From positions 1 through 61,988 of the forward strand of contig JAHBXV010000037.1 in NCBI GenBank assembly GCA_019636285.1: DNA of 61,988 nt, read 5' to 3'. The stretch comes from Planctomycetaceae bacterium (GTDB taxonomy: Bacteria > Planctomycetota > Planctomycetia > Planctomycetales > Planctomycetaceae). Under the pieces are notes generated by a model that had not been told where the DNA came from, ran no database searches, and saw nothing but the letters and a program-made list of their open reading frames with translations. A program made the translations under genes and the position numbers. Every line of letters begins with the position of its first letter. The stretch's first letter is position 1. This document shows positions 1 through 61,988 of the stretch, one piece after another.

Positions 1-236
1 ATCTCGGCCACGCGACGGGCCGAGTTCGGGCAGGTGTGGGTGTCCCACATATCGCAGACGACAATCGCCGTCTTTTTAGCGTCCCACGTCGCGGGTGTGG
101 TGACCTGATTCCAGCCGTCGACCTCCGGGGCGACTTTGACGGCTTTTCGCAGGTTCAGTTTCAAATCGGCCGACGAGGCGGGCAGAGCCGGGACGAGGCA
201 GAGAAAGGCAAGAGCCGCAAAGGCGCGGTTCGACAT
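1..236 (-). CDS. Secreted isochorismatase-like cysteine hydrolase (N-terminal part only)
   Basis: Only the N-terminal part of this gene lies in the window; it runs off the left edge. The ATG is at 236-234. The first 20 or so residues (MSNRAFAALAFLCLV, then PALPASSAD) read as a Sec signal peptide. The mature part reaches VVCDMWDTHTCPNSARRVAE, which matches the N-terminal catalytic-Asp block of the isochorismatase/nicotinamidase superfamily. The family triad is Asp-Lys-Cys; only the Asp region is visible here. Planctomycetes often export such proteins. The substrate is unknown. It is divergent from pyrE, with an inverted repeat between them. Confidence 0.7.
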   Translation of the reverse strand, partial: MSNRAFAALAFLCLVPALPASSADLKLNLRKAVKVAPEVDGWNQVTTPATWDAKKTAIVVCDMWDTHTCPNSARRVAE

Positions 237-342
237 GGAAGGACTCCGAGGCGGGGCAGACCGTGACAGATCAGCCCAGTTTGATGGAATCTGCCGTCGC
301 GGACAACCAGCCGATGCAGGATTTTGGACCACTGGGGGAAAA

Positions 343-420
343 GTCGAGAGTCGAATGTCGACAGTCGAGCGAGAAAGACAGCCGGACTCCAATTTCTTCC
401 TCGACTCTCGACCCTCGACT
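343..420. repeat. Inverted repeat built of GTCGAGAGTCGA units
   Basis: The left arm (343-369) contains GTCGAGAGTCGA and related GTCGA units. The right arm (400-420) contains the complementary CTCGACTCTCGACCCTCGAC. About 30 bases separate them. It lies between the divergent isochorismatase-like gene and pyrE. It could form a hairpin in RNA or a cruciform in DNA. The repeated units and the lack of coding sense suggest a dispersed intergenic repeat, but no second copy is in this window. Confidence 0.55.
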
Positions 421-516
421 CAATTGTCAGACCAAATGCCGTGCGAGTATGTTTTGCCCAGCGATCGGACCCGCTGGTCGCAGACCCGTCCGTCCGCGTT
501 TGCCCAGGAGAAAGTC

Positions 517-1068
517 GTGGCCCTGAGAGATGAATTGATCGCCCTGTTTCGAGAACGGGCCCTCAAGTTCGGCGACTTTACGCTGGCCTCGGGCAAGAAG
601 TCGTCGTACTACCTCGACGGCAAGCAGATTTCGTTGCATTCCAAGGGCTTGCAACTCGTCAGCCAGGGATTGCTCGAACTGCTGGATGACGTCGACTATC
701 AGGCGATTGGTGGCATGTCGATTGGCGCCGATCCGATTGTTGGTGGAGTCCTCGCGCTCGCCGGAGCCGCCGATCGCGAGCTGAAAGGCTTCCTGGTGCG
801 GAAAGAGGCCAAAGGTCACGGGACGAATCGGTTTGTCGAGGGCCCGGTGGTTCCCGGAAGTAAGGTCGTCGTGATCGACGACGTCGTGACCACTGGTGGC
901 AGCGCTCTCTTGGCTGTCGATCGCATCGTCGAGTTCGGCTGCGAGGTCGTCTGCGTTGTTGGAATCATCGATCGCTGCGAAGGGGGACCGGAAAACTTTG
1001 CCGCGAGAGGGTTGCCATTCCGATCGCTCCTTTCGATTCGCGACTTCGGCATCACTCCGAATCCGTAG
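517..1068 (+). CDS. pyrE: Orotate phosphoribosyltransferase
   Basis: Converts orotate and PRPP to orotidine 5'-phosphate in pyrimidine synthesis, in the cytoplasm. The protein is 183 aa, a normal family length. The PRPP-binding signature VVIDDVVTTGGSAL is clear, and KKSSYYLDGKQISLH and GGMSIGADPI fit the N-terminal half of the family. I chose GTG 517 because AGGAG at 506-510 sits six bases before it. The reading frame is open far upstream, but that extension crosses the inverted repeat at 343-420 and is not family-like. It stands alone, with no other pyrimidine gene beside it. Confidence 0.92.
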   Translation: MALRDELIALFRERALKFGDFTLASGKKSSYYLDGKQISLHSKGLQLVSQGLLELLDDVDYQAIGGMSIGADPIVGGVLALAGAADRELKGFLVRKEAKGHGTNRFVEGPVVPGSKVVVIDDVVTTGGSALLAVDRIVEFGCEVVCVVGIIDRCEGGPENFAARGLPFRSLLSIRDFGITPNP

Positions 1069-1117
1069 TCTGCCGCGTCGAGACTGGAAGCGTTGATGAA
1101 TGTCGCCGGGAGGCGAA

Positions 1118-2329
1118 ATGGCCGCCACGTTTCCACCTCCGCTTCCCGCAGTCAGCGATTCGGTCGCGAGCCCCCCCGCGCTGCCTCGAACGTCCGAGCA
1201 TGAAATCGTCCTGATTGGCGGCGGATTGGCGCATTTGCTGATCGTCAAATGGTGGGGACGCCAGCCGCTGGCCAACGCCCGCCTGACGCTGGTTTCCGCG
1301 TTCGATAAAGCCGCGTACGCCCCCATGCTGCCGGGAGTGCTGGCTGGCCAATACAATCGCGACGATTTCCAGATCGATCTCGAGCGGCTCTGCAAAAGGT
1401 GTGGCGTTCGGCTTGTCGTTGACCGGGCCATCCGTCTCAGCCCACGAGATCGAATGGTGGGATTGTCCCATTTGCCGGACATTCCGTTCGACGTGGCCTC
1501 GATCAACCTCGGTTCGGTCCCGGCCGGCGAAGCGCTCTGGCAAGGTCGGCGCGTGGTCGTCGCGATTAAACCGATGGCGAATTTTGTCGAGCGCCTCGAA
1601 ACGCGGCTGGCAGAACTTTTTGCACAGCGATTGACGGGTGGGGCTCAGCCCATTCTGCGGTTTTCGGTCGTCGGGGGAGGTGCCGCGGGCGTGGAACTGG
1701 CTCTGTGCCTCGAGCAGCGGTTGCACGAGCGGCAATGGCCGGCGGAAGTGACGCTGTACGAGGCTGGGTCGACAATCCTTCCGGGCTTCCCGCCGGAGTT
1801 CCGGCAACAGGTCCGTCAACTGCTGACGAAACGCGGTATTACGGTCCAGACTGAACGCCGCATTGAAGAATGCGAAGACGCCGATGGCATCTGGCTCGTG
1901 GACTCAAACGGCGAAGCCTTCGCCACGGATCTGGCGCTGTGGGCCATCGGCGCGCGTCCCCCGGCTGTTCTTGCCGGGTTTGACCTGCCCAAATACAAAA
2001 ACGGCTTCCTCACGGTCGACGACAGCCTGAGTTGCTGTGCCGATCCGCCAGTGTTTGCCGTGGGCGATGTCGCGGAAGGAAAGTCCTGGAAAGTGCCGCG
2101 ATCGGCGGCTGCGTCCGTGCAGATGGCCCCCTTGCTGTGGGCCAATTTGCGAGCGGCGGTGCAGGGGCATGCGTTGCGGGCATACCGCCCGCGGGCGAAC
2201 CAGCTTCAATGCCTGAATCTGGGCGATGGAACGGCGGCCTGGTCCTGGGGACGATTTTCCGGGCTGAGTCGGCTCGCCTGGAAGTTCAAGAACCTCGCTG
2301 ATCGACGCTTTGTCGAGCGCCTGCAATAG
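1118..2329 (+). CDS. FAD/NAD(P)-dependent oxidoreductase of the SelD N-terminal-domain type
   Basis: A flavoprotein of the pyridine nucleotide-disulfide oxidoreductase superfamily, 403 aa. The first Rossmann motif is EIVLIGGGLAHLLIVKWWG, followed by YAPMLPGVLAGQY and DLERLCKRCGV. A second nucleotide-binding motif is SVVGGGAAGVELAL, and a C-terminal FAD motif is PPVFAVGDVA. The GGGxAH and MLPG(x)AG(x)Y pattern is what I know from the oxidoreductase domain commonly fused in front of selenide, water dikinase (SelD), and it differs from typical NDH-2. No SelD part follows here. The start at ATG 1118 follows GGGAGG (1108-1113); an in-frame ATG at 1100 is the alternative. The reaction and partner are unknown. 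Confidence 0.78.
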   Translation: MAATFPPPLPAVSDSVASPPALPRTSEHEIVLIGGGLAHLLIVKWWGRQPLANARLTLVSAFDKAAYAPMLPGVLAGQYNRDDFQIDLERLCKRCGVRLVVDRAIRLSPRDRMVGLSHLPDIPFDVASINLGSVPAGEALWQGRRVVVAIKPMANFVERLETRLAELFAQRLTGGAQPILRFSVVGGGAAGVELALCLEQRLHERQWPAEVTLYEAGSTILPGFPPEFRQQVRQLLTKRGITVQTERRIEECEDADGIWLVDSNGEAFATDLALWAIGARPPAVLAGFDLPKYKNGFLTVDDSLSCCADPPVFAVGDVAEGKSWKVPRSAAASVQMAPLLWANLRAAVQGHALRAYRPRANQLQCLNLGDGTAAWSWGRFSGLSRLAWKFKNLADRRFVERLQ

Positions 2330-2368
2330 CCGCATCGACACTCAGCTTCCTCGCGAAGCGTCCTTGCC

Positions 2369-3466
2369 TCAGACGCGGGCGGCAGCCGGTTTTTCGGCAT
2401 CCCAGGGATGACCGGCGATACGTTCATAGGCCGAGAGAATTAACTCTTCGGTCTCGTCCCAACCAATGCAGCCGTCGGTGATGGAAAGTCCATACGTCAG
2501 TTCGGTCGGCGGGGAACTCAGCGGCTGATTTCCGGCCACGAGATTACTTTCGAGCATCAGGCCGACGATCTCGTGGTTCCCCTGCAAGCGCTGGTCGAGA
2601 CAGGCGTTCCAGACGACGTTTTGCTGACGGTAATCCTTATTGGAATTCGCGTGGCTGCAATCGACCATCAGCCGGGGAGGCAGCTTGCACTTCCGCAGTT
2701 TCTCAACGGCTTCCGCGATGTTTGGCGCATCGTAATTGGGGCCGGAGCGGCCGCCGCGCAAAATCAGGAACCGCCACGGGTTCCCCTTGGTCGCGACGAT
2801 GCATGTGTCGCCTTCGTGGTCGATTCCCAGAAAACTGTGCGGCTCGCCAGCAGCCAGCATCGCGTCGATGGCGACTTGCAGACTACCGTCGGTCCCATTC
2901 TTGAAGCCAACCGGCATCGAGAGGCCGCTCGCCATCTGCCGGTGCGTCGGGCTTTCTGTGGTCCGGGCGCCGATGGCCGTCATCGAGATGAGGTCGGCGA
3001 TGTACTGGGGCGTGATCGGTTCCAGCAGTTCCGTCGCGGCCGGGAGTCCCAGGTTGTTGACTTCGAGGAGCAGGCGACGGGCCTGCCGTAACCCATAGGC
3101 AATGTCGAATGTGTCGTTCAGGTGAGGGTCGTTGATGAGCCCCTTCCAGCCGACCGTCGTGCGGGGTTTTTCGAAATAGACCCGCATCAGAATAAAAAGC
3201 TGGTCGGCGACCTTGTCGGAGAGTTCCTTCAGCCTTCGGGCGTAATCGAGAGCCGCCAGCGGATCGTGAATCGAGCACGGACCGACGACAACCATGAGTC
3301 GCGAATCTTCGCCGGCGAGGATCCGTTTGACCGTCTCGCGCGACTCCACCACCGTTTGCATGCCGGCGTCGGAGAGGGCTTCTTCAGCTTTCAAATGACG
3401 TGGCGAGACCAATGGCTGCAATCCACAAACATTGACGTCATAAAGAGGTTCGTTGTACGCACGCAC
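2369..3466 (-). CDS. aroG: 3-deoxy-7-phosphoheptulonate (DAHP) synthase, class I
   Basis: Condenses phosphoenolpyruvate and erythrose 4-phosphate, the first step of the shikimate pathway. The 365-aa protein is colinear with the AroG/AroF/AroH type: VVVGPCSIHDP near residues 58-68, RVYFEKPRTTVGWKGLINDP, GARTTESPTHR, MVDCSHANSNKD and a C-terminal DGCIGWDETE. The apparent start is GTG 3466; there is no ATG before residue 36, so the start is the least certain part. The N-terminal segment resembles the regulatory arm of the E. coli enzymes, but which amino acid inhibits it cannot be told. It is monocistronic in this window and divergent from cysC. Confidence 0.92.
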   Translation of the reverse strand: MRAYNEPLYDVNVCGLQPLVSPRHLKAEEALSDAGMQTVVESRETVKRILAGEDSRLMVVVGPCSIHDPLAALDYARRLKELSDKVADQLFILMRVYFEKPRTTVGWKGLINDPHLNDTFDIAYGLRQARRLLLEVNNLGLPAATELLEPITPQYIADLISMTAIGARTTESPTHRQMASGLSMPVGFKNGTDGSLQVAIDAMLAAGEPHSFLGIDHEGDTCIVATKGNPWRFLILRGGRSGPNYDAPNIAEAVEKLRKCKLPPRLMVDCSHANSNKDYRQQNVVWNACLDQRLQGNHEIVGLMLESNLVAGNQPLSSPPTELTYGLSITDGCIGWDETEELILSAYERIAGHPWDAEKPAAARV

Positions 3467-3647
3467 GGTTCTTCGCCAGATAATCGGGTCAGCAAGTCGC
3501 GGTTTTGGGGGTCGGACGGCACGAATGCCTGGTCCATGATCGGAGGCGACACGGCTGGGCCGCGTCGGTTCGCGCTCCTCCGGGGAACGCGATTGTACGC
3601 AAGCGGTTGAATCATCGCCAATCAGGCGTTCGGGGGGAGGGAGAGTT

Positions 3648-3674
3648 GTTAGTGGTTGGTGGGTAGTGGTTGGT
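3648..3674 (+). repeat. GGTTGG-type tract
   Basis: Repeats of GTGGTTGGTGG and AGTGGTTGG type, similar to the tract just after folE (about 15006-15061). Runs of GG with 1-4-base gaps could form a two-layer G-quadruplex. It lies next to the purine-rich stretch and the 26-bp repeat copy, forming part of one composite element. Confidence 0.5.
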
Positions 3675-3724
3675 GAGAAAAGAGGGGGAGACGTGGGGAG
3701 GGGGCGAGAGGGGGAGTGAAAGGC

Positions 3725-3750
3725 AGCGCTCCCCGTTGGGTCGCGGCTAT
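3725..3750 (-). repeat. 26-bp dispersed repeat, copy A
   Basis: On the minus strand it reads ATAGCCGCGACCC followed by AACGGGGAGCGCT. It is nearly identical to 17749-17774 and 47986-48011 and similar to 61882-61907. It is followed, on its own strand, by a pyrimidine tract and CCAACCACTA units. Confidence 0.75.
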
Positions 3751-3859
3751 GGGGGGCTGTTTCGAGGGATTTCGGGACTATCGCACGGCTGACACGGTTC
3801 CTATGATGTGGGACTCTGCCGCGAATGACGGCGATTTTTCAGACAGGAGTAAGGGAACC

Positions 3860-4471
3860 ATGACTGAGCAGAAGGCCACGAACGTCACCTGGCACGACCA
3901 CAAAGTGAGCAAAGCCGAGCGCTTTAAGCTCAATGGTCACAAAGGGGCCGTCCTGTGGTTTACGGGACTGAGTGCCTGCGGAAAGAGCACGATCGCCAAC
4001 ACCGTCGATCACCTGCTGCACTCGATGGGCAAGCACAGCTATGTCCTCGACGGCGACAACATTCGGATGGGCCTGAACAAGAACCTCGGATTCTCGGCCG
4101 AAGACCGTGCGGAAAACATCCGCCGGATTGGCGAAGTCGCCAAACTGTTCGCCGAAGCCGGCAATTTCACCCTGACCGCCTTCATTTCGCCCTACCGCGC
4201 CGATCGCGATAAGGTGCGGGCAATTCTGGAACCGGGGCAGTTCATCGAGATTCTGGTCGATGCGTCGCTGGAAACCTGCGAAAAGCGTGACCCGAAGGGG
4301 CTGTACAAGAAGGCCCGCGCCGGCGAAATCAAGGGCTTCACGGGGATCGACGATCCCTACGAAGCTCCCGAGAAGCCGGAACTGGTCCTCGACTCCAACT
4401 CGAAAGGAATTGACGAACTGGCCCAGGAAGTGATTCAGTACCTGGAATCGAAAGGCTTCTTCACGGCGTAA
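3860..4471 (+). CDS. cysC: Adenylylsulfate (APS) kinase
   Basis: Phosphorylates APS to PAPS, used for sulfonation or assimilatory sulfate reduction. The 203-aa protein has the P-loop GLSACGKST (with Cys-Gly where Gly-Ser or Gly-Ala is common), the DGDNIRMGLNKNLGFS block, the PYRADRDKVR block and FTGIDDPYEAPEKPEL near the C-terminus, all typical of CysC. The start at ATG 3860 follows AGGAG (3845-3849) and AAGGGA; the open frame back to 3716 crosses repeat DNA and was rejected. No cysD, cysN or cysH is nearby, so it stands alone. A strong terminator follows. Confidence 0.93.
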   Translation: MTEQKATNVTWHDHKVSKAERFKLNGHKGAVLWFTGLSACGKSTIANTVDHLLHSMGKHSYVLDGDNIRMGLNKNLGFSAEDRAENIRRIGEVAKLFAEAGNFTLTAFISPYRADRDKVRAILEPGQFIEILVDASLETCEKRDPKGLYKKARAGEIKGFTGIDDPYEAPEKPELVLDSNSKGIDELAQEVIQYLESKGFFTA

Positions 4472-4495
4472 GCCCTGATTGAGCCAGTCATTTTG

Positions 4496-4526
4496 AAGCC
4501 CGGACCAAATCGGTCCGGGCTTTTTT
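4496..4526 (+). terminator. Rho-independent terminator after cysC
   Basis: A perfect stem of 11 pairs (AAGCCCGGACC at 4496-4506 with GGTCCGGGCTT at 4512-4522) and a five-base loop, running into a T tract that ends at 4526. It sits 25 bases after the cysC stop. Confidence 0.92.
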
Positions 4527-4636
4527 GTTTTTCTGATTTTGGCCAGTGGAAAACTTGCGAGGAGTCGCCAGACACGTAAACTTGTGTCCATTGACTGCTT
4601 CCCGTCCGCATGAAAATTCATTTCAAAGGAGGGCCC

Positions 4637-4951
4637 GTGAAAACGCTTCGAATTTCGATGGTTGCCGTCGCCTTGGTCGCGGCCGTCACGGTGTGGGCAC
4701 AGGACGACAAGGGCAAAAAGGCGGCGGCACGGCTGCCGAACAACTACGGCAAGCTCGCGCTCAGCGATGAGCAGAAAGCCCGAGTCTACAAAATCGTCGG
4801 CCAGTACGAAGAGCAGATCCAGACCATTGAATCGGAACTGGCGATGATCAAAGCGAAACGGGACGCCGCGTGTGAAGCGATCCTCACTCCCGGTCAGCGC
4901 GCCCGACTTCGGGAACTCCTCGCGCCGCCGAAAAAGGACGAGAAGCCGTAA
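4637..4951 (+). CDS. Small secreted protein, unknown function
   Basis: A 104-aa protein that I do not recognise beyond its export signal. The start at GTG 4637 has AGGAGG at 4627-4632; an ATG at 4610 lies upstream of that ribosome-binding site and is less likely. Residues 1-22 (VKTLRISMVAVALVAAVTVW, then AQ) form a signal peptide with an Ala-Gln cleavage site. The mature part is helical and charged (LSDEQKARVYKIVGQYEEQI through LTPGQRARLRELL), and ends in PPKKDEKP. The pattern 'LSDEQKARV... LTPGQRARL' resembles small periplasmic helical-hairpin proteins of the Spy/CpxP kind, but this is only a resemblance. Confidence 0.7.
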   Translation: MKTLRISMVAVALVAAVTVWAQDDKGKKAAARLPNNYGKLALSDEQKARVYKIVGQYEEQIQTIESELAMIKAKRDAACEAILTPGQRARLRELLAPPKKDEKP

Positions 4952-5155
4952 GCTGCGGACTTGCGGCCGACTTCATCGGTTCTTCGCTCTCCCGGCCGGT
5001 TAAACCTTTCCGACCGGGCGGGAAGTGATCACAATCGCGTCGGTGATTTGTTGACCAAGACCTCGCCGATCCCGCCCGGAGATCGCGACGAGGACGATGG
5101 TGTTTGCGCGGGTGCGACTTCGTTGAACTCCGCTGAAGAGGTGCGGGAGCCGGCC

Positions 5156-8100
5156 ATGGATGACATTCCCGTGATGGGGCTCGCCGACCTCGGTCCGTGG
5201 GTGCGTTCGCAGACTCGCTTTTCTCAGTGGCTTGAGCGCGTGCGCGGCGGGGAAAGCGGTGCCATCGATGGCGTGTGGGGCTCGTCATCAGCCCTGACAG
5301 TTGCCGCGCTGGCCAACGGCTTGGACCGCCCGCTGCTGCTCATTATTCCCCGTGAAAAGGATTTGGAGGGGGTTCTCGCCGACCTGCACTCATTCGGCGG
5401 ATCGCGCCCCGTCACCTTTCCCGCCTGGGAGACACTGCCGGACGAGGTGCGGATGTCGGACCCGATTCTGGGAACCCGCCTCCGCATCGCCCGCGATCTC
5501 GAATCGGACGCACCCCCGCCGATTGTCGTGACGACCATTCAGGCCCTGTTGCAGCCGTTGCCGAGTCGAAAGCGCCGTGACGAGGCGACGCGTGTTTTGA
5601 AGGTCGGGGAAGAACTCGATGTCGACGAGTTGCTCGAGTGGCTGCTCGCGCGGGGCTTCGAGCGTGTCGCCGCGATCGACTTGCCCGGCGAAGTGAGTCT
5701 TCACGGCGGCATCATCGATGTTTACGCCCCGGACGGCGGTGATCCCATCCGCATTGAACTCTTCGGCGACGAAATTGAATCGCTGAGAACCTTCGATGCG
5801 GAGAGCCAGCAGACCCTCAGGCGGTGCGACCGGATCGCGCTGACGATTGCCGCTCCGGAAACCTCGACCGATGCCGAATCGGCAGAAGATTCGCATCTCG
5901 TGGAGTCGCTGCCTAAGAATGCCGTGATCGTCTTCTCGGAACTCGAGGAACTGTATTCGGAGGCCAAACTCTACTTTCAACGGCTCGACAACCGCCGGGG
6001 TCTTTACAGCCTGGAGGCGACGCTGGAACGCTGCCGGCAACGAACGACGGTCCAACTCGCGGCGCTCGGTTTGGCGGGCGTCGACAATGTCTGTTCGCTG
6101 CGCGTCGAGTCGATCGAACAACTTCAGGGCCCGAAACAGACAGTTCTCAAGCACCTGGCCGATTCCTTACGGGCAGAGGACCGGGTGCTGATCGCGTGTC
6201 ACAACGCCGGCGCGAAAGAGCGGCTGGCCGAACTGGTGAACGAACAGGTTCCCGAACTGGCGCCGCGCATGCGGCTCGACGTGGGGCATGCCGCGCGCGG
6301 CTTTCGCCTGGTCGATGCCCGCCTGGTGGTCGTCAGCGACAACGAGCTGTTCAGCCGCCCCGATCTGCCTCGCGGAACAAAGCAGGCGAAGACGGCCCGG
6401 CCGATCGACACGTTCCTCGATCTGCGGGAAGGGGATCTGATTGTCCATCTCTCGCACGGCATCGGCCGGTTTCTGGGAATGCAGATCCTCGAAAAGGATG
6501 GTCAGCACGAAGAGCACCTGCATCTGGAATTCAAAGACGCGGTGCGGATGTTCGTTCCTGTCTCGTTGATCCATCTGGTTCAGAAATACATCGGCGGCGC
6601 GAAGGCGTCCCCCGAACTCTCGAAAGTCGGCGGGCAGACCTGGGCGAAGAAGAAGCAGAAGGTCGCCGAAGCGGTCTCGGACATGGCGGCCGACATGCTG
6701 CGGCTGCAAGCGGCCCGCGATTCGAAGCCCGGTCTGTCGTGTCCGCCGGACAGCCACTGGATGGAAGAATTCGAAGCGGCGTTTCCATACCAGGAGACCG
6801 ACGACCAGCTCCGGGCGATTAGCGACGCGAAGGGTGACATGGAAGCCTCACGCCCCATGGATCGGCTGATCTGCGGGGACGTTGGCTATGGCAAAACCGA
6901 AGTCGCCATTCGAGCGGCGTTCAAGGCGGTGGATGCTGGGCGTCAGGTCGCCGTACTCGTCCCGACGACGGTTCTGGCCGAGCAGCATTTTCGCAGTTTC
7001 TCAGCGCGGATGGCCGAGTTTCCCATCACGATCGCCTGCCTCAATCGCTTCAAGTCGAAGTCCGAGCAGAAAGAGATTCTCGAAGGTCTGGCCGCCGGGA
7101 CAATCGACCTCGTGATCGGCACCCATCGCATCGTTCAGAAGGACATGCGCTTCAAGGATCTCGGGCTCGTGGTGATCGACGAAGAGCAGCGGTTTGGCGT
7201 TGAAGCCAAGGAAATGCTGAAGCTGCTGCGGCTGGAAGTGGATGTCCTCACGCTTTCGGCGACCCCGATTCCGCGGACGCTGCACCTGTCGCTACTGGGG
7301 GTGCGGGACATCTCGAATCTCGAAACGCCGCCGCACGACCGGATTGCCATCGAAACCCGCACCGTCCGGTTCGACAAGGAACTGGTGCGGCATGCAATTG
7401 TCCGCGAACTCAATCGCGGCGGGCAGGTCTATTTCGTTCACAATCGCGTTTACAACATCCAGACGATCGCCGACAGCCTGCGTGCGATTGTTCCCGAGGC
7501 GACTGTCGATATCGTCCACGGTCAGATGGACGAGCACTCGCTCGAACGGGCGATGATGGGGTTCGTGCGCGGCGAGGTCGACATTCTTGTCGCGACGACG
7601 ATCATCGAGAGTGGTCTGGATATTCCCAACGCCAACACGATTTTCATCAACCAGGCCGACCAATACGGGCTAGCCGACCTGCACCAGTTGCGAGGCCGCG
7701 TCGGTCGCTACAAGCACCGCGCGTTCTGCTACCTGCTGCTGGACCCCGGCAAGAGCCTGACGCCGCAGGCTTCGAAGCGGCTCAAGGCCATCGAGGAATA
7801 CAGCGACCTCGGTTCAGGATTCAAAATCGCCATGCGCGACTTGGAGATTCGCGGGGCGGGAAACATCCTCGGTACCGAACAGAGCGGTCACATCGCAGCC
7901 GTCGGCTACGAACTCTACTGCCAGCTTCTGGAAAACGCGGTTCGGCTGCTCAAGCGGGAGCCGCTCCGCGAACACCGCCATGTCGCGGTCGACCTGGCGA
8001 TCTCGGCCTATCTGCCATCCGAATATGTGCCCCCCGGCAAGCTCAAGATCGAGATGTATCGAAAAGTTTCGCTGTCGGGGACGCTCGAGGAACTGACCCA

Positions 8101-8449
8101 GGTTGAAGCCGAACTACGGGATCGCTTCGGCCCGCTGCCCGAACCGGTTCAACGTCTGGTTGAGATCACGGAAGTCCAGATCCTGGCTCGTCGCTGGCAA
8201 GTCGACGGGATTCGAGTTCAGGAAGGGTTTCTGGTCTTCGGATACCGGAATCCACGCAAGATACAGCAACTGGCTAAAATTTCTGAGGTCACTTTACGGG
8301 TCGTTGATGGCCGCGAAGCATGTGTCATGCTCCCGCAGAAATTGCCGGAACCCCTTGAATTGCTTGGACTCGCGAAAACTGTGTTGCAGTCCGGACACGA
8401 GGGAATCTATAAGTCCCCGCCAGCTTCCCGAATCCCCTCTCACACGTGA
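5156..8449 (+). CDS. mfd: Transcription-repair coupling factor
   Basis: A DNA translocase that removes RNA polymerase stalled at lesions and recruits UvrA. The 1097-aa length is close to the usual 1,150. Visible parts in order: UvrB-like N-terminal region (LVIIPREKD-like start, FPAWETLPDE), the CarD-like polymerase-interaction domain near residues 420-480 (EGDLIVHLSHGIGRFLGM), the helicase P-loop GDVGYGKTEVAIRAAF near 575, DEEQRFG near 672, SATPIPRTL, the motif VI region HQLRGRVGR, and the C-terminal TRCF domain. ATG 5156 follows GGGAG (5145-5149) at six bases. It is a single gene here. Confidence 0.96.
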   Translation: MDDIPVMGLADLGPWVRSQTRFSQWLERVRGGESGAIDGVWGSSSALTVAALANGLDRPLLLIIPREKDLEGVLADLHSFGGSRPVTFPAWETLPDEVRMSDPILGTRLRIARDLESDAPPPIVVTTIQALLQPLPSRKRRDEATRVLKVGEELDVDELLEWLLARGFERVAAIDLPGEVSLHGGIIDVYAPDGGDPIRIELFGDEIESLRTFDAESQQTLRRCDRIALTIAAPETSTDAESAEDSHLVESLPKNAVIVFSELEELYSEAKLYFQRLDNRRGLYSLEATLERCRQRTTVQLAALGLAGVDNVCSLRVESIEQLQGPKQTVLKHLADSLRAEDRVLIACHNAGAKERLAELVNEQVPELAPRMRLDVGHAARGFRLVDARLVVVSDNELFSRPDLPRGTKQAKTARPIDTFLDLREGDLIVHLSHGIGRFLGMQILEKDGQHEEHLHLEFKDAVRMFVPVSLIHLVQKYIGGAKASPELSKVGGQTWAKKKQKVAEAVSDMAADMLRLQAARDSKPGLSCPPDSHWMEEFEAAFPYQETDDQLRAISDAKGDMEASRPMDRLICGDVGYGKTEVAIRAAFKAVDAGRQVAVLVPTTVLAEQHFRSFSARMAEFPITIACLNRFKSKSEQKEILEGLAAGTIDLVIGTHRIVQKDMRFKDLGLVVIDEEQRFGVEAKEMLKLLRLEVDVLTLSATPIPRTLHLSLLGVRDISNLETPPHDRIAIETRTVRFDKELVRHAIVRELNRGGQVYFVHNRVYNIQTIADSLRAIVPEATVDIVHGQMDEHSLERAMMGFVRGEVDILVATTIIESGLDIPNANTIFINQADQYGLADLHQLRGRVGRYKHRAFCYLLLDPGKSLTPQASKRLKAIEEYSDLGSGFKIAMRDLEIRGAGNILGTEQSGHIAAVGYELYCQLLENAVRLLKREPLREHRHVAVDLAISAYLPSEYVPPGKLKIEMYRKVSLSGTLEELTQVEAELRDRFGPLPEPVQRLVEITEVQILARRWQVDGIRVQEGFLVFGYRNPRKIQQLAKISEVTLRVVDGREACVMLPQKLPEPLELLGLAKTVLQSGHEGIYKSPPASRIPSHT

Positions 8450-8450
8450 C

Positions 8451-8467
8451 GCTCGAATCCTTCGAGC
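8451..8467 (+). other. Small perfect hairpin after mfd
   Basis: GCTCGAA, TCC loop, TTCGAGC starts one base after the mfd stop. No T tract follows, so it is not a clear terminator; it may protect the 3' end of the transcript or mean nothing. Confidence 0.35.
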
Positions 8468-8550
8468 AGGCAGTCGCCGCATGGCGAACGGCTCGTTTTT
8501 GAGCGAGCTGATCGATGGGGCATCGGGAACGGCCGGCAAGGGATGTTCCT

Positions 8551-9723
8551 ATGGCGCGGCATGTCTCCCTCAATCTCGTTTGCGGAATGGTGCTGCTCAT
8601 GGCGGCAGCCGGCTGCAAAGGGCTGCGCGGTAAAGTCGATAACCCGGTCATGCCGGCTCCGCCGACTCGATTGTCGCGTGTCGACGCGAGCGACGACGAG
8701 GAACTGGCGGCGAACGAAGGCCAGTCCGCTGGGATCATTCAGACGTCGCTGTCGCCGGGAAGTGCGGACGATACGACCTTGTTTAATGCCTCGGTCGTGG
8801 CGCGCGTCAACGGGGCACCGGTGTTCGCCTCGGAAGTGCTCGATCGCTATGGCGATTATCTCCGCAAGGCTCGCGAGCAGCTTCCGCCCGACAAGTTCGT
8901 CGAGTTGCGCGAGGTCATTATCCAGAGAGATTTACGGAGTCATATCGAACGGCGGCTGGTCGTCGAACGGATGAAGTCCACGCTCAAACCCGCGCAGGTG
9001 GAAGCCGTTAAAAAAGAGATTGAGAAACAGTTCGAGCAGTCCGAAGTTCCACGGCTCAAGAAAGAGCTGAAGGTGAACACGAAGACCGAACTGGAAATTG
9101 AATTGGGGAAGCGGGGGACCAGCCTCGCGAATATCCGCGAAACGTGGGGAAATCAGCAGATTGCCCTGCAATACCTGATGATGAAGTCGGAAAAGCCCAA
9201 GTCCGTGAACCGGGCGGACTTGTTGGAGTATTACGAGTCGCACATGGCCGATTACGCGACTTCGGCTCGCGTTCACTGGCGGCAGATCGAATTCCCCGCG
9301 ACGGCGCAAACACGGCAGTCGGCCGCCGATGCCGCTCAGCGGGCGGTGCGGGCGCTGGAAGCCGGACAGCCCTTCGCGCAGGTCGCCAAGACCCACTCCA
9401 AGGGCCCGAAAGCCGAAGAAGGGGGCGACTGGGGCTGGACTCGTCGGGGCAGCCTCGCCAGCGAGGCGTTGGAGAAACGATTGTTCGACGCGCCCATCGG
9501 TCAGCCCAGCGAAGCCTTCTTCCTGGACGGTTCGTATCGCATCATCGAAGTCATCGAACGCGAAGCGGCCGGGCAGCGTTCGTTCGAGGAGGTTCAGGAT
9601 GAAATCCGCGAACTGCTGAAGAATCAACAACGATCGGTGTCTCCCCAGAAAGCTCTCGAGGAACTCTGGGCCGAAGCCGTCATCGAGACCGAGTACGATA
9701 TTTCGATGGTGCCGCCGACGTGA
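8551..9723 (+). CDS. Parvulin-type peptidyl-prolyl isomerase lipoprotein (PrsA/SurA-like)
   Basis: A predicted extracytoplasmic folding factor of 390 aa. The N-terminus MARHVSLNLVCGMVLLMAAA ends in the lipobox AAGC, so it should be lipid-anchored. A SurA-N-like helical region (VARVNGAPVFASEVLDRYGD onward) precedes a single rotamase domain at about residues 230-345 (SARVHWRQIEFPA, then EEGGDWGWTRRGSL and IGQPSEAFFLDGSYRII), the hallmark of PpiC-type parvulins. ATG 8551 follows AAGGGA at seven bases. It comes 101 bases after mfd on the same strand and may be transcribed separately. Confidence 0.85.
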   Translation: MARHVSLNLVCGMVLLMAAAGCKGLRGKVDNPVMPAPPTRLSRVDASDDEELAANEGQSAGIIQTSLSPGSADDTTLFNASVVARVNGAPVFASEVLDRYGDYLRKAREQLPPDKFVELREVIIQRDLRSHIERRLVVERMKSTLKPAQVEAVKKEIEKQFEQSEVPRLKKELKVNTKTELEIELGKRGTSLANIRETWGNQQIALQYLMMKSEKPKSVNRADLLEYYESHMADYATSARVHWRQIEFPATAQTRQSAADAAQRAVRALEAGQPFAQVAKTHSKGPKAEEGGDWGWTRRGSLASEALEKRLFDAPIGQPSEAFFLDGSYRIIEVIEREAAGQRSFEEVQDEIRELLKNQQRSVSPQKALEELWAEAVIETEYDISMVPPT

Positions 9724-9742
9724 AAGTCGTCTCGTGTCGTCT

Positions 9743-9830
9743 CGTTCCCAGGTTCCGCCTGGGAATGCTTCTTCTGGAGGCTCCGCATCAGTCGTCCTCG
9801 GACGAGACGGAGCCTCGGACGGAACAAGAG
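9743..9830. repeat. TTCCCAGG/CCTGGGAA composite inverted repeat, copy 1
   Basis: CGTTCCCAGG with CCTGGGAATG makes a first hairpin (9743-9767). GAGGCTCCG at 9777-9785 pairs with CGGAGCCTC at 9808-9816 to make a second. The same two-part design is found at 55623-55725, and its first hairpin alone at 50807-50831. It fills most of the 268-base gap before purU and carries no gene. Confidence 0.7.
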
Positions 9831-9991
9831 CCTCCGTCAAAACCCGGTTGGCGGCTCGGAAACCTCTACAAATTCAGGAGCAGCTCGGACGTCCAGAGGG
9901 TTTTGACGGTTCGACAAGTGCAAATTCAGGATGCACGGAGTATACGTCGAAGGACCACGTTTCGTATCTCCAGAGAGAGATTGAACGAGTC

Positions 9992-10849
9992 ATGCAGGTT
10001 ACCATCACGGCCGTCGGACCCGATAATCGGGGGCTCGCCGATCCCATCATCCATCATGTCACCGCGGCCGGCGCGAACATCTACGAAATTCAGATGTACG
10101 ACCACGACGCCGAAAGCCTGTTCGCGATGCTGCTGCGCATCGACTGGCCGGACGACAGGATCCCTCTCGCGACGCTGCGGACCGACATGGACGAACTGGG
10201 GCGGTCGACCAACCTGTCGATCCGCACCTGGTCGCGCGACGAGCGGAAAGAGCCGCCGCGGCTGGCGATCTGCACGACGTATCGTCCGGAACCGGCGCTG
10301 GCTGTTCTGCGAGCGGTTCGGGATGGGCGACTGAAAGCGAATCCGGTGGTCGTCATCGGCAACCGTCCGTCCTGTCGGGGCGTCGCGGAGCAGTTTGGAA
10401 TCGACTGGCACGACGTGGGCGACGGGAAGGGGAATCCCGATAACGACGCGATGGTGCGCGCGTTCGACGAGTTCGATGTCGACTATGTCATTCTGGCTCG
10501 CTACATGCGCGTGCTGCCCGCGCGAACCTGCTGGCAGTTCGCCGGCCGCATCATCAACCTGCACCATGGACTATTGCCGCCATTTCCGGGCTTCCGCCCG
10601 TATGAAGACGCCTATCAGCACCGCATGCTCACCTACGGCGCGACGGTCCACTTCATTGTTCCCGAACTCGACGCCGGGAATCAGATCATTCATCAAAGTA
10701 CGTTCACGGTTTTTCCCGGCACGCCGCTGGAGGAAATCAAGCGCCAGGGGGAGACCGATCACGAACCGTCCTGCCTCGTGGAGGGTTTGCGGCGCGTGGT
10801 TGACCGCGAAGTCGAACTTCACTTTCATCGCGTGGTCCGCCGCGCGTGA
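9992..10849 (+). CDS. purU: Formyltetrahydrofolate deformylase
   Basis: Hydrolyses 10-formyl-THF to formate and THF, which balances one-carbon units and can feed formate to purine synthesis. The 285-aa protein has an N-terminal ACT domain (ITAVGPDNRGLADPIIHHV, residues 3-80) and a C-terminal formyltransferase-type domain. Catalytic residues are visible in INLHHGLLPPFPG (Asn and His) and VPELDAGNQIIHQ (Asp). ATG 9992 is where family similarity begins; the open frame from 9734 lies in repeat DNA and was rejected. PurN is excluded by the ACT domain. Confidence 0.93.
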   Translation: MQVTITAVGPDNRGLADPIIHHVTAAGANIYEIQMYDHDAESLFAMLLRIDWPDDRIPLATLRTDMDELGRSTNLSIRTWSRDERKEPPRLAICTTYRPEPALAVLRAVRDGRLKANPVVVIGNRPSCRGVAEQFGIDWHDVGDGKGNPDNDAMVRAFDEFDVDYVILARYMRVLPARTCWQFAGRIINLHHGLLPPFPGFRPYEDAYQHRMLTYGATVHFIVPELDAGNQIIHQSTFTVFPGTPLEEIKRQGETDHEPSCLVEGLRRVVDREVELHFHRVVRRA

Positions 10850-10915
10850 CGCATGAGTCGACTGGATCCGGTGATTTGACTGGTCGATCCGAACTTCCGA
10901 CCGATTGAAACCACG

Positions 10916-11350
10916 ATGTCCGAGCCCGAGATCGTCATCCGCCAGATGTACGCTACCGATCTCATGCGGGGGTTTCTCGACACATTGGCGGCGCTGCGGC
11001 CGACGAATCTGACGTACGAGCAGGCGGTCAATGTGTTTCGGCACCGGATGAAACAGAAGATTCAAACGTATGTCGCGCTGGTTGACGGCAAGGTGGTCGC
11101 GACGGCGTCGGTGCTCATCGAACCGAAGTTCATTCACGACGGCGGGCTCGTGGGACACGTCGAAGACGTCGCCGTGCATCCCCAGCAGCAGCACCTCGGT
11201 CTCGGCCGCCGCCTGATGACCAAAATCATCGAAGAATGCCGCGCGGCGGGTTGTTACAAAATCATTCTCGACTGCGAGCCGGAACTTGAAAAGTTCTACG
11301 GAAAGCTAGGGTTTCGCCACTGGTGCGGCGCGTTGCGCCTGGATCTGTAG
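10916..11350 (+). CDS. GNAT acetyltransferase resembling glucosamine-6-phosphate N-acetyltransferase (GNA1)
   Basis: A 144-aa GNAT enzyme. GFLDTLAALRPTNLTYEQA, TASVLIEPKFIHDGG, GHVEDVAVHPQQQHLGLGRR (the acetyl-CoA pyrophosphate loop) and CYKIILDCEPELEKFYGKLG follow the eukaryotic GNA1 pattern closely over the whole length. GNA1 acetylates glucosamine 6-phosphate in UDP-GlcNAc synthesis; most bacteria instead use GlmU on glucosamine 1-phosphate. Activity is inferred from motifs only. It follows purU by 66 bases and ends facing dcd. Confidence 0.78.
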   Translation: MSEPEIVIRQMYATDLMRGFLDTLAALRPTNLTYEQAVNVFRHRMKQKIQTYVALVDGKVVATASVLIEPKFIHDGGLVGHVEDVAVHPQQQHLGLGRRLMTKIIEECRAAGCYKIILDCEPELEKFYGKLGFRHWCGALRLDL

Positions 11351-11455
11351 ACCGGGGCTTTGTCACGGCTTCATTTTCGTGTGCCACTCTACGCCGTGAT
11401 CTCTCTTTGCCGCGAAGCTGGTGGAAGACGCCGCAACGAGGGGGGGCTTGGCTTT

Positions 11456-11540
11456 GGGTGGCACGCCCCTGAGTCTTCGAAGGGCGTGGTGAGTCGACAA
11501 ATTCCACGCCCTTACGCAAAGCCTTCAGGGCGTGCCACCC
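11456..11540. repeat. Nested inverted repeat between convergent genes
   Basis: The outer arms GGGTGGCACGCCCCTGA (11456-11472) and TTCAGGGCGTGCCACCC (11524-11540) pair apart from one extra base. The inner arms AAGGGCGTGG (11480-11489) and CCACGCCCTT (11504-11513) pair perfectly. It lies between the 3' ends of the GNA1-like gene and dcd, so it could stop transcription from both sides, though T tracts are absent. The rest of the 204-base gap shows nothing else. Confidence 0.65.
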
Positions 11541-11554
11541 TGCCGCAACCCGCG

Positions 11555-12127
11555 TTATTCGGCCAGTTCCTGTCCGAAAGACAGTCGTTTCTGGGCATCG
11601 GGCGGCGCTTCGCGGAGCTCCTTGAATAACAGGCTTGGCTGGATGTCGTTGTTGTTCTGGTACTTGCCGCTCTTGTATTCCGTCAAGTCCCCCTCGACCG
11701 TGTGATAAAAGATCTGGCAGATCGACACCCCCGCGTAGATGCGAATGGGGTGAATCGCGAACATCTCAAGCGTCCAGTAGCCGCAGAAACCGGCGTCGCC
11801 AAAGCCCGCCGTCACGTGGACGAACAGTCCCAACCGGCCGACCGATGACCGCCCCTCCAGCATCGGAACGTATCCGTGGGTTTCGGTCCGCTCGACCGTG
11901 CGTCCCAGATACAACTGTCGCGGCTGGAGAACAAAGCCCTCGGCGGGGATGTAGTGCCGGCGGACCCGGTTGGGCCGCTTCATGTCGAGGACGATTTCTT
12001 CGTACACCAGCAGTTCGTCATGCAGCGACAGGTTGTAGCTGTTGGGGTTGAGCTGCCGTTCGTCAAACGGGTCGATGACGATCGACTTGCCCATCTGGCG
12101 TCGAATTTCGTTTCCACTCAAGATCAT
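11555..12127 (-). CDS. dcd: dCTP deaminase
   Basis: Deaminates dCTP to dUTP, feeding dUTPase for dTMP synthesis. The 190-aa protein has EGRSSVGRLGLFVHVTAGF and GDAGFCGYWTLEMF, the conserved blocks with the catalytic Glu in the last one, and the C-terminal YKSGKYQNNNDIQPS. Whether it is the plain deaminase or the bifunctional deaminase/dUTPase cannot be settled by eye. ATG 12127 begins the family match (MILSGNEIRRQMG); the open frame further upstream overlaps the nth end and was rejected. It lies 85 bases downstream of nth, likely the same transcript. Confidence 0.92.
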   Translation of the reverse strand: MILSGNEIRRQMGKSIVIDPFDERQLNPNSYNLSLHDELLVYEEIVLDMKRPNRVRRHYIPAEGFVLQPRQLYLGRTVERTETHGYVPMLEGRSSVGRLGLFVHVTAGFGDAGFCGYWTLEMFAIHPIRIYAGVSICQIFYHTVEGDLTEYKSGKYQNNNDIQPSLLFKELREAPPDAQKRLSFGQELAE

Positions 12128-12212
12128 GGAAGAGAGATCCTCTCGGCGAACGCAGGCCGCGACCCATCCGCACGGCTGGTCGCAGGCAGTCTGAGACTCC
12201 GCCGCCGCGAGG

Positions 12213-12938
12213 TCAATCGTTCCGCCCCAGTTTCGCCCCCCTTGCCGCCACCGCTGCGGGTTCCAGGTCGGGCAATCCCACGCGCGGGCAGTTGGGCAAA
12301 AGGGGGCACTCATGGCATTTGGGGCGCCGCGCGATGCAGATTTGGCGGCCGTGGTGAATCAGCCGATGCGAGAGTCCGATCCAGTCGCGTTTGGGAAAAA
12401 GCGCCATCAGATCCTGCTCGATCCGCTCGGCATTTCGGCTGGTTGTCCAGCCCAAATGGTTCGACAGCCGGGTGACGTGCGTGTCGACGACGACTCCGGA
12501 GGCGATTCCCATTGCGGTCCCCAGGACGACGTTGGCGGTCTTCCGTCCGACGCCCGGCAATTGCACCAAGTCTTCCAGCGACGCCGGAATCTCGCCGTTG
12601 TGCTTCTCGACGACCCCCTTGGCCATGCCAATCAGGTTCGCGGCCTTGTTCCGAAAAAAGCCGGTCGAGCGGATTAGTTTTTCGACGTCGTCCTGCCGGG
12701 CTTTCGCGAGGGTGGCGGCGTTCGGATAAGCGAGAAACAGCGCGGGCGTCACGAGATTGACTCGCGCGTCGGTACATTGGGCCGACAGGATGGTCGCCAC
12801 CAGCAGTTCATAGGGCGACTCATGGTTGAGCGCGCATTCCGCGATGGGATAGTGTTTCTTGAGCACTCGCAGCGCCGCCTTCGCGCGCTCTTCGACGTCG
12901 GCCGGCAAGCCAGTGTTTGAAGAACGACGCTTGGCCAT
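12213..12938 (-). CDS. nth: Endonuclease III (DNA glycosylase/AP lyase)
   Basis: Base-excision repair enzyme for oxidised pyrimidines. The 241-aa protein has [10 protein letters not shown], the helix-hairpin-helix [14 protein letters not shown] with the catalytic Lys, the catalytic Asp in [15 protein letters not shown], and the 4Fe-4S loop [17 protein letters not shown] with C-x6-C-x2-C-x5-C spacing. The C-terminal tail after the cluster is Ala/Gly-rich and not conserved. It is divergent from the DUF309 gene with 101 bases between the starts, and upstream of dcd. Confidence 0.95.
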
Positions 12939-13039
12939 CGGGCAAATCTCCAGACGCGAAGGGCTTGACGACGGGCTACAATATCCGGGTTGAGACTGGC
13001 CAGCCTGAAATTCATGCCGGCGCGCCCGAAGGAATCAGA

Positions 13040-13435
13040 ATGACGGATCATTGCCATCTGGAAGGGCCATCTCCGGAGGCACGGCCACGGTACGACGCAG
13101 CCGTACGGGCTTTCAATGCCGGCGAGTATTTCGAGGCTCACGAATTGTTCGAGGATCTGTGGCGGGAAGCCAACGGTCCCCTCAAGGTCTTTTATCTGGC
13201 GATGACGCAGTCGGCCGTCGCCCTGCACCACGCGGAACGGCGGAACTGGCATGGCGCGACAACGCTGTGGCGTCGTGCGAATCGCCGTTTCGCCGAGTAT
13301 GATGGAGGATTCGGGCGGCAGAGCCTCACCCGGTTGCGACTGGTCATGGATGAACACGCCCGGCGATGGAGCAATCAGACCGAAGTGCTGGCGGGCGACC
13401 CGATCAATCATCGCCCTCTGTTCTGGAATGAATGA
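13040..13435 (+). CDS. DUF309 domain protein
   Basis: A 131-aa cytoplasmic helical protein. The motif AFNAGEYFEAHELFEDLWRE, then LKVFYLAMTQSAVALHHAER, is the DUF309 signature (His and Glu of HELFE are its hallmark). No biochemical role is established to my knowledge. ATG 13040 follows GAAGGA (13028-13033). A LON-N protein gene starts 55 bases downstream on the same strand; the two may be co-transcribed. Confidence 0.85.
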   Translation: MTDHCHLEGPSPEARPRYDAAVRAFNAGEYFEAHELFEDLWREANGPLKVFYLAMTQSAVALHHAERRNWHGATTLWRRANRRFAEYDGGFGRQSLTRLRLVMDEHARRWSNQTEVLAGDPINHRPLFWNE

Positions 13436-13490
13436 CAGCGTGCGGAGTGTTTGTTCGCCGCGGTGGCGAAACGACCGAATGAGGACGAAC

Positions 13491-14180
13491 GTGCAGGATG
13501 CGAGCGAATTCCTACCGTGGACTTTCTCCGGGCGGATTCCCTTGTTTCCGCTGCCGAACGTCGCGCTCTTCCCGTACGCGATGCTCCCTCTTCACATTTT
13601 CGAGCCGCGCTATCGGCAGATGACGGCCGATGCGCTTGCCGGGGAACAATTGATTGGAATGGTGAAACTGAAGGCTGGTTGGGAAGGCTCCCTGGCTCCG
13701 CAACATCCTGCTCCCGATGTGCATGACGTCTTTGGCGTGGGCCAGATTACCGCGCATCAGCAACTGCCGGATGGGCGGTATCACATTGTCCTGCGGGGGA
13801 TCGGCCGCGCCCGCATCGTGGAAGAACTCTCAACCGACCGGCCGTATCGCATCGCCCGTGTTGAAAGTCTGCCGGATACTCCGTCGATCTGGTCGAGCGA
13901 GCAGGAACGCGATCTGATCTCGCTGTTGCTGGCCGACGCCTCTCGGCGGAATTCGCAGGATTCCTTCCAGAAGCTGGTCTCCGACCTGAAGGATCGCGAC
14001 TTGTCGCTTTCCGTACTGACGGACATTCTCGCGGGGATTTTGTCCCTGCCTCCGGCCTTCGCCCAGACGCTGCTCGAAGAACGCAGTCCCTCCACTCGCG
14101 GAATCCAACTTCTTGAGTGGCTGCGACACACGAACCCGCGGCCCGGCCGGACCTTTCCTCCACAATTCAGCAACAATTAA
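13491..14180 (+). CDS. LON substrate-binding (LON-N) domain protein
   Basis: A 229-aa stand-alone protein with only the N-terminal domain of Lon protease; no AAA or protease domain follows. IPLFPLPNVALFPYAMLPLH then IFEPRYRQM is the defining LON-N start, and VGQITAHQQLPDGRYHIVLR with GIGRARI completes it. A helical C-terminal half follows (ISLLLADASRRN onward). Such proteins may act as adaptors, but no role is proven. I chose GTG 13491 because GAGGA (13481-13485) is five bases before it; ATG 13479 is possible. Confidence 0.85.
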   Translation: MQDASEFLPWTFSGRIPLFPLPNVALFPYAMLPLHIFEPRYRQMTADALAGEQLIGMVKLKAGWEGSLAPQHPAPDVHDVFGVGQITAHQQLPDGRYHIVLRGIGRARIVEELSTDRPYRIARVESLPDTPSIWSSEQERDLISLLLADASRRNSQDSFQKLVSDLKDRDLSLSVLTDILAGILSLPPAFAQTLLEERSPSTRGIQLLEWLRHTNPRPGRTFPPQFSNN

Positions 14181-14193
14181 GAGACTCTGACAC

Positions 14194-14238
14194 AACCTCC
14201 GTGCCATGAGGCGTTTGCCTGGTATTCCGGAGGTTTTT
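14194..14238 (+). terminator. Possible terminator after the LON-N gene
   Basis: AACCTCCG (14194-14201) pairs with CGGAGGTT (14228-14235), with a smaller AGGC/GCCT hairpin inside, and a short T run ends at 14238. It starts 13 bases after the LON-N stop. The long interior makes it less certain than the cysC terminator. Confidence 0.5.
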
Positions 14239-14359
14239 GACAAGCGCAACCGGTTTTGTCAGGAGTTCTATTCCCTCAACCTTGAGCGAGAGCCGGCCGA
14301 AAGACGTCCTTGAGGTTTACATGTCGTCGGCCGTCGTCCCCTGAAGAAAGACTTTTTCA

Positions 14360-15019
14360 ATGTCCGTTCCGAATGATGAAGGCTGCGTCTCCGACGGTCT
14401 GACCGACGAAGATGCTCGTCCGGCGATCGCGGGATCGCACCCGGTCGATCACCCGCGTATCGAGCGTGCCGTTCGTGAAATTCTCGCGGCTGTCGGCGAA
14501 GATCCCGATCGCGAAGGGCTGTTGGAAACACCGGCCCGCGTTGCCCGCATGTATGCTGAGTTGTTCGCCGGCCTGCACCTGGAGCCCGGCCGGCACCTCA
14601 AACGCGTCTTTACCGAGCAGTACGACGAGCTGGTCCTGGTGCGAGACATCACGTTCAACAGCATGTGCGAACACCACCTGCTGCCGTTCATCGGCGTGGC
14701 CCATGTCGGATATTTGCCGCGCGGCAAGGTCGTCGGACTCAGCAAGCTGGCTCGCGTGGTCGATGAGGTCTCCCGGCAGCCGCAGGTTCAGGAACGCATG
14801 ACGCACCAGATCGCGGATCTGTTGCAGACGGAGCTTGACCCCAAAGGGGTGGTCGTCGTCATTGAGGCGTCACACTCGTGCATGACGATTCGCGGCATCC
14901 GCAAACCGGGAAGCCTGACGATCACCAGCGCAGTCCGCGGACTGTTCAAGACAAACCAGTCGAGTCGGGCGGAGGTGATGGCGTTTATTCAGGGGGCGAG
15001 AAGGGTGGTTGGTGGGTAG
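14360..15019 (+). CDS. folE: GTP cyclohydrolase I
   Basis: Forms 7,8-dihydroneopterin triphosphate, the entry to folate (and in some bacteria queuosine) synthesis. The 219-aa protein has [17 protein letters not shown], the zinc block [40 protein letters not shown] and [14 protein letters not shown] with the second zinc Cys. The N-terminal 30 residues are variable. The last residues (GARRVVGG) and the stop codon lie in the GGTTGG repeat tract, so the repeat has probably replaced the original 3' end. Confidence 0.94.
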
Positions 15020-15061
15020 GGATGGGAGAGGGTGGTTGGTAGTTAGTGGTTGGTGGTTGGT
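15006..15061 (+). repeat. GGTTGG-type tract overlapping the folE 3' end
   Basis: Contains GGTTGGTGGGTAG, then GGTTGGTAGTTAGTGG and GGTTGGTGGTTGG. The last has four GG runs and could form a two-layer G-quadruplex. On the other strand it reads as CCAACCACTAAC units like those in copy A of the composite repeat. It supplies the stop codon of folE. Confidence 0.6.
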
Positions 15062-15103
15062 GAAAGGCAAGGGGAGGAGTGGCAGGGCGAATGGCTTGCT
15101 ACT

Positions 15104-16471
15104 TTAGGAACCTGCCGGAACGGGCTCTGGCGCTTCGATTCGTTTGGTGCAGTCGATGAAGAGCCAGCAGAGGCCGCTGCCGAGGTACATCGCGGATAGC
15201 AGATAGAAGAGCGGCGACCAGTTGGTGACAGCCACCAGTTCTCCGGAGATTTCCTGCCGGGTCGTGAAGGTGTCGAGCAGCAGACCAAACAGTGGCGGCA
15301 TGATGACTCCGCCCAGGGTTCCGGCTGTGTTGATGATGCTGAAGACCGTTGCCGAGCAGCGTCCGCCCAGGTCGGTGCAGGTGCCCCAGACCGTCGGCTG
15401 ACTGGTGTCGCTGAAGAACTTCGCGCCCGCGAGGGCCAGGCCCGCCATGATTGCCGTCGGCACCGAAGCGGTCGCGAACAGCATGGCGCAGCCCACCACT
15501 TTTCCGGCGATGCCAATTCCCGATCGCGACCAGCGCCGGCTGCCCGAACGGCTGATGAGCCAGTCGTTGAGCCAGCCTCCGAAGATTCCCCCCAGCGCGC
15601 CGCCCCAAAGAGGCAAACTGGTCAACCAGCCTGCGGACTTGATATCGGTTTGATGGACTTGCAGGAAAAAGGCCCCGATCAGCGAGACGAAGACGACATC
15701 CGACCCGGCATCCAGAAACTGTTGCACGACGAAAACGCGCAAGCTGCGGTTGCGCAGGGCCTGTCCCCAGGGCAACTTCGCGCCGCTCCGCGCGACGGCC
15801 GCGACAGCCGGAGTCTCCTCAATGAGTTCCCGCTCTGCGTCATTCACTGAGGGATGATCGGCTGGGGTGCTGCGAAAGAGGACCGCGAACACGACCGCGA
15901 AGGCGATCCCCAGTCCCGCGAAGACTCCCAGTCCCTGTTCCCAGGTCAAGCCCAACCAGCCCATGAGGACGGTCGCGAGCAGAATCGACGACATCGCCCC
16001 ACCCGCGCGGCCAAAGGCCGTCGCGACCCAGCCTTGAACGATGGTTCGCGTCTGAACGGGGAACCAGGCCCGCGTGACGTTCGACAGGGCCGGGTAGCAG
16101 CCGGCTTGAGCCGCCCCGAAGATCGCCCGCAATCCGCCCAGCAGATACAGATTGCCAGTCAGCCCGAATGCCCCGAGGACCAGCGACCAGGCCGCGATCA
16201 TGCCGGTCAGCAATCGATGCGGACCGAAGCGATCGACCAGGATGCCGCTGGGAATCTGGCCCGCCGCATAGGTGAGGTAGAACGCCGAGAAGACCCAGCC
16301 GGCCAAGGTATGGTCGAACTCGTACTTCGCCTGCAGCGCCGGACCGACGATGTTCCAGGTGTAGCGGTGCAGATACAACAGCCACGACGTCGCGCAGGCC
16401 AGCGCGAACATCAGCCAGCGCACCCGCGTCGCCCGTGCCTTGGCGTCTTCGAACCGCTCGGGTTCCGTCAT
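15104..16471 (-). CDS. MFS transporter, anion:cation symporter type
   Basis: A 455-aa inner-membrane carrier with about twelve hydrophobic segments. YTWNIVGPALQAKYEFD, AGWVFSAFYLTYAAGQIPSG and LVDRFGPHRL (loop 2-3) resemble the ACS family, which carries sugar acids such as glucarate and galactonate. Its gene starts 18 bases after the enolase-superfamily dehydratase gene on the same strand, which supports uptake of the dehydratase's acid-sugar substrate. The exact substrate is unknown. Confidence 0.82.
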   Translation of the reverse strand: MTEPERFEDAKARATRVRWLMFALACATSWLLYLHRYTWNIVGPALQAKYEFDHTLAGWVFSAFYLTYAAGQIPSGILVDRFGPHRLLTGMIAAWSLVLGAFGLTGNLYLLGGLRAIFGAAQAGCYPALSNVTRAWFPVQTRTIVQGWVATAFGRAGGAMSSILLATVLMGWLGLTWEQGLGVFAGLGIAFAVVFAVLFRSTPADHPSVNDAERELIEETPAVAAVARSGAKLPWGQALRNRSLRVFVVQQFLDAGSDVVFVSLIGAFFLQVHQTDIKSAGWLTSLPLWGGALGGIFGGWLNDWLISRSGSRRWSRSGIGIAGKVVGCAMLFATASVPTAIMAGLALAGAKFFSDTSQPTVWGTCTDLGGRCSATVFSIINTAGTLGGVIMPPLFGLLLDTFTTRQEISGELVAVTNWSPLFYLLSAMYLGSGLCWLFIDCTKRIEAPEPVPAGS

Positions 16472-16489
16472 CTCGTATGTTCCTGTCCG

Positions 16490-17623
16490 TCAGCGGAAGG
16501 TTTCGCGGTTCGGACAGTATTTGGCGAGCTTCGCGGGATCAATCGTCACTCCCAGGCCGGGGGTCTCCGGGATTTCCAGGAAACCCTCGGAGTCGATCAC
16601 GAAGGGCTCGGTAGTCAGGTCTTCGACGTAGGCGCACGGCGTCAGGTATTCGACAAACCGGGCCACGGGGATTGCTGCCGAGAACTGAAGATCGGCTGCC
16701 AGTCCAATCGCGGTATTCCAGCCGTGCGGCACCACCTGCACATTGTGGTCGAAGGCCAGATCGGCGATCCGCTTTGATTCCGACAGGCCGCCGTTCTTCG
16801 TGCAGTCGGGCTGCAGAATGTCCGCCGCACGACGCTCGATCCAGGGCTGGAACGCCTGCCGCCGCGTGAGGACTTCGCCGGTGGCGATAGGAACCGGCGA
16901 TACCTTCGTCAATTCGGCAAAGCCGTCGATGTCATCGGGCGGGAGCGCTTCCTCGAACCAGACAATGCCGTAATCCGCCAGCATCTGGGCGGTACTTCGT
17001 GCCCAGTTGAGTCCATGGGGCCAGAACTGCTCGCTTCCGCCGGCATCGACCATCAGCTCAATCGAGTCTCCCACGGTCCGGCGGGCCGTCTGAATGAGGA
17101 GTTCGTCGAATTTGCGATCGCGTCGACCAAAGGGCCGCCAGCCCATTTTGATCGCCTTGAAGCCACGGCCGACCGTTTCTTCCAGCGTCCGGGCGAGGCG
17201 ATTGGGCTCGTCGAACAGGATCGACCCGTAGGGCTTGATCCGCGAACGGTAGTTGCCGCCGAGCAGGCGCGAGACGGGTTGCCGACACGCCTGCCCCATG
17301 ATGTCCCACAGGGCAATGTCGATCCCGCTGATGGCGTGCTCGACCGTGCCGCCGCGACCCTGCCAGAACGAAGACTGCCGCAACTTTTCGGAGACGCGCC
17401 ACGGTTCAACAGCCGACTCACCGCGCAGGAGCGGCCATAAGAGTTGCACCGCGCCGGCGACCAGCCGTCCCGAGGTAAAGCAACTGCCGACTCCTTCAAG
17501 GCCCTCGTCAGTTCGGACAAGGACGAGAGTATGCAGGTCTTCGGACGGCGCATGCCCCTGGGGCCAACCGCCATCCACTGTCGCGCCGGTCAGCGGACAG
17601 ACATCGATTTCAACGATCTTCAA
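16490..17623 (-). CDS. Mandelate racemase/muconate lactonizing enzyme family dehydratase
   Basis: A 377-aa enolase-superfamily enzyme. AISGIDIALWDIMGQACRQP leads into the barrel. RGFKAIKMGW carries the K-region, LMVDAGGSE the first metal Asp, WFEEALPPDD and TGEVL the two metal Glu, and VVPHGWNTAIG the catalytic His. The second Lys of a K-x-K motif is not obvious. The layout resembles acid-sugar dehydratases such as galactonate dehydratase. The apparent start is TTG 17623, where the family match (MKIVEIDV) begins. It is upstream of the MFS gene. Confidence 0.82.
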   Translation of the reverse strand: MKIVEIDVCPLTGATVDGGWPQGHAPSEDLHTLVLVRTDEGLEGVGSCFTSGRLVAGAVQLLWPLLRGESAVEPWRVSEKLRQSSFWQGRGGTVEHAISGIDIALWDIMGQACRQPVSRLLGGNYRSRIKPYGSILFDEPNRLARTLEETVGRGFKAIKMGWRPFGRRDRKFDELLIQTARRTVGDSIELMVDAGGSEQFWPHGLNWARSTAQMLADYGIVWFEEALPPDDIDGFAELTKVSPVPIATGEVLTRRQAFQPWIERRAADILQPDCTKNGGLSESKRIADLAFDHNVQVVPHGWNTAIGLAADLQFSAAIPVARFVEYLTPCAYVEDLTTEPFVIDSEGFLEIPETPGLGVTIDPAKLAKYCPNRETFR

Positions 17624-17748
17624 GGCAGCGGCCCCTGGGTGCGGACTTCATTTCTGGTCATCAGCCGCCGCATCTCAATGAGACCGTCGGCGGCAGGGTT
17701 GCCAGATTGTGCCGCATCAACAACCGAAATCAAAGCGCTGGCACCGCC

Positions 17749-17774
17749 GTAGCCGCGACCCACCGGGGAGCGCT
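17749..17774 (+). repeat. 26-bp dispersed repeat, copy B
   Basis: Reads GTAGCCGCGACCC then ACCGGGGAGCGCT. It lies in the 163-base gap between the DUF1501 gene end and the dehydratase start. No pyrimidine tract follows, unlike copies A and D. Confidence 0.75.
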
Positions 17775-17786
17775 CTTCGTTTGTTC

Positions 17787-19211
17787 TTACGCCTTCAGGA
17801 TGTCATGCAGCACATGCGCGTGCTCGACTCCGGTCAAACGAGCGTCGAGCCCCTGGAATTTGAACGTCAAGCGCTGGTGGTCCAGCCCCAACAGGTGCAG
17901 CAGCGTGGCGTGGAAATCGCGCACATGCGCGGGCTTGCTCGCAATGTTGTAGCCAAATTCGCACGTTTCGCCGTACGTGACACCCCCCTGGACACCGCCC
18001 CCCGCGAGCCACATCGAGAAGCAGCGCGGATGATGATCGCGACCGTAGTTGCTGGCGGTCAACTTGCCTTGCGAGTAGTTGGTGCGGCCGAATTCGCCGC
18101 CCCAGACGACGAGCGTGTCGTCGAGCATGCCCCGTTGCTTCAAATCCTTGAGAAGCGCCGCGGCGGGCTGATCGGTCTCGCGGCACTGCGTGGAGATGGC
18201 CGTCGGAAGGCTACCATGCTGATCCCAGCCTTGGTGATACAACTGGATAAACTTTACTCCCCGCTCCGCGAGACGGCGTGCCTGGAGGCAATTGGCGGCG
18301 AACGTGCCGGGCTTTTTGGAGTCCGGACCGTACATCTCGAAAATGTGCTCCGGTTCGCCGGCCAGGTCGGTCGCTTCAGGAACGCTGGCCTGCATGCGGA
18401 AGGCCATCTCGTACTGGTCGATGCGGGCTTCGACCATCGGATCGCCCGTCTCGGCGAATTCGGCTTCGTGCAGCGAGCGTAACTTGTTGAGCAACTGGCC
18501 GCGCGAGGAGCGATCGATTCCGGGTGGGTTGTCGAGATACAGGACCGGTTCTTTCCCGGCCCGAAACTGCACCCCCTGGTGCCGTGTGGGCAGGAACGCG
18601 GAACCCCACAGTCGGGCGTATAGCGGCTGATCTGCTTTGCCGCGTGTGATGAGCACCACGAAGGCGGGAAGATCATCGTTATCAGACCCGAGGCCGTAAT
18701 TAAGCCAGGCACCAATGCTCGGGCGGCCGGCAATCTGCTGTCCCGTCTGAAGCAGCGTGATGGCCGGATCGTGGTTGATGGCTTCCGTGTACATCGACCG
18801 CACGACGGCAATGTCGTCCACCACCTGGGCCGTATGCGGCAACAGGTCCGACACCCACGTGCCGTTCTGGCCATATTGATGAAATTCGGTGAATGATCCC
18901 GCCAACGGGAGAATCGCCTGGTTGGCGGACATGCCCGTCAGCCGCTGGCCCGCTCGCACCGAATCGGGAAGCGGCTGCCCCTGCTTCTCGTTGAGCAGCG
19001 GCTTGTAGTCAAACGTCTCCAACTGAGACGGGCCGCCGCTTTGGAACAGGTAGATTACCCGTTTGGCCCGAGGGGGATGGTGCGGCTGGGCCAGCGCTCC
19101 CGGAGCCGTGAAACCATCTCGTATAAGGAGGTCGGTGAGCGCGATCGCACCCAGCCCCATGCCGGAACGCTGGAGCCAGTCGCGACGATTACAAAGTCCG
19201 GTCATTGTCAT
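17787..19211 (-). CDS. DUF1501 family secreted protein (copy 1)
   Basis: A 474-aa exported protein of the DUF1501 family, which is related in fold to sulfatases and alkaline phosphatases. The N-terminus [19 protein letters not shown] is a twin-arginine signal. Family blocks are [45 protein letters not shown] and [17 protein letters not shown]. The enzymatic role of the family is not established. Its gene lies 25 bases after the PSD1 gene on the same strand, the usual planctomycete pairing. With copy 2 it forms one subtype ([20 protein letters not shown]). Confidence 0.9.
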
Positions 19212-19236
19212 TTCATCGTATCCAGTCAGGCCGCCG

Positions 19237-22200
19237 TTATCGTTTCATCACGCATTCGTCGTAGCTGAAGAGGGCCAGCACGACCTGGGCCATGGCTGCG
19301 GTTCGCACGCGGTCAATATTTTCCGGATGCGGTGTCTCACCCACTTTCAGAAACGCCTCGGTCGCAGCCGAGTCGTTCGCGAACCGGGCGTGTTGTTCGT
19401 TGTAGATCGCGGTGAGAAGCTCCAGTTGTTGCGGGCTGGGCGTTTTCGCCGTCAATTCGCGAAAGAGGCGAGTGAGGCTGGCGGGGAGATCGTTGGGTTG
19501 CTCGCGAACCAGGTTCGCACCGAGGACTCGCGCCGCTTCAACGAACTGCGGATCGTTGAGCAACACGAGTGCTTGGAGGGGCGACGATGTGCGTTCGCGG
19601 GCGGCGAGGCAGTATTCCCGCGTCGGGGCATCAAACGTCAGCATGGTCGGCGGCGGCGAGGTTCTCCGCCAGAAGGTGTAAAGGCTTCGTCGATAGAGCC
19701 CTTCGCCCGTCGACTGCTGATACTTCTTGCCGGTCCCCGACTCTTCCCAGAGCCCCTCGGGTTGATAGGGATAAACGCTGGGGCCGCCGACTTTGGCGAC
19801 GAGCAATCCGCTGACCGCGAGGGCGTTGTCGCGAAGCTGCTCGGCCGACAAGCGATGCCGTGGTCCACGCGCCAGGAAACTATTGGCCGGATCAGTTTCG
19901 TAGAGGGTGCGATCGGCAGGGACCGACGACTGCCGGTACGTCGCGGAATCCGCGATCAGCCGACACAACTGCTGCACGTCCCAGTTGTGGTCCATGAACC
20001 AGCGGGCCAGCCAGTCGAGGAGTTCCGGATGCGACGGCGGCATGCCCTGGCTGCCAAAGTCCTCCAGGTTGGGAACCAGTCCCCGGCCGAAGAACAGCGC
20101 CCAATAGCGATTCACCGCCACACGAGCCGTCAGCGGGTTGCGATCGTGGACCAACCATTGGGCGTAGCCCAGGCGGTTGCGCGGCAAGTCGTCCGGCAGC
20201 GGAAGAATGCTCGCAGGGACATCGGGAGCCACTTCGTCTCCCGGTGCGTCGTAGGCACCTCGCTTGAGCAGATGAGTCTGTCGTCGCCACGGCAGTTCCT
20301 GCATCGTCATGATCTGCCGCACCGCGCTGACCACCTCGTCTTCGTCGTTCCTCAGCTTCTGCAGCTCAACCGTCGCGTTCTGGAACGTCTCGTTCGAGCG
20401 CGCCAGAGCGTGTTCGAGCCGCGCGGCTTCGTCGGTGGGCAGGTCGACCTCAGCGATCTTCGCGACCTCGAGCGGGGTCAGACAAACGGAGTAGACTTCG
20501 AAGTCATCAACAGCGCCGTTGCGGAAACCGACGTCGCGGAATCGGGCTCCCAGCGCCAGTCGCACGCCTTCAGCATTGGAATCCCCCCACTCGGAACGAT
20601 GCCGGAAATCGCGGAACAGCCGGTCGCGAACGATCTCCGACGAGCGCGGGCGGCCGTTGACGTAGATGGTCAATCCGTCCGCCCGGCTGCTCCCATCGTA
20701 AGTGATGGCGACGTGGGACCACTCGTTGAGCGGCAGGGGCTCGCCGCCACGGGTCTTAATGGCGTTGCCCGGCCAGAAGTGAACGAGCGACACTTCCACG
20801 ACCCCGTTATCCAGCACCAGCGAAAAGCCGCGAAAAGCTGAGTCCTCGGCTGCCTGGGATTGATGGACAACGATCTGCCGGGGCTGATACTCGCCGGGCT
20901 TCACCCAGAGCGAAACCGTGAAGGGGGCAGCCCGACGCAGGACCGGAGCCTCGCGGCAGGCAAACTGGTCATCGCCGCCAAATTCGATTGCGAGTCCGCG
21001 ACGACCTTCGACGGGGCGATAGTCGCCGCTGGGTTTCAGTTCGTCGAATGTTTCGCGAAAGGCGGGCTGCGGGACTTCGACCTGCGGGGCCGCCGCGATG
21101 GGCGTCTCGCTGGCCGCAGCACGAATTTCGCTGACCTTCGCCTCCGCCGCGCGAACCTGTTCGAGGACAGCGAGATGCCGCTGTTCCTGGTCTCCTTCGT
21201 AGAGGAACAACGTAGGCGTGGGAGCGGTCTCGGTGAAGTGCGAATACAGACCATGCTCGTCGATGTTGTTGAGCATCGCGGAGAGCGAATAGTAGTCGCG
21301 CTGCGTGATCGGGTCGTACTTGTGATCGTGACAGCGGGCACACTCGAAGGTTAGTCCTAGGAACGCAGTGCCGTTGGTGCGAACGCGATCGGCCACGTAC
21401 TCGGCTCGAAACTCGGCTTCGATGCTCCCTCCTTCATTCGTCTGGCGATGCAGCCGATTGAAGGCGGTCGCGAGTTTCTGATCGCGCGTCGCATTCGGCA
21501 GCATGTCCCCGGCTGTCTGCCAGACAACGAAATCGCGATACGACAGATTCTGCTGGAATGCGCGAATCACCCAATCCCGCCAAGGCCAGGTGTGCGTGTC
21601 GCGATCGGCCTGGTAGCCGAACGTGTCGGCGAAGCGAGCGACGTCCAGCCAGTCGTTGGCCATGCGCTCGCCATAGGCCGGAGACTGAAAGAGTCGGCGG
21701 AAGACTCTTTCGTCTGCGTCGGCGGACGAATCGGCGAGGTAGGCATCGAGTTCCTCGATGGTGGGAGGCAGGCCTGTCAGATCAAAGGTCACGCGCCGCA
21801 GCCAGAGTTCGCGGCTGGCGGGAGGTGCGGGTGTTACTCCCTCGTCGTTCAGGCGACGCAGGACGAACGCATCGATCGGATTGCGGACCCACGCTGCGGG
21901 GGATCCATCGGCGGGGACATCGACGGTCGCTGGGATCGGAACAAACGCCCAATGGGGCTGATACTCGGCTCCTTCCTGAATCCAGCGTTTCAAGAGTTCC
22001 TTCTCTTTGGCGGTCAGCGGCTTATTGAGTTCGGGGGGCGGCATGACCAACTCGGCGTCGTCCGAGAAGATTCGCTCCACAAGCGAGCTGGCAGCGACAT
22101 CGCCCGGAACGATGACTCCGGCGGAGATGGCGTTGTCACGATGATCCAGCCGCAGGTCGGCCTTGCGCGCGGCGCTGTCCGGCCCATGACAACTGAAGCA

Positions 22201-22308
22201 GCGATCCGACAGCAGGGGGCGAATGTCGCGATTGAACGAGAGGGGTTTTTCCGCCGCAGCGAGGGAAGGGGGCGCGGAGAGCGAAACCAGGACCAAGAAC
22301 CAGCGCAT
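19237..22308 (-). CDS. PSD1-type secreted protein: planctomycete cytochrome C, DUF1549, LamG-like, DUF1553 (copy 1)
   Basis: A 1023-aa exported protein. Signal peptide (residues 1-19) is followed by the planctomycete cytochrome-C domain with haem motif CFSCH at 37-41, then DUF1549 ([20 protein letters not shown]) with a second C-x2-C-H in [13 protein letters not shown] LamG/concanavalin-like domain sits in the middle ([28 protein letters not shown]), then DUF1553 ([20 protein letters not shown]). The function of the family is unproven; electron transfer and carbohydrate breakdown have both been suggested. ATG 22308 begins the signal peptide; earlier in-frame codons give no signal. Paired with the DUF1501 gene downstream. 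Confidence 0.9.
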
Positions 22309-22467
22309 GGCGGGGAATCCAGGCAGGAGCAAGCGCGAGGAATCAACCCATTCAGTCTCACGGATACGACCAGAATTCGCAAGACGCCGTGTCTTACGAA
22401 TGTTTGAAAGAATGTTGAAGTCTCTCATAACCGTTCGCGGGAGCCTCATTCAGACGCTTCGATTTGT

Positions 22468-22563
22468 TCTCACGGAGCCACGAAGGCACAAAGAAGACAA
22501 GAATGAGTGAGCGGATTGGGCTCTCTCAAGTGACTTTCTCTGTGCCTTTGTGGCTCCGTGAGA
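22468..22563. repeat. Long inverted repeat TCTCACGGAGCCACGAAGGC type
   Basis: The left arm (22468-22495) reads TCTCACGGAGCCACGAAGGC then ACAAAGAA. The right arm (22535-22563) is its complement with two mismatches. They are separated by about 39 bases. It fills the gap between the IMPase gene (ending at 22587) and the PSD1 start (22308). This type of sequence is a common dispersed intergenic repeat in environmental bacteria. Confidence 0.75.
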
Positions 22564-22586
22564 GATCCTGTCTTAAGAAACGCCAA

Positions 22587-23381
22587 TCACGTCGTCGGAT
22601 CGAACCGGCTGATGATTTCCCAGACTGCTTCGTGCAGACTTCCGTTGCTGGCCAGGAGGCTGGTCTTTTCGAGAGGCAAGGGGCTTTTTGTGGCCGTGGT
22701 GACCATGCCGCCGGCTTCTTCGACGATCAATCGACCGGCGGCGAAGTCCCAGGGAGACAACAGGTATTCGAAGAACGCCCCATACTGGCCGCTGGCCACC
22801 GCGCACAGGTCGAGCGCCGCGGAGCCGAATCGCCGGATGCCGTGAATGCGGGCATAGAATAAGTGCCGAACGGCTTCGAGCGTGGCTTCCATCATCTTGC
22901 CGCGATCGTAGTAGAAGCCGACGCCGACAAGCACTTCGTCCAGACGAGTTTGTGGGCCGACGTGAATTGGCATGCCATTGCAAGACGCACCCTGTCCGCG
23001 AGCCGCAGCAAAAAGCTGGTCACGCTCGGGATCGAGCACGACGCCGACGATGGGAACTCCCTGCCGGTAATAGGCGACCGATACCGAGTAGTGCGGCACG
23101 CCGTGCGCGAAGTTGTTGGTCCCATCCAGTGGATCGACAATCCACAAGTCTGCGGCCGAAACCTCGGCGACTTGTTCCTCTTCCCCCAGAATCGCATGGC
23201 CGGGGCAGCGGCGCTGGATGACGGCGGCAATCGCCCGCTCAGCCTCCAGATCGGCGTCGGTCACCAGGTTATGGGTTTCTTTGCCCCAGACATGCGTCCC
23301 CTCGCGAAGGTGCCTGCGAAGAACCTCTCCGGCAGCATGGGCCGCCTCGGTCGCAACCGACAGCCAATCTGTTTCAGACAT
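22587..23381 (-). CDS. Inositol monophosphatase family phosphatase
   Basis: A 264-aa magnesium-dependent phosphatase of the IMPase superfamily. NLVTDADLEAERAI, ILGEEEQ, WIVDPLDGTNNFAHGVP (the metal-binding DPLDGT motif) and SPWDFAAGRLIVEEAGG (second metal site) are all present. The substrate could be inositol phosphate, histidinol phosphate or another sugar phosphate. I chose ATG 23381 because GGGAAG is four bases before it; the longer start at 23405 is possible. It is divergent from the gph-like gene. Confidence 0.88.
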   Translation of the reverse strand: MSETDWLSVATEAAHAAGEVLRRHLREGTHVWGKETHNLVTDADLEAERAIAAVIQRRCPGHAILGEEEQVAEVSAADLWIVDPLDGTNNFAHGVPHYSVSVAYYRQGVPIVGVVLDPERDQLFAAARGQGASCNGMPIHVGPQTRLDEVLVGVGFYYDRGKMMEATLEAVRHLFYARIHGIRRFGSAALDLCAVASGQYGAFFEYLLSPWDFAAGRLIVEEAGGMVTTATKSPLPLEKTSLLASNGSLHEAVWEIISRFDPTT

Positions 23382-23487
23382 CGAGCTTCCCAACAGGTAC
23401 GGCACTTCGAGGATTCATTCATCTCGAACGGAATTGCGAACGAATCGACGCGGCGGCCATGATATCGCCTTTCAGGAGAGAAAGCTG

Positions 23488-24156
23488 ATGCCAGCCCTTG
23501 TTCGCGCCGTGGTCTTCGATCTGGATGGAACACTGCTCGATACGTTGACCGATATCGTCACGGCTGCGAATGCCGTCCTTGCCGAGGCGGGTTTACCGAC
23601 ACATTCTGAAACGGACTTTCGGATGATGATCGGCGAAGGAGTGCGGCGGCTGTTCGAGCAGGCGGTTCCGGAAGACCGTCGGGAGCCATCCTTCCTCGAG
23701 AATTGCGTCACGCGATTCGGCCAGACGTACAGCCGGAGCTGGGATGTCACCACCCGGCCGTATGATGGCATCCCGGAACTGCTGGCCGAGTTGTCGCGGC
23801 GCGGGCTGCCACTCGCCATTCTCTCGAACAAACCGCATGCCTTCACGAATCACTGCATCAAGCGGTATTTCCCGGAGACGGAATTCGCGGTCATCTTCGG
23901 TCAGCGAACCGGCGTTCCACCCAAGCCCGACCCGACGGGGGCCCTGCAACTGGCCGAGCTGCTGAATGTGGCTCCCGGCGAGTGTGCCTATCTGGGCGAT
24001 TCCTGGATCGACATGCACACCGCCGTGGCAGCCGGCATGATTCCGCTGGGAGTCTCCTGGGGCTTTCGTACGGAGAAGGAACTGCGCGACGCGGGAGCCA
24101 AACTCATTCTCGATCAGCCCGACGAGTTGCTCGCCTGGCTCGATTCGAGTTCATAA
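23488..24156 (+). CDS. gph: HAD-superfamily phosphatase, phosphoglycolate phosphatase-like
   Basis: A 222-aa HAD hydrolase. Motif I is VVFDLDGTLLDT with the nucleophile Asp, motif II is ILSNKPH, motif III Lys is in PPKPDP, and motif IV is YLGDSWIDMHTAVAAGM. The cap domain lies between motifs I and II, as in phosphoglycolate phosphatases (Gph). Gph removes phosphoglycolate formed during DNA repair; close homologues act on other small phosphates, so the exact substrate is an inference. ATG 23488 follows AGGAG (23474-23478). Confidence 0.82.
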   Translation: MPALVRAVVFDLDGTLLDTLTDIVTAANAVLAEAGLPTHSETDFRMMIGEGVRRLFEQAVPEDRREPSFLENCVTRFGQTYSRSWDVTTRPYDGIPELLAELSRRGLPLAILSNKPHAFTNHCIKRYFPETEFAVIFGQRTGVPPKPDPTGALQLAELLNVAPGECAYLGDSWIDMHTAVAAGMIPLGVSWGFRTEKELRDAGAKLILDQPDELLAWLDSSS

Positions 24157-24164
24157 GAAGCGTG

Positions 24165-24234
24165 TGCCACTGGCTCTGCCAGTGCATCTTGTCATGACTG
24201 AAAAACTGAAGACACACTGGCAGAGCCAGTGGCA
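24165..24234. repeat. CACTGGC-N3-GCCAGTG double palindrome, copy 1
   Basis: TGCCACTGGCTCTGCCAGTG (24165-24184) and CACTGGCAGAGCCAGTGGCA (24215-24234) are perfect inverted copies with a 30-base loop. Each arm is itself a hairpin (CACTGGC-TCT-GCCAGTG). It lies between convergent gph and lhgO. A second copy is at 53308-53380. Confidence 0.85.
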
Positions 24235-24260
24235 AACGAAAATCAAATCATGACAAAGCA

Positions 24261-25490
24261 CTATGCCGTCGTGGCTTGGCCAGCCGAATGAGTGGGCAGC
24301 CGATCGGCGACAGTATCGACGATCAGATTGCCAATATTGAGTGACGATGTCGCTGCCGGAGAGGGGGCGTTGCAGACGTTGACGACCAGATCGCTTTGCG
24401 TGATGTCGAAGTCATCGACGAGGTTGCCATCGCGTCCCAGCGCCTGGGCGCGGACACCAGCCGGCGCCGGAACAAGATCATCCGACCGGATTTCGGGGAT
24501 CAGCTTGCGCAGGGCCTTCACGAAGGCTGGCTTGCTTAGTGATCGCCAGAACTCGGCCATCCCTGGGCGCCAGTGCCGCCACATGAGCTTCAGGAAACCG
24601 GTGTAGGTCACCGATTCCAGCAGGTCGTAGAAATTGATGCTGGTCTTGTAATAACCCTCGCGCGCGAAGGCCAAGACAGCGTTGGGGCCGCACTCCACGC
24701 CGCCGTGGATCATGCGGGTGAAGTGAACTCCCAGGAACGGAAACTGCGGGTCGGGAACCGGATAAATCAGGCCCCGACAAAGATGCTGAGCCGAGGGCTT
24801 GAGTTCGAAGTATTCCCCTCGGAACGGGACGATCTGCGACTTGGGGCGTGAACCGGTGAGCGAGGCGACGCGGTCGCTGTGAAGGCCCGCGCAGTTGATG
24901 ACCAGTTGTGCTTCGACTTCGCCCGCCTTCGACTCAACGATCATCCGACCGTTGCTTTTGACGAGGCCGTAAACCTTGGCACTGGTCCAGATCCCGCCAC
25001 CGGCTTCCTGTACCCGGCGGGCGAGGTGATCGCAGACCTGGTGATAGTCAACGATCCCCGCCTCCGGGACATGAATGGCGGCTACACCCCGGACATGGGG
25101 TTCGATTTCTTTCAAACGAGCCGCGTCGATCAGTTCGCAGCGGATCTCGTTCTGCTGGCCTCGCTGGTAAATCCGCTCCAGGGCCGGCCGCTCGGAGTCA
25201 TCGGTCGCGACGATCACCTTGCCGCACAGGTCGTAAGGAATCGACTCGCGATCGCAAAACTCCTGCATCGCCAGTTTGCCGGCCCGGCAATTCCGGGCGC
25301 GCAACGACCCCGGCTTATAGTAGATGCCCGAGTGAAGCACCCCCGAATTGTGACCGGTCTGATGCTGGGCGACATTCCGCTCCTTTTCGAGGAGCAGAAC
25401 CCGCGTCGACGGAAACCGTTCCAAGAGGCGATAGGCCGTGGCCAAACCCACGATACCCCCGCCGATGATCGCAACGTCCGTTTGCTGCAT
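24261..25490 (-). CDS. lhgO: L-2-hydroxyglutarate oxidase
   Basis: An FAD-dependent oxidase or dehydrogenase that turns L-2-hydroxyglutarate into 2-oxoglutarate, often linked to the membrane electron chain. The 409-aa protein starts [19 protein letters not shown], followed by the diagnostic [20 protein letters not shown] and [11 protein letters not shown] blocks, and ends in [19 protein letters not shown]. The start at ATG 25490 has GGAAG eight bases before it; a GTG at 25499 is an alternative. It follows the SDR gene region on the same strand and ends facing gph. Confidence 0.9.
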
Positions 25491-25548
25491 CCCGGTCACT
25501 TCCGGATTGAAGGATTCACGTCTGGCACGATCGCCGGACGCACTGTCG

Positions 25549-26331
25549 TTACTGCTTGCCTTCCGCCCGGTTCGACCACCAGGGAAGGCTGACGCCGCCG
25601 TCCACCGTGACGGTGCTGCCGGTCATGTAGTCGCAAGCCGGGCTCGCCATGAAATAAATGACGTTGGCAATTTCTTCGGGCGTTCCCAACCGCTTCCAGG
25701 GAAGACTGGCGGCACCCTGTTCCAGTTGTTCTTCGGAGAAAAACTTGCGTTCTCCCGGCGTATCAATCCAGCCGGGGTGCATGAGGTTCACACGAATGCG
25801 CTTCGGGGCCAGTTCAATGGCGGCCGTGCGGGCCATGTGGTCGATGGCCGCTTTCGCCATGTTGTAGGCCATGGCCGTGGGGATGGCGATCACCGCGTGC
25901 GGCGAACTGACGATGACGATCGACCCGCCTTCGCCTTGCTTATCCATCTGCCGGGCGGCGGCCCGCAAGCCGTTGAAGGCCCCCCACATGGTGACGTTGA
26001 TGGTCCGCTCGAACCCGGCGAGTTCGGCGTCCAGCATCAACTGGCGGTCACTGTAGGCGGCGTTCGAAACGAAGAGGTCGAGGCGACCGAACGCAGCGAC
26101 GGTTTTCTCGACGGCGGCATCGACATCTTCACGGCTGGCGACATCCCCCTGGATCGCGATGGCATCGCTTCCCGCGGCACGACAGGCGGCGACCACTTCC
26201 TCGGCATCGTCAGGATGTGATCGATAGTTGACCCCAACCTTGGCCCCCGCCTGGGCAAATCGAATCGCACAGGCGCGGCCAATCCCGCGCGAGGCTCCGG
26301 TCACCAATGCCACTTTCCCAGCCAGTTCCAT
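25549..26331 (-). CDS. Short-chain dehydrogenase/reductase
   Basis: A classical SDR of 260 aa. The cofactor motif is [17 protein letters not shown], the structural NAA is SNAAYSD, and the catalytic Tyr/Lys pair is [12 protein letters not shown]. The C-terminal [18 protein letters not shown] fits the glucose-1-dehydrogenase or 3-oxoacyl-ACP-reductase-like branch. The substrate cannot be told. ATG 26331 begins the Rossmann fold; the longer open frame from 26379 was rejected. It lies 58 bases upstream of lhgO and is probably co-transcribed. Confidence 0.85.
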
Positions 26332-26673
26332 CTTCGCCTGCCCTCGTATGCTGCCCACGCCTGTCCGTTGCAACTCCATCTGTGGGGAACTCTAGCGGCG
26401 TTTGTCGCCAAACGTCAAACCGTCCGCGCTACCCGGCCGCCGTGGAGAATTTTCAACATGCGTCAACGCACGTTGCGACAACGCGACACACGGCACCGCG
26501 CAGCCGGCCGAGAACGGATGCCGCAGTCAAATCGTAAAGTCCGCATTGACAAGATGTTGCACTGACTAATCGCTGAACACCCGACAAGCGGTTTCCGTGT
26601 TTGGCCCACGGCTTGCCTTCCATTCATCGGCCGGACGCAAACGTGACAGCCATGGAGGCTCGCCCTCAGAACT

Positions 26674-27105
26674 ATGGTCGAAACAGAAAGCGGCACGATG
26701 ACGCTGCAGAAGCGATTCAAGCGGATGGAAATCGACGTTCTGGACGACGGAGTTCATGTCTTGCACATGGGCGAAATGGAGATCTGGGACGGAGCCGACC
26801 TCGCGCTGTTTCGCGAAGCGCTGACCCGGCTGATCGAAGTCGATGGTTGCCGTGCCATCTGCGTCGACATGCAATATGTGAAGTACATTCCCAGCGGTTT
26901 CTTCGGCATGCTGTTCGACTGGATGGAAAAGCGCGACGTCGCCTTCTCGCTGACCACCCCCCAGCCGAACGTTCAGCGGATGCTGTGGTTTCAGAAATTC
27001 TTCCGTCGCAACGAAGTCGGCTGGCATGATCTGCTCCGGGAACCCGTCGAAGTCGAAGAGCCACTCACGCTGGCGTTGCAGGCGGCGATTGATATCGACG
27101 ACTGA
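26674..27105 (+). CDS. STAS-like domain protein
   Basis: A 143-aa protein resembling STAS (anti-sigma antagonist) domains: DGVHVLHMGEMEIWDGAD, LTRLIEVDGCRAICVDMQYV, then YIPSGFFGMLFDWMEKRD, where the Ser of IPSG sits at the usual phosphorylation-site position. QRMLWFQKFFRRNE is the typical C-terminal helix. STAS proteins act in partner-switching regulation, but no anti-sigma kinase or phosphatase is beside it. The start is uncertain between 26674 and 26698; neither has a good ribosome-binding site. Confidence 0.7.
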   Translation: MVETESGTMTLQKRFKRMEIDVLDDGVHVLHMGEMEIWDGADLALFREALTRLIEVDGCRAICVDMQYVKYIPSGFFGMLFDWMEKRDVAFSLTTPQPNVQRMLWFQKFFRRNEVGWHDLLREPVEVEEPLTLALQAAIDIDD

Positions 27106-27323
27106 GGTGAACACGGATCAATGTCGATCTATGCAATCGTCCGGAGCCACGGTCGCCGAGGCGGTTTCGACAAGTCTTGACGACCTGAAACGCCGGAAAT
27201 TGCGAAGAACTGTTGAGGTCCAGCACTGACGAATTGACGGTCCGCAATTCGCTCTGCAACCTGACAGATCTTGAAGGCTGACCACTGGTCGCTGACCGGT
27301 GACGGATCGTTCTTTTTGCGTGA

Positions 27324-28403
27324 ATGGCGAATGTCATGCGATTGCTGGTGACGGGTGGTGCCGGATTCATCGGTTCGGCAGTAATTCGACAAGTGATTGC
27401 CGAGACCGATTGGTCGGTTGTCAATTGCGACAAACTGACCTACGCGGGAAATCTCGAATCACTCGCTGCCGTCGATCAGAACCCGCGCTACCGGTTCGAG
27501 AAAGTCGACATTTGCGACGCTCCGGAAGTCACCCGGCTGTTCGCCGAGCATCAGCCCGACGCGGTCATGCATCTGGCGGCCGAGTCGCACGTCGACCGTT
27601 CCATCGACGGACCGGCTGCGTTCATCGAGACGAACGTCGTCGGAACCTACACCCTTCTGGAGGCAGCCCGCGCCTATTGGAAGTCGCTCTCGAGCGACCG
27701 GCAGCAGGCATTTCGGTTTCATCACGTCTCGACCGATGAAGTCTATGGTTCGCTGGGGCCGGAAGGGCTGTTTCACGAGACGACGCGCTACGACCCGAAC
27801 TCGCCGTACTCGGCCAGCAAAGCTGCCAGCGATCATCTGGTGAGGGCCTGGAACCACACGTACGGTCTGCCCGTCGTGGTGACGAACTGTTCCAACAATT
27901 ACGGCCCCTACCAGTACCCGGAAAAACTGATCCCGCTGATGATCCAGAACGCGCTGGCGGGCAAACCGCTGCCCGTTTATGGCAAGGGCGAAAACGTGCG
28001 GGACTGGCTGTTCGTCGACGACCATGCCTCGGCCCTGCGGACGGTCCTGGCAAATGGCCGCGTGGGCGAAACCTATAACGTCGGCGGCAACAGCGAACGG
28101 ACCAACCTGCAAGTGGTCCATACCCTGTGCGCGCTTCTCGATGAGTTGCGGCCCGACTCGCCATTTGCCCCGCATGCAAACCTCATCACCTTCGTCGCCG
28201 ATCGCCCGGGACATGACCTGCGGTATGCGATCGACGCGACGAAAATCCGGGACGAACTCGGCTGGACCCCTCGCGAAACCTTCGAGACGGGGTTGCGGCG
28301 AACGATTGAGTGGTATCTGAACAATCAGGGCTGGTGCGAACGGGCGGTGGCTGGCCGTTACGCCGGAGAACGCCTGGGGCTGTCCACGCCGTCGAAATCG
28401 TGA
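27324..28403 (+). CDS. rfbB: dTDP-glucose 4,6-dehydratase
   Basis: Second step of dTDP-L-rhamnose or other dTDP-deoxysugar synthesis. The 359-aa protein has [33 protein letters not shown], the [10 protein letters not shown] region, the [15 protein letters not shown] Tyr-Lys pair, and [18 protein letters not shown], all diagnostic of RmlB. The start at ATG 27324 gives a four-residue lead before the fold; ATG 27336 is equally possible. It is followed after 61 bases by rfbA. rfbC and rfbD are not in the window. Confidence 0.95.
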
Positions 28404-28464
28404 CATCGAAATTTCAGCAGCGGGCAGGGCATCAGGTTACAAGCAGATTCTTAAAGGGACTGTC

Positions 28465-29340
28465 GTGGCGCGCAAGGGGATTATTCTCGCCGGGGGATCG
28501 GGAACACGGCTGCATCCGTCGACGCGGGCAATCAGCAAGCAGCTCTTGCCGATCTATGACAAGCCGATGATTTACTATCCGCTGTCGACTCTGATGCTGG
28601 CGGAGATCCGCGACATCCTGATCATCACGACGCCCCACGATCAGCCCCTTTTTCAGGCGCTTCTGGGAGATGGCAGCGCGCTGGGACTCAATTTCCAGTA
28701 CGCGATTCAGCCAGAACCGAAAGGGATTGCGCAGGCGTTTCTGATTGGCGAGTCGTTCCTGACAGGAGATCCGAGTTGCCTCGTGCTGGGCGATAACATT
28801 TTTTATGCGCACCTGTTGAGTGAGACACTGCGGCGAGCGTCAGCAGTAAAGACGGGAGCAACCGTCTTTGCGTATCCGGTCCGCGACCCCGAACGGTACG
28901 GCGTCGTCGTTCTGGACGAATCCGGCAAGCCCGTCGACCTCGTGGAAAAACCGGCCAAGCCCAAATCCCGCCTCGCGGTGACGGGGCTTTACTTTTATGA
29001 CGAACAGGTCGTGGAAATCGCCCGCACGCAACAGCCATCGCCGCGCGGGGAACTGGAAATCACCGACATCAACCGCGAATATCTGCGGCGCGGTCAGTTG
29101 AATGTCGAAGAATTTGGCCGCGGCAGCGCCTGGCTCGATACGGGAACACACGACTCCTTGCTGGAAGCGGCCAACTTTGTCAGCGTGATTGAGGCCCGTC
29201 AGGGGCTCAAGATTTCCTGCCCCGAGGAAATCGCCTGGCGAATGGGTTACATCACTTCGGAACAACTGGCCGCGCTCGCCGAGCCGCTGGCCAAAGGAAC
29301 GTATGGCCGGTATCTCCTCGATCTGCTCGAATCCAGATGA
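28465..29340 (+). CDS. rfbA: Glucose-1-phosphate thymidylyltransferase
   Basis: Makes dTDP-glucose from glucose 1-phosphate and dTTP, the first step before RfbB. The 291-aa protein starts [20 protein letters not shown], followed by [20 protein letters not shown], the [10 protein letters not shown] block and the VEKPAKPKS block of RmlA. The start is GTG 28465 with AAAGGGA just upstream (28453-28459). Its last 38 bases overlap the predicted hemW start. Confidence 0.95.
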
Positions 29341-30484
29341 TCGTGCCGCCCTGACGACGCGGTCCGTCTACATCCACGTTCCCTTCTGCCGCCATAAGTG
29401 CGGCTATTGCGACTTCACGCTCGTTGCGGGTCGCGATGATCTCTTCGACCGCTATCTGGCAGCCCTGTCCCAGGAATTCCAGGTTCACGGGTTTGATCCG
29501 TCTCGGCCGACTGAGGTCGACACCCTGTTCCTCGGTGGAGGAACGCCAACACATCCGACCGTCAGTCAGCTTCGCGCCCTGCTGGAACTTGTCCGCGACT
29601 ATTTTCCCCTGCGATCGGGAGCAGAGTTCAGCGTCGAGGCGAATCCGCTCGATCTCACCGATGAGAAGATTGAGTTGCTGAGCGAGTTCGGCGTCAATCG
29701 ACTGAGCCTGGGTGTGCAGGCGTTGCGAGACGATCTGCTGACGCTTCTGGAACGCGATCACCGTGCCGTTCAGATTGGTCCGCTCCTGGAGCGGCTGCGT
29801 CCGGTGTTTGCGAGCGTTTCGATCGACCTGATGTTCGGAATTCCGGGGCAGACACTCGGCGACTGGGAGCAGTCGCTCCGCGACGTTGTCGCCTATGACC
29901 TGCCGCACGTCTCGACCTACGGACTGACCTGGGAGCCGAATACCGCCTTCTCGACGCGACTGAAGCGGGGAGAACTGAACAGAGCGGATGAGGGCCTCGA
30001 AGGCGAAATGTACTTGGCGGCGATGGAGTATCTCGGGGCAGCCGGTTATCGCCATTACGAGATTTCGAACTTTGCACGTCCGGGCTTCGAGTGCCGGCAT
30101 CACCTCGTCTATTGGAACGGGGGCGATTACGAGGCGTTCGGCCCCTCGGCCGCGCGGCATCGCGCGGGGAGACGCGAGACGAATGTTCGCAGCGTTCTGG
30201 GCTGGTTGTCGGCTGTCGAATCCGGGCGCTCCGTTGTTGGCGATGCGGAAGATCTGGACCCCGAAACGCGGGCGCGGGAGCTCATCATGTTGCAGCTCCG
30301 CCTGGATCACGGCGTGATTCGCGACGCGTTTTCGCAGCAGACGGGCTTTGCGTTTAATGACCTCGCGGCGGGACAACTCGCCGAACTACTCGCGAGCGGC
30401 CTGCTCGAAGATACGGGCGAAGCGGTTCGTCTGACTCGACAGGGAAAGCTGTTGGGCGATCGCGTGGCGGCTGAATTCCTGTAG
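29303..30484 (+). CDS. hemW: Radical SAM haem chaperone HemW
   Basis: A 393-aa radical SAM protein of the HemW type, a haem chaperone earlier annotated as oxygen-independent coproporphyrinogen oxidase. The cluster motif is [13 protein letters not shown] (C-x3-C-x2-C followed by Asp-Phe, as in HemW rather than HemN). [12 protein letters not shown] and [15 protein letters not shown] are family blocks, and [20 protein letters not shown] completes the match. The ATG 29303 with AAAGGA at 29293-29298 overlaps the rfbA end by 38 bases, so translation may be coupled. The start is the least certain part. Confidence 0.88.
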
Positions 30485-30642
30485 CGTGCGCGACGCGAAG
30501 GCCAATTGATCGACGCTTGAACATTGTTTCAGCCAGTTGGGTCGATCATAATTGATGGGTGCTCGATTGTCGGCACTCTCACGTTCATGATGCCTCCCGC
30601 CATGGTCACCCGCCTCGAGTCAGCGTCATCAGAGGGCCTTCC

Positions 30643-33600
30643 TTGAAATCCTCGCTTGCCGTCGGCTGTATCGTCCTGGGGCTGTCGCATTCGTTCCTGC
30701 TAGGGGCGGAGCCGGTCAATTTCAGCCGGGAGATTCTGCCGCTGTTGTCGGATCGCTGCTTTCAATGCCACGGGCCGGATGAAACCCATCGCGCCACGGA
30801 GCTGCGGTTCGATGAGCGCGACTCGGCGTTGGCAGAGCATTCCGGCGGCGCGGTGATTGTTCCTGGCGACGCGGCCAGGAGCGAGTTATTCGCTCGCATC
30901 ACGTCGAGCGACCCGGACTCGGTGATGCCGCCGCGCGAAGCGCACCGCAAGCCATTCACGCCGCGCGAGATTGAACGAATTCGCACCTGGATCGATGAAG
31001 GGGCGACATGGGGCAAGCATTGGGCGTTTGAGCCACCAAATCGACCAGACCTCCTTGAGAACGGCGTTCATCCAATCGATCAACTGGTCGATCAACGGTT
31101 GCGCGAGAAGGGTTTGCAGCGTTCGCAGAAAGCCGATCGTGAAACGCTCATCCGGCGAGTCTCGTTCGATCTGACGGGGCTGCCGCCGACGGTCGCCGAG
31201 ATTGATGCGTTTCTCGCGGACCAATCACCAGACGCGTACGAGCGCGTCGTTGATCGGCTGCTCCAGTCCCCGCGCTACGGCGAACGGATGGCGATGTGGT
31301 GGCTGGACCTGGCCCGCTACAGCGATACCGACGGATTTCAGGGAGATGCCACGCGCACCAACTGGCCGTGGCGGGACTGGGTGATCGAGTCGTTCAACAC
31401 GGGGATGCCGTTCGACCAGTTCACGATCGAACAGTTCGCGGGGGATCTGCTGCCAAACGCCTCGCCGAACCAGATTCTGGCGACGTGCTTTCACCGCAAT
31501 CACATGACCAATGGCGAAGGGGGCCGCGATCCCGAAGAGTCTCGAATCGACTATGTCATCGACCGGGTCAACACGACGGGAATCGTCTGGCTGGGGCTGA
31601 CGCTAGGATGCAGCCAATGCCACGATCACAAGTTCGACCCGATCTCGCAACGGGACTATTACAGCCTGTTCGCGTTCTTCGACAGCCTCGACGAAGACGG
31701 GAAGGCGGGGTCCGCGGCCAAGCCTTACCTGAAGTTCCGTTCGCCCTACGCCGAGCGTGATGCGAATCAGGCCGCGGAACTGGAAAAGCAGAGGGCGAAC
31801 CGTTTAGCCGAGACTCGGGTAACCGTCTTGCAAGGCTTTGACGGATGGCTGGCAGACCTGCGCTCGCGGACAAGCAGCGGTTTTGAGCCGTGGACCATCC
31901 TGCACGCGAATGCGATGCGGACCGTTGAGGGAACCGTGCTCGAACAGCACGACGATGGAACATTCGTCGCCAGCGGGCCGAATCCTCGCCAGGACGATTA
32001 TGTCATCGCGGGGGCCGCGTCGTTGCCGCGCGTCACGGGGTTGCGCCTCGAGGTCTTTCCACATGAGTCGCACTCGAAGGGGCGTTATTCGCGGGGGGAA
32101 ACGGGGGAATTCATTCTCACCGATCTCAAGTTGCAGGTGCGCCGCGCGGGTGCCCCCGGCTTGAAGGACATAGCGATTGTCTCTGCCATTGCCGATGCCG
32201 AGCTGGACGCGAAGGCCCGCCAATATGGGAAAGTGCAGGACACGCTCGACGACGACCCGCGAAACGGCTGGACGACCGATCCGGAGGGAGAGGCCGTTCC
32301 TCATAAGGCGATCTATGCCCTGGCGGAACCGCTGGTCTTAGGCGATGACGAAGAACTCGTGGTGACGCTCCTGCATCGATCGACGGTGGGCGACGCCAAT
32401 CTGGGGCGTTTTCGACTGGCGGTGACCGATCAGCCGGGCGAAGCGGTGCGTTCGCTGGAGCCGATGCCGCTGGAACGATTGGCCGCGCTGCCAGCCGAAG
32501 CGGCCATTGATGACGAGTTGCGGAAGGAACTGGAAGCGCAGTTCCTCATCGATCAGCCGGCCTGGCGGGAGGCCCTCAGCGAATGGGAGGCCGCCGATCG
32601 GCAGGCGAAGGCCATGAAGAGCGCGTCCGGCGAGATGAACGTGATGGTGATGGCGGAACGGGCCGAGCCGCGAACGACCTACATTCTCCAGCGGGGCGTC
32701 TGGGATCAAAAGGGTGAAGAGGTTTCGCGCGGTTTGCCGGCCGCCGTGTTGCCGGTCTCGCTGAGTTCCGAGTCCTCGCGGCTGGATCTCGCGCGCTGGC
32801 TGGTTGCCGATGAGAACCCCCTGACGGCACGGGTGATCGTCAATCAGTTCTGGCAACTTTTATTCGGAGCCGGATTGGTCCGGACGCCCGATGACTTTGG
32901 ACTTCAGGGATTGCCCCCCGCACACCCGGAAGTCCTCGACTGGCTGGCGCTCGAATTCCGCGATAGCGGCTGGGATGTGCGTCACGTTCTGAGGGCTATC
33001 GTCCTCAGCGAAACGTACCAGCAATCGAGCGAAGTCAGCCCGGAACTGCTGGAACGCGATCCCTCAAATGAGTGGCTGGCTCGGGGAGCCCGTTATCGGT
33101 TGCCGAGCTGGATGCTGCGCGACGCGGCCCTGCACGCGGCCGGTTTGCTCGAACCCAATGTCGGCGGTCCTCCCGTCATGCCGTATCAGCCGGAAGGCGT
33201 CTGGGAAGAGATGTTCATGGGGCGGTTCAAATACGAGCCGAGCCAGGGAACCGCCCAGCATCGTCGGACGGTTTATGCCTTCTGGCGGCGGGCGGCTGCC
33301 CCCACATTTTTGTTTGACAACGCCCAGCGCCGCGTGTGCGAATCGGTGCCGCGATTGACCAACACGCCGCTGCATGCTTTGACACTGCTCAACGACGTGA
33401 GCCTGCTGGAAGCCGCGCGCGAGATAGCCCGGCAGGCGATTGCGGAACAGCAGAGTGCCGAGCAGCGCCTCGTCGCGATGTCGCGAGCCATTCTCGGACG
33501 TCCGCCGCGAGCCGAAGAGCAGGCGATTCTGTTGGCCAAACTCGAACGAACGCTGGCGGCCTACCGGAACGATCCCAAACAGGCTGAAGTGTTCCTCGAA

Positions 33601-33708
33601 TTCGGGCAGCCCGAATTGCAAACGGCGGAAAACCCCACGGAACTGGCAGCCTATCTGGTGATTGCCAGCCTGCTGTTCAACCTCGACGAGGCGATGACCC
33701 ATGAGTGA
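30643..33708 (+). CDS. PSD1-type secreted protein with central discoidin-like domain (copy 2)
   Basis: About 1021 aa and exported. Signal peptide (KSSLAVGCIVLGLSHSFLLG), planctomycete cytochrome C with CFQCH, DUF1549 ([19 protein letters not shown]) with CSQCHDHKFDPI, then a central beta-rich region (GLRLEVFPHES, DDDPRNGWTTDPEG) resembling an F5/8 type C fold, then DUF1553 (NPLTARVIVNQFWQLLFGAG). TTG 30643 after GAGGG gives a clean signal peptide; no usable ATG exists and GTG 30559 is the far alternative. It overlaps the next DUF1501 gene by eight bases. Confidence 0.87.
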   Translation: MKSSLAVGCIVLGLSHSFLLGAEPVNFSREILPLLSDRCFQCHGPDETHRATELRFDERDSALAEHSGGAVIVPGDAARSELFARITSSDPDSVMPPREAHRKPFTPREIERIRTWIDEGATWGKHWAFEPPNRPDLLENGVHPIDQLVDQRLREKGLQRSQKADRETLIRRVSFDLTGLPPTVAEIDAFLADQSPDAYERVVDRLLQSPRYGERMAMWWLDLARYSDTDGFQGDATRTNWPWRDWVIESFNTGMPFDQFTIEQFAGDLLPNASPNQILATCFHRNHMTNGEGGRDPEESRIDYVIDRVNTTGIVWLGLTLGCSQCHDHKFDPISQRDYYSLFAFFDSLDEDGKAGSAAKPYLKFRSPYAERDANQAAELEKQRANRLAETRVTVLQGFDGWLADLRSRTSSGFEPWTILHANAMRTVEGTVLEQHDDGTFVASGPNPRQDDYVIAGAASLPRVTGLRLEVFPHESHSKGRYSRGETGEFILTDLKLQVRRAGAPGLKDIAIVSAIADAELDAKARQYGKVQDTLDDDPRNGWTTDPEGEAVPHKAIYALAEPLVLGDDEELVVTLLHRSTVGDANLGRFRLAVTDQPGEAVRSLEPMPLERLAALPAEAAIDDELRKELEAQFLIDQPAWREALSEWEAADRQAKAMKSASGEMNVMVMAERAEPRTTYILQRGVWDQKGEEVSRGLPAAVLPVSLSSESSRLDLARWLVADENPLTARVIVNQFWQLLFGAGLVRTPDDFGLQGLPPAHPEVLDWLALEFRDSGWDVRHVLRAIVLSETYQQSSEVSPELLERDPSNEWLARGARYRLPSWMLRDAALHAAGLLEPNVGGPPVMPYQPEGVWEEMFMGRFKYEPSQGTAQHRRTVYAFWRRAAAPTFLFDNAQRRVCESVPRLTNTPLHALTLLNDVSLLEAAREIARQAIAEQQSAEQRLVAMSRAILGRPPRAEEQAILLAKLERTLAAYRNDPKQAEVFLEFGQPELQTAENPTELAAYLVIASLLFNLDEAMTHE

Positions 33709-35173
33709 TTTCGACGCCGCTTTGGAGGGTTGGACGCGCCTGGCCCGCCGGCAGTTTCTCGGAAGGGTGGGCGTGGACGCACTGGGGGCGGTCGCGCTAC
33801 CCAGCCTATTGAGTCGCATGGCCTCCACCGCGCCGGCGACTGGCGATCGTCCATCCCCTGGATTGCCAGAGCTGCCGCATCGTCCGCCGCGCGCGAAAAA
33901 CGTCATCTTTCTGACGCAATCGGGTGGGCCGTCGCAGATTGAGCTCTACGACGACAAGCCGGGACTGATGGAGTGGGCAGGGAAAGAACTGCCCGAGAGC
34001 GTCCGCCAAGGGCAGCGTCTGACGACGATGACCGCGAATCAGAAACAGCTCGTCATGCCGTCGCGAGCGAAGTTTGGCCGGTATGGAAAATCGGGCGCGA
34101 CTGTTGGGGAATGGCTGCCGCATATCGCCAAAGTTGCCGATGAATTGTGCTTCGTCAAATCGATGGTGACGGAAGAGATCAATCATGCGCCTGCAATGAC
34201 CAAGTTTCTCACGGGGCATCAGTTGGCCGGGCGGCCTTCGCTGGGGGCCTGGTGCAGCTACGGGCTAGGAAGCGAAAACGGCAACCTGCCCGACTACCTG
34301 GTCATGATCTCGAAAATGAAGCGGCCCAGCGATCAGCCGCTGTACGACCATTACTGGGGAAGCGGATTTCTGCCGTCGCGATACCAGGGGGTCAAGCTGC
34401 GGAACGCCAACGATCCGGTCCTGTATCTGCGCGATCCGGAGGGCCTCCCGCGCGAGATTCGCCGGGAAATGCTCGACGGCGTGGCGGAACTGAACCGGCT
34501 GCATCTCGATCGGATGAAGGATCCAGAGATCGAGACACGGATTCGCCAGTACGAAATGGCCTGGCGAATGCAGACCAGCGTGCCAGAACTGGCGGACTTG
34601 AGCGATGAGCCGGAAGCGACCTTTGAGCTATACGGACCCGACTCGCGACGGCCGGGGACATACGCGGCGAACTGCATTCTCGCACGGCGGCTGGTGGAAC
34701 GGGGCGTGCGATTCGTCCAGCTTTTCCATCCCGACTGGGATCATCACAGCCGGCTGGGATCGTGGTGCGTCGCCCGCTGCCGAGACACGGATCAGGCGAG
34801 CGCCGCGCTGGTCCTGGATCTGAAACAGCGCGGTCTGCTCAACGACACGCTGGTCGTGTGGGGAGGCGAATTTGGGCGGGGCGTCGCGGGGCAAGGCGAG
34901 TGGGATAGCCCGGACGGCGGTCGCGATCATCATCCGCGCTGTTTCACGGTCTGGCTGGCCGGCGGAGGCGTGAAGTCGGGGCTCACGTACGGGGCAACCG
35001 ACGACTTCAGCTATAACGTCGCAGAAAACCCGGTTCACGTGCGCGATCTACACGCGACGATCCTGCACCTGTTGGGGATCAACCACGAAGCGTTCACCTA
35101 CCGCTCGCAAGGTCTCGATTTCCGGCTGACGGGCGTGGAGCAAGCCAGGGTCGTGCATGACATTCTCGCCTGA
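33701..35173 (+). CDS. DUF1501 family secreted protein (copy 2)
   Basis: A 490-aa DUF1501 protein. ARRQFLGRVGVDALGAVALP is a twin-arginine-like signal. [32 protein letters not shown] and [17 protein letters not shown] are the family blocks. It belongs to the same subtype as copy 1 (VRQGQRLTTMTANQ, WGGEFGR). Its start lies inside the end of the PSD1 gene, so the two are translationally linked. The role of DUF1501 proteins is unproven. Confidence 0.9.
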   Translation: MSDFDAALEGWTRLARRQFLGRVGVDALGAVALPSLLSRMASTAPATGDRPSPGLPELPHRPPRAKNVIFLTQSGGPSQIELYDDKPGLMEWAGKELPESVRQGQRLTTMTANQKQLVMPSRAKFGRYGKSGATVGEWLPHIAKVADELCFVKSMVTEEINHAPAMTKFLTGHQLAGRPSLGAWCSYGLGSENGNLPDYLVMISKMKRPSDQPLYDHYWGSGFLPSRYQGVKLRNANDPVLYLRDPEGLPREIRREMLDGVAELNRLHLDRMKDPEIETRIRQYEMAWRMQTSVPELADLSDEPEATFELYGPDSRRPGTYAANCILARRLVERGVRFVQLFHPDWDHHSRLGSWCVARCRDTDQASAALVLDLKQRGLLNDTLVVWGGEFGRGVAGQGEWDSPDGGRDHHPRCFTVWLAGGGVKSGLTYGATDDFSYNVAENPVHVRDLHATILHLLGINHEAFTYRSQGLDFRLTGVEQARVVHDILA

Positions 35174-35209
35174 TCTCGTCGATTCACCTTCCCCTCAAGA
35201 GTCCGCACC

Positions 35210-36076
35210 ATGACCTCACGCTTCCTGTTGATTTTCATGATGCTCATTCCCGCCATCGGCCAGGCCGGCGAGCCGATCGACATCTGGCCGGAACTGGCGC
35301 CGGGTGAATCAACACGGGACGCGGGGACCGTTCAGCCATTTCGCTCGGAAGAAGTTCCGCGTGTTACGCGGGTGGAGAAGATCACCCGCCCGACGATGAC
35401 CTGGCATCCCGCTCCCGAATCGACGGGAGCGGCCGTGGTGATTCTGCCCGGCGGCGGCTTCAGCAAGGTCGTTCCCGACAAGGAAGGGACCGAAGCAGCC
35501 GAGTGGCTGAACCGGCATGGCGTTTCAGCGTTTGTTCTGAGCTATCGCACAAGTCCCTCGGCGGCCGACGGCTGGCGGAAGCCACTACAGGACGCTCAGC
35601 GAGCCATGTCGCTTGTCCGCGCGCGGTGCGTCGACTTTCATGTTCGGCCGAATCAACTCGGATTGGTGGGCTTCTCGGCTGGCGGGCAAGTCGCGGCTCG
35701 ATTGCTATGTTCGTCGGACCGAGCGTATGCGGCAATTGATGCGGTGGACGAGTTGAGTTTTCAACCCGCGTTCGGGGTGCTTGTCTATCCGTGGAATCTC
35801 TACGACCCATCGTCACGGTCGCTGGTCGATGGTCTGAAACTGCCGAAGACAGCGCCGCCCATGTTCCTGGTTCACACCGATGACGACCGCTCTTCGTCAC
35901 TAGGAACGACACTTTTGTATGTGGCGTGCAAAGAGCAGGGGATTCCAGCGGAACTGCACGTCTATGGCCAGGGTGGCCATGGGTATGGCCTTCGCGAGAT
36001 CCCGAAGTCGGACATTGCGACCTGGCCAAGCCACGCGGCCCGTTGGCTGGAGCAGCGCGGCGTCGCGCGACCCTGA
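35210..36076 (+). CDS. Secreted alpha/beta hydrolase, acetylxylan-esterase-like
   Basis: A 288-aa exported esterase. The signal peptide is MTSRFLLIFMMLIPAIGQAG. The oxyanion region GAAVVILPGGGFSKVV, the nucleophile elbow GLVGFSAGGQVAARLL, Asp in FLVHTDDDRSSS and His in GQGGHGYGLR make up an alpha/beta hydrolase triad. The pattern matches BD-FAE/acetylxylan-esterase-like proteins seen in many polysaccharide loci. It follows the DUF1501 gene by 36 bases, probably in one operon. Confidence 0.82.
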   Translation: MTSRFLLIFMMLIPAIGQAGEPIDIWPELAPGESTRDAGTVQPFRSEEVPRVTRVEKITRPTMTWHPAPESTGAAVVILPGGGFSKVVPDKEGTEAAEWLNRHGVSAFVLSYRTSPSAADGWRKPLQDAQRAMSLVRARCVDFHVRPNQLGLVGFSAGGQVAARLLCSSDRAYAAIDAVDELSFQPAFGVLVYPWNLYDPSSRSLVDGLKLPKTAPPMFLVHTDDDRSSSLGTTLLYVACKEQGIPAELHVYGQGGHGYGLREIPKSDIATWPSHAARWLEQRGVARP

Positions 36077-36092
36077 CGGGAGGAAGTGTTTG

Positions 36093-37007
36093 ATGAACGA
36101 ACCCCTCCCTCGTCGGCAGCTTGGCGCGACCGGCCTCTCGGTGACCCAACTGGGCTATGGGACGATGGGCCTGCGCGGTCCGCGAACCTGGGGCGTGCGC
36201 GTCGTTGACGAAGACCAAGCCGCGGTGGTTTTGAATGCCGTTCTTGATGCGGGGATCAATTTCCTCGACACGTCGCCCGACTATGGCATCGCCGAGGAGC
36301 GTATCGGGCGAATCCTCGAACATCGCCGCGATGAGTTCCTGCTGGCGACAAAGTGCGGCTGCGTCCCGTCTCCGATGACCAACGGGCTGGAACTGAACCA
36401 CGTCTGGGATCGGGACGTCATTCGGCGAAACGTCGAGACCAGCCTGAAGCGGTTACGGACCGATCACATCGACGTGCTGCAGTTTCATGGAGGTCGTGCC
36501 GACATCGCGCGATCACGTGGTTTGATCGACGAGATGGTCCAGCTTCGCGAAGAGCGCGTGATTGGGGCGGCCGGAGTCTCGACGTCGCTGCCGGAAGCCG
36601 AGGCGTGGCTCGACATTCCCGAGATCGATGTCATTCAGCTCCCGTATTCCTGCCTGATGCCCGCACATTCAGAACTGATGCGGCGCGCCAAGGCTTCTGG
36701 AAAAGGAATCATCCTTCGCGGCGGGATCGCGCAAGGAGGGCCGAACGCGGAAATCCAGAGACCGGCCCTCAACGATGTTTGGGAACGCGCCGGTCTGGAG
36801 CGTTTGCTGCCGAGCGAGATGACTCCCGAGGAGTTCTTGTTACGGGCCACGTTGAGCCACCCGAATTGCGATACGACAATCGTCGGCACCGCGAACCTCG
36901 AACACCTGTTGAACAACGTCGCCGCGGCGAAACGTGGCCCGCTCCCCGAAGAACTCATCCGCGAGATTCACGCACGGGTGCGAAGCGTTCTGCCAGTGGG
37001 TCAATAG
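36093..37007 (+). CDS. Aldo/keto reductase family protein
   Basis: A 304-aa cytoplasmic NADPH-dependent reductase of the AKR superfamily. LPRRQLGATGLSVTQLGYGT, INFLDTSPDYGIAEERIG (Asp and Tyr of the active site), LLATKCGC (Lys) and IDVLQFHGGRAD (usual His position) are present. ATG 36093 follows GGGAGGA (36078-36084) at eight bases. No signal peptide, unlike its neighbours. The substrate is unknown. Confidence 0.88.
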   Translation: MNEPLPRRQLGATGLSVTQLGYGTMGLRGPRTWGVRVVDEDQAAVVLNAVLDAGINFLDTSPDYGIAEERIGRILEHRRDEFLLATKCGCVPSPMTNGLELNHVWDRDVIRRNVETSLKRLRTDHIDVLQFHGGRADIARSRGLIDEMVQLREERVIGAAGVSTSLPEAEAWLDIPEIDVIQLPYSCLMPAHSELMRRAKASGKGIILRGGIAQGGPNAEIQRPALNDVWERAGLERLLPSEMTPEEFLLRATLSHPNCDTTIVGTANLEHLLNNVAAAKRGPLPEELIREIHARVRSVLPVGQ

Positions 37008-37053
37008 TGTCTCGACCCAGGCAACTTCTGAATCAACACCTTGAAAGGATGAC

Positions 37054-38223
37054 ATGATGGGCATTCGCGGCCTGTGGACAGGCGGCCTTTTTGGAATCGC
37101 GTTAGTTGGCCTGTCTGGTTTCGCCTGGAGCCAGGACAATGACAACAGGAACGCGGCCGAGAAGCAGTGGGCCTGGTCGGCGGAGGCTCTCGAACCGTTC
37201 TGGCGCGGCGATGTCATCCGGGGCGAATCAGTACTATTCATTCGCGACCCCGAAACCGGAGTCGCTTCGGCGAAACTGCTGTTTCCGGTGCAGGAAATCA
37301 TCGTCGCGAGCGATTCGGCCGGCGGGAAGAAGTTCGTCGCCGGTCGCGATTTTCGCGTTGAACCGGGATCGCGCGAGATCACCTTGCCGACAGGTTCGAG
37401 CATCCCTTCGTTCGCACCGGCCGACCTCCGCCGTCCCGCCAAGAGTCAGCAGTATGAGCTGACTCATCGCGATGGGAATGGCGAAATTCTCTTTGGCGGA
37501 CGCCTGGAATATGCGGAGATGCAGACGTGTTTCACGTATCGTCCGGCTGCGCGCGAGTGGCCTTTGCCAGCTACCCACTTCGATGCAACGCGGCTTCCAC
37601 GGACGATCGAGCGTCTGAAGGCGAAACAGCCGGTGTCGCTGGTCGTGCTGGGAGACAGCATTTCGGCGGGGGCGAATGCCTCGGGCGAATATGATCAGCC
37701 GCCGTATCAGCCGGCCTACCCGGAACTCGTCCGTTTGAATCTGTCGAGGCGTTACGACGCACCGGTGACGCTGAAGAATCTGTCGGTCGGCGGACGCGAT
37801 ACGGGCTGGGGAACGACGCAGACCGATGCCGTGCTGGAGGCGAAACCCGACCTCGTCGTGATCGCCTTCGGTATGAACGATTCTGCAGGGCGACCGGCCG
37901 ACGACTACCAGGCGAAGACCAAGGCGATGATCGACGCAATTCGTGCTGGGCGGCCGGAGACGGAGATCATTCTGGTTGCCACGATGCTCGGTAACCGCGA
38001 TTGGATTCGCCTCAAAAGCGAACTGTTTCCCGCCTATCGCGACGCGCTCAAGGCGCTGGCGGGGCCGGGAATCGGGGTCGCCGATGTGACCAGCGTTTGG
38101 GAAGAATTCCTCAACCGCAAGCGCGATTGGGATCAGACCGGAAACGGCGTCAATCACCCGAACGACTTTGGCCACCGGGTGTACGCGCAGGTTGTCTCGG
38201 ACCTGTTGATCCCGCCGCGCTGA
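37054..38223 (+). CDS. Secreted SGNH/GDSL-type hydrolase
   Basis: A 389-aa exported esterase. The signal peptide is GLWTGGLFGIALVGLSGFAW. After an N-terminal beta-rich region of about 190 residues, the SGNH domain shows LVVLGDSISAGA (Ser), SVGGRDTGWG (Gly), AFGMNDSAG (Asn) and NHPNDFGHRVYAQ (Asp/His). ATG 37054 follows GAAAGGA. It is the last gene of the plus-strand run from 30643; its end faces the fused SGNH/esterase gene six bases away. Confidence 0.87.
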   Translation: MMGIRGLWTGGLFGIALVGLSGFAWSQDNDNRNAAEKQWAWSAEALEPFWRGDVIRGESVLFIRDPETGVASAKLLFPVQEIIVASDSAGGKKFVAGRDFRVEPGSREITLPTGSSIPSFAPADLRRPAKSQQYELTHRDGNGEILFGGRLEYAEMQTCFTYRPAAREWPLPATHFDATRLPRTIERLKAKQPVSLVVLGDSISAGANASGEYDQPPYQPAYPELVRLNLSRRYDAPVTLKNLSVGGRDTGWGTTQTDAVLEAKPDLVVIAFGMNDSAGRPADDYQAKTKAMIDAIRAGRPETEIILVATMLGNRDWIRLKSELFPAYRDALKALAGPGIGVADVTSVWEEFLNRKRDWDQTGNGVNHPNDFGHRVYAQVVSDLLIPPR

Positions 38224-38229
38224 CCGCCA

Positions 38230-40488
38230 TCAGGGATTCGGTTCAAACCGGCCCACCGGGAAACCGGTCGCATAGGAAATGATCCACGCGCCGTTCGGTG
38301 TTGAATAGCGCACGCGCTCGTCCCGCAATTCGAAGTCGGTGCGGGTGGGACGCACGAGAGCTGGTCGCTCGTTGGTGGCCATCCACTGACTGGCGATGCC
38401 GACGGCGATCTTGGTGCGATTTCCGAGCGCGTGGCCGCTGCTGGTGAAGGCTTCGCCGTCGAGATCGTCCTTGGAGATGTAGCGGGGCGTCACATCGAGC
38501 CCCGCTTGCTGCATGGCGGCGACCATCTCCTGTTTGTCGGCGAAGGGGCAGGTCGCGTCGTCGACACCATGCACGACCGTCAGGCGACACGTCTGTCCGA
38601 GAGACTTCATCGCGCGCACATGATCGGGATGACCCAGGAAGCGAAGTTGCTGCGCATCGGGGCTCAGGTAATGGGGGCTGGCGGGGTCGTTACTCCAGCG
38701 GGCGTTCAGGGAACTTCCGCCGGGCAAGTTGAACGCGATGTCATCGCTCAGCTTCGCCATGCCGCACATGTCGATCGCAGCCGTGAAGGTCCGCGGGGCG
38801 AGTTTATTGACATTCAGCGTGACGTTGCCGCCGCCCGAACCGCCCGTCGAGAAGATGCGACCATCGGCAAATTCCCGCCCGTTTTCGTGCAATTTCTGCC
38901 GCATCCACCAGAGTGCCCGCAAGGCATCGAGACCTTGCAGGTAGCCGAAGTCGTAGGGTTCCGGCGCCTCGATCGCGTCATGCCGTCCGCTCTGACAGTA
39001 ATTGACGCAGATCGCGACGACGTTGAGCGTGTCGGCCAAGGTCTGCGGGTCGGCTGTTCCGATACAGTCGTGACCGCCCCAGTTGTGAAGGGTCAGCATG
39101 AGGCCGGTTGAAGCATTGATGTTGTCGACGCTTTTGCCCGGATAGTGAACCAGCGCGGTGATGGTCCGCGGACCAGGCCGATGCGGCCACTCCTGCGCGG
39201 GGAGCGTCACCGTGGAATTGGTCTCGGGTAGATCCGACCAGCGACTGGGCAGGGCTGCCAATTGCTCGCTGACCCAGCGGGCAATCAGTTCCTCGGGCTT
39301 TTCCGGACTGTCAGCCAGCCGGGAAACCACACGGACATCTTTACCGGTCAGGATCTGATCGACGATGCGGCGAGTCTCCTCGGACGGCGTAAACTTCGGA
39401 TCGAGGACCGCGGGATGGATCGGTGCGACATCCCACGCATTCCCTCCAAATGGAAAACAGCGGTTGAGCACGGCTTCGAATTTCAAAATGACCGATTCCG
39501 GCGGTCCGTCGAGCAGTTTCCAGGGAACTGCTGGCACGACGAGATCGGGCTTGAGGCCGCGAATACCGTCAGCCCACGAGACCAGTTCGCCGATCGACGT
39601 TGCCGAAACCGGCCACGTTGTCACGGTGATGTCGGCGTTCGGAAACTCGCGTTTCAGAGCGTCGGCGAAGATCGCATCGAACGGCGGCATGGCGACGAGG
39701 TGGACTGGCTGCCCAGCCGCCAGCTTCCTGGCAGTGTTCTGAAGGGAATCGGCGAGTGCAGGGACTCCCGCAAGCGAACACTCTCGCCCCGCAATCGCGG
39801 TTGCGACCAGTTGCGCGAGTTCCGCATGGCCATGTCGATTCGGATGAATGTCATCGCTCATCGTCAGTTGCCAACCCAGCGAGTCGTTTTGCCGCTGCTC
39901 GCCGGTAACCTGAAACCAGTCGACGACTTTCAAGTTGGCTTCCGCCGCGATGTCACGCACGATTTGTGACGCCGCTTCCAGTTTGGAATTCGGCCGAGCC
40001 TCGTTTTCGTGGACCGTATTGGGCGTGACCAGTACGACGGCCGCTCCGGCTTCACCGCACTTCTGAATGATGGTTTGCAGGTTCTGCCGGTAGGCGTCCA
40101 TCGGCACCCGGGTGACGTCGTTCATGCCAAAGTTCATGACGACAAGCTGAGGCTGTCGCGCGAGGACATCCCGTTCGAGGCGGGCGAGCGCCTCAACCGT
40201 CGTGTGCCCACTGATTCCTGCATTGAAGATCTGGAGTCGCGCCTGGGGATATGCCCCCATCAGTGCCGCGCGCAGCCAGTCGGGCCAGGCACGGCGGCTG
40301 CCGGTGTGATAATAGGCCCCGGTGATGCTGTCGCCGAAACAGACGATGCGAACGTCGGTTCCGGCATCGAGGCTCGCAGCAATCTCCGCGAGAGTCGGAG
40401 GGGCGGCAAGCGAGGTGTTAGCCACGAACAGGGAAAGCAGCACGCCGACGGCGACTCGCATCCAAGAAACGGCCCTCGAACTGTTCAT
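38230..40488 (-). CDS. Secreted SGNH hydrolase fused to a C-terminal alpha/beta hydrolase
   Basis: A 752-aa exported multidomain protein. Signal peptide (residues 1-28), then a full SGNH domain to about 230: RIVCFGDSITGAY (Ser), NAGISGHTTVE (Gly), MNFGMNDVTRV (Asn), SDDIHPNRHGHAELAQ (Asp/His). A middle segment (230-420) looks like a second, degenerate SGNH-type fold lacking a clear catalytic Ser. The C-terminal 430-752 is an alpha/beta hydrolase: TLHNWGGHDC, nucleophile STGGSGGGNVTLN, acid VVHGVDDATCPF and His TSSGHALGN. The combination suggests deacylation of a complex glycan. ATG 40488 follows GGAGA. Confidence 0.82.
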   Translation of the reverse strand: MNSSRAVSWMRVAVGVLLSLFVANTSLAAPPTLAEIAASLDAGTDVRIVCFGDSITGAYYHTGSRRAWPDWLRAALMGAYPQARLQIFNAGISGHTTVEALARLERDVLARQPQLVVMNFGMNDVTRVPMDAYRQNLQTIIQKCGEAGAAVVLVTPNTVHENEARPNSKLEAASQIVRDIAAEANLKVVDWFQVTGEQRQNDSLGWQLTMSDDIHPNRHGHAELAQLVATAIAGRECSLAGVPALADSLQNTARKLAAGQPVHLVAMPPFDAIFADALKREFPNADITVTTWPVSATSIGELVSWADGIRGLKPDLVVPAVPWKLLDGPPESVILKFEAVLNRCFPFGGNAWDVAPIHPAVLDPKFTPSEETRRIVDQILTGKDVRVVSRLADSPEKPEELIARWVSEQLAALPSRWSDLPETNSTVTLPAQEWPHRPGPRTITALVHYPGKSVDNINASTGLMLTLHNWGGHDCIGTADPQTLADTLNVVAICVNYCQSGRHDAIEAPEPYDFGYLQGLDALRALWWMRQKLHENGREFADGRIFSTGGSGGGNVTLNVNKLAPRTFTAAIDMCGMAKLSDDIAFNLPGGSSLNARWSNDPASPHYLSPDAQQLRFLGHPDHVRAMKSLGQTCRLTVVHGVDDATCPFADKQEMVAAMQQAGLDVTPRYISKDDLDGEAFTSSGHALGNRTKIAVGIASQWMATNERPALVRPTRTDFELRDERVRYSTPNGAWIISYATGFPVGRFEPNP

Positions 40489-40512
40489 CGGGTCTCCTCA
40501 AATCGGCGCGGG

Positions 40513-42525
40513 TCAGACGGGCCGTTCGGGCCCGATGGACAACAGGTCATACTTGATCCGCAAGAGTTCGCCCAGCGACCACGCCTGGAACGGGCATCCT
40601 CCGGGATGATGCGGCGGGTCACCCCAGGCGACTTCGGGAACGTGGCCAAGACCGCGAGTTTCGCGCAGTCGTTCCAGCGGTGCGACAAAGCGGTCTTTCG
40701 CCTGTGCGATGGTTTCCGGAGTGCGGCCATGAACGGCCAGCCAGGCATCCACGAACGCCCCCATCAGCCACGGCCAGACCGTTCCCTGGTGATAGGCCCC
40801 GTCGCGCTCAAGGACTCCACCGGCGTAGCGTCCCCGATAGTTGGGCGAACTCGGTGCCAATGTCCGCAGGCCGGTCGGTGTCAATAGGTGCTGCTCCACC
40901 GTTTCGACAACTCGCCGTGCCCGCGTTCCTTCAAGCAGCGGAAACGGAAGACCGCCCACGGCAAAAATCTGGTTGGGCCGAATCGCGGCATCGTTTTGTC
41001 CGGCAACGTGATCGACGTCGACAATGTCGAACAGACAGCCAGCCTCTTCGTTCCAGAACCGTTCCTTGAACGAAGCAATGCCCTGGTCGAGCAGCTTTTT
41101 CCAGCGCGTCTCCCATTGACTTGCGATCCACAAGGCGTTGAGCCACAGCGCCTGGACCTCGACGGGCTTCCCGATGCGCGGCGTGACCACCCAGTCGCCG
41201 ACTTTGGCATCCATCCAGGTGAGTTGCACTCCCGGTTCGCCAGCGGCCAGCAGGCCGTCCGTATCGGCGCGGATGCCGTAGCGAGTTCCGGATGCGTAGC
41301 CGGCGAGTATTTGTGAAACGGCTTCCTGAAGCGACGATTTGCGAGACGAGGCGATCGGCTGATGGGATCGCTCGCACACGGTCAGATAGTTATGCACGGC
41401 GATCACGAACCACAGCGAGGCATCGACGGAGTTGAACTCCGGCTCCGCGGTGCCGTCGGGAAAACGATTGGGAAGCATCCCTTCCGAAACCGTGCCGCTC
41501 CACGCTTCCAGAATCTGGCCAGCCGCCGCAAGGTTCTTAAGAGACAGGCACAATCCCCGCATCGCGATAAATGTGTCGCGTCCCCAATCGGTGAACCACG
41601 GATATCCCGCGACGATCGACTGGCCGTCTCCGCGACGGACGAGGTACGCATCGGCTGCTCGACGATCGGCATTGCCCAGCGAGTCTCGCCGCGTTCGCTC
41701 GGATTGTTTCCAGGCGACGTACTTGTCGGCAATCGGCATGTCTTCCGACGGGGAATGACTGCCGCCGATAAGACCTTCCAGAATCAGGATGGCCGGTTCG
41801 TTGCCGCCGGTTTCCCAAACGAAGTCGTACGGAGCCGCGAGGTCTTCGACAAAGTCGAGCCCGCGCTGCTCTTCCTCGGCATAACGAAACTGGCGATACC
41901 ACAGCCCGATATGCTCATGGCGGCCGTTGTGCGACATGCGATACGAAGGAAGATCCGGGTAGGGCTGACACGTCAGAGTCGACAGGTCGTTGATTCGCGG
42001 TTCCTGAAAAAGCCCGTTTTCTCGCTGGAGCGCGTGATAGTCGCGGCCGGAGAGAAACGGCCGCACACGTAGCCGCGAGCCCGGCGGGGCACCCTGCACA
42101 TCCCACGAAAGGACAACCGCCGGTTGGCCATGCGGCACAAACAGTTCCTGCCGGATCGTGATGCCGCCGGGCAACTGCCACAGCCAGGTCGGCCAGGGAT
42201 CGATCGTGAAATCAATCAGCCGCCGCGACGGATTCGCCGTGACGACATCAGGAATATAATGTTGTGCAGTAAAACTCTCCGACCCGCTCGATTGTTCGAT
42301 CCAGGCCTCGAAGCCGTTGACCAGGACCACTCGATCGGTCGGCGGTCTCCGGGCGACAAGCAGCAACGCGTGATAGCGGCGTGTTCGGATGCCGCCAACG
42401 GTCCCCGAGGCGAAACCGCCGAGTCCATTGGGTTCGAGCCATTCGGTCGACAGATCAGTGGTGGAGGTTGTCGACACAACGGGTTCTCGACGGAAGCATA
42501 AGTTCTTACAGGCCGGCTCAGGCAA
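40513..42525 (-). CDS. Amylo-alpha-1,6-glucosidase (glycogen debranching enzyme)
   Basis: A 670-aa cytoplasmic enzyme hydrolysing alpha-1,6 branches of glycogen. The N-terminal domain has TEWLEPNGLGGFASGTVGGI and RTRRYHALLLVA, and the GDE-C (alpha/alpha toroid) part shows SIVAGYPWFTDWGRDTFIAM, MLPNRFPD and AYHQGTVWPWLMGAFVDAW. The nominal start is TTG 42525, which overlaps the DUF1501 end by eight bases; GTG 42477 is an alternative. No glgA, glgB or glgP is nearby, so its presence here is odd. Confidence 0.88.
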   Translation of the reverse strand: MPEPACKNLCFRREPVVSTTSTTDLSTEWLEPNGLGGFASGTVGGIRTRRYHALLLVARRPPTDRVVLVNGFEAWIEQSSGSESFTAQHYIPDVVTANPSRRLIDFTIDPWPTWLWQLPGGITIRQELFVPHGQPAVVLSWDVQGAPPGSRLRVRPFLSGRDYHALQRENGLFQEPRINDLSTLTCQPYPDLPSYRMSHNGRHEHIGLWYRQFRYAEEEQRGLDFVEDLAAPYDFVWETGGNEPAILILEGLIGGSHSPSEDMPIADKYVAWKQSERTRRDSLGNADRRAADAYLVRRGDGQSIVAGYPWFTDWGRDTFIAMRGLCLSLKNLAAAGQILEAWSGTVSEGMLPNRFPDGTAEPEFNSVDASLWFVIAVHNYLTVCERSHQPIASSRKSSLQEAVSQILAGYASGTRYGIRADTDGLLAAGEPGVQLTWMDAKVGDWVVTPRIGKPVEVQALWLNALWIASQWETRWKKLLDQGIASFKERFWNEEAGCLFDIVDVDHVAGQNDAAIRPNQIFAVGGLPFPLLEGTRARRVVETVEQHLLTPTGLRTLAPSSPNYRGRYAGGVLERDGAYHQGTVWPWLMGAFVDAWLAVHGRTPETIAQAKDRFVAPLERLRETRGLGHVPEVAWGDPPHHPGGCPFQAWSLGELLRIKYDLLSIGPERPV

Positions 42526-43930
42526 GGATGGGCGTGATCAGTTTCGCCCCTTCCACGCCCGAGAGCCGCACGTCGAGCCCCTGGAACTTCACGCTGAACG
42601 CCGTGTGATCGATTCCCAACAGGTGCAGCATTGTCGCGTGCAGGTCGTGGACCGTGGTGATGTTCTCGATCGCCGCATAGCCCAGTTCGTCGGAGGCACC
42701 GTGAACCATGCCGCCCTTAATTCCGCCTCCCGCCAGCCAGACCGACATCGCCTGATTGTGGTGATCGCGACCGCTGCCGCCTTGCGACATGGGCGTGCGT
42801 CCAAACTCTCCCGCCCAGACAATGAGCGTGTCGTCGAACATGCCCAGACGCTTGAGATCGGTGATCAAAGCCATGCAGGCCCGGTCAATTTCCTCGGCTT
42901 TCAGCCGAACGCCTTCCTTCACGCCGCCGTGATGGTCCCAGTCTTTGTGATAGAGCTGAATGAACCGGACACCGCGCTCGGCCAGACGGCGGGCCAGAAG
43001 ACAGTTCGACGCGAAGGAACCATCCCCCGGCTGGCAGCCATAAAGCGCGAGAGTTTCCGCGGTTTCGCCACTGGTGTTCATCAGGTCCGGCACGCTCGCC
43101 TGGAGCTGGAACGCGAGTTCGTACTGCGCGATTCTCGTTTCGATTTCCGGATCGGCAAATCGCTGCTGCTGAATGCGGTTGAGCTCGCCCACGGTGGCGA
43201 TGTCGCGACCCTGTGCTTCCCGCGAGACACCGGCGGGACTGGTCAGATACAGAACCGGATTGCCCTGCGAGCGGAGTTGGACTCCCTGATAACGGCTGGG
43301 CAGGCATCCGCTGCTCCATTGTCGCGCGGCAATCGGCTGATTCTGTCCGCCGCGTCCCAAGGAGGTCAGGACGACGAAGCCCGGCAAATCGTCGGCTTCG
43401 GCTCCCAGGCCATAGGTTACCCACGATCCCATGCTGGGCCGTCCGGCAATCTGCGAGCCGGTGTTCATGAACATGTGTGCGGGATCGTGATTGATGGCGT
43501 CGGTCGTCATCGAACGGATCAGGCAGACATCGTCGATCACGGAGCCGAGGTGAGGAAACAGTTCGCAGATCTCGATACCCGACTCGCCAAACGCTTTGAA
43601 CGCATGCTGCGGACCGAAACAGTTCAACTGTTGACCCTGGAGCTGGGCCAGTTGCTGCCCCTTGGTGAGGCTCTCCGGCATTGGCTTGCCGTGCATTTCG
43701 GCCAGCTTGGGTTTCGGGTCGAAGGTCTCAAGCTGCGACGGCCCGCCTGCCATCGTCAACCAGATCACCCGATTGGCTCGCGCGGCGTGATGCGGCGCGC
43801 TTAATGTTCCCCCAACGGCCGCAGCGGAGGAACGACTCAACAGGCCAGCGAGGGCGGCGCCGCCAACGGCCGCGGTGGAACTTCCCAGAAAGGCACGCCG
43901 CGCGAGGCGGGATGGTTCCAAACAATTCAT
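42518..43930 (-). CDS. DUF1501 family secreted protein (copy 3)
   Basis: A 470-aa DUF1501 protein. The N-terminus SRLARRAFLGSSTAAVGGAA is a twin-arginine signal. [56 protein letters not shown] and VWAGEFGRTPMSQ are near-identical to copy 4. The two are a tandem duplicate of a second subtype (W-AGEFGRT or W-TGEFGRT). Its ATG overlaps the copy 4 stop by four bases (ATGA), so translation is coupled. Confidence 0.9.
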   Translation of the reverse strand: MNCLEPSRLARRAFLGSSTAAVGGAALAGLLSRSSAAAVGGTLSAPHHAARANRVIWLTMAGGPSQLETFDPKPKLAEMHGKPMPESLTKGQQLAQLQGQQLNCFGPQHAFKAFGESGIEICELFPHLGSVIDDVCLIRSMTTDAINHDPAHMFMNTGSQIAGRPSMGSWVTYGLGAEADDLPGFVVLTSLGRGGQNQPIAARQWSSGCLPSRYQGVQLRSQGNPVLYLTSPAGVSREAQGRDIATVGELNRIQQQRFADPEIETRIAQYELAFQLQASVPDLMNTSGETAETLALYGCQPGDGSFASNCLLARRLAERGVRFIQLYHKDWDHHGGVKEGVRLKAEEIDRACMALITDLKRLGMFDDTLIVWAGEFGRTPMSQGGSGRDHHNQAMSVWLAGGGIKGGMVHGASDELGYAAIENITTVHDLHATMLHLLGIDHTAFSVKFQGLDVRLSGVEGAKLITPILA

Positions 43931-45342
43931 GAAAGAATTCCTGTCAAAACCCGTGCCTCTTCGACACCAGTCAGGCGGGCGTCCAATCCCTGAAACTTCA
44001 CGCTGAACGCCGAGTGGTCGACGCCCAGCAGATGCAGCATCGTGGCATGCAGGTCATGGACCGTGCAGACATTCTCGGCGGCCGCATATCCGAGTTCATC
44101 GGTCGCGCCGTAGACCATCCCGCCCCGAATGCCCCCGCCGGCCACCCACATCGACATCGCTTTGTTGTGATGGTCGCGGCCGATCGGACCCTTGTTCCCC
44201 TGCATCATGGGCGTGCGGCCAAACTCGCCTGTCCACACGATGAGTGTGCTGTCGAAGAGTCCGCGTTGCTTCAAATCGCGAATGAGTGCGGCGCAGCCTC
44301 GGTCGACCTCTGCGGCCCGCAGCGGCAGTTCTTCACGTAATAGGCTGTGATGGTCCCAGTCGCGGTGATAGAGCTGAATAAACCGCACGCCGCGTTCGGC
44401 GAGCCGCCGTGCGATCAGGCAGTTCGAGGCGAAACTCCCATCCCCCGGAACACAGCCGTATTGCTCGAGGGTTGAGCCGCTTTCGCCACGGAGGTCCATC
44501 AACTCGGGAATGCTGATCTGCATGCGAAACGCCAGCTCGTACTGGGCGATGCGAGTTTCAATTTCGGGATCGAGAACCTGCGCCCGATGAAGTCGATTCA
44601 GATCATTGATCGTCGCGACGTCGCGGGACTGGCCATCGCGCGAGACGCCCGTTGGACTGCCGAGATAGAGCACCGGATCGCCCGTCGAACGAAGCTGCAC
44701 ACCCTGATAACGGCTGGGAAGAAATCCGCTGTTCCACTGCCGGGCGGCGATTGGTTGCGGCGATCGACCCGGACCGGTGGAAACCATGACCACATAGCCC
44801 GGCAAATCGGCGGCTTCGGATCCCAGGCCGTAGGTGATCCAGGATCCCATGCTCGGCCGACCGGCGATCTGCGAACCCGTGTTCATGAACATGTGGGCCG
44901 GATCGTGATTGATGGCATCCGTCGTCATCGAGCGAATCAGGCAGATGTCGTCCATCACCGTGGCCAGGTGCGGGAACAGCTCGCTGATTTCCGTCCCGGC
45001 TTCGCCCGTCTTGCGAAACTGAAACTGCGGACCAAGGCATACGAGCTTCTGGCCCTGCAATTGCGCCAGTTGCTGTCCGCGCGTCAGGCTCTCGGGCATC
45101 GCTTCGCCGTCATGGCGGGCGAGTTCGGGCTTGGGATCGAACGTCTCCAGTTGCGATGGTCCACCGGCCATCGTCAACCAGATGACGCGCTCAATTCGCG
45201 GGGGCGTTGATAGCAGTGGCGCGCGAAGTGGCTCCGCCCCCAACACGGCGCGCCGATCGCCCAGCAACGAGGCGAGCGCGACAGTTCCCAGACCTTGCGC
45301 ACCACGCGTCAGAAAAGCCCGACGATGAGACAGCCACGACAT
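43927..45342 (-). CDS. DUF1501 family secreted protein (copy 4)
   Basis: A 471-aa DUF1501 protein. SHRRAFLTRGAQGLGTVALA is a twin-arginine signal. [38 protein letters not shown] and VWTGEFGRTPMMQ match copy 3 closely. ATG 45342 has GGGAGA just upstream; an in-frame open stretch to 45414 was rejected. It lies 14 bases after the PSD1 gene, so PSD1, copy 4, copy 3 and the debranching enzyme form one probable operon. Confidence 0.9.
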   Translation of the reverse strand: MSWLSHRRAFLTRGAQGLGTVALASLLGDRRAVLGAEPLRAPLLSTPPRIERVIWLTMAGGPSQLETFDPKPELARHDGEAMPESLTRGQQLAQLQGQKLVCLGPQFQFRKTGEAGTEISELFPHLATVMDDICLIRSMTTDAINHDPAHMFMNTGSQIAGRPSMGSWITYGLGSEAADLPGYVVMVSTGPGRSPQPIAARQWNSGFLPSRYQGVQLRSTGDPVLYLGSPTGVSRDGQSRDVATINDLNRLHRAQVLDPEIETRIAQYELAFRMQISIPELMDLRGESGSTLEQYGCVPGDGSFASNCLIARRLAERGVRFIQLYHRDWDHHSLLREELPLRAAEVDRGCAALIRDLKQRGLFDSTLIVWTGEFGRTPMMQGNKGPIGRDHHNKAMSMWVAGGGIRGGMVYGATDELGYAAAENVCTVHDLHATMLHLLGVDHSAFSVKFQGLDARLTGVEEARVLTGILS

Positions 45343-45356
45343 TTCCAAGTCTCCCG

Positions 45357-47888
45357 TCAGGATCGCGTGATGGTTTCGTGCAGATTGAGCAAGACTCGCG
45401 CGATATGGGTCCACGCGGCGAGTTCCGGCGCGGGAATGCCAGCAGGGTTCTCGGCCTGACCCACTTTCAGGAGTGCATCGGCAGCGGTAGGGTTGTCCCG
45501 GTATTGGCCGCGCTGAAACTCAAGGAGTTCGAGCAGGGCGTTCCGCTCTTCGTCTGTCGGTCGTCGTTGCAACGTCCGCTGCCAGGCCCAGGTGATACGC
45601 TCTCCGTCGGAACTGGCAGAGCTTTGCAGAATTCGTCCGGCAAAGGCACGGGCGGCTTCGACATACGTGGGGTCGTTCAAAAGGACCAGCGCCTGTTGCG
45701 GAATATTCGAGCGATTGCGGTCGGCGGCGCACTCTTCGCGGCTGGGGGCATCGAATGCCAGCAGACTGGGATGCAGGAATGAACGCTGCCACCACGTGTA
45801 GAGGCCGCGTCGATACTGGTTTGGTCCCGTGTCGGCGACGTATTCCCGGCGGGGGAAATTGAGGTTCTCCCAGTATCCCGGCGGTTGATAGGGCTTCGCG
45901 CTGGGGCCGCCAATGGTGGGAACGAGCAAGCCTGAAACCGCCAGCGCCTGATCGCGGACCAGTTCCGCGTCGATGCGGAAGGTCGATTGGCGAGCCAGCA
46001 GCCGATTGGCGGGGTCGACTGCGAGAAGTTCCGGACTGGCCGTCGAGACCTGTCGATATGTCTGACTGGTGACGATCAGGCGGACCATGTGCTGCATGTC
46101 CCAGCCGCTGTCCATGAACTCGCAGGCGAGCCAGTCGAGCAATTCGGGGTGTGTCGGCGGTTCGCCCTGCGCTCCCAGGTCATCGAGGGTCTTGCTGAGT
46201 CCGGTGCCAAAGAACTGTTTCCACAGCCGATTCATAACGGTCCGCGCCGTGAGCGGATTGTCGCGGCTGACCAGCCAGTTCGCGAGGTCGAGCCGCGTGA
46301 GCGGGCCATCGCTTTTCGGCGGCTGGGGCAAGTAGTGCGGGAGGCCGGGCTGCATCACTTCGCCAGACTCGTCCTGCCAGTTGCCGCGCGGAAGAATGCG
46401 GACCACCCGCTTGTTGGGCGTGCTCACCGAAACCAGGCAATGCGGCAGGGCGGCTTCATACCCAGCCCGTTCCTGCGTCGCCGCTACGAGTTCCTGACGT
46501 TCCGCGGGATACAGCGGTGTGACCTTGTCGCGAAAGTAAGTCCGTAGCGAAGCCTGTTCGGCGGGCGAGCGATCGGTCTTTTTCAGGATCGCCAGCACCT
46601 GCTCGGCGGCTTTACGATCGGCATCCGAGGGCTTGGCTCCTTCCTTCAGTTCCGCGAGCACGCCGTTGTAGGCGGCGAAGTCCGCTTCCCATTGCTGCTG
46701 GGCAACATCGAGGAATGGTTCGATTGCTGTGAAGGCTTTACGAGCCGTTTGCAGGCGGGTATCGAGTTCGGCCAGCCGTGTCTTTTGCTCATCCGAAAGG
46801 ACCAGCATCCCCTCTTCGCGACGGCCCACGAGGGGCTCCTGGATGTCCGCGAAGAACGCCCCCAGCGAATAGAAATCTCTCATCGTGATCGGATCGAACT
46901 TGTGATCGTGGCATTGGGCGCAGCCAGTCGTCTGACCCAGCCAGGCCGCTCCGATCGCACGGACGCGATCGGTCAGCATTCGCGATTCATAGTCCTTCGG
47001 CTGCGCGCCCCCTTCTTCCGTCGAGAGCAACAGGCGGTTGAAGGCCGAACCGACTCGCGTTTCCTGATTCGCGTCAGGCAAGAGGTCACCGGCGATCTGC
47101 TCGATCGTGAAGCGATCAAAGGGTTTATTCTCGTTGAACGAGCGAATGACCCAGTCGCGATATGGCCAGACGTTTCGCGGCGTGTCGCTGTGATAGCCGA
47201 TCGTGTCGGCATAGCGCACAACGTCGAGCCAGCCGAGTGCCATCCGCTCGCCATATTGCGGCTGCTTCAGCAGTCGTTCGACCTGACGCTCGTAGGCACC
47301 GGGCGCGGTGTCGGCCTCGAAACTGGCGACTTCCTCGGGCGTTGGCGGTAAGCCGATCAGATCGCTACTCAGCCGTCGCAACAGCGTGCGGCGGTCGGCT
47401 TCGGGCGATGGGGAAAGGCCGTTTGCTTCGAGTGTCTTGCGGACCAGCGCGTCGAGGGGATTCATACCGGCGGGCGTTTCCGGCCGGACCGGCGCGCGAT
47501 AGGCCCAGTGGGGTGCGTATTCCGCTCCTTCGGCGACCCACCGTTCGAGAATCTGCTTTTGTTCGTCGGTCAGCTTCTTGCGCGATGCGGGGGGCGGCAT
47601 CACTTCATCGGTGTCGGTCGAGAGGATGCGCGCGACCAGTTTGCTGGCCTTGGCATCGCCCGGAACGAACGCTTCCCCTGCCAGCGCGTCATCGCGAATA
47701 TCGAGTCGCAGGTCGGCTTCGCGATGACCGGCGTCGGGGCCATGGCAGAAATAACAGTTGTCGGAAAGAATCGGCCGGACGTCGCGGTTGAAATCAACTC
47801 GCCCATGAGGCGGGGCTGACGTCGCGACAGAAGTTCCGAGAAGGGTGACGGCCAAACAACAAACGGCAGGGCTTCGCACGGAGGGCAT
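45357..47888 (-). CDS. PSD1-type secreted protein without a central domain (copy 3)
   Basis: An 843-aa exported protein, the shortest of the three. Signal peptide (PAVCCLAVTLLGTSVATS), planctomycete cytochrome C with CYFCH, DUF1549 (LSSDLIGLPPTPEEVASFEA) with CAQCHDHKFDPI, a coiled region (residues about 360-480), and DUF1553 (NPLTARTVMNRLWKQFFGTG). No LamG-like or discoidin-like domain is present between DUF1549 and DUF1553. ATG 47888 is the start. It leads the four-gene minus-strand operon. Confidence 0.9.
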   Translation of the reverse strand: MPSVRSPAVCCLAVTLLGTSVATSAPPHGRVDFNRDVRPILSDNCYFCHGPDAGHREADLRLDIRDDALAGEAFVPGDAKASKLVARILSTDTDEVMPPPASRKKLTDEQKQILERWVAEGAEYAPHWAYRAPVRPETPAGMNPLDALVRKTLEANGLSPSPEADRRTLLRRLSSDLIGLPPTPEEVASFEADTAPGAYERQVERLLKQPQYGERMALGWLDVVRYADTIGYHSDTPRNVWPYRDWVIRSFNENKPFDRFTIEQIAGDLLPDANQETRVGSAFNRLLLSTEEGGAQPKDYESRMLTDRVRAIGAAWLGQTTGCAQCHDHKFDPITMRDFYSLGAFFADIQEPLVGRREEGMLVLSDEQKTRLAELDTRLQTARKAFTAIEPFLDVAQQQWEADFAAYNGVLAELKEGAKPSDADRKAAEQVLAILKKTDRSPAEQASLRTYFRDKVTPLYPAERQELVAATQERAGYEAALPHCLVSVSTPNKRVVRILPRGNWQDESGEVMQPGLPHYLPQPPKSDGPLTRLDLANWLVSRDNPLTARTVMNRLWKQFFGTGLSKTLDDLGAQGEPPTHPELLDWLACEFMDSGWDMQHMVRLIVTSQTYRQVSTASPELLAVDPANRLLARQSTFRIDAELVRDQALAVSGLLVPTIGGPSAKPYQPPGYWENLNFPRREYVADTGPNQYRRGLYTWWQRSFLHPSLLAFDAPSREECAADRNRSNIPQQALVLLNDPTYVEAARAFAGRILQSSASSDGERITWAWQRTLQRRPTDEERNALLELLEFQRGQYRDNPTAADALLKVGQAENPAGIPAPELAAWTHIARVLLNLHETITRS

Positions 47889-47985
47889 CTCCAGCAGGCA
47901 CTTCCAAAACGAGTCTCTTTATTCTGGCCTGTCCTGCCGCTCCGTGAAAGACTGCTCCTGCGATTTCTCTGGGGCGATGGTTGAT

Positions 47986-48011
47986 TTAGCCGCGACCCAT
48001 CGGGGAGCGCT
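47986..48011 (+). repeat. 26-bp dispersed repeat, copy C
   Basis: Reads TTAGCCGCGACCC then ATCGGGGAGCGCT. It is flanked on the left by ATGGTTGAT and on the right by ATCAACCATCAACT, so the whole element is a dyad. It lies in the 268-base divergent gap between the PSD1 gene and the DinB gene; no other feature is visible there. Confidence 0.75.
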
Positions 48012-48156
48012 GCCATCAACCATCAACTCCGCTTCCCGACGACAGTTGCATTGCCAGTCCCTGAGAGTCATCGTGAGCGACTGGTCTGATCCTGCCGGAA
48101 CTCGAATCGACAATCGACCGTCACGAGAGTTCCTGGATCGCTTCGAAGAGGCACGC

Positions 48157-48645
48157 ATGTCGACAATTCAAACGCTGATGACGGCCATGGAATTCAATCG
48201 TGGTCGCACTCTGGCCACTCTCGATGCGATTGCGGCCCTGCCGAATCCACAAGCCGCGCTCGGCTGGCGGCCGGGGCCGGGTCGCGCGCACATGGCCTGG
48301 CAACTGATGCATGTCGCCATCACCGAGGAACTCTTCGCCACGGAGCGCATCGCCGGTCGGGAGGCGGGCTACGCCGAACTGGTTCCGCGCTTCAAAGGAG
48401 GCAGCACGCCTGATGAGAACATTCCGACCGTCGATGAGATTCGAACCGTGCTCGCCGGGACTCGCGAGCACTTGTTTGAAACTCTGAGCAGCCTGTCGGA
48501 ATCCGACCTCACCCGGATTCCCGAACAACTCACCGCACGCGGCTGGACGATTCATACAGCCCTGAATGTCTTGTGCTGGCACGAGGGCCACCACCAGGGG
48601 CAGGCGCATATCACGTTCAATCTTTTGAAAGCCACCCACGCGTGA
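48157..48645 (+). CDS. DinB family protein
   Basis: A 162-aa four-helix protein of the DinB/YfiT superfamily. GRAHMAWQLMHVAITEELFA carries the first metal His, and CWHEGHHQGQAHITFNLL holds the paired His of the third site. These proteins bind a divalent metal; many are thiol-dependent transferases, but this one has no assigned role. ATG 48157 follows GAAGAG at six bases. The next gene starts on its stop codon. Confidence 0.85.
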   Translation: MSTIQTLMTAMEFNRGRTLATLDAIAALPNPQAALGWRPGPGRAHMAWQLMHVAITEELFATERIAGREAGYAELVPRFKGGSTPDENIPTVDEIRTVLAGTREHLFETLSSLSESDLTRIPEQLTARGWTIHTALNVLCWHEGHHQGQAHITFNLLKATHA

Positions 48646-49223
48646 ATCCGAAGTGGCTGGCGGCGATTCCCAACGGCCTGACGGTGGGGAGACTGCTCGC
48701 GGGATTGGCTTTTCCCTGGATTCCACCGGAGTGGTGGTTCGGGGTGATGATCGCGGCGGGAATCAGCGATCTCATCGACGGGACGATCGGCCGGCTGTTG
48801 CACGTCAGCAGCGACTTTGGCCGCGTGGTTGATCCCATCGCCGATAAGACGTTCGTGGTCGCGGCCATCGTCACCCTGTGGTGGCATGAGCGGCTGGCGG
48901 GGTGGGAACTGGTCCTCCTGGGGGCACGGGACTGGGCAGTGCTGGCCATCAGCGGGATCACGTTGTGGCTCGATGCCTCGCAGACCGGGGAATGGCAGCC
49001 GCGCTTCTCGGGAAAGATCGCCACGGGCGGTCAATTCGCATGGCTGCTGGCGGTCGCGGGGCTGGCCACGCCGCCGCGGTGGCTGTTCGTCCTGGCCGTG
49101 GCCGTCAGCGCGTGGGCCGCCATCGACTATTCGCTGGTCGCGATCAAAGCCTGGCGTAAGTGGCATTCCCGGCGAACGAAGCCGCTCGCGAACCGCGAGT
49201 CGGTTCAATCTCCACCCCGATAA
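48642..49223 (+). CDS. CDP-alcohol phosphatidyltransferase family protein
   Basis: A 193-aa integral membrane enzyme. The signature D-x2-D-G-x3-R-x8-G-x3-D-x3-D is complete in SDLIDGTIGRLLHVSSDF followed by GRVVDPIADK, with Gly where Ala usually stands before the Arg. It transfers a phosphatidyl group from CDP-diacylglycerol to an alcohol; whether to glycerol 3-phosphate (PgsA) or another acceptor is not clear. GTG 48642 overlaps the DinB stop (GTGA). The last 20 residues are basic and extra. Confidence 0.82.
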   Translation: MNPKWLAAIPNGLTVGRLLAGLAFPWIPPEWWFGVMIAAGISDLIDGTIGRLLHVSSDFGRVVDPIADKTFVVAAIVTLWWHERLAGWELVLLGARDWAVLAISGITLWLDASQTGEWQPRFSGKIATGGQFAWLLAVAGLATPPRWLFVLAVAVSAWAAIDYSLVAIKAWRKWHSRRTKPLANRESVQSPPR

Positions 49224-49249
49224 TCGAGCCGTTGCAGGAAGTCATTCAC

Positions 49250-49831
49250 TCAGCAATCGCAGGTTCCCAGCAGGGCTGTTTGCAGGCGGTCCATCTCGTG
49301 GTGGAATTGACGGTCATCAAGGACGGCTTGCCCTCCATTTGTTGAAAGGGCGGTGGGCAGTTCCACCCAGGACCGGCACCCGCCGAATTGGGAATCGGGA
49401 CTCAAAACGTGCGCGGTCGGCAGTCGAAAAATCCGGACGGCCAGCAGATAGAGCCCCGGCTGACGATAGTGAAAGCGGGCATGAATCGTCTCGGTCGACC
49501 AGAAATGCAGTGGCTCCAGTCGTTCGAGGACGACTTCGTCGGAAATCGGAACCACAGCCGAGACTTCCGCGTACGATCGAAGCTGGAGTTCCGTGGAATT
49601 CGGCTCGGCGAGTTGTCGAGTCCAGTCCTGTCCCCCCTGCGACAATTGCTCCAATTGCTGATGAAATTCCGTCGGAAACAGCCAGAACCGGGAGTGCGAA
49701 ACTCGAAAGCCCTCGCGGCCTTCGTGGATTCCTCCTTTGCGGAGAATCAGCGACTGCCGGCCCTCTTCCAGGGCTTTGACGATCCAGGACCATTCCTTGA
49801 ACGCCCAGCCAAGTGCTTCGGGGTCTTCCAT
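49250..49831 (-). CDS. DUF1802 family protein
   Basis: A 193-aa protein. GWAFKEWSWIVKALEEGRQS followed by LILRKGGIHEGREGFRVSHS and RFWLFPTEFHQ is the DUF1802 signature. No function is established to my knowledge. The start at ATG 49831 begins the family match; a longer in-frame stretch upstream crosses the divergent promoter region and was rejected. It ends 26 bases from the phosphatidyltransferase end, facing it, and is divergent from the HEAT lipoprotein. Confidence 0.83.
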   Translation of the reverse strand: MEDPEALGWAFKEWSWIVKALEEGRQSLILRKGGIHEGREGFRVSHSRFWLFPTEFHQQLEQLSQGGQDWTRQLAEPNSTELQLRSYAEVSAVVPISDEVVLERLEPLHFWSTETIHARFHYRQPGLYLLAVRIFRLPTAHVLSPDSQFGGCRSWVELPTALSTNGGQAVLDDRQFHHEMDRLQTALLGTCDC

Positions 49832-49944
49832 GTTGTCCACTGCTCCACGGCCCCGCATTCGGCGAATTCCGCTTGTCGTTTCGTGATCGGGTGACATACA
49901 ACTCATTTTGCACAGCCCCGCAATTTCTCGACAAGGAGGCGAGC

Positions 49945-50799
49945 ATGCGGCTTCGACCTGATCTCTACAGCTTCGGTTTGGCGATCGCTCTTTGCGGATG
50001 CGGCCAGGACTTGGCGCCCCAACCCGCTGCTTCGCAAGTCGCGAGTCCGGCAACGCCCACGGCCGCCAACTCGGCTGACTCGTCAGAACCCGTTGTCGCC
50101 CAAAATGCGTCGATAATCGCGGCTCCCGCCGATGCTGCACTCCCATCACCAGAACAAATGGCTCCCGAAGAGGCCACCGCCCCAGCCGAATTGACGGAAG
50201 CACAACGCGCCTTTCGCGAACTGGTCACTGCTTCGGAGGGCGGCGATCCCGATGGTTGGTCGACGGCGGCCGGAAAGATCGGTGTTCTCGGGCCCGAGGC
50301 GCTACCGGCTTTGACGGAAGGACTTACCGCGAAGACACCGCTCGAACGCGAAATGGCGGCCATCTTCCTGGCGCAATTGGGATCCGAGGCGGAACCGGCC
50401 ATTCCTCAATTGACGACCGCTCTTGGCGATTCTTCGCCCTTCGTACGGGTCAACGCGGCTGCGACGCTGGCCTTTTTCCCGGATCACGTGGCGACCGCGA
50501 TGCCCGCGCTGCTGGAACTGCTCAAGAACGTCGATCCGAACGTGCGACAGACAGCCGCCATTGCCATTGGAAATTGCGGTGACCTGCTGGCCGATGGAAT
50601 TGCCCCACTGCAAGAACTGCTGCACGATCCCGAGTCATCGGTCCGGCTGGCAGCCGTCCGCGCGCTAGGCCAACTCGGCAAGTCGGCCACCCCGGCACTG
50701 GCCGCGATTCGGACGCTGGAAGCCGACGACGACGAAGGCGTCCGAACAGCAGCGGCCTCCGCGATCCAACTTATCAGCGCCGAGTCCGACGCTCCCTGA
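49945..50799 (+). CDS. HEAT-repeat lipoprotein
   Basis: A 284-aa predicted lipoprotein with signal YSFGLAIALCGCGQ, where the lipobox is ALCGC. An Ala/Pro/Thr/Ser-rich linker (residues 25-80) leads to HEAT-like repeats: KIGVLGPEALPALTEGL, LGSEAEPAIPQLTTALGD, PDHVATAMPALLELLK, IAIGNCGDLLADGIAPLQEL and LGQLGKSATPALAAIRTL. Such repeats mediate protein contacts; the partner is unknown. ATG 49945 follows AAGGAGG (49933-49939). A TTCCC-type hairpin follows the stop. Confidence 0.82.
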   Translation: MRLRPDLYSFGLAIALCGCGQDLAPQPAASQVASPATPTAANSADSSEPVVAQNASIIAAPADAALPSPEQMAPEEATAPAELTEAQRAFRELVTASEGGDPDGWSTAAGKIGVLGPEALPALTEGLTAKTPLEREMAAIFLAQLGSEAEPAIPQLTTALGDSSPFVRVNAAATLAFFPDHVATAMPALLELLKNVDPNVRQTAAIAIGNCGDLLADGIAPLQELLHDPESSVRLAAVRALGQLGKSATPALAAIRTLEADDDEGVRTAAASAIQLISAESDAP

Positions 50800-50806
50800 T
50801 TGAGAT

Positions 50807-50831
50807 CGTTCCCCGGCTCCGCCTGAGAACG
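50807..50831. repeat. TTCCCAGG-type hairpin, copy 2 (short)
   Basis: CGTTCCCCGGCTCCGCCTG followed by AGAACG forms a hairpin like 9743-9767 and the start of 55623-55725. It lies between the HEAT lipoprotein and the M24 peptidase gene ends, which face each other. Confidence 0.6.
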
Positions 50832-50836
50832 AAGAA

Positions 50837-52024
50837 TTATTCGGGAATCTTGCCCAGAATCGGGACAATCTCGCGCTGAATCTCGCCTGCTGTGACAAGA
50901 ACCGTCCGGTCGAAGTCCACGAACACATTGACCTCGCTACGGATGCCGAATTCGGGCAAGTAAATACCCGGCTCAATTGAAAAGCACGTGCCGGGCATGA
51001 TTCGGCGGCTGTCGTGCGTTTCCAGGTTGTCGATGTTCGCGCCGTTGCCGTGGGTTTCGCGACCGATGCTGTGTCCCGTCCGGTGAACGAACGCGGTGCC
51101 ATACCCGGCCGCTTCGATCACTCCGCGACAGACGTCATCGACGTCGCAGCCACGTAGCGGACGATTGGCCGCGAATGCCTCCTTGACGGTCGCGATGGCC
51201 GCGTCGCGCGCGCGGGCCACAATGTCAAAAATCTCCCGGTACTTCGCTGGAACGGTCTCGCCGACATATCCCGTGCGGGTCAGATCGCTGTAGACGCCCT
51301 CGTCGCAATTGCACTTGGCCCACTGGTCGATGAGGACGAAGTCACCTTCGCGAATCGGCACATCGCCGGTCGAATAGTGAGGATCCCCGCTATGCGCGTT
51401 GACCGCTACGATGGGTGTCGAATCGGTCACCATGTCGTGGTCGCGAAAGTGGGTCTCAATTACCTGGGCCACGGCGGATTCAGTGGTTTCGCCGTGACTG
51501 CGAATCTGGCTCGCGATGAATTCCCAGGCCAGTCGAAAGGCGGAGTCCGTCACCTTGCCGGCCTCGCGGTGCAATTCCCACTGCCTGGGGGTCCAGACCG
51601 CTTCGAAGCGCTGGACGAGATCGCCGGATGAGACGATGTCGACGCCATTTGACTTCACCAGTTCCACGGTCCCAGCATCGACGCGCGACACATACGGGTT
51701 GCCATTGCGTGGGCTGTACTCCATCGCGATGCGCTGGCAGCCTTGCAGCAGACTGGCCACGCCCGCTTCGAACTCCTGCCAACGCAGGTAGATCGTCCGA
51801 TCCCCCGGCAGGTGGTCGAGCATTCCCGGTTCGATGCGATGGCAGAGCTTTTTCGGCGTGCCGCTCGCGGGAACGAAGTACATCCACCGCCGAGTCGCGT
51901 GGGCGTCGGGAGCGAACTCGACAATGCGACGCGCGAGGATGTTGCTTCCTCGAAAATCAAAGAGCAACCAGCCGTCCAAACCTTCTTCACGAATTGCCGC
52001 TTGAACCGCGTTCAGATCAAACAT
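50837..52024 (-). CDS. M24 family metallopeptidase (Xaa-Pro aminopeptidase-like)
   Basis: A 395-aa enzyme with a creatinase-like N-terminal domain and a pita-bread C-terminal domain. The five metal ligands are visible: FVLIDQW (Asp), VYSDLTRTG (Asp), VHRTGHSIGRE (His), CFSIEPGIYLPE (Glu) and GIRSEVNVFVDFD (Glu). It probably removes residues in front of Pro from short peptides. No signal peptide, so cytoplasmic. It lies 39 bases after the second CPFC gene and may be its downstream operon partner. Confidence 0.9.
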   Translation of the reverse strand: MFDLNAVQAAIREEGLDGWLLFDFRGSNILARRIVEFAPDAHATRRWMYFVPASGTPKKLCHRIEPGMLDHLPGDRTIYLRWQEFEAGVASLLQGCQRIAMEYSPRNGNPYVSRVDAGTVELVKSNGVDIVSSGDLVQRFEAVWTPRQWELHREAGKVTDSAFRLAWEFIASQIRSHGETTESAVAQVIETHFRDHDMVTDSTPIVAVNAHSGDPHYSTGDVPIREGDFVLIDQWAKCNCDEGVYSDLTRTGYVGETVPAKYREIFDIVARARDAAIATVKEAFAANRPLRGCDVDDVCRGVIEAAGYGTAFVHRTGHSIGRETHGNGANIDNLETHDSRRIMPGTCFSIEPGIYLPEFGIRSEVNVFVDFDRTVLVTAGEIQREIVPILGKIPE

Positions 52025-52063
52025 CCCGGATCTTTCACGACGTGAGAACTGGCGTGAACTCGA

Positions 52064-53272
52064 TCAGTCGGCGGAGCGAGGGAGCACGCCGCGATTGGTT
52101 TTCAGCAGCTCCGGCTCTTCCACTTCCACCCGCTTCAAGAGGGCTCGCGCGACGCGAACGGGCTCGGTCACCATGTCTGCCGGGGCATCGGCGGCAATTT
52201 GTCGGCTGCAAACCTGGGCGAACTGAATGATGGTCCGCCGGGCTTTTTCGTCCTGCCAGGCCCCTTTGCCGTAAGCAGCCGCCAGTTGCGGCATCACCGA
52301 CCAGTCTTCCCACCGCGCGAGGTCCACGGCGGCCACTTCGGCGAGTTCGTCCCGGTCGAGCATGCCCCGCATCGCGGCCCGCAAGTCGTCTCGCGGAATC
52401 TTCTCGTCGCCATAATCCCATAAGAAGCGGAGGGCGCCGAGAAATGCGTACGTCTCGCTCGAAGGCATCTCGCGATTGGCAACCTTGGCCTGGGACATGC
52501 TCTTCAGCCCTTCGGGACCGGTGAGCATCAGATACCCGGCCATCATGCCATCGATCCCCAGCCGCATTTCGTCGGAACGGGGTGGCCGCAGGACGACCTT
52601 CTCCAGGAATTTGGCGTCGTCCGCGTTTCCACACAGTCCCAGTACCAGCCCGTAGAATCCGCGACGCAGGATCGCGGTGGCATCTTTCTCGGGGTTATCG
52701 CGCGCCAGCCAAGTTCGCAGTTTTTCCCGCGAAAATGTGCCAGCAACGCTCGCCACATCCTGGTATTTGGCCCGCCCAAACTCAGCAAAAGCATCCCCGG
52801 CAATCAGCGCGTCGGGGTACTCCAGGAATCGGGCGTAATACTTGAGTCGTTCGGAAGCGGGTTCGGTGGGTGGGGGGGCCTGCCGCAGATACTCGAACGC
52901 AATCTCCGTGATCTCGATCGGCAGATCCCAGTCCTGAAACTCATCGCCGCCGCGTCCGAAAATCAGAAACAGGTTGCCGGGCTGCGACATGAGCAGGAAG
53001 TTGAGGACGAGCGGATCCCCCTTCTTCCAGGCCGTTTTGTCGGGCTGTTTGACAACCTGCATCACCGAAAAGTGCGTGGCTCCCGCATCGTCAGTCGCGG
53101 TGGTCTTCACCCATTGGCACAGGAAGACGAAGTCCGCGCTCGCCCGCTGTTCGGCGAGTGTCGGTGAACTCGGCGGACAGAAGGGACAGGCCATCGCGGG
53201 TCTTGGTCCCACGCTGGCAAGCACCAGACAGAGCCAGACGGCCGTTCGACGGAATCTCCGCAGGGTCACCAT
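52064..53272 (-). CDS. Secreted CPFC-type protein, copy B
   Basis: A 402-aa exported protein that I do not recognise beyond its paralogy with the next gene upstream. After the signal peptide (VWLCLVLASVGPRPAMA) comes ACPFCPPSSPTLAEQRASAD, then beta-rich FVFLCQWVKTT. This start resembles NTR/TIMP-like OB folds (a Cys pair at the mature N-terminus, then T-x-x-E...AD-V-F), but only as an inference. The rest (PTEPASERLKYYARFLEYPD onward) is helical, HEAT-like, and aligns with copy A block by block (GFYGLVLGLCGNADDAKFLE; LGIDGMMAGYLMLTGPEGLK). ATG 53272 has GGAG five bases upstream. Confidence 0.78.
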   Translation of the reverse strand: MVTLRRFRRTAVWLCLVLASVGPRPAMACPFCPPSSPTLAEQRASADFVFLCQWVKTTATDDAGATHFSVMQVVKQPDKTAWKKGDPLVLNFLLMSQPGNLFLIFGRGGDEFQDWDLPIEITEIAFEYLRQAPPPTEPASERLKYYARFLEYPDALIAGDAFAEFGRAKYQDVASVAGTFSREKLRTWLARDNPEKDATAILRRGFYGLVLGLCGNADDAKFLEKVVLRPPRSDEMRLGIDGMMAGYLMLTGPEGLKSMSQAKVANREMPSSETYAFLGALRFLWDYGDEKIPRDDLRAAMRGMLDRDELAEVAAVDLARWEDWSVMPQLAAAYGKGAWQDEKARRTIIQFAQVCSRQIAADAPADMVTEPVRVARALLKRVEVEEPELLKTNRGVLPRSAD

Positions 53273-53307
53273 TGTCTCCGACGGAACTGTAGCCGTTTGT
53301 GTTCGTG

Positions 53308-53380
53308 TGCTACTGGCTCCGCCAGTGCGTCTTTGTAGGGAAGAAGAAGACTAAAGACGCACTGGCGGAGCCAGTGGCAC
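53308..53380. repeat. CACTGGC-N3-GCCAGTG double palindrome, copy 2
   Basis: TGCTACTGGCTCCGCCAGTG (53308-53327) and CACTGGCGGAGCCAGTGGCA (53361-53380) pair with one mismatch; the arms extend inward by CGTCTTT/AAAGACG. It has the same design as 24165-24234. It lies between the two CPFC genes, just after the stop of copy A. Confidence 0.85.
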
Positions 53381-53384
53381 GCAC

Positions 53385-54593
53385 TCACTTCGTGATGAGG
53401 TAGAAACGCTTCGCGTCGCGGACGGTCTTGGGATCGGAAGACTCGATCTGCGCCAGCAGTTTCTCGGCCTGGGCCGCGTGCTCGGCGGCAGGCTTGCCTT
53501 CAGCGGCGGCGCCGGCTTTCTGGCTGGCGAGCAGGAACCGCACGATCGCGCGCTTGATCGAAGGAATGTCGTATTCTTCCTTGCCATACAGCGACATCAA
53601 CGAGTCCTGCACCGACCAGTCCTGCATCCGCGCGAGGTCGGCGATCACCAGATCGGCCAGTTCCGGCCGGTCCAGCAGGGTCCGCATCGAGGCTTTGAGG
53701 TTGTCGGCCGGAATTCGGCCATCGCCGTATTGCCACATGAACCGCAGCGCCTGCATGGCCGCGTACGTTTCGCTGAACGGCACGCTCTTGTCGATCAGTT
53801 TCCGGTCGGTCAACTTCTTCAGGCCTTCTTCGCCGGTGAGGAGGAGATAACCTCCCATGATGCCGTCGACTCCCAGGCGGAATTCATCACCCGTCTTGAA
53901 GATTCGTTCTTCCATGATCGATGCGTCTTCCGGCTTGCCGCACAGTCCCAGCATCAGCCCGTACAGCCCCAGTCGGCTGGGGGACGTTTTATCGCTGGCA
54001 ACCCACTTGCGCAACTCGTCACGCGGGAACTCCTTCGACAGCGGGGTGATATCTCCGTACGGGGCATTCGCGAACTCGCCGTAGGCATCCGTCGCGACTG
54101 CTTCGTCGGGGTTTTCCAGATACTTCAGGAAATACTTCAGTCGCTCCGTTGTCGGTTCTTCGGGGCGCGGTGCCTCCTTGATGTAGGCATAACTGTCCCT
54201 GGTCACTTCAAGGGGACTGTTCCAGTCGATCGACGAGGCCCCGCGAATCCCCAGCAAAAGAGCCAGATCGCCCTCTTTTCCCGCGCGATAGCGGGGCAGC
54301 GAGATCGACTCATCGGTCTTTACCGGCCAATCTTTCGATTGGACCGCGACGTCGAGGACGCGGTACCGGGTCGTGCCAGCATCGTCTTCCTTGGCTGGTT
54401 TGCCACCAGCCCAGCCAGCAAGCAGTGCCGCTTCCGACTGCGCGACCTGCTCGGTCAACGTCAGTGAAGGAGCGGAACAAAACGGGCAGGCCAACGCGAC
54501 ACCGGCCGAAAGTGTCATGACGCCGGCCATTGCCGCCAAGAGACGGCGAAGTCCGCGAACAGAGGGGGTGATCGTATTCGCTTGGTTGGTCAT
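53385..54593 (-). CDS. Secreted CPFC-type protein, copy A
   Basis: A 402-aa exported protein, paralogous to copy B. Signal peptide (RRLLAAMAGVMTLSAGVALA) and then CPFCSAPSLTLTEQVAQSEA; the mature N-terminus would begin at or next to the CPFC pair. The helical part has PTTERLKYFLKYLENPDEAV, GLYGLMLGLCGKPEDASIME, LGVDGIMGGYLLLTGEEGLK and AMQALRFMWQYGDGRIPADN, each with a counterpart in copy B. Function unknown. Its ATG overlaps the upstream CCFG lipoprotein stop by four bases, so the two are translationally coupled. Confidence 0.8.
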   Translation of the reverse strand: MTNQANTITPSVRGLRRLLAAMAGVMTLSAGVALACPFCSAPSLTLTEQVAQSEAALLAGWAGGKPAKEDDAGTTRYRVLDVAVQSKDWPVKTDESISLPRYRAGKEGDLALLLGIRGASSIDWNSPLEVTRDSYAYIKEAPRPEEPTTERLKYFLKYLENPDEAVATDAYGEFANAPYGDITPLSKEFPRDELRKWVASDKTSPSRLGLYGLMLGLCGKPEDASIMEERIFKTGDEFRLGVDGIMGGYLLLTGEEGLKKLTDRKLIDKSVPFSETYAAMQALRFMWQYGDGRIPADNLKASMRTLLDRPELADLVIADLARMQDWSVQDSLMSLYGKEEYDIPSIKRAIVRFLLASQKAGAAAEGKPAAEHAAQAEKLLAQIESSDPKTVRDAKRFYLITK

Positions 54594-55492
54594 TGTTCGA
54601 TTACCTCCGCGTCTTCAAGCCAATAGAGTCCGTACGGCTTGCCGCCATCCGCCAGCATCTCGATGCGAAATCGACCGACAACGTCGAACGGGCGATTCGC
54701 GATGTAGTTGGTCGTTGATTTGGGTTTCAGGTCGACCGCGATCAGATCATACACCTTGGGATCGCGGCCGAAACAGCAGATCTGGTTGTCACGCGCCAGG
54801 ACAAACTGCTGAATGCCCGTGGCTTCGAACGTCGGATACATGAACCCGCGCACGCGGATCATGCGGCCATTCAGCGCCGACAGCCAGCTTGGAAAGTGAT
54901 CGACGGCCGTCTCGGGAACCGGCTCCATGTTGAGCACTTTCAACAGGTCCAGGTCGTCATACGAAACTCGCAAGGCGCCGGTCGGGCCCTCGGCCTGAAA
55001 TGTCCGATTCGGCACCAGCAACTCGACCTTTCGAGGAGTCTCGGCGGCTGCCGCCGGGGCAGTGGTCGGTTTTGCGGATGTACCGTCGCCGCGAACCTGC
55101 ATGACCGAGGCCACGCTTCCGCCGTCAACGACATTAACCGGTGCCAATGCGGATGCGGGAATTTCGACGGTGTCGTGACTCGCTTCATCCGCGGAAGATG
55201 TCGTTGCCGATTCGGGGTCCGAGTTCGCCGTAACGGGCGTCGATGGGGTTACCGACGGCTGCGGACTGACCGCGGCGACCTCGGTTGACTTGGAAACGGA
55301 ATCGGTCGTGTCAACCTTGGCTCCGCCCTCGGCTTCGGGCGGCCGCTCGTCGGCGGTTTCTTTCCTGGACTGAGCCTCGACTTCTTCAAAGCTTGCATAG
55401 TCGGCCGTCGGGCTGGTTCCGCATCCCAGGAAAACTGTCGCAACGATCGACAGGACAGGCAGCACGGCCCAATGACTGGTTCCACGAAGCAT
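54590..55492 (-). CDS. Lipoprotein with C-terminal CCFG domain
   Basis: A 300-aa predicted lipoprotein: signal WAVLPVLSIVATVFLGCG with lipobox FLGC. Residues 30-190 are Ser/Thr/Ala-rich and probably disordered. The C-terminal 100 residues carry IRVRGFMYPTFEATGIQQFV, LARDNQICCFGRDPKVYDLI and RPFDVVGRFRIE, a domain shared with the next gene upstream. The G-[FY]-MYPT...F-V-L...CCFG pattern recalls DUF3299-like proteins, as an inference. ATG 55492 gives the lipoprotein signal; the open frame to 55591 was rejected. Confidence 0.75.
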   Translation of the reverse strand: MLRGTSHWAVLPVLSIVATVFLGCGTSPTADYASFEEVEAQSRKETADERPPEAEGGAKVDTTDSVSKSTEVAAVSPQPSVTPSTPVTANSDPESATTSSADEASHDTVEIPASALAPVNVVDGGSVASVMQVRGDGTSAKPTTAPAAAAETPRKVELLVPNRTFQAEGPTGALRVSYDDLDLLKVLNMEPVPETAVDHFPSWLSALNGRMIRVRGFMYPTFEATGIQQFVLARDNQICCFGRDPKVYDLIAVDLKPKSTTNYIANRPFDVVGRFRIEMLADGGKPYGLYWLEDAEVIEQ

Positions 55493-55622
55493 GCGGCGAG
55501 TTCCCGAGCTAGCAATCGACGGAGCGACAACCGTCGCTATTCCCCGGCGTCGTGCCGGAGCCCGATCCTCATGGTAACGGATTCCAGCCATGTCGCGGCA
55601 ACAAAACAGCCGATTTCTCTGC

Positions 55623-55725
55623 CGTTCTCAACCTCCGCCTGGGGACGCCGCCATTGTCGAGGCTCTGCCTCGGGCTCTCAAGAATAAGGCAGAGCCTCAA
55701 GAGAAGCCGTTTACCTGGGAACGAG
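55623..55725. repeat. TTCCCAGG/CCTGGGAA composite inverted repeat, copy 3
   Basis: CGTTCTCAACCTCCGCCTGG starts the element, GAGGCTCTGCCTC (from 55659) pairs with GGCAGAGCCTC (55688-55698), and CCTGGGAACG closes it near 55725. The design matches 9743-9830. It occupies the 249-base gap between the two CCFG genes; nothing else is seen in that gap. Confidence 0.7.
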
Positions 55726-55741
55726 AAGCCTGGCATCGAAA

Positions 55742-56464
55742 TCAATACGAAGTCCGCGCGGGGCTGAAGTAGTCCGCATCAAGCTGATAAATCGGGTTCA
55801 GGCCAGCCGGGTCCAGTTCAGCGGCCGTCTTGAACGTGCCGGCGACGGAAACGAGCCCCGTGCGAAAGTTGACCCCGTCGGGATTCTTGATCTGAACGAC
55901 GATCATGTCTGTCGGCGCGGGCTGACCCCCGAAGCAGCACTCACCCATGTCTTTGCACAAAACGAACGATGTCAGGCCATATTGCTCGCGCGTCGGATAC
56001 ATATAGCCCTTAAGGAAGACCGGTTTCCCGTCGAGTTCCTGGACCTGCGGAGGTGGCGTGGTGATTCCGTCTTTTTCTTCGAGACCGGCAGCCGAGATCT
56101 CGCGCGAAAAGCTGACGCGGCGAAATCCCTCGGGGACTTCGGTGAGGTAGCCGACCGTATGCACGGTCCCGGCAGTCGCGCCAATCGCCGCCTGGCAGAG
56201 CATGGCCCCCAACGCAACGCCCGTGCCGCTCCAGGCATCCGGTTCGGCGCGAATGACGCGAATCGCCCAGTAGCTCACGCCCATCGCCACGACGGAAACC
56301 AGCACGAGCGGTTCCCAGAAGAAGGCCGTCAGCGAGGCGAACACCAGACCGACCGAAATCGGCACCAGAACCGGCATCGGGCGATACTGAAATTCGTCCA
56401 CCATCTCGGCCGGTCGTTGCGCGAGCGGTTGTTCGGCAAGCGGGCGATCCACGACCAGTGACAT
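55742..56464 (-). CDS. Membrane-anchored protein with C-terminal CCFG domain
   Basis: A 240-aa protein with two or three membrane segments in residues 30-115 (VLVPISVGLVFASLTAFF; LVLVSVVAMGVSYWAI; GTGVALGAMLCQAAIGATA). The C-terminal part, probably outside the cytoplasm, has VFLKGYMYPTREQYGLTSFV, LCKDMGECCFGGQPAPTDMI and VSVAGTF, paralogous to the CCFG domain of the lipoprotein downstream. Function unknown. ATG 56464 follows AGGAG at nine bases. It is the first gene of the minus-strand cluster and divergent from the secretin. Confidence 0.78.
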   Translation of the reverse strand: MSLVVDRPLAEQPLAQRPAEMVDEFQYRPMPVLVPISVGLVFASLTAFFWEPLVLVSVVAMGVSYWAIRVIRAEPDAWSGTGVALGAMLCQAAIGATAGTVHTVGYLTEVPEGFRRVSFSREISAAGLEEKDGITTPPPQVQELDGKPVFLKGYMYPTREQYGLTSFVLCKDMGECCFGGQPAPTDMIVVQIKNPDGVNFRTGLVSVAGTFKTAAELDPAGLNPIYQLDADYFSPARTSY

Positions 56465-57119
56465 CGATCAGGTCTCCTCAATTCCGCGACGGCGGCACGT
56501 CCGCACACCGTTAACACAGCAGACTAACGCAGGAATTCGCCCGCTCAGACAATTTTCCGTCGCCGCACCCACAAAGTCCAGTCGCGAGGTCCAAATCGCG
56601 GGCTGATACCCGAATCGTGCGGCTTCGCACACCGGTTTCCGCCGAACGACACGCTCTGCAAGCAATTACGTCGAAATTGGCGTTCGCGTTTGCTCGCAAT
56701 TTGGGGTCGGAAAAGTTCCCGAACCCTTCGCAGTTCGTCGCAATTTGGGCAGTCCCATGAATGGCGAGGTGCCCGGTCGGCAAGGTTTGCCGGTTTTCGC
56801 GCCGTAAATCCAGCCCTGCTGGAAAGTTCCACAAATTCGGCTTGAACCATATTGACCGGTTCTTCGGCTTTTCAATATGACACCGCGTAACTGTCAACGT
56901 CGGATACCCATCTTTACGGATCATGTTTTTGGAATCAGCGCCTGCTCTGTTGTCGGAAACGGATTTCCGGCGAGGCAGGTGAGAATTTGGTGCGAGTGGA
57001 AGACTGGACACGGGCGTAACAGCCCCGCGCCTGGTCCAGACTGCTCGGCGGAGTTTTTGCTCCGTAGCCACGCGTCGAGCAACCAGCAGACCATCCCAGG
57101 ACTGAAGGAGGAACTGACC
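56465..57119. other. Divergent control region before the secretin gene
   Basis: This 655-base gap has no convincing gene; an open frame in phase with the secretin runs through the right half (56877 on) but lacks a start signal and family-like sequence. It contains a short direct repeat (CGCAATTTGGG at about 56693 and 56738) and a candidate promoter at 56852-56881. The untranslated leader of the secretin would be about 230 bases. Confidence 0.6.
56852..56881 (+). promoter_or_regulatory. Candidate sigma-70-type promoter for the secretin gene
   Basis: TTGACC at 56852-56857 and TATGAC at 56876-56881 with an 18-base spacer. It is a reasonable but imperfect match and is unproven. Confidence 0.35.
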
Positions 57120-60100
57120 TTGGGTAGGATCATCGGACTGATCGGGTGCACGGGCCTGGTCATCGCAGTCCTGCGGTTGACCAACCTGCAACAGGAAGAC
57201 CAGACACTGCTGGGGGGCGTGGAACGACCGACTCAGGCTACCGCCGCGTCGCCGCGGCACGCCTTTCGGCACGGCAAGGAGCAATACCTCCGCGGCCATT
57301 ATGCCGACGCCGTCCGGACGCTTGAAGCCTTGACAAAGTCTCCCGGCGATCTATCGCCGAGCGACGTCAAGGAGGCTCAGCAGTATCTCGCCAAAGCGCG
57401 GGTTCGGTTGGCCGGACAGAAGGACCACGCCCCGGTGATCCGCGGCCAGTCGGATCCCTTCGCCGATCCATTCGGTGAAGAGACGACGGCCGAGAGCCCA
57501 GCGGCTCCCACGGATGCCGCGAAGGCACGGATCGACCGCCTCATGGGTCAGGCGTATGCCGCCTATAAGGACGGTCGCCGCAATGAAGCCATCGGGCTGG
57601 CTCGCCAGGCCGACACCATTGCCAAAGAAATCAAACTGACGTTCGCGAAGGGCGAGCCGTCTCCCTCCCAATTCCTGGCGGCGATCGTCGAATCGCCGAA
57701 CCGTGGTACGGGAATCCAACTAGTCTCCGCCACGGACGACCCCTTTGCCGACACGGCTTCGGCTCCGGCCGAGGAAGCGGCCCCGGCAGCGGCTGTTGGT
57801 CAGAACAATCCAGCCGGATTGTCGAAATCGCTGATCGAACAGGCCCGTCAGGATCTCGCGAACGGTCATTTCGATGATGCTCGTCGCAAGGCCCTTCAGG
57901 CAGCCGAACTCGATACCGTCTACGGTTTGTTCGACGATCGGCCGGAACTGGTGCTCGCGGACATTGACCGTCGCGCCGGGACCGTGACGGTCGCGAAGTC
58001 GACACCGACGCCCGCGGCCGCTGCTCCGGTGGCTGCCGCCAAGGCCGATACCGCGAAGGCTCAAGCCCTGGAATTGCTGGCAAACGCCCGCAAGGCCATG
58101 GCCAGCGGCGATCTGACTTCGGCCCGCAGCCAGGCCGAAGCCGCCCAGGCCCTTGATGTTGCCTACGGTCTGTTTGAAGACAAGCCGGAATTGGTTCTGC
58201 AGGAAGTCGATGCCCGGATGGCGTTCGAGAACGTGGCCCAGAAGTCGACAACGACTCCTGCCGCCGCGACTCCGGCCTCTCCGGCAACGGCCTCACCGCA
58301 GGAAAGCCAGAAGGCTCGGGAACTGGTCGCCGCGGCGCGTCAGGCATTGACGGCTGGCGACTTTGACAAGGCCCGCGCGTTGGCTGTTGAAGCCGATGCC
58401 CTGAAGGCCGCGTACGGTTTGTTCGACGACCGCCCGGAACTGATCCTGGCGGAAGTTTCTCGACTGGGAAGCGGCAAGTCGGCCCGAATGGCGGACGGTC
58501 AGGAACCGGTCGCTTCGGCGACGCCGGCGACGTCAAAAAGCCCGCTGGAAGAAGCTCGCCACCTGTTGAAGCAGGCTCGCCAGGAAATGGCCGATGGTCG
58601 TGTCGTCGAGGCACGTTCGATGGCCCAGGCGGCGGAAAAGCTGAACGTCGCCTATGGCGTGTTTGATGATCGTCCGGAACTGGTCCTGTCCGATCTGGAC
58701 GCGATGGAACGGTCCGCGAACGTCGCCGGTCGGTCGACGAACAGCCTGCCTGGCCTTGGCAACTCGGCGACGCAGGTCTCGGCGAAAGAAGGACCTGGCA
58801 GCGGCGTGGCTCCGGCTGGTGGCGTCTTCGCCTCGGCGACATCGGAACTGCCCGCTGTTTCGACGGCCGGGCTTTCGGCGAACGAACTGTATGAACGCGG
58901 CATGGTGGCTCTGCGTGCGGGACACCGTGACGAAGCCTACCAGATGTTCCTCGCCTCTCATCAGACGGGAGAACGACTCGATGCCTTCCGCAATCAGCGT
59001 CTGCAAGACTTCCTGCGGGAACTGGCTCCTCGCAATGGCGGCGGCAACGGCATTCAGCAAGTCGTGAATAACCAGGAGGTCGACGTCCTGAATGAAGCGT
59101 CGCGAGAAGCGACCATTCAGATCGACCGTTTGCGGACCGAGACGCACAACGCGATCTTCAAGGCTGAACGGCTCCGTGAAAAGGATCCGGAGCAAGCCCT
59201 GGGGATTGTGCAGCAGGCGATCGCCGCCGTCGAAGGGGCCAGCCTGACGCCGGAAGCTTCCGCCCCGATGCTCCGTTCGCTCACCCGCACGCAGAACTCG
59301 CTGCAAGGCGAAATCACGCGGCAGGCTCCGAACCTGGAACTGAAGCGCCGCAACGAAGAAGTTCGTAGCAGCGTGGAGACCGACCTCAAGAACAAGATCC
59401 GCATCGAGCAGGAATACGCCAAGCTGGTCGAAGAATACAACGAACTCTTCAAGCAGCAGCGGTATGCCGAAGCGGAAGTGATTGCGAAGAAGGCCAAGGA
59501 GCTCAATCCCAAGGAAGCGACTTCCGAGGTCATGGTCTACAAGGCCCAGATCGCCCGCCGCGTGGCCAGCAACAACGATCTGAAGGCTCGCAAGGAAGAA
59601 TCGTTCTGGAAACAGCTCGATGACGTCGAACAGGCCGCGATTGCCAACGTCAACGACGAACATCCGTACGTGTTTGGCGATGGCTGGGGCAAGATCACTG
59701 CTCGCCGGAATGGCAAGTATCGGTCCGACAATCGCACCCGCAGCCCGGAAGAACTGCACATCGAGGAATCTCTGGGCAAGCGGATCTCGCTCCACGAGGA
59801 AAATGTTCCGCTCGGTGAAGTCCTGAAGAAAATCGCGTTGATCGCTGACTTCAGCATCGTCCTGGACGATGTCGGCCTCGCCGACGAATCGGCCTCAAGC
59901 GACATGCCGATCTCGATCGACGTCGACGGGATCACCGTCAAGAGCGCCCTGAACCTGATTCTCGATCGGTTCAACCTGGCCTATCTGATTCAGAACGAAG
60001 TCTTGACGATCACCAGCCGCATGCGTCAGCAGGGCGAAATGCTCGTCCAGACCTACCCGGTCGCCGACCTGGTCGTTCCCATCCCGAATTACATGCCCGG

Positions 60101-61763
60101 ATCGATCTTCGGTTCCGGAGCGATGGCTTCGCAGATGGGACAGACTCCGAACGGCATGATGAGCATTCCCCCGACGCAGGTGCCGATGGCCGGTCAGGGG
60201 TTCGCACAGATCGGCCCGAACGCCGGAGCGATGGGGATGTCCGGCCAGGGTTCCGATCGGAACAGTTCCGCCGCGAGCAGCCAGCCTGACTTCGTCACGC
60301 TCACCGACCTGCTCACATCGACGATTGCTCCCGATTCGTGGCAGGAAACAGGCGGGCCGGCCTCGGTCAAGGCTTCGGAAACGACGCTCAGCCTCGTGAT
60401 TCGCCAGACTCAGAAGGTTCACGAAGAAATCGCCGACCTGCTCGATCAGTTGCGGCGGCTTCAGGATCTCCAGGTGACCATCGAAGTCCGGTTCATCACC
60501 GTGCGTGATAACTTCTTCGAACGCATCGGGATCGACTTCGACTTCAACCTGCAAGACACGGTTGGCGATCCGCAGCGAGACAACCGGGGACTGCCTTTGC
60601 CCACGTTTGGTGCCGTCCAGCAGCCTGGCTTCGGTGCGGCTGGTCAGCAGCAGCAGGGGAACCAGGGGAACACCGGCGGTCAGCTCGGTATCGGCGGCGG
60701 TGGTCAGCAGGGCCAGCAAGGCCAGCAGGGTCAGCAAGGCCAACAGCAGCAGGGTGGTGGCGGCTTGTTCCAGCCGAACCTGCAGCGGAACCTGGTCAAC
60801 CGCGACCGTTATCCGCGAAACGGGACGATCGTTGGTTTGAGCCAACCCGATCAGTTTAGCGGCGACCTCGACATTCCCTTCCGTCAGGGTTCGTTCGAAG
60901 TCGGGATTCCGACGTTCGGCGGATTCAACCCGAACGCCGGTGTTCAGGTGGGGATGGCGATTCTGAGCGACATCGAAGCGTTCTTCTTCATCCAGGCCGC
61001 TCAGGCCGACAGCCGAACGAACCTGATGTTCGCTCCGAAAATCACGCTGTTCAACGGGCAGCAGGCCTCGATCTCGGACTCGGTGCAACGACCGTTCGTC
61101 GTCAGCGTGATTCCGACCGTTGGCTTCGGAACCGCCGGTTTCCAGCCGATCATCCAGACGATTCCCTCGGGGATTACGCTCCAGGTGACGGCGGTGATCT
61201 CGGCCGACCGACGATTCGTGCGGCTCAACCTGATTCCGTTCTTCTCGGAAGTGACCGACGTCTTCACCTTCTCGTTCCAGGGTGGTGCGGGCAACGCCGG
61301 ACAACAAGGTCAGGCGGGCCAGGGCGGCGGCTTAGGTGGCGGCGGCCAGGGTGGCCAGGGCTTCCAGGGTGGCGGCGGTCAGTTTGGTATCGGCGGCGGC
61401 GGCCAGTTCGGCCAAGGCGGTGGTGGTGGCCAGTTGGGCCAGGGTGGCGGACAGCAGGGGAACCAGCAGGGTGGCTTCGGCAACCAGACGGTGACCGTGC
61501 AACAGCCAGTCGTGCAGGTCACCACGGTTCTCACCACGGTGAGCGTCCCCGATGGCGGTACCGTCCTCCTGGGCGGCATCAAGCGGTTGCGGGAAGGCCG
61601 AAACATGGCCGGTGTCCCGATCCTCAACAAGATTCCGTACGTCAGCCGTCTGTTCAAGAACAGCGGGGTTGGCCGCGAAACGGAAAGCGTGATGCTGATG
61701 GTGACTCCTCGAATCATCATCCAGGAGGAAGAGGAAGAACTGCTCGGCATTCCGGCCAACTGA
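57120..61763 (+). CDS. Very large secretin (type II/III secretion or type IV pilus outer-membrane channel) with helical N-terminal repeats
   Basis: A 1547-aa exported secretin-family protein; typical GspD or PilQ is 600-800 aa. TTG 57120 has AAGGAGG (57105-57111) eight bases upstream. Residues 1-20 (LGRIIGLIGCTGLVIAVLRL) are a membrane or signal segment. Four tandem helical repeats lie at about 237-287, 316-367, 400-450 and 480-531, each ending in YGLFDDRPELVL-like sequence. A coiled region (700-880) precedes secretin N-domains (VPLGEVLKKIALIADFSIVL; DGITVKSALNLILDRFNLAY; LQVTIEVRFITVRDNFFERI). Gln/Gly-rich stretches (about 1164-1217 and 1388-1454) interrupt the C-terminal channel domain, which ends VSVPDGGTVLLGGIKRLREG and PYVSRLFKNSG. 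Confidence 0.88.
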   Translation: MGRIIGLIGCTGLVIAVLRLTNLQQEDQTLLGGVERPTQATAASPRHAFRHGKEQYLRGHYADAVRTLEALTKSPGDLSPSDVKEAQQYLAKARVRLAGQKDHAPVIRGQSDPFADPFGEETTAESPAAPTDAAKARIDRLMGQAYAAYKDGRRNEAIGLARQADTIAKEIKLTFAKGEPSPSQFLAAIVESPNRGTGIQLVSATDDPFADTASAPAEEAAPAAAVGQNNPAGLSKSLIEQARQDLANGHFDDARRKALQAAELDTVYGLFDDRPELVLADIDRRAGTVTVAKSTPTPAAAAPVAAAKADTAKAQALELLANARKAMASGDLTSARSQAEAAQALDVAYGLFEDKPELVLQEVDARMAFENVAQKSTTTPAAATPASPATASPQESQKARELVAAARQALTAGDFDKARALAVEADALKAAYGLFDDRPELILAEVSRLGSGKSARMADGQEPVASATPATSKSPLEEARHLLKQARQEMADGRVVEARSMAQAAEKLNVAYGVFDDRPELVLSDLDAMERSANVAGRSTNSLPGLGNSATQVSAKEGPGSGVAPAGGVFASATSELPAVSTAGLSANELYERGMVALRAGHRDEAYQMFLASHQTGERLDAFRNQRLQDFLRELAPRNGGGNGIQQVVNNQEVDVLNEASREATIQIDRLRTETHNAIFKAERLREKDPEQALGIVQQAIAAVEGASLTPEASAPMLRSLTRTQNSLQGEITRQAPNLELKRRNEEVRSSVETDLKNKIRIEQEYAKLVEEYNELFKQQRYAEAEVIAKKAKELNPKEATSEVMVYKAQIARRVASNNDLKARKEESFWKQLDDVEQAAIANVNDEHPYVFGDGWGKITARRNGKYRSDNRTRSPEELHIEESLGKRISLHEENVPLGEVLKKIALIADFSIVLDDVGLADESASSDMPISIDVDGITVKSALNLILDRFNLAYLIQNEVLTITSRMRQQGEMLVQTYPVADLVVPIPNYMPGSIFGSGAMASQMGQTPNGMMSIPPTQVPMAGQGFAQIGPNAGAMGMSGQGSDRNSSAASSQPDFVTLTDLLTSTIAPDSWQETGGPASVKASETTLSLVIRQTQKVHEEIADLLDQLRRLQDLQVTIEVRFITVRDNFFERIGIDFDFNLQDTVGDPQRDNRGLPLPTFGAVQQPGFGAAGQQQQGNQGNTGGQLGIGGGGQQGQQGQQGQQGQQQQGGGGLFQPNLQRNLVNRDRYPRNGTIVGLSQPDQFSGDLDIPFRQGSFEVGIPTFGGFNPNAGVQVGMAILSDIEAFFFIQAAQADSRTNLMFAPKITLFNGQQASISDSVQRPFVVSVIPTVGFGTAGFQPIIQTIPSGITLQVTAVISADRRFVRLNLIPFFSEVTDVFTFSFQGGAGNAGQQGQAGQGGGLGGGGQGGQGFQGGGGQFGIGGGGQFGQGGGGGQLGQGGGQQGNQQGGFGNQTVTVQQPVVQVTTVLTTVSVPDGGTVLLGGIKRLREGRNMAGVPILNKIPYVSRLFKNSGVGRETESVMLMVTPRIIIQEEEEELLGIPAN

Positions 61764-61812
61764 CCGGGTGACGGGTTCAATCCAAGCGGGGATTTTGTCG
61801 CGAATCCTCGAC

Positions 61813-61848
61813 GGCCGCAGTCTGGCGGGCAGACTGCGGCCTTTTTTT
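61813..61848 (+). terminator. Rho-independent terminator after the secretin gene
   Basis: A 12-pair stem (GGCCGCAGTCTG at 61813-61824 with CAGACTGCGGCC at 61830-61841), a five-base loop and a run of seven T. Confidence 0.92.
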
Positions 61849-61881
61849 GCGCGCATGGCACGGTCGTTTTCCCAGCCCCCC

Positions 61882-61907
61882 TTAGCCGCGCCCCAACGGG
61901 AAGCATT
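61882..61907 (+). repeat. 26-bp dispersed repeat, copy D (diverged), with pyrimidine tract
   Basis: Reads TTAGCCGCGCCCC then AACGGGAAGCATT, with four to five changes from copies A-C. It is followed by CTTTCACC and a long pyrimidine tract (about 61914-61970) and then CTCAACCAAAAACC at the window edge. The same order (core, CTTTCA, pyrimidine tract, CCAACCA units) is seen for copy A on the minus strand. Confidence 0.65.
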
Positions 61908-61988
61908 TCTTGGTCTTTCACCCCCCATCTCCCCCTCCCCGCCTCCCCCCCTCGTTCCTCCTCCCCTCTTGACCCTCAACCAAAAACC

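Follow-up and report, generated by a model that had tools for sequence, protein, structure and literature searches.

Planctomycete CPFC and DUF3299 proteins as candidate periplasmic-side subunits of a variant Zrg-type ABC transporter

What would two families of cysteine-pair proteins, encoded side by side and displayed outside the cytoplasm, be doing in a planctomycete? The question is raised by a minus-strand gene cluster at positions 50,837–56,464 of the window, the whole 61,988-nt stretch analysed here (contig JAHBXV010000037.1, Planctomycetaceae bacterium, GCA_019636285.1). A first-pass annotation had described five open reading frames on this strand, two of them coding for CPFC paralogues and two for anchored proteins with a common MYPT/CCFG domain; we recovered the same genes at the same positions.

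A conserved set of CPFC and CCFG genes

Protein E (55742..56464, minus strand) combines an N-terminal hydrophobic membrane domain, recognised by eye, with a C-terminal DUF3299 domain carrying the MYPT and CCFG motifs. Protein D (54590..55492, minus strand) is a probable lipoprotein (FLGC, by eye) ending in the same CCFG domain. The two have about 130 residues in common, with invariant MYP and CCFG, and are 28% identical over the domain. CPFC1 (53385..54593, minus strand) is an exported protein with CPFC at its mature N-terminus, a small beta domain (about mature residues 1–95) and a helical body resembling HEAT/ARM repeats, and CPFC2 (52064..53272, minus strand) is its tandem paralogue (39–40% identical, E 1.7e-88). 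In both, CPFC directly follows the hydrophobic leader (ALA/CPFC and AMA/CPFC, by eye). The stop of D and the start of CPFC1 overlap in an ATGA (54590..54593, minus strand), as had been noted, an arrangement that may couple their translation. The fifth gene (50837..52024, minus strand) codes for an M24 Xaa-Pro peptidase-like protein (Pfam PF00557, 2.5e-43); it is also found downstream of CPFC genes in Schlesneria loci and is a neighbour only, outside the system.

The order CCFG-CCFG-CPFC on one strand recurs in 16/17 same-family and 3/3 sister-family CPFC-holding genomes, and the cluster is thus more than a chance assembly. The proposal that CPFC and CCFG genes form a conserved, co-located set was thereby upheld. 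Their co-occurrence runs in one direction only: the CPFC profile matches 23/294 genomes of the phylum and CPFC comes with CCFG, while 89 of the 112 genomes with CCFG lack a CPFC match.

The CCFG domain is DUF3299 and occurs with a ZrgB-related permease

Protein E matches Pfam PF11736 (DUF3299) with 6.2e-5 and 23.5 bits, for a curated cut-off of 22, and among CCFG proteins of relatives 3/4 scanned were above that cut-off. A profile of the CCFG domain matched the sequence of 4hsp (PA4066) at 1.9e-6, and 4hsp was also the best match of the structure model of the domain. D alone gave no DUF3299 match in Pfam at E <= 1, nor did its counterpart in locus L084 at E <= 0.1; the match of D to DUF1980_C, the YcgQ-type permease partner, is weak (0.046, below cut-off) and serves as a lead only. 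By the matches of E and of the domain profile, CCFG is DUF3299, the ZrgE family with an OB-fold. Hence the first-pass claim of an undescribed system is not supported, the CCFG domain being already described and the core belonging to a known kind of transporter; CPFC is the only family of the set without a described family.

That core consists of an ABC ATPase and a MacB-type, ZrgB-related permease. In 9/20 CPFC-holding genomes from two families (7/17 same-family, 2/3 sister-family) both genes stand upstream, in the same orientation as the CCFG/CPFC genes, and are adjacent in 7/9 of these loci. The permease carries MacB_PCD and FtsX domains, the ATPase being separate, and at E <= 1e-30 each of the 24/24 genomes searched holds a single permease gene. 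Across the 294 genomes of the phylum, the permease (E <= 1e-15) is present in 107/112 CCFG genomes (Fisher p 1.6e-55, genomes counted as independent of kinship), and it lies within 5 kb of CCFG in 73/97 genomes among the matches listed with both positions.

The partner ABC transporter, a third part that the first-pass annotation had missed, is unlinked in the genome of the window: its permease gene is found on another contig (G000:C23:36883-38217).

Could the genes be chance or hitch-hiking neighbours without a common function? The location of the ABC genes on another contig in this genome would agree with that, as would the separation of CPFC from CCFG in genome G216 and in the Schlesneria loci fetched. 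Linkage of CPFC to CCFG in 19/20 CPFC-holding genomes from two families and the co-occurrence of CCFG with the permease throughout the phylum have already largely refuted it, and we consider it very improbable.

When the planctomycete permease was used as query it retrieved plasmid permeases beside DUF3299 genes. Two of these permeases share an operon with DUF2796; in the DUF2796 operon of Phaeobacter, ZrgA was confirmed. A planctomycete DUF3299 protein as query had no match in the plasmid search. In a tree, plasmid and planctomycete permeases formed one group (100/99), apart from four further FtsX-type proteins encoded in the window's genome. The His-rich loop of the permease is not universal. 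ZrgA (DUF2796, PF10986) reached the cut-off in only 1/294 phylum genomes; at E <= 0.001 it matched 11/294, the remaining ten below cut-off, and the genome of the window had none. With ZrgA nearly absent, we classify the system as a variant and not as ZrgABCDE.

CPFC homologues and a Zur-box-like dyad suggest a possible metal role

The CPFC proteins found nothing above cut-off in Pfam, the two of the window none in NCBIfam, and the CPFC profile nothing significant against PDB sequences. HEAT_2 (Pfam) appeared below cut-off in 2/21 members (best 0.0084) and at 0.0011 in locus L093. The AlphaFold model of CPFC1 (pLDDT 91.4, with the CxxC in the lower-confidence mature N-terminus) matched helical repeats, with a best Foldseek value of 4.8e-4 and a Z of 12.9 over 143 residues, a level common for helical repeats. 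Its N-terminal domain may resemble an NTR/TIMP-like OB domain. CPxC is conserved in the family apart from three paralogues that have lost it.

Remote CPFC homologues occur in alphaproteobacteria, in one lineage within a Zrg-type operon and in others adjoining HupE genes. The former is Alisedimentitalea (one lineage, two near-identical records), in whose operon ZrgA was not found. Profile-profile comparison of its homologue with the CPFC family gave a probability of 99.1% (E 4e-19), and with HMMER it was significant in the helical part only, not at the N-terminus. The N-termini of the homologues read CGFH, CVLC, CGVC and CSVC. In the remaining plasmid loci examined, no annotated ABC or DUF3299 gene adjoined the CPFC homologues.

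CxxC motifs and neighbouring Cys pairs are typical of redox proteins, and both would lie outside the cytoplasm as judged from sequence. They might accordingly be catalytic or structural disulphides of a thiol redox system acting in envelope folding or in cytochrome or copper-site assembly. No thioredoxin-like fold was among the listed matches of the CPFC or CCFG models, which excludes nothing; the genomic context is that of metal. Moreover, one CPFC homologue has His in place of the second Cys, and DUF3299 has CIHT/CIHV-type sequences in place of CCFG, so that metal ligands fit better than redox centres. We thus regard a thiol redox system as distinctly improbable. The metal role, which had been suggested together with a redox one, gained independent support from this Cys/His alternation at both motifs, from the ZrgB-related permease and DUF3299, from the HupE genes adjoining remote homologues and from a Zur-box-like dyad in relatives.

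This dyad, TTGCAAN5TTGCAA (<= 1 mismatch), precedes 7/9 complete operons from three genera, five of the seven positive loci belonging to one genus. It was spotted first in L082, L084 and L085 and then tested on the other loci, so that the evidence is partly post hoc. Exact copies precede Fur, ZIP, CobW and MerC genes; genome-wide, exact copies show no clear excess (12 sites vs 7 for the reversed control). In the window's genome, no copy within 2 mismatches lies close to where the window operon or the ABC genes begin; this genome holds 3 sites (<= 1 mismatch) vs 6 for the control, none beside a metal gene recognised by eye. The gammaproteobacterial Zur consensus, GTTATANTATAAC, was not found in any of the 20 loci scanned, even with 2 mismatches allowed. 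One dyad site has a 15-base core in common with a Zur site predicted in Desulfovibrio desulfuricans, as given in the available part of PMC545781. That predicted box without its outer bases, TGCAACNNNGTTGCA, had 9 exact sites in 20 genomes, its reversed control 11, and with 1 mismatch allowed it picks out a single operon; alone it is thus weak. What counts as operator evidence is hence where the looser TTGCAA dyad lies.

A variant Zrg-type transporter and its known relatives

The best explanation, with a probability of about 0.6, is that these genes code for the periplasmic-side subunits of an ABC transporter of the MacB family, a variant of the Zrg type whose cargo would be zinc or a different zinc-responsive metal. 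The separate ATPase and permease, encoded elsewhere in the window's genome, would form the inner-membrane core. Membrane-anchored E and lipid-anchored D would be held next to the permease as ZrgE-type OB-fold proteins, each offering a Cys-Cys pair in the position occupied by Cys-x-His in proteobacterial DUF3299. Soluble CPFC1 and CPFC2 would present a mature N-terminal C-x-x-C metal claw on the beta domain, with the helical repeats as scaffold, and may fill the place of ZrgA, handing metal to the anchored proteins and the permease or receiving it from them. More tentatively, at somewhat less than even odds, CPFC would be a new cross-phylum class of proteins that receive metal for Zrg/MacB-type transporters and replace ZrgA by a Cys-x-x-Cys/His claw at the mature N-terminus of a helical-repeat scaffold, and Cys-Cys DUF3299 an anchored metal relay.

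Alternatively, the MacB-type permease core could belong to an exporter whose cargo is a metallophore, some metal complex or a different ligand, with CPFC and CCFG proteins as adaptors or in quality control. PA4063-PA4066 are interpreted as a cobalt-pyochelin exporter in the accessible part of PMC11481552, and in two alphaproteobacterial loci an HlyD-like gene stands before the ABC genes. Against this, zinc acquisition is reported for Vibrio in the sections available of PMC9820375 and PMC9817125, and no HlyD-like gene was recognised in the mapped planctomycete operons from gene maps and N-termini. We judge an exporter unlikely.

For Zrg/MacB-type systems it is disputed what they carry, in which direction and with which accessory proteins, zinc import being proposed in Vibrio and cobalt-metallophore export in Pseudomonas. 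In the same partial sources, PA4066 is said to lack an evident capacity for Zn binding (PMC11481552), and knocking out zrgD or zrgE singly was without effect (PMC9820375). A variant that has the core and DUF3299, lacks ZrgA and carries Cys in place of Cys/His offers a natural comparison, and gives two concrete, testable metal-site predictions. Our literature search, at listing level and with subscription papers largely outside it, found no account of this arrangement.

Compared with ZrgABCDE of Vibrio and PA4063-PA4066 of Pseudomonas, the planctomycete system is alike in its split ATPase and MacB-type permease, in having a DUF3299 protein and a partner protein free in the periplasm, and, in relatives, in a Zur-box-like candidate operator. 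It differs in that ZrgA/DUF2796 is nearly absent from the phylum and the CPFC family is added, and in having, in these families, two DUF3299 proteins, both anchored and Cys-Cys, often unlinked from the ABC genes. With 4hsp (PA4066) the CCFG domain shares sequence profile and fold, and its first Cys aligns with the Cys of ACIH; 4hsp has Ile and then His where CCFG has the second Cys, and the domain here is joined to either a membrane domain or a lipoprotein stalk. The likeness of CPFC to ZrgA would lie in its being the unanchored periplasmic protein that partners a ZrgBC-type core. ZrgA is ferredoxin-like according to the part of PMC9820375 available, whereas CPFC is modelled as a beta domain followed by helical repeats.

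The CPFC/CCFG cluster and its distribution

The first-pass annotation had assigned five minus-strand genes at 50837-56464 to a candidate paired CPFC/CCFG envelope system, and all five were confirmed: in order of transcription, membrane-anchored E (55742-56464), D (54590-55492, a probable lipoprotein), the exported paralogues CPFC1 (53385-54593) and CPFC2 (52064-53272), and an M24 peptidase gene (50837-52024). The ATGA overlap of the D and CPFC1 genes and the paralogy of the two CPFC proteins (about 40% identity), claimed in the same annotation, were likewise borne out by the sequence; membrane segments, lipobox and signal peptides were assigned by eye. None of E, D, CPFC1 and CPFC2 gave an NCBIfam match above cut-off. 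The closest named genomes to the window are Schlesneria and Planctomycetaceae assemblies. The M24 gene, encoding an Xaa-Pro peptidase, follows CPFC2 in the window and likewise in Schlesneria loci L003-L008 and L010 and in locus L088. On the plus strand, a gene converging on the cluster (49945-50799) encodes a probable exported HEAT-repeat protein (Pfam HEAT_2, 2.7e-27), and a divergently oriented one (56877-61763) encodes a protein of 1628 aa that contains repeats of the YGLFDDRPELVL type and has a putatively secretin-like C-terminus.

The CPFC profile matched 23 of 294 phylum genomes (17/17 in the window's family f1, 3/3 in the sister family f2 and three in a further family, f60) and the CCFG profile 112. 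Co-occurrence of the two gene types across planctomycetes, a check proposed earlier, held from the CPFC side: CPFC and CCFG lie next to each other in 16/17 f1 genomes, G216 being the sole exception, and in 3/3 f2 genomes. G105 and G283 each have a second CPFC copy that stands alone, and in all three genomes of f60 the CPFC genes run into contig ends, with CCFG on other contigs. Schlesneria loci L003-L008 and L010 keep CPFC1, CPFC2 and the M24 gene together, and D/E matches were not found within the DNA fetched. Locus L086 carries a row of four CPFC-family ORFs (8281-14128), and the CPxC motif is lost from two of them.

No Pfam match above cut-off was obtained for the CPFC proteins. The AlphaFold model of mature CPFC1 (pLDDT 91.4, 21 sequences) combines a small beta domain with helical repeats, and its fold matches were HEAT/ARM-like and not decisive. 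C-P-x-C stands behind the leader in 51/57 distinct CPFC-family ORFs; the remaining six have CPFG (one), a single Cys (two) or a contig-end cut (three). The residue preceding the motif Cys is Ala in 45 of the 50 ORFs measured. A classic lipobox fits 7/51 CPxC ORFs, so that some family members may be lipidated; it is not matched by CPFC1 or CPFC2 of the window.

The CCFG domain as DUF3299 and its probable ABC transporter partner

The CCFG domain is DUF3299. E exceeded the Pfam cut-off for this family (6.2e-5, 23.5 bits vs 22); D by itself gave only a sub-threshold DUF1980_C match in Pfam and carries E's CCFG domain at 28% identity. A profile built from six CCFG domains retrieved a single significant PDB sequence, 4hsp (1.9e-6), with CCFG and its flanks aligned to ACIH, first Cys on Cys. 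For E's domain, the AlphaFold model (pLDDT 78.7, built from six sequences) also had 4hsp as best structural match (Foldseek 1.5e-7; Z 10.6 over 112 residues, 3.4 A), the next-ranked OB-fold proteins lying within about 1 Z. 4hsp is Pseudomonas PA4066, a homologue of ZrgE from the Vibrio ZrgABCDE system (PMC9820375), and zrgE is annotated as DUF3299 (PMC9817125). In L107, a CCFG domain ends a much longer protein (8337-9941) right after ABC genes, in a genome without CPFC match.

Genes for an ABC ATPase and a permease of MacB type (MacB_PCD and FtsX domains) lie upstream on the same strand in 7/17 f1 and 2/3 f2 genomes. In these nine loci the ATPase either served as one of two queries or shares 61-67% identity with one of them. 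The ABC genes adjoin the CCFG/CPFC genes in seven of the nine, and two to four other predicted ORFs intervene in L077 and L083. Gene order is ATPase, permease, CCFG, CCFG, CPFC in f1 and ATPase, permease, CPFC, CCFG, CCFG in f2. Each of 24 genomes searched has one such permease gene (E <= 1e-30), which in three genomes is split into two pieces; in the window's own genome it lies at G000:C23:36883-38217, ATPase alongside, and is 57% identical to the L088 permease. Across the 294 genomes, CCFG (at E <= 1e-3) occurs together with the permease (at E <= 1e-15) in 107; five have CCFG alone, 16 the permease alone and 166 neither, counts uncorrected for relatedness. Distances were counted for 97 of the 107, those with positions for both genes: the two share a contig and lie no more than 5 kb apart in at least 73 of these, and in at least 66 of the 80 outside f1. 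Several permeases, including that of the own genome (5 His in 40 residues), have a His-rich loop, which is absent from e.g. L093, L107 and Phaeobacter.

Related loci on plasmids

By tblastn, the L088 permease matched 118 plasmid records. DUF3299 is encoded directly downstream in four of six permease loci examined (Phaeobacter, Alisedimentitalea, Rhodobacteraceae SC52 and Ruegeria conchae) and not in the two weaker matches, Deinococcus and Paracoccus. DUF2796, the family of zinc-binding ZrgA, is present in SC52, and in Phaeobacter, together with a Fur regulator, upstream (ZrgA confirmed, 1.4e-49). In a tree of 27 permeases, a 100/99 branch parts the planctomycete, the four DUF3299-linked and the two weaker permeases from four further FtsX-type proteins that the own genome encodes, two of these being long branches; the planctomycete group is not resolved from the Deinococcus and Paracoccus permeases.

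Downstream of DUF3299, the Alisedimentitalea operon encodes a remote CPFC homologue (hmmsearch 4.4e-7 scaled to 100,000 sequences, significance confined to the helical part); eight plasmid records were listed in that search. The two small upstream genes of this operon gave no match to ZrgA. Aligned alignment-to-alignment, the CPFC family and its remote homologues matched with 99.1% probability (E 4e-19, 320 columns, N-terminus included). The homologues begin with CGFH, CVLC, CGVC or CSVC, motif position four being Cys and once His across phyla, and the DUF3299 motif is CCFG in planctomycetes vs ACIH. Because Cys and His alternate at both motifs, this suggests a metal site. In SC52 (L164, 4989-10840) the CPFC-like gene clusters with HupE/UreJ, peptidyl-prolyl isomerase and CobW GTPase genes, and in Rhizobium CC1099 the homologue likewise adjoins the first two; that of Ruegeria THAF33 lies away from such genes. 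HupE/UreJ proteins have been described as transporting nickel or cobalt, and COG0523 GTPases as aiding the assembly of metallocentres (PMC7689651).

Candidate Zur control and a putative metal relay

Scanning the regions before the operons for palindromes pointed to a Zur-box-like dyad, TTGCAAN5TTGCAA. At <= 1 mismatch it occurs eight times in 20 loci, seven close before the ATPase gene, in seven of nine complete operons from three genera (L077, L079, L082, L083, L084, L085 and L094). L093 has a related site with two mismatches to TGCAACNNNGTTGCA; the dyad was not found at the L088 operon, the window operon or the own ABC locus. Exact copies numbered 12 in 20 genomes vs seven for the reversed control. 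Six stand just before the L085 operon, one Fur-family gene, one gene for a ZIP transporter, a 175-aa gene with CobW behind it, and two MerC genes; no recognised metal gene lies behind the other six (two by Pfam, the rest by eye). With ATGCAACtgaGTTGCAT, predicted as a Zur site in Desulfovibrio desulfuricans (PMC545781), the L085 site has a 15-base core in common. The dyads before Fur-family, ZIP, MerC and CobW genes (L171, L174, L177, L178, L182) form a candidate planctomycete Zur regulon.

The system is most likely an envelope metal relay, in which CPFC proteins would take up metal through an N-terminal Cys claw, it would reach the anchored DUF3299 proteins at their Cys-Cys sites, and the MacB-type permease would carry metal, as such or in a complex, through the membrane. 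Zinc is favoured because of the operator and the Zrg precedent. By analogy the direction may be import, as the Vibrio reports describe (PMC9820375, PMC9817125), or export, the Pseudomonas study making a case for export of a cobalt complex (PMC11481552). The latter gives PA4066 as having no evident zinc binding, which speaks against DUF3299 itself having a metal role; PA4066 lacks the Cys-Cys of the planctomycete proteins.

ZrgA (PF10986) exceeded the cut-off in 1/294 phylum genomes and was sub-threshold at E <= 0.001 in ten more, four of all eleven being in f1; at that threshold the own genome gave no match. Since ZrgA, a defining feature of ZrgABCDE, is missing, we class the planctomycete system as a variant of Zrg, with which it has the Zrg-type core and DUF3299 in common.
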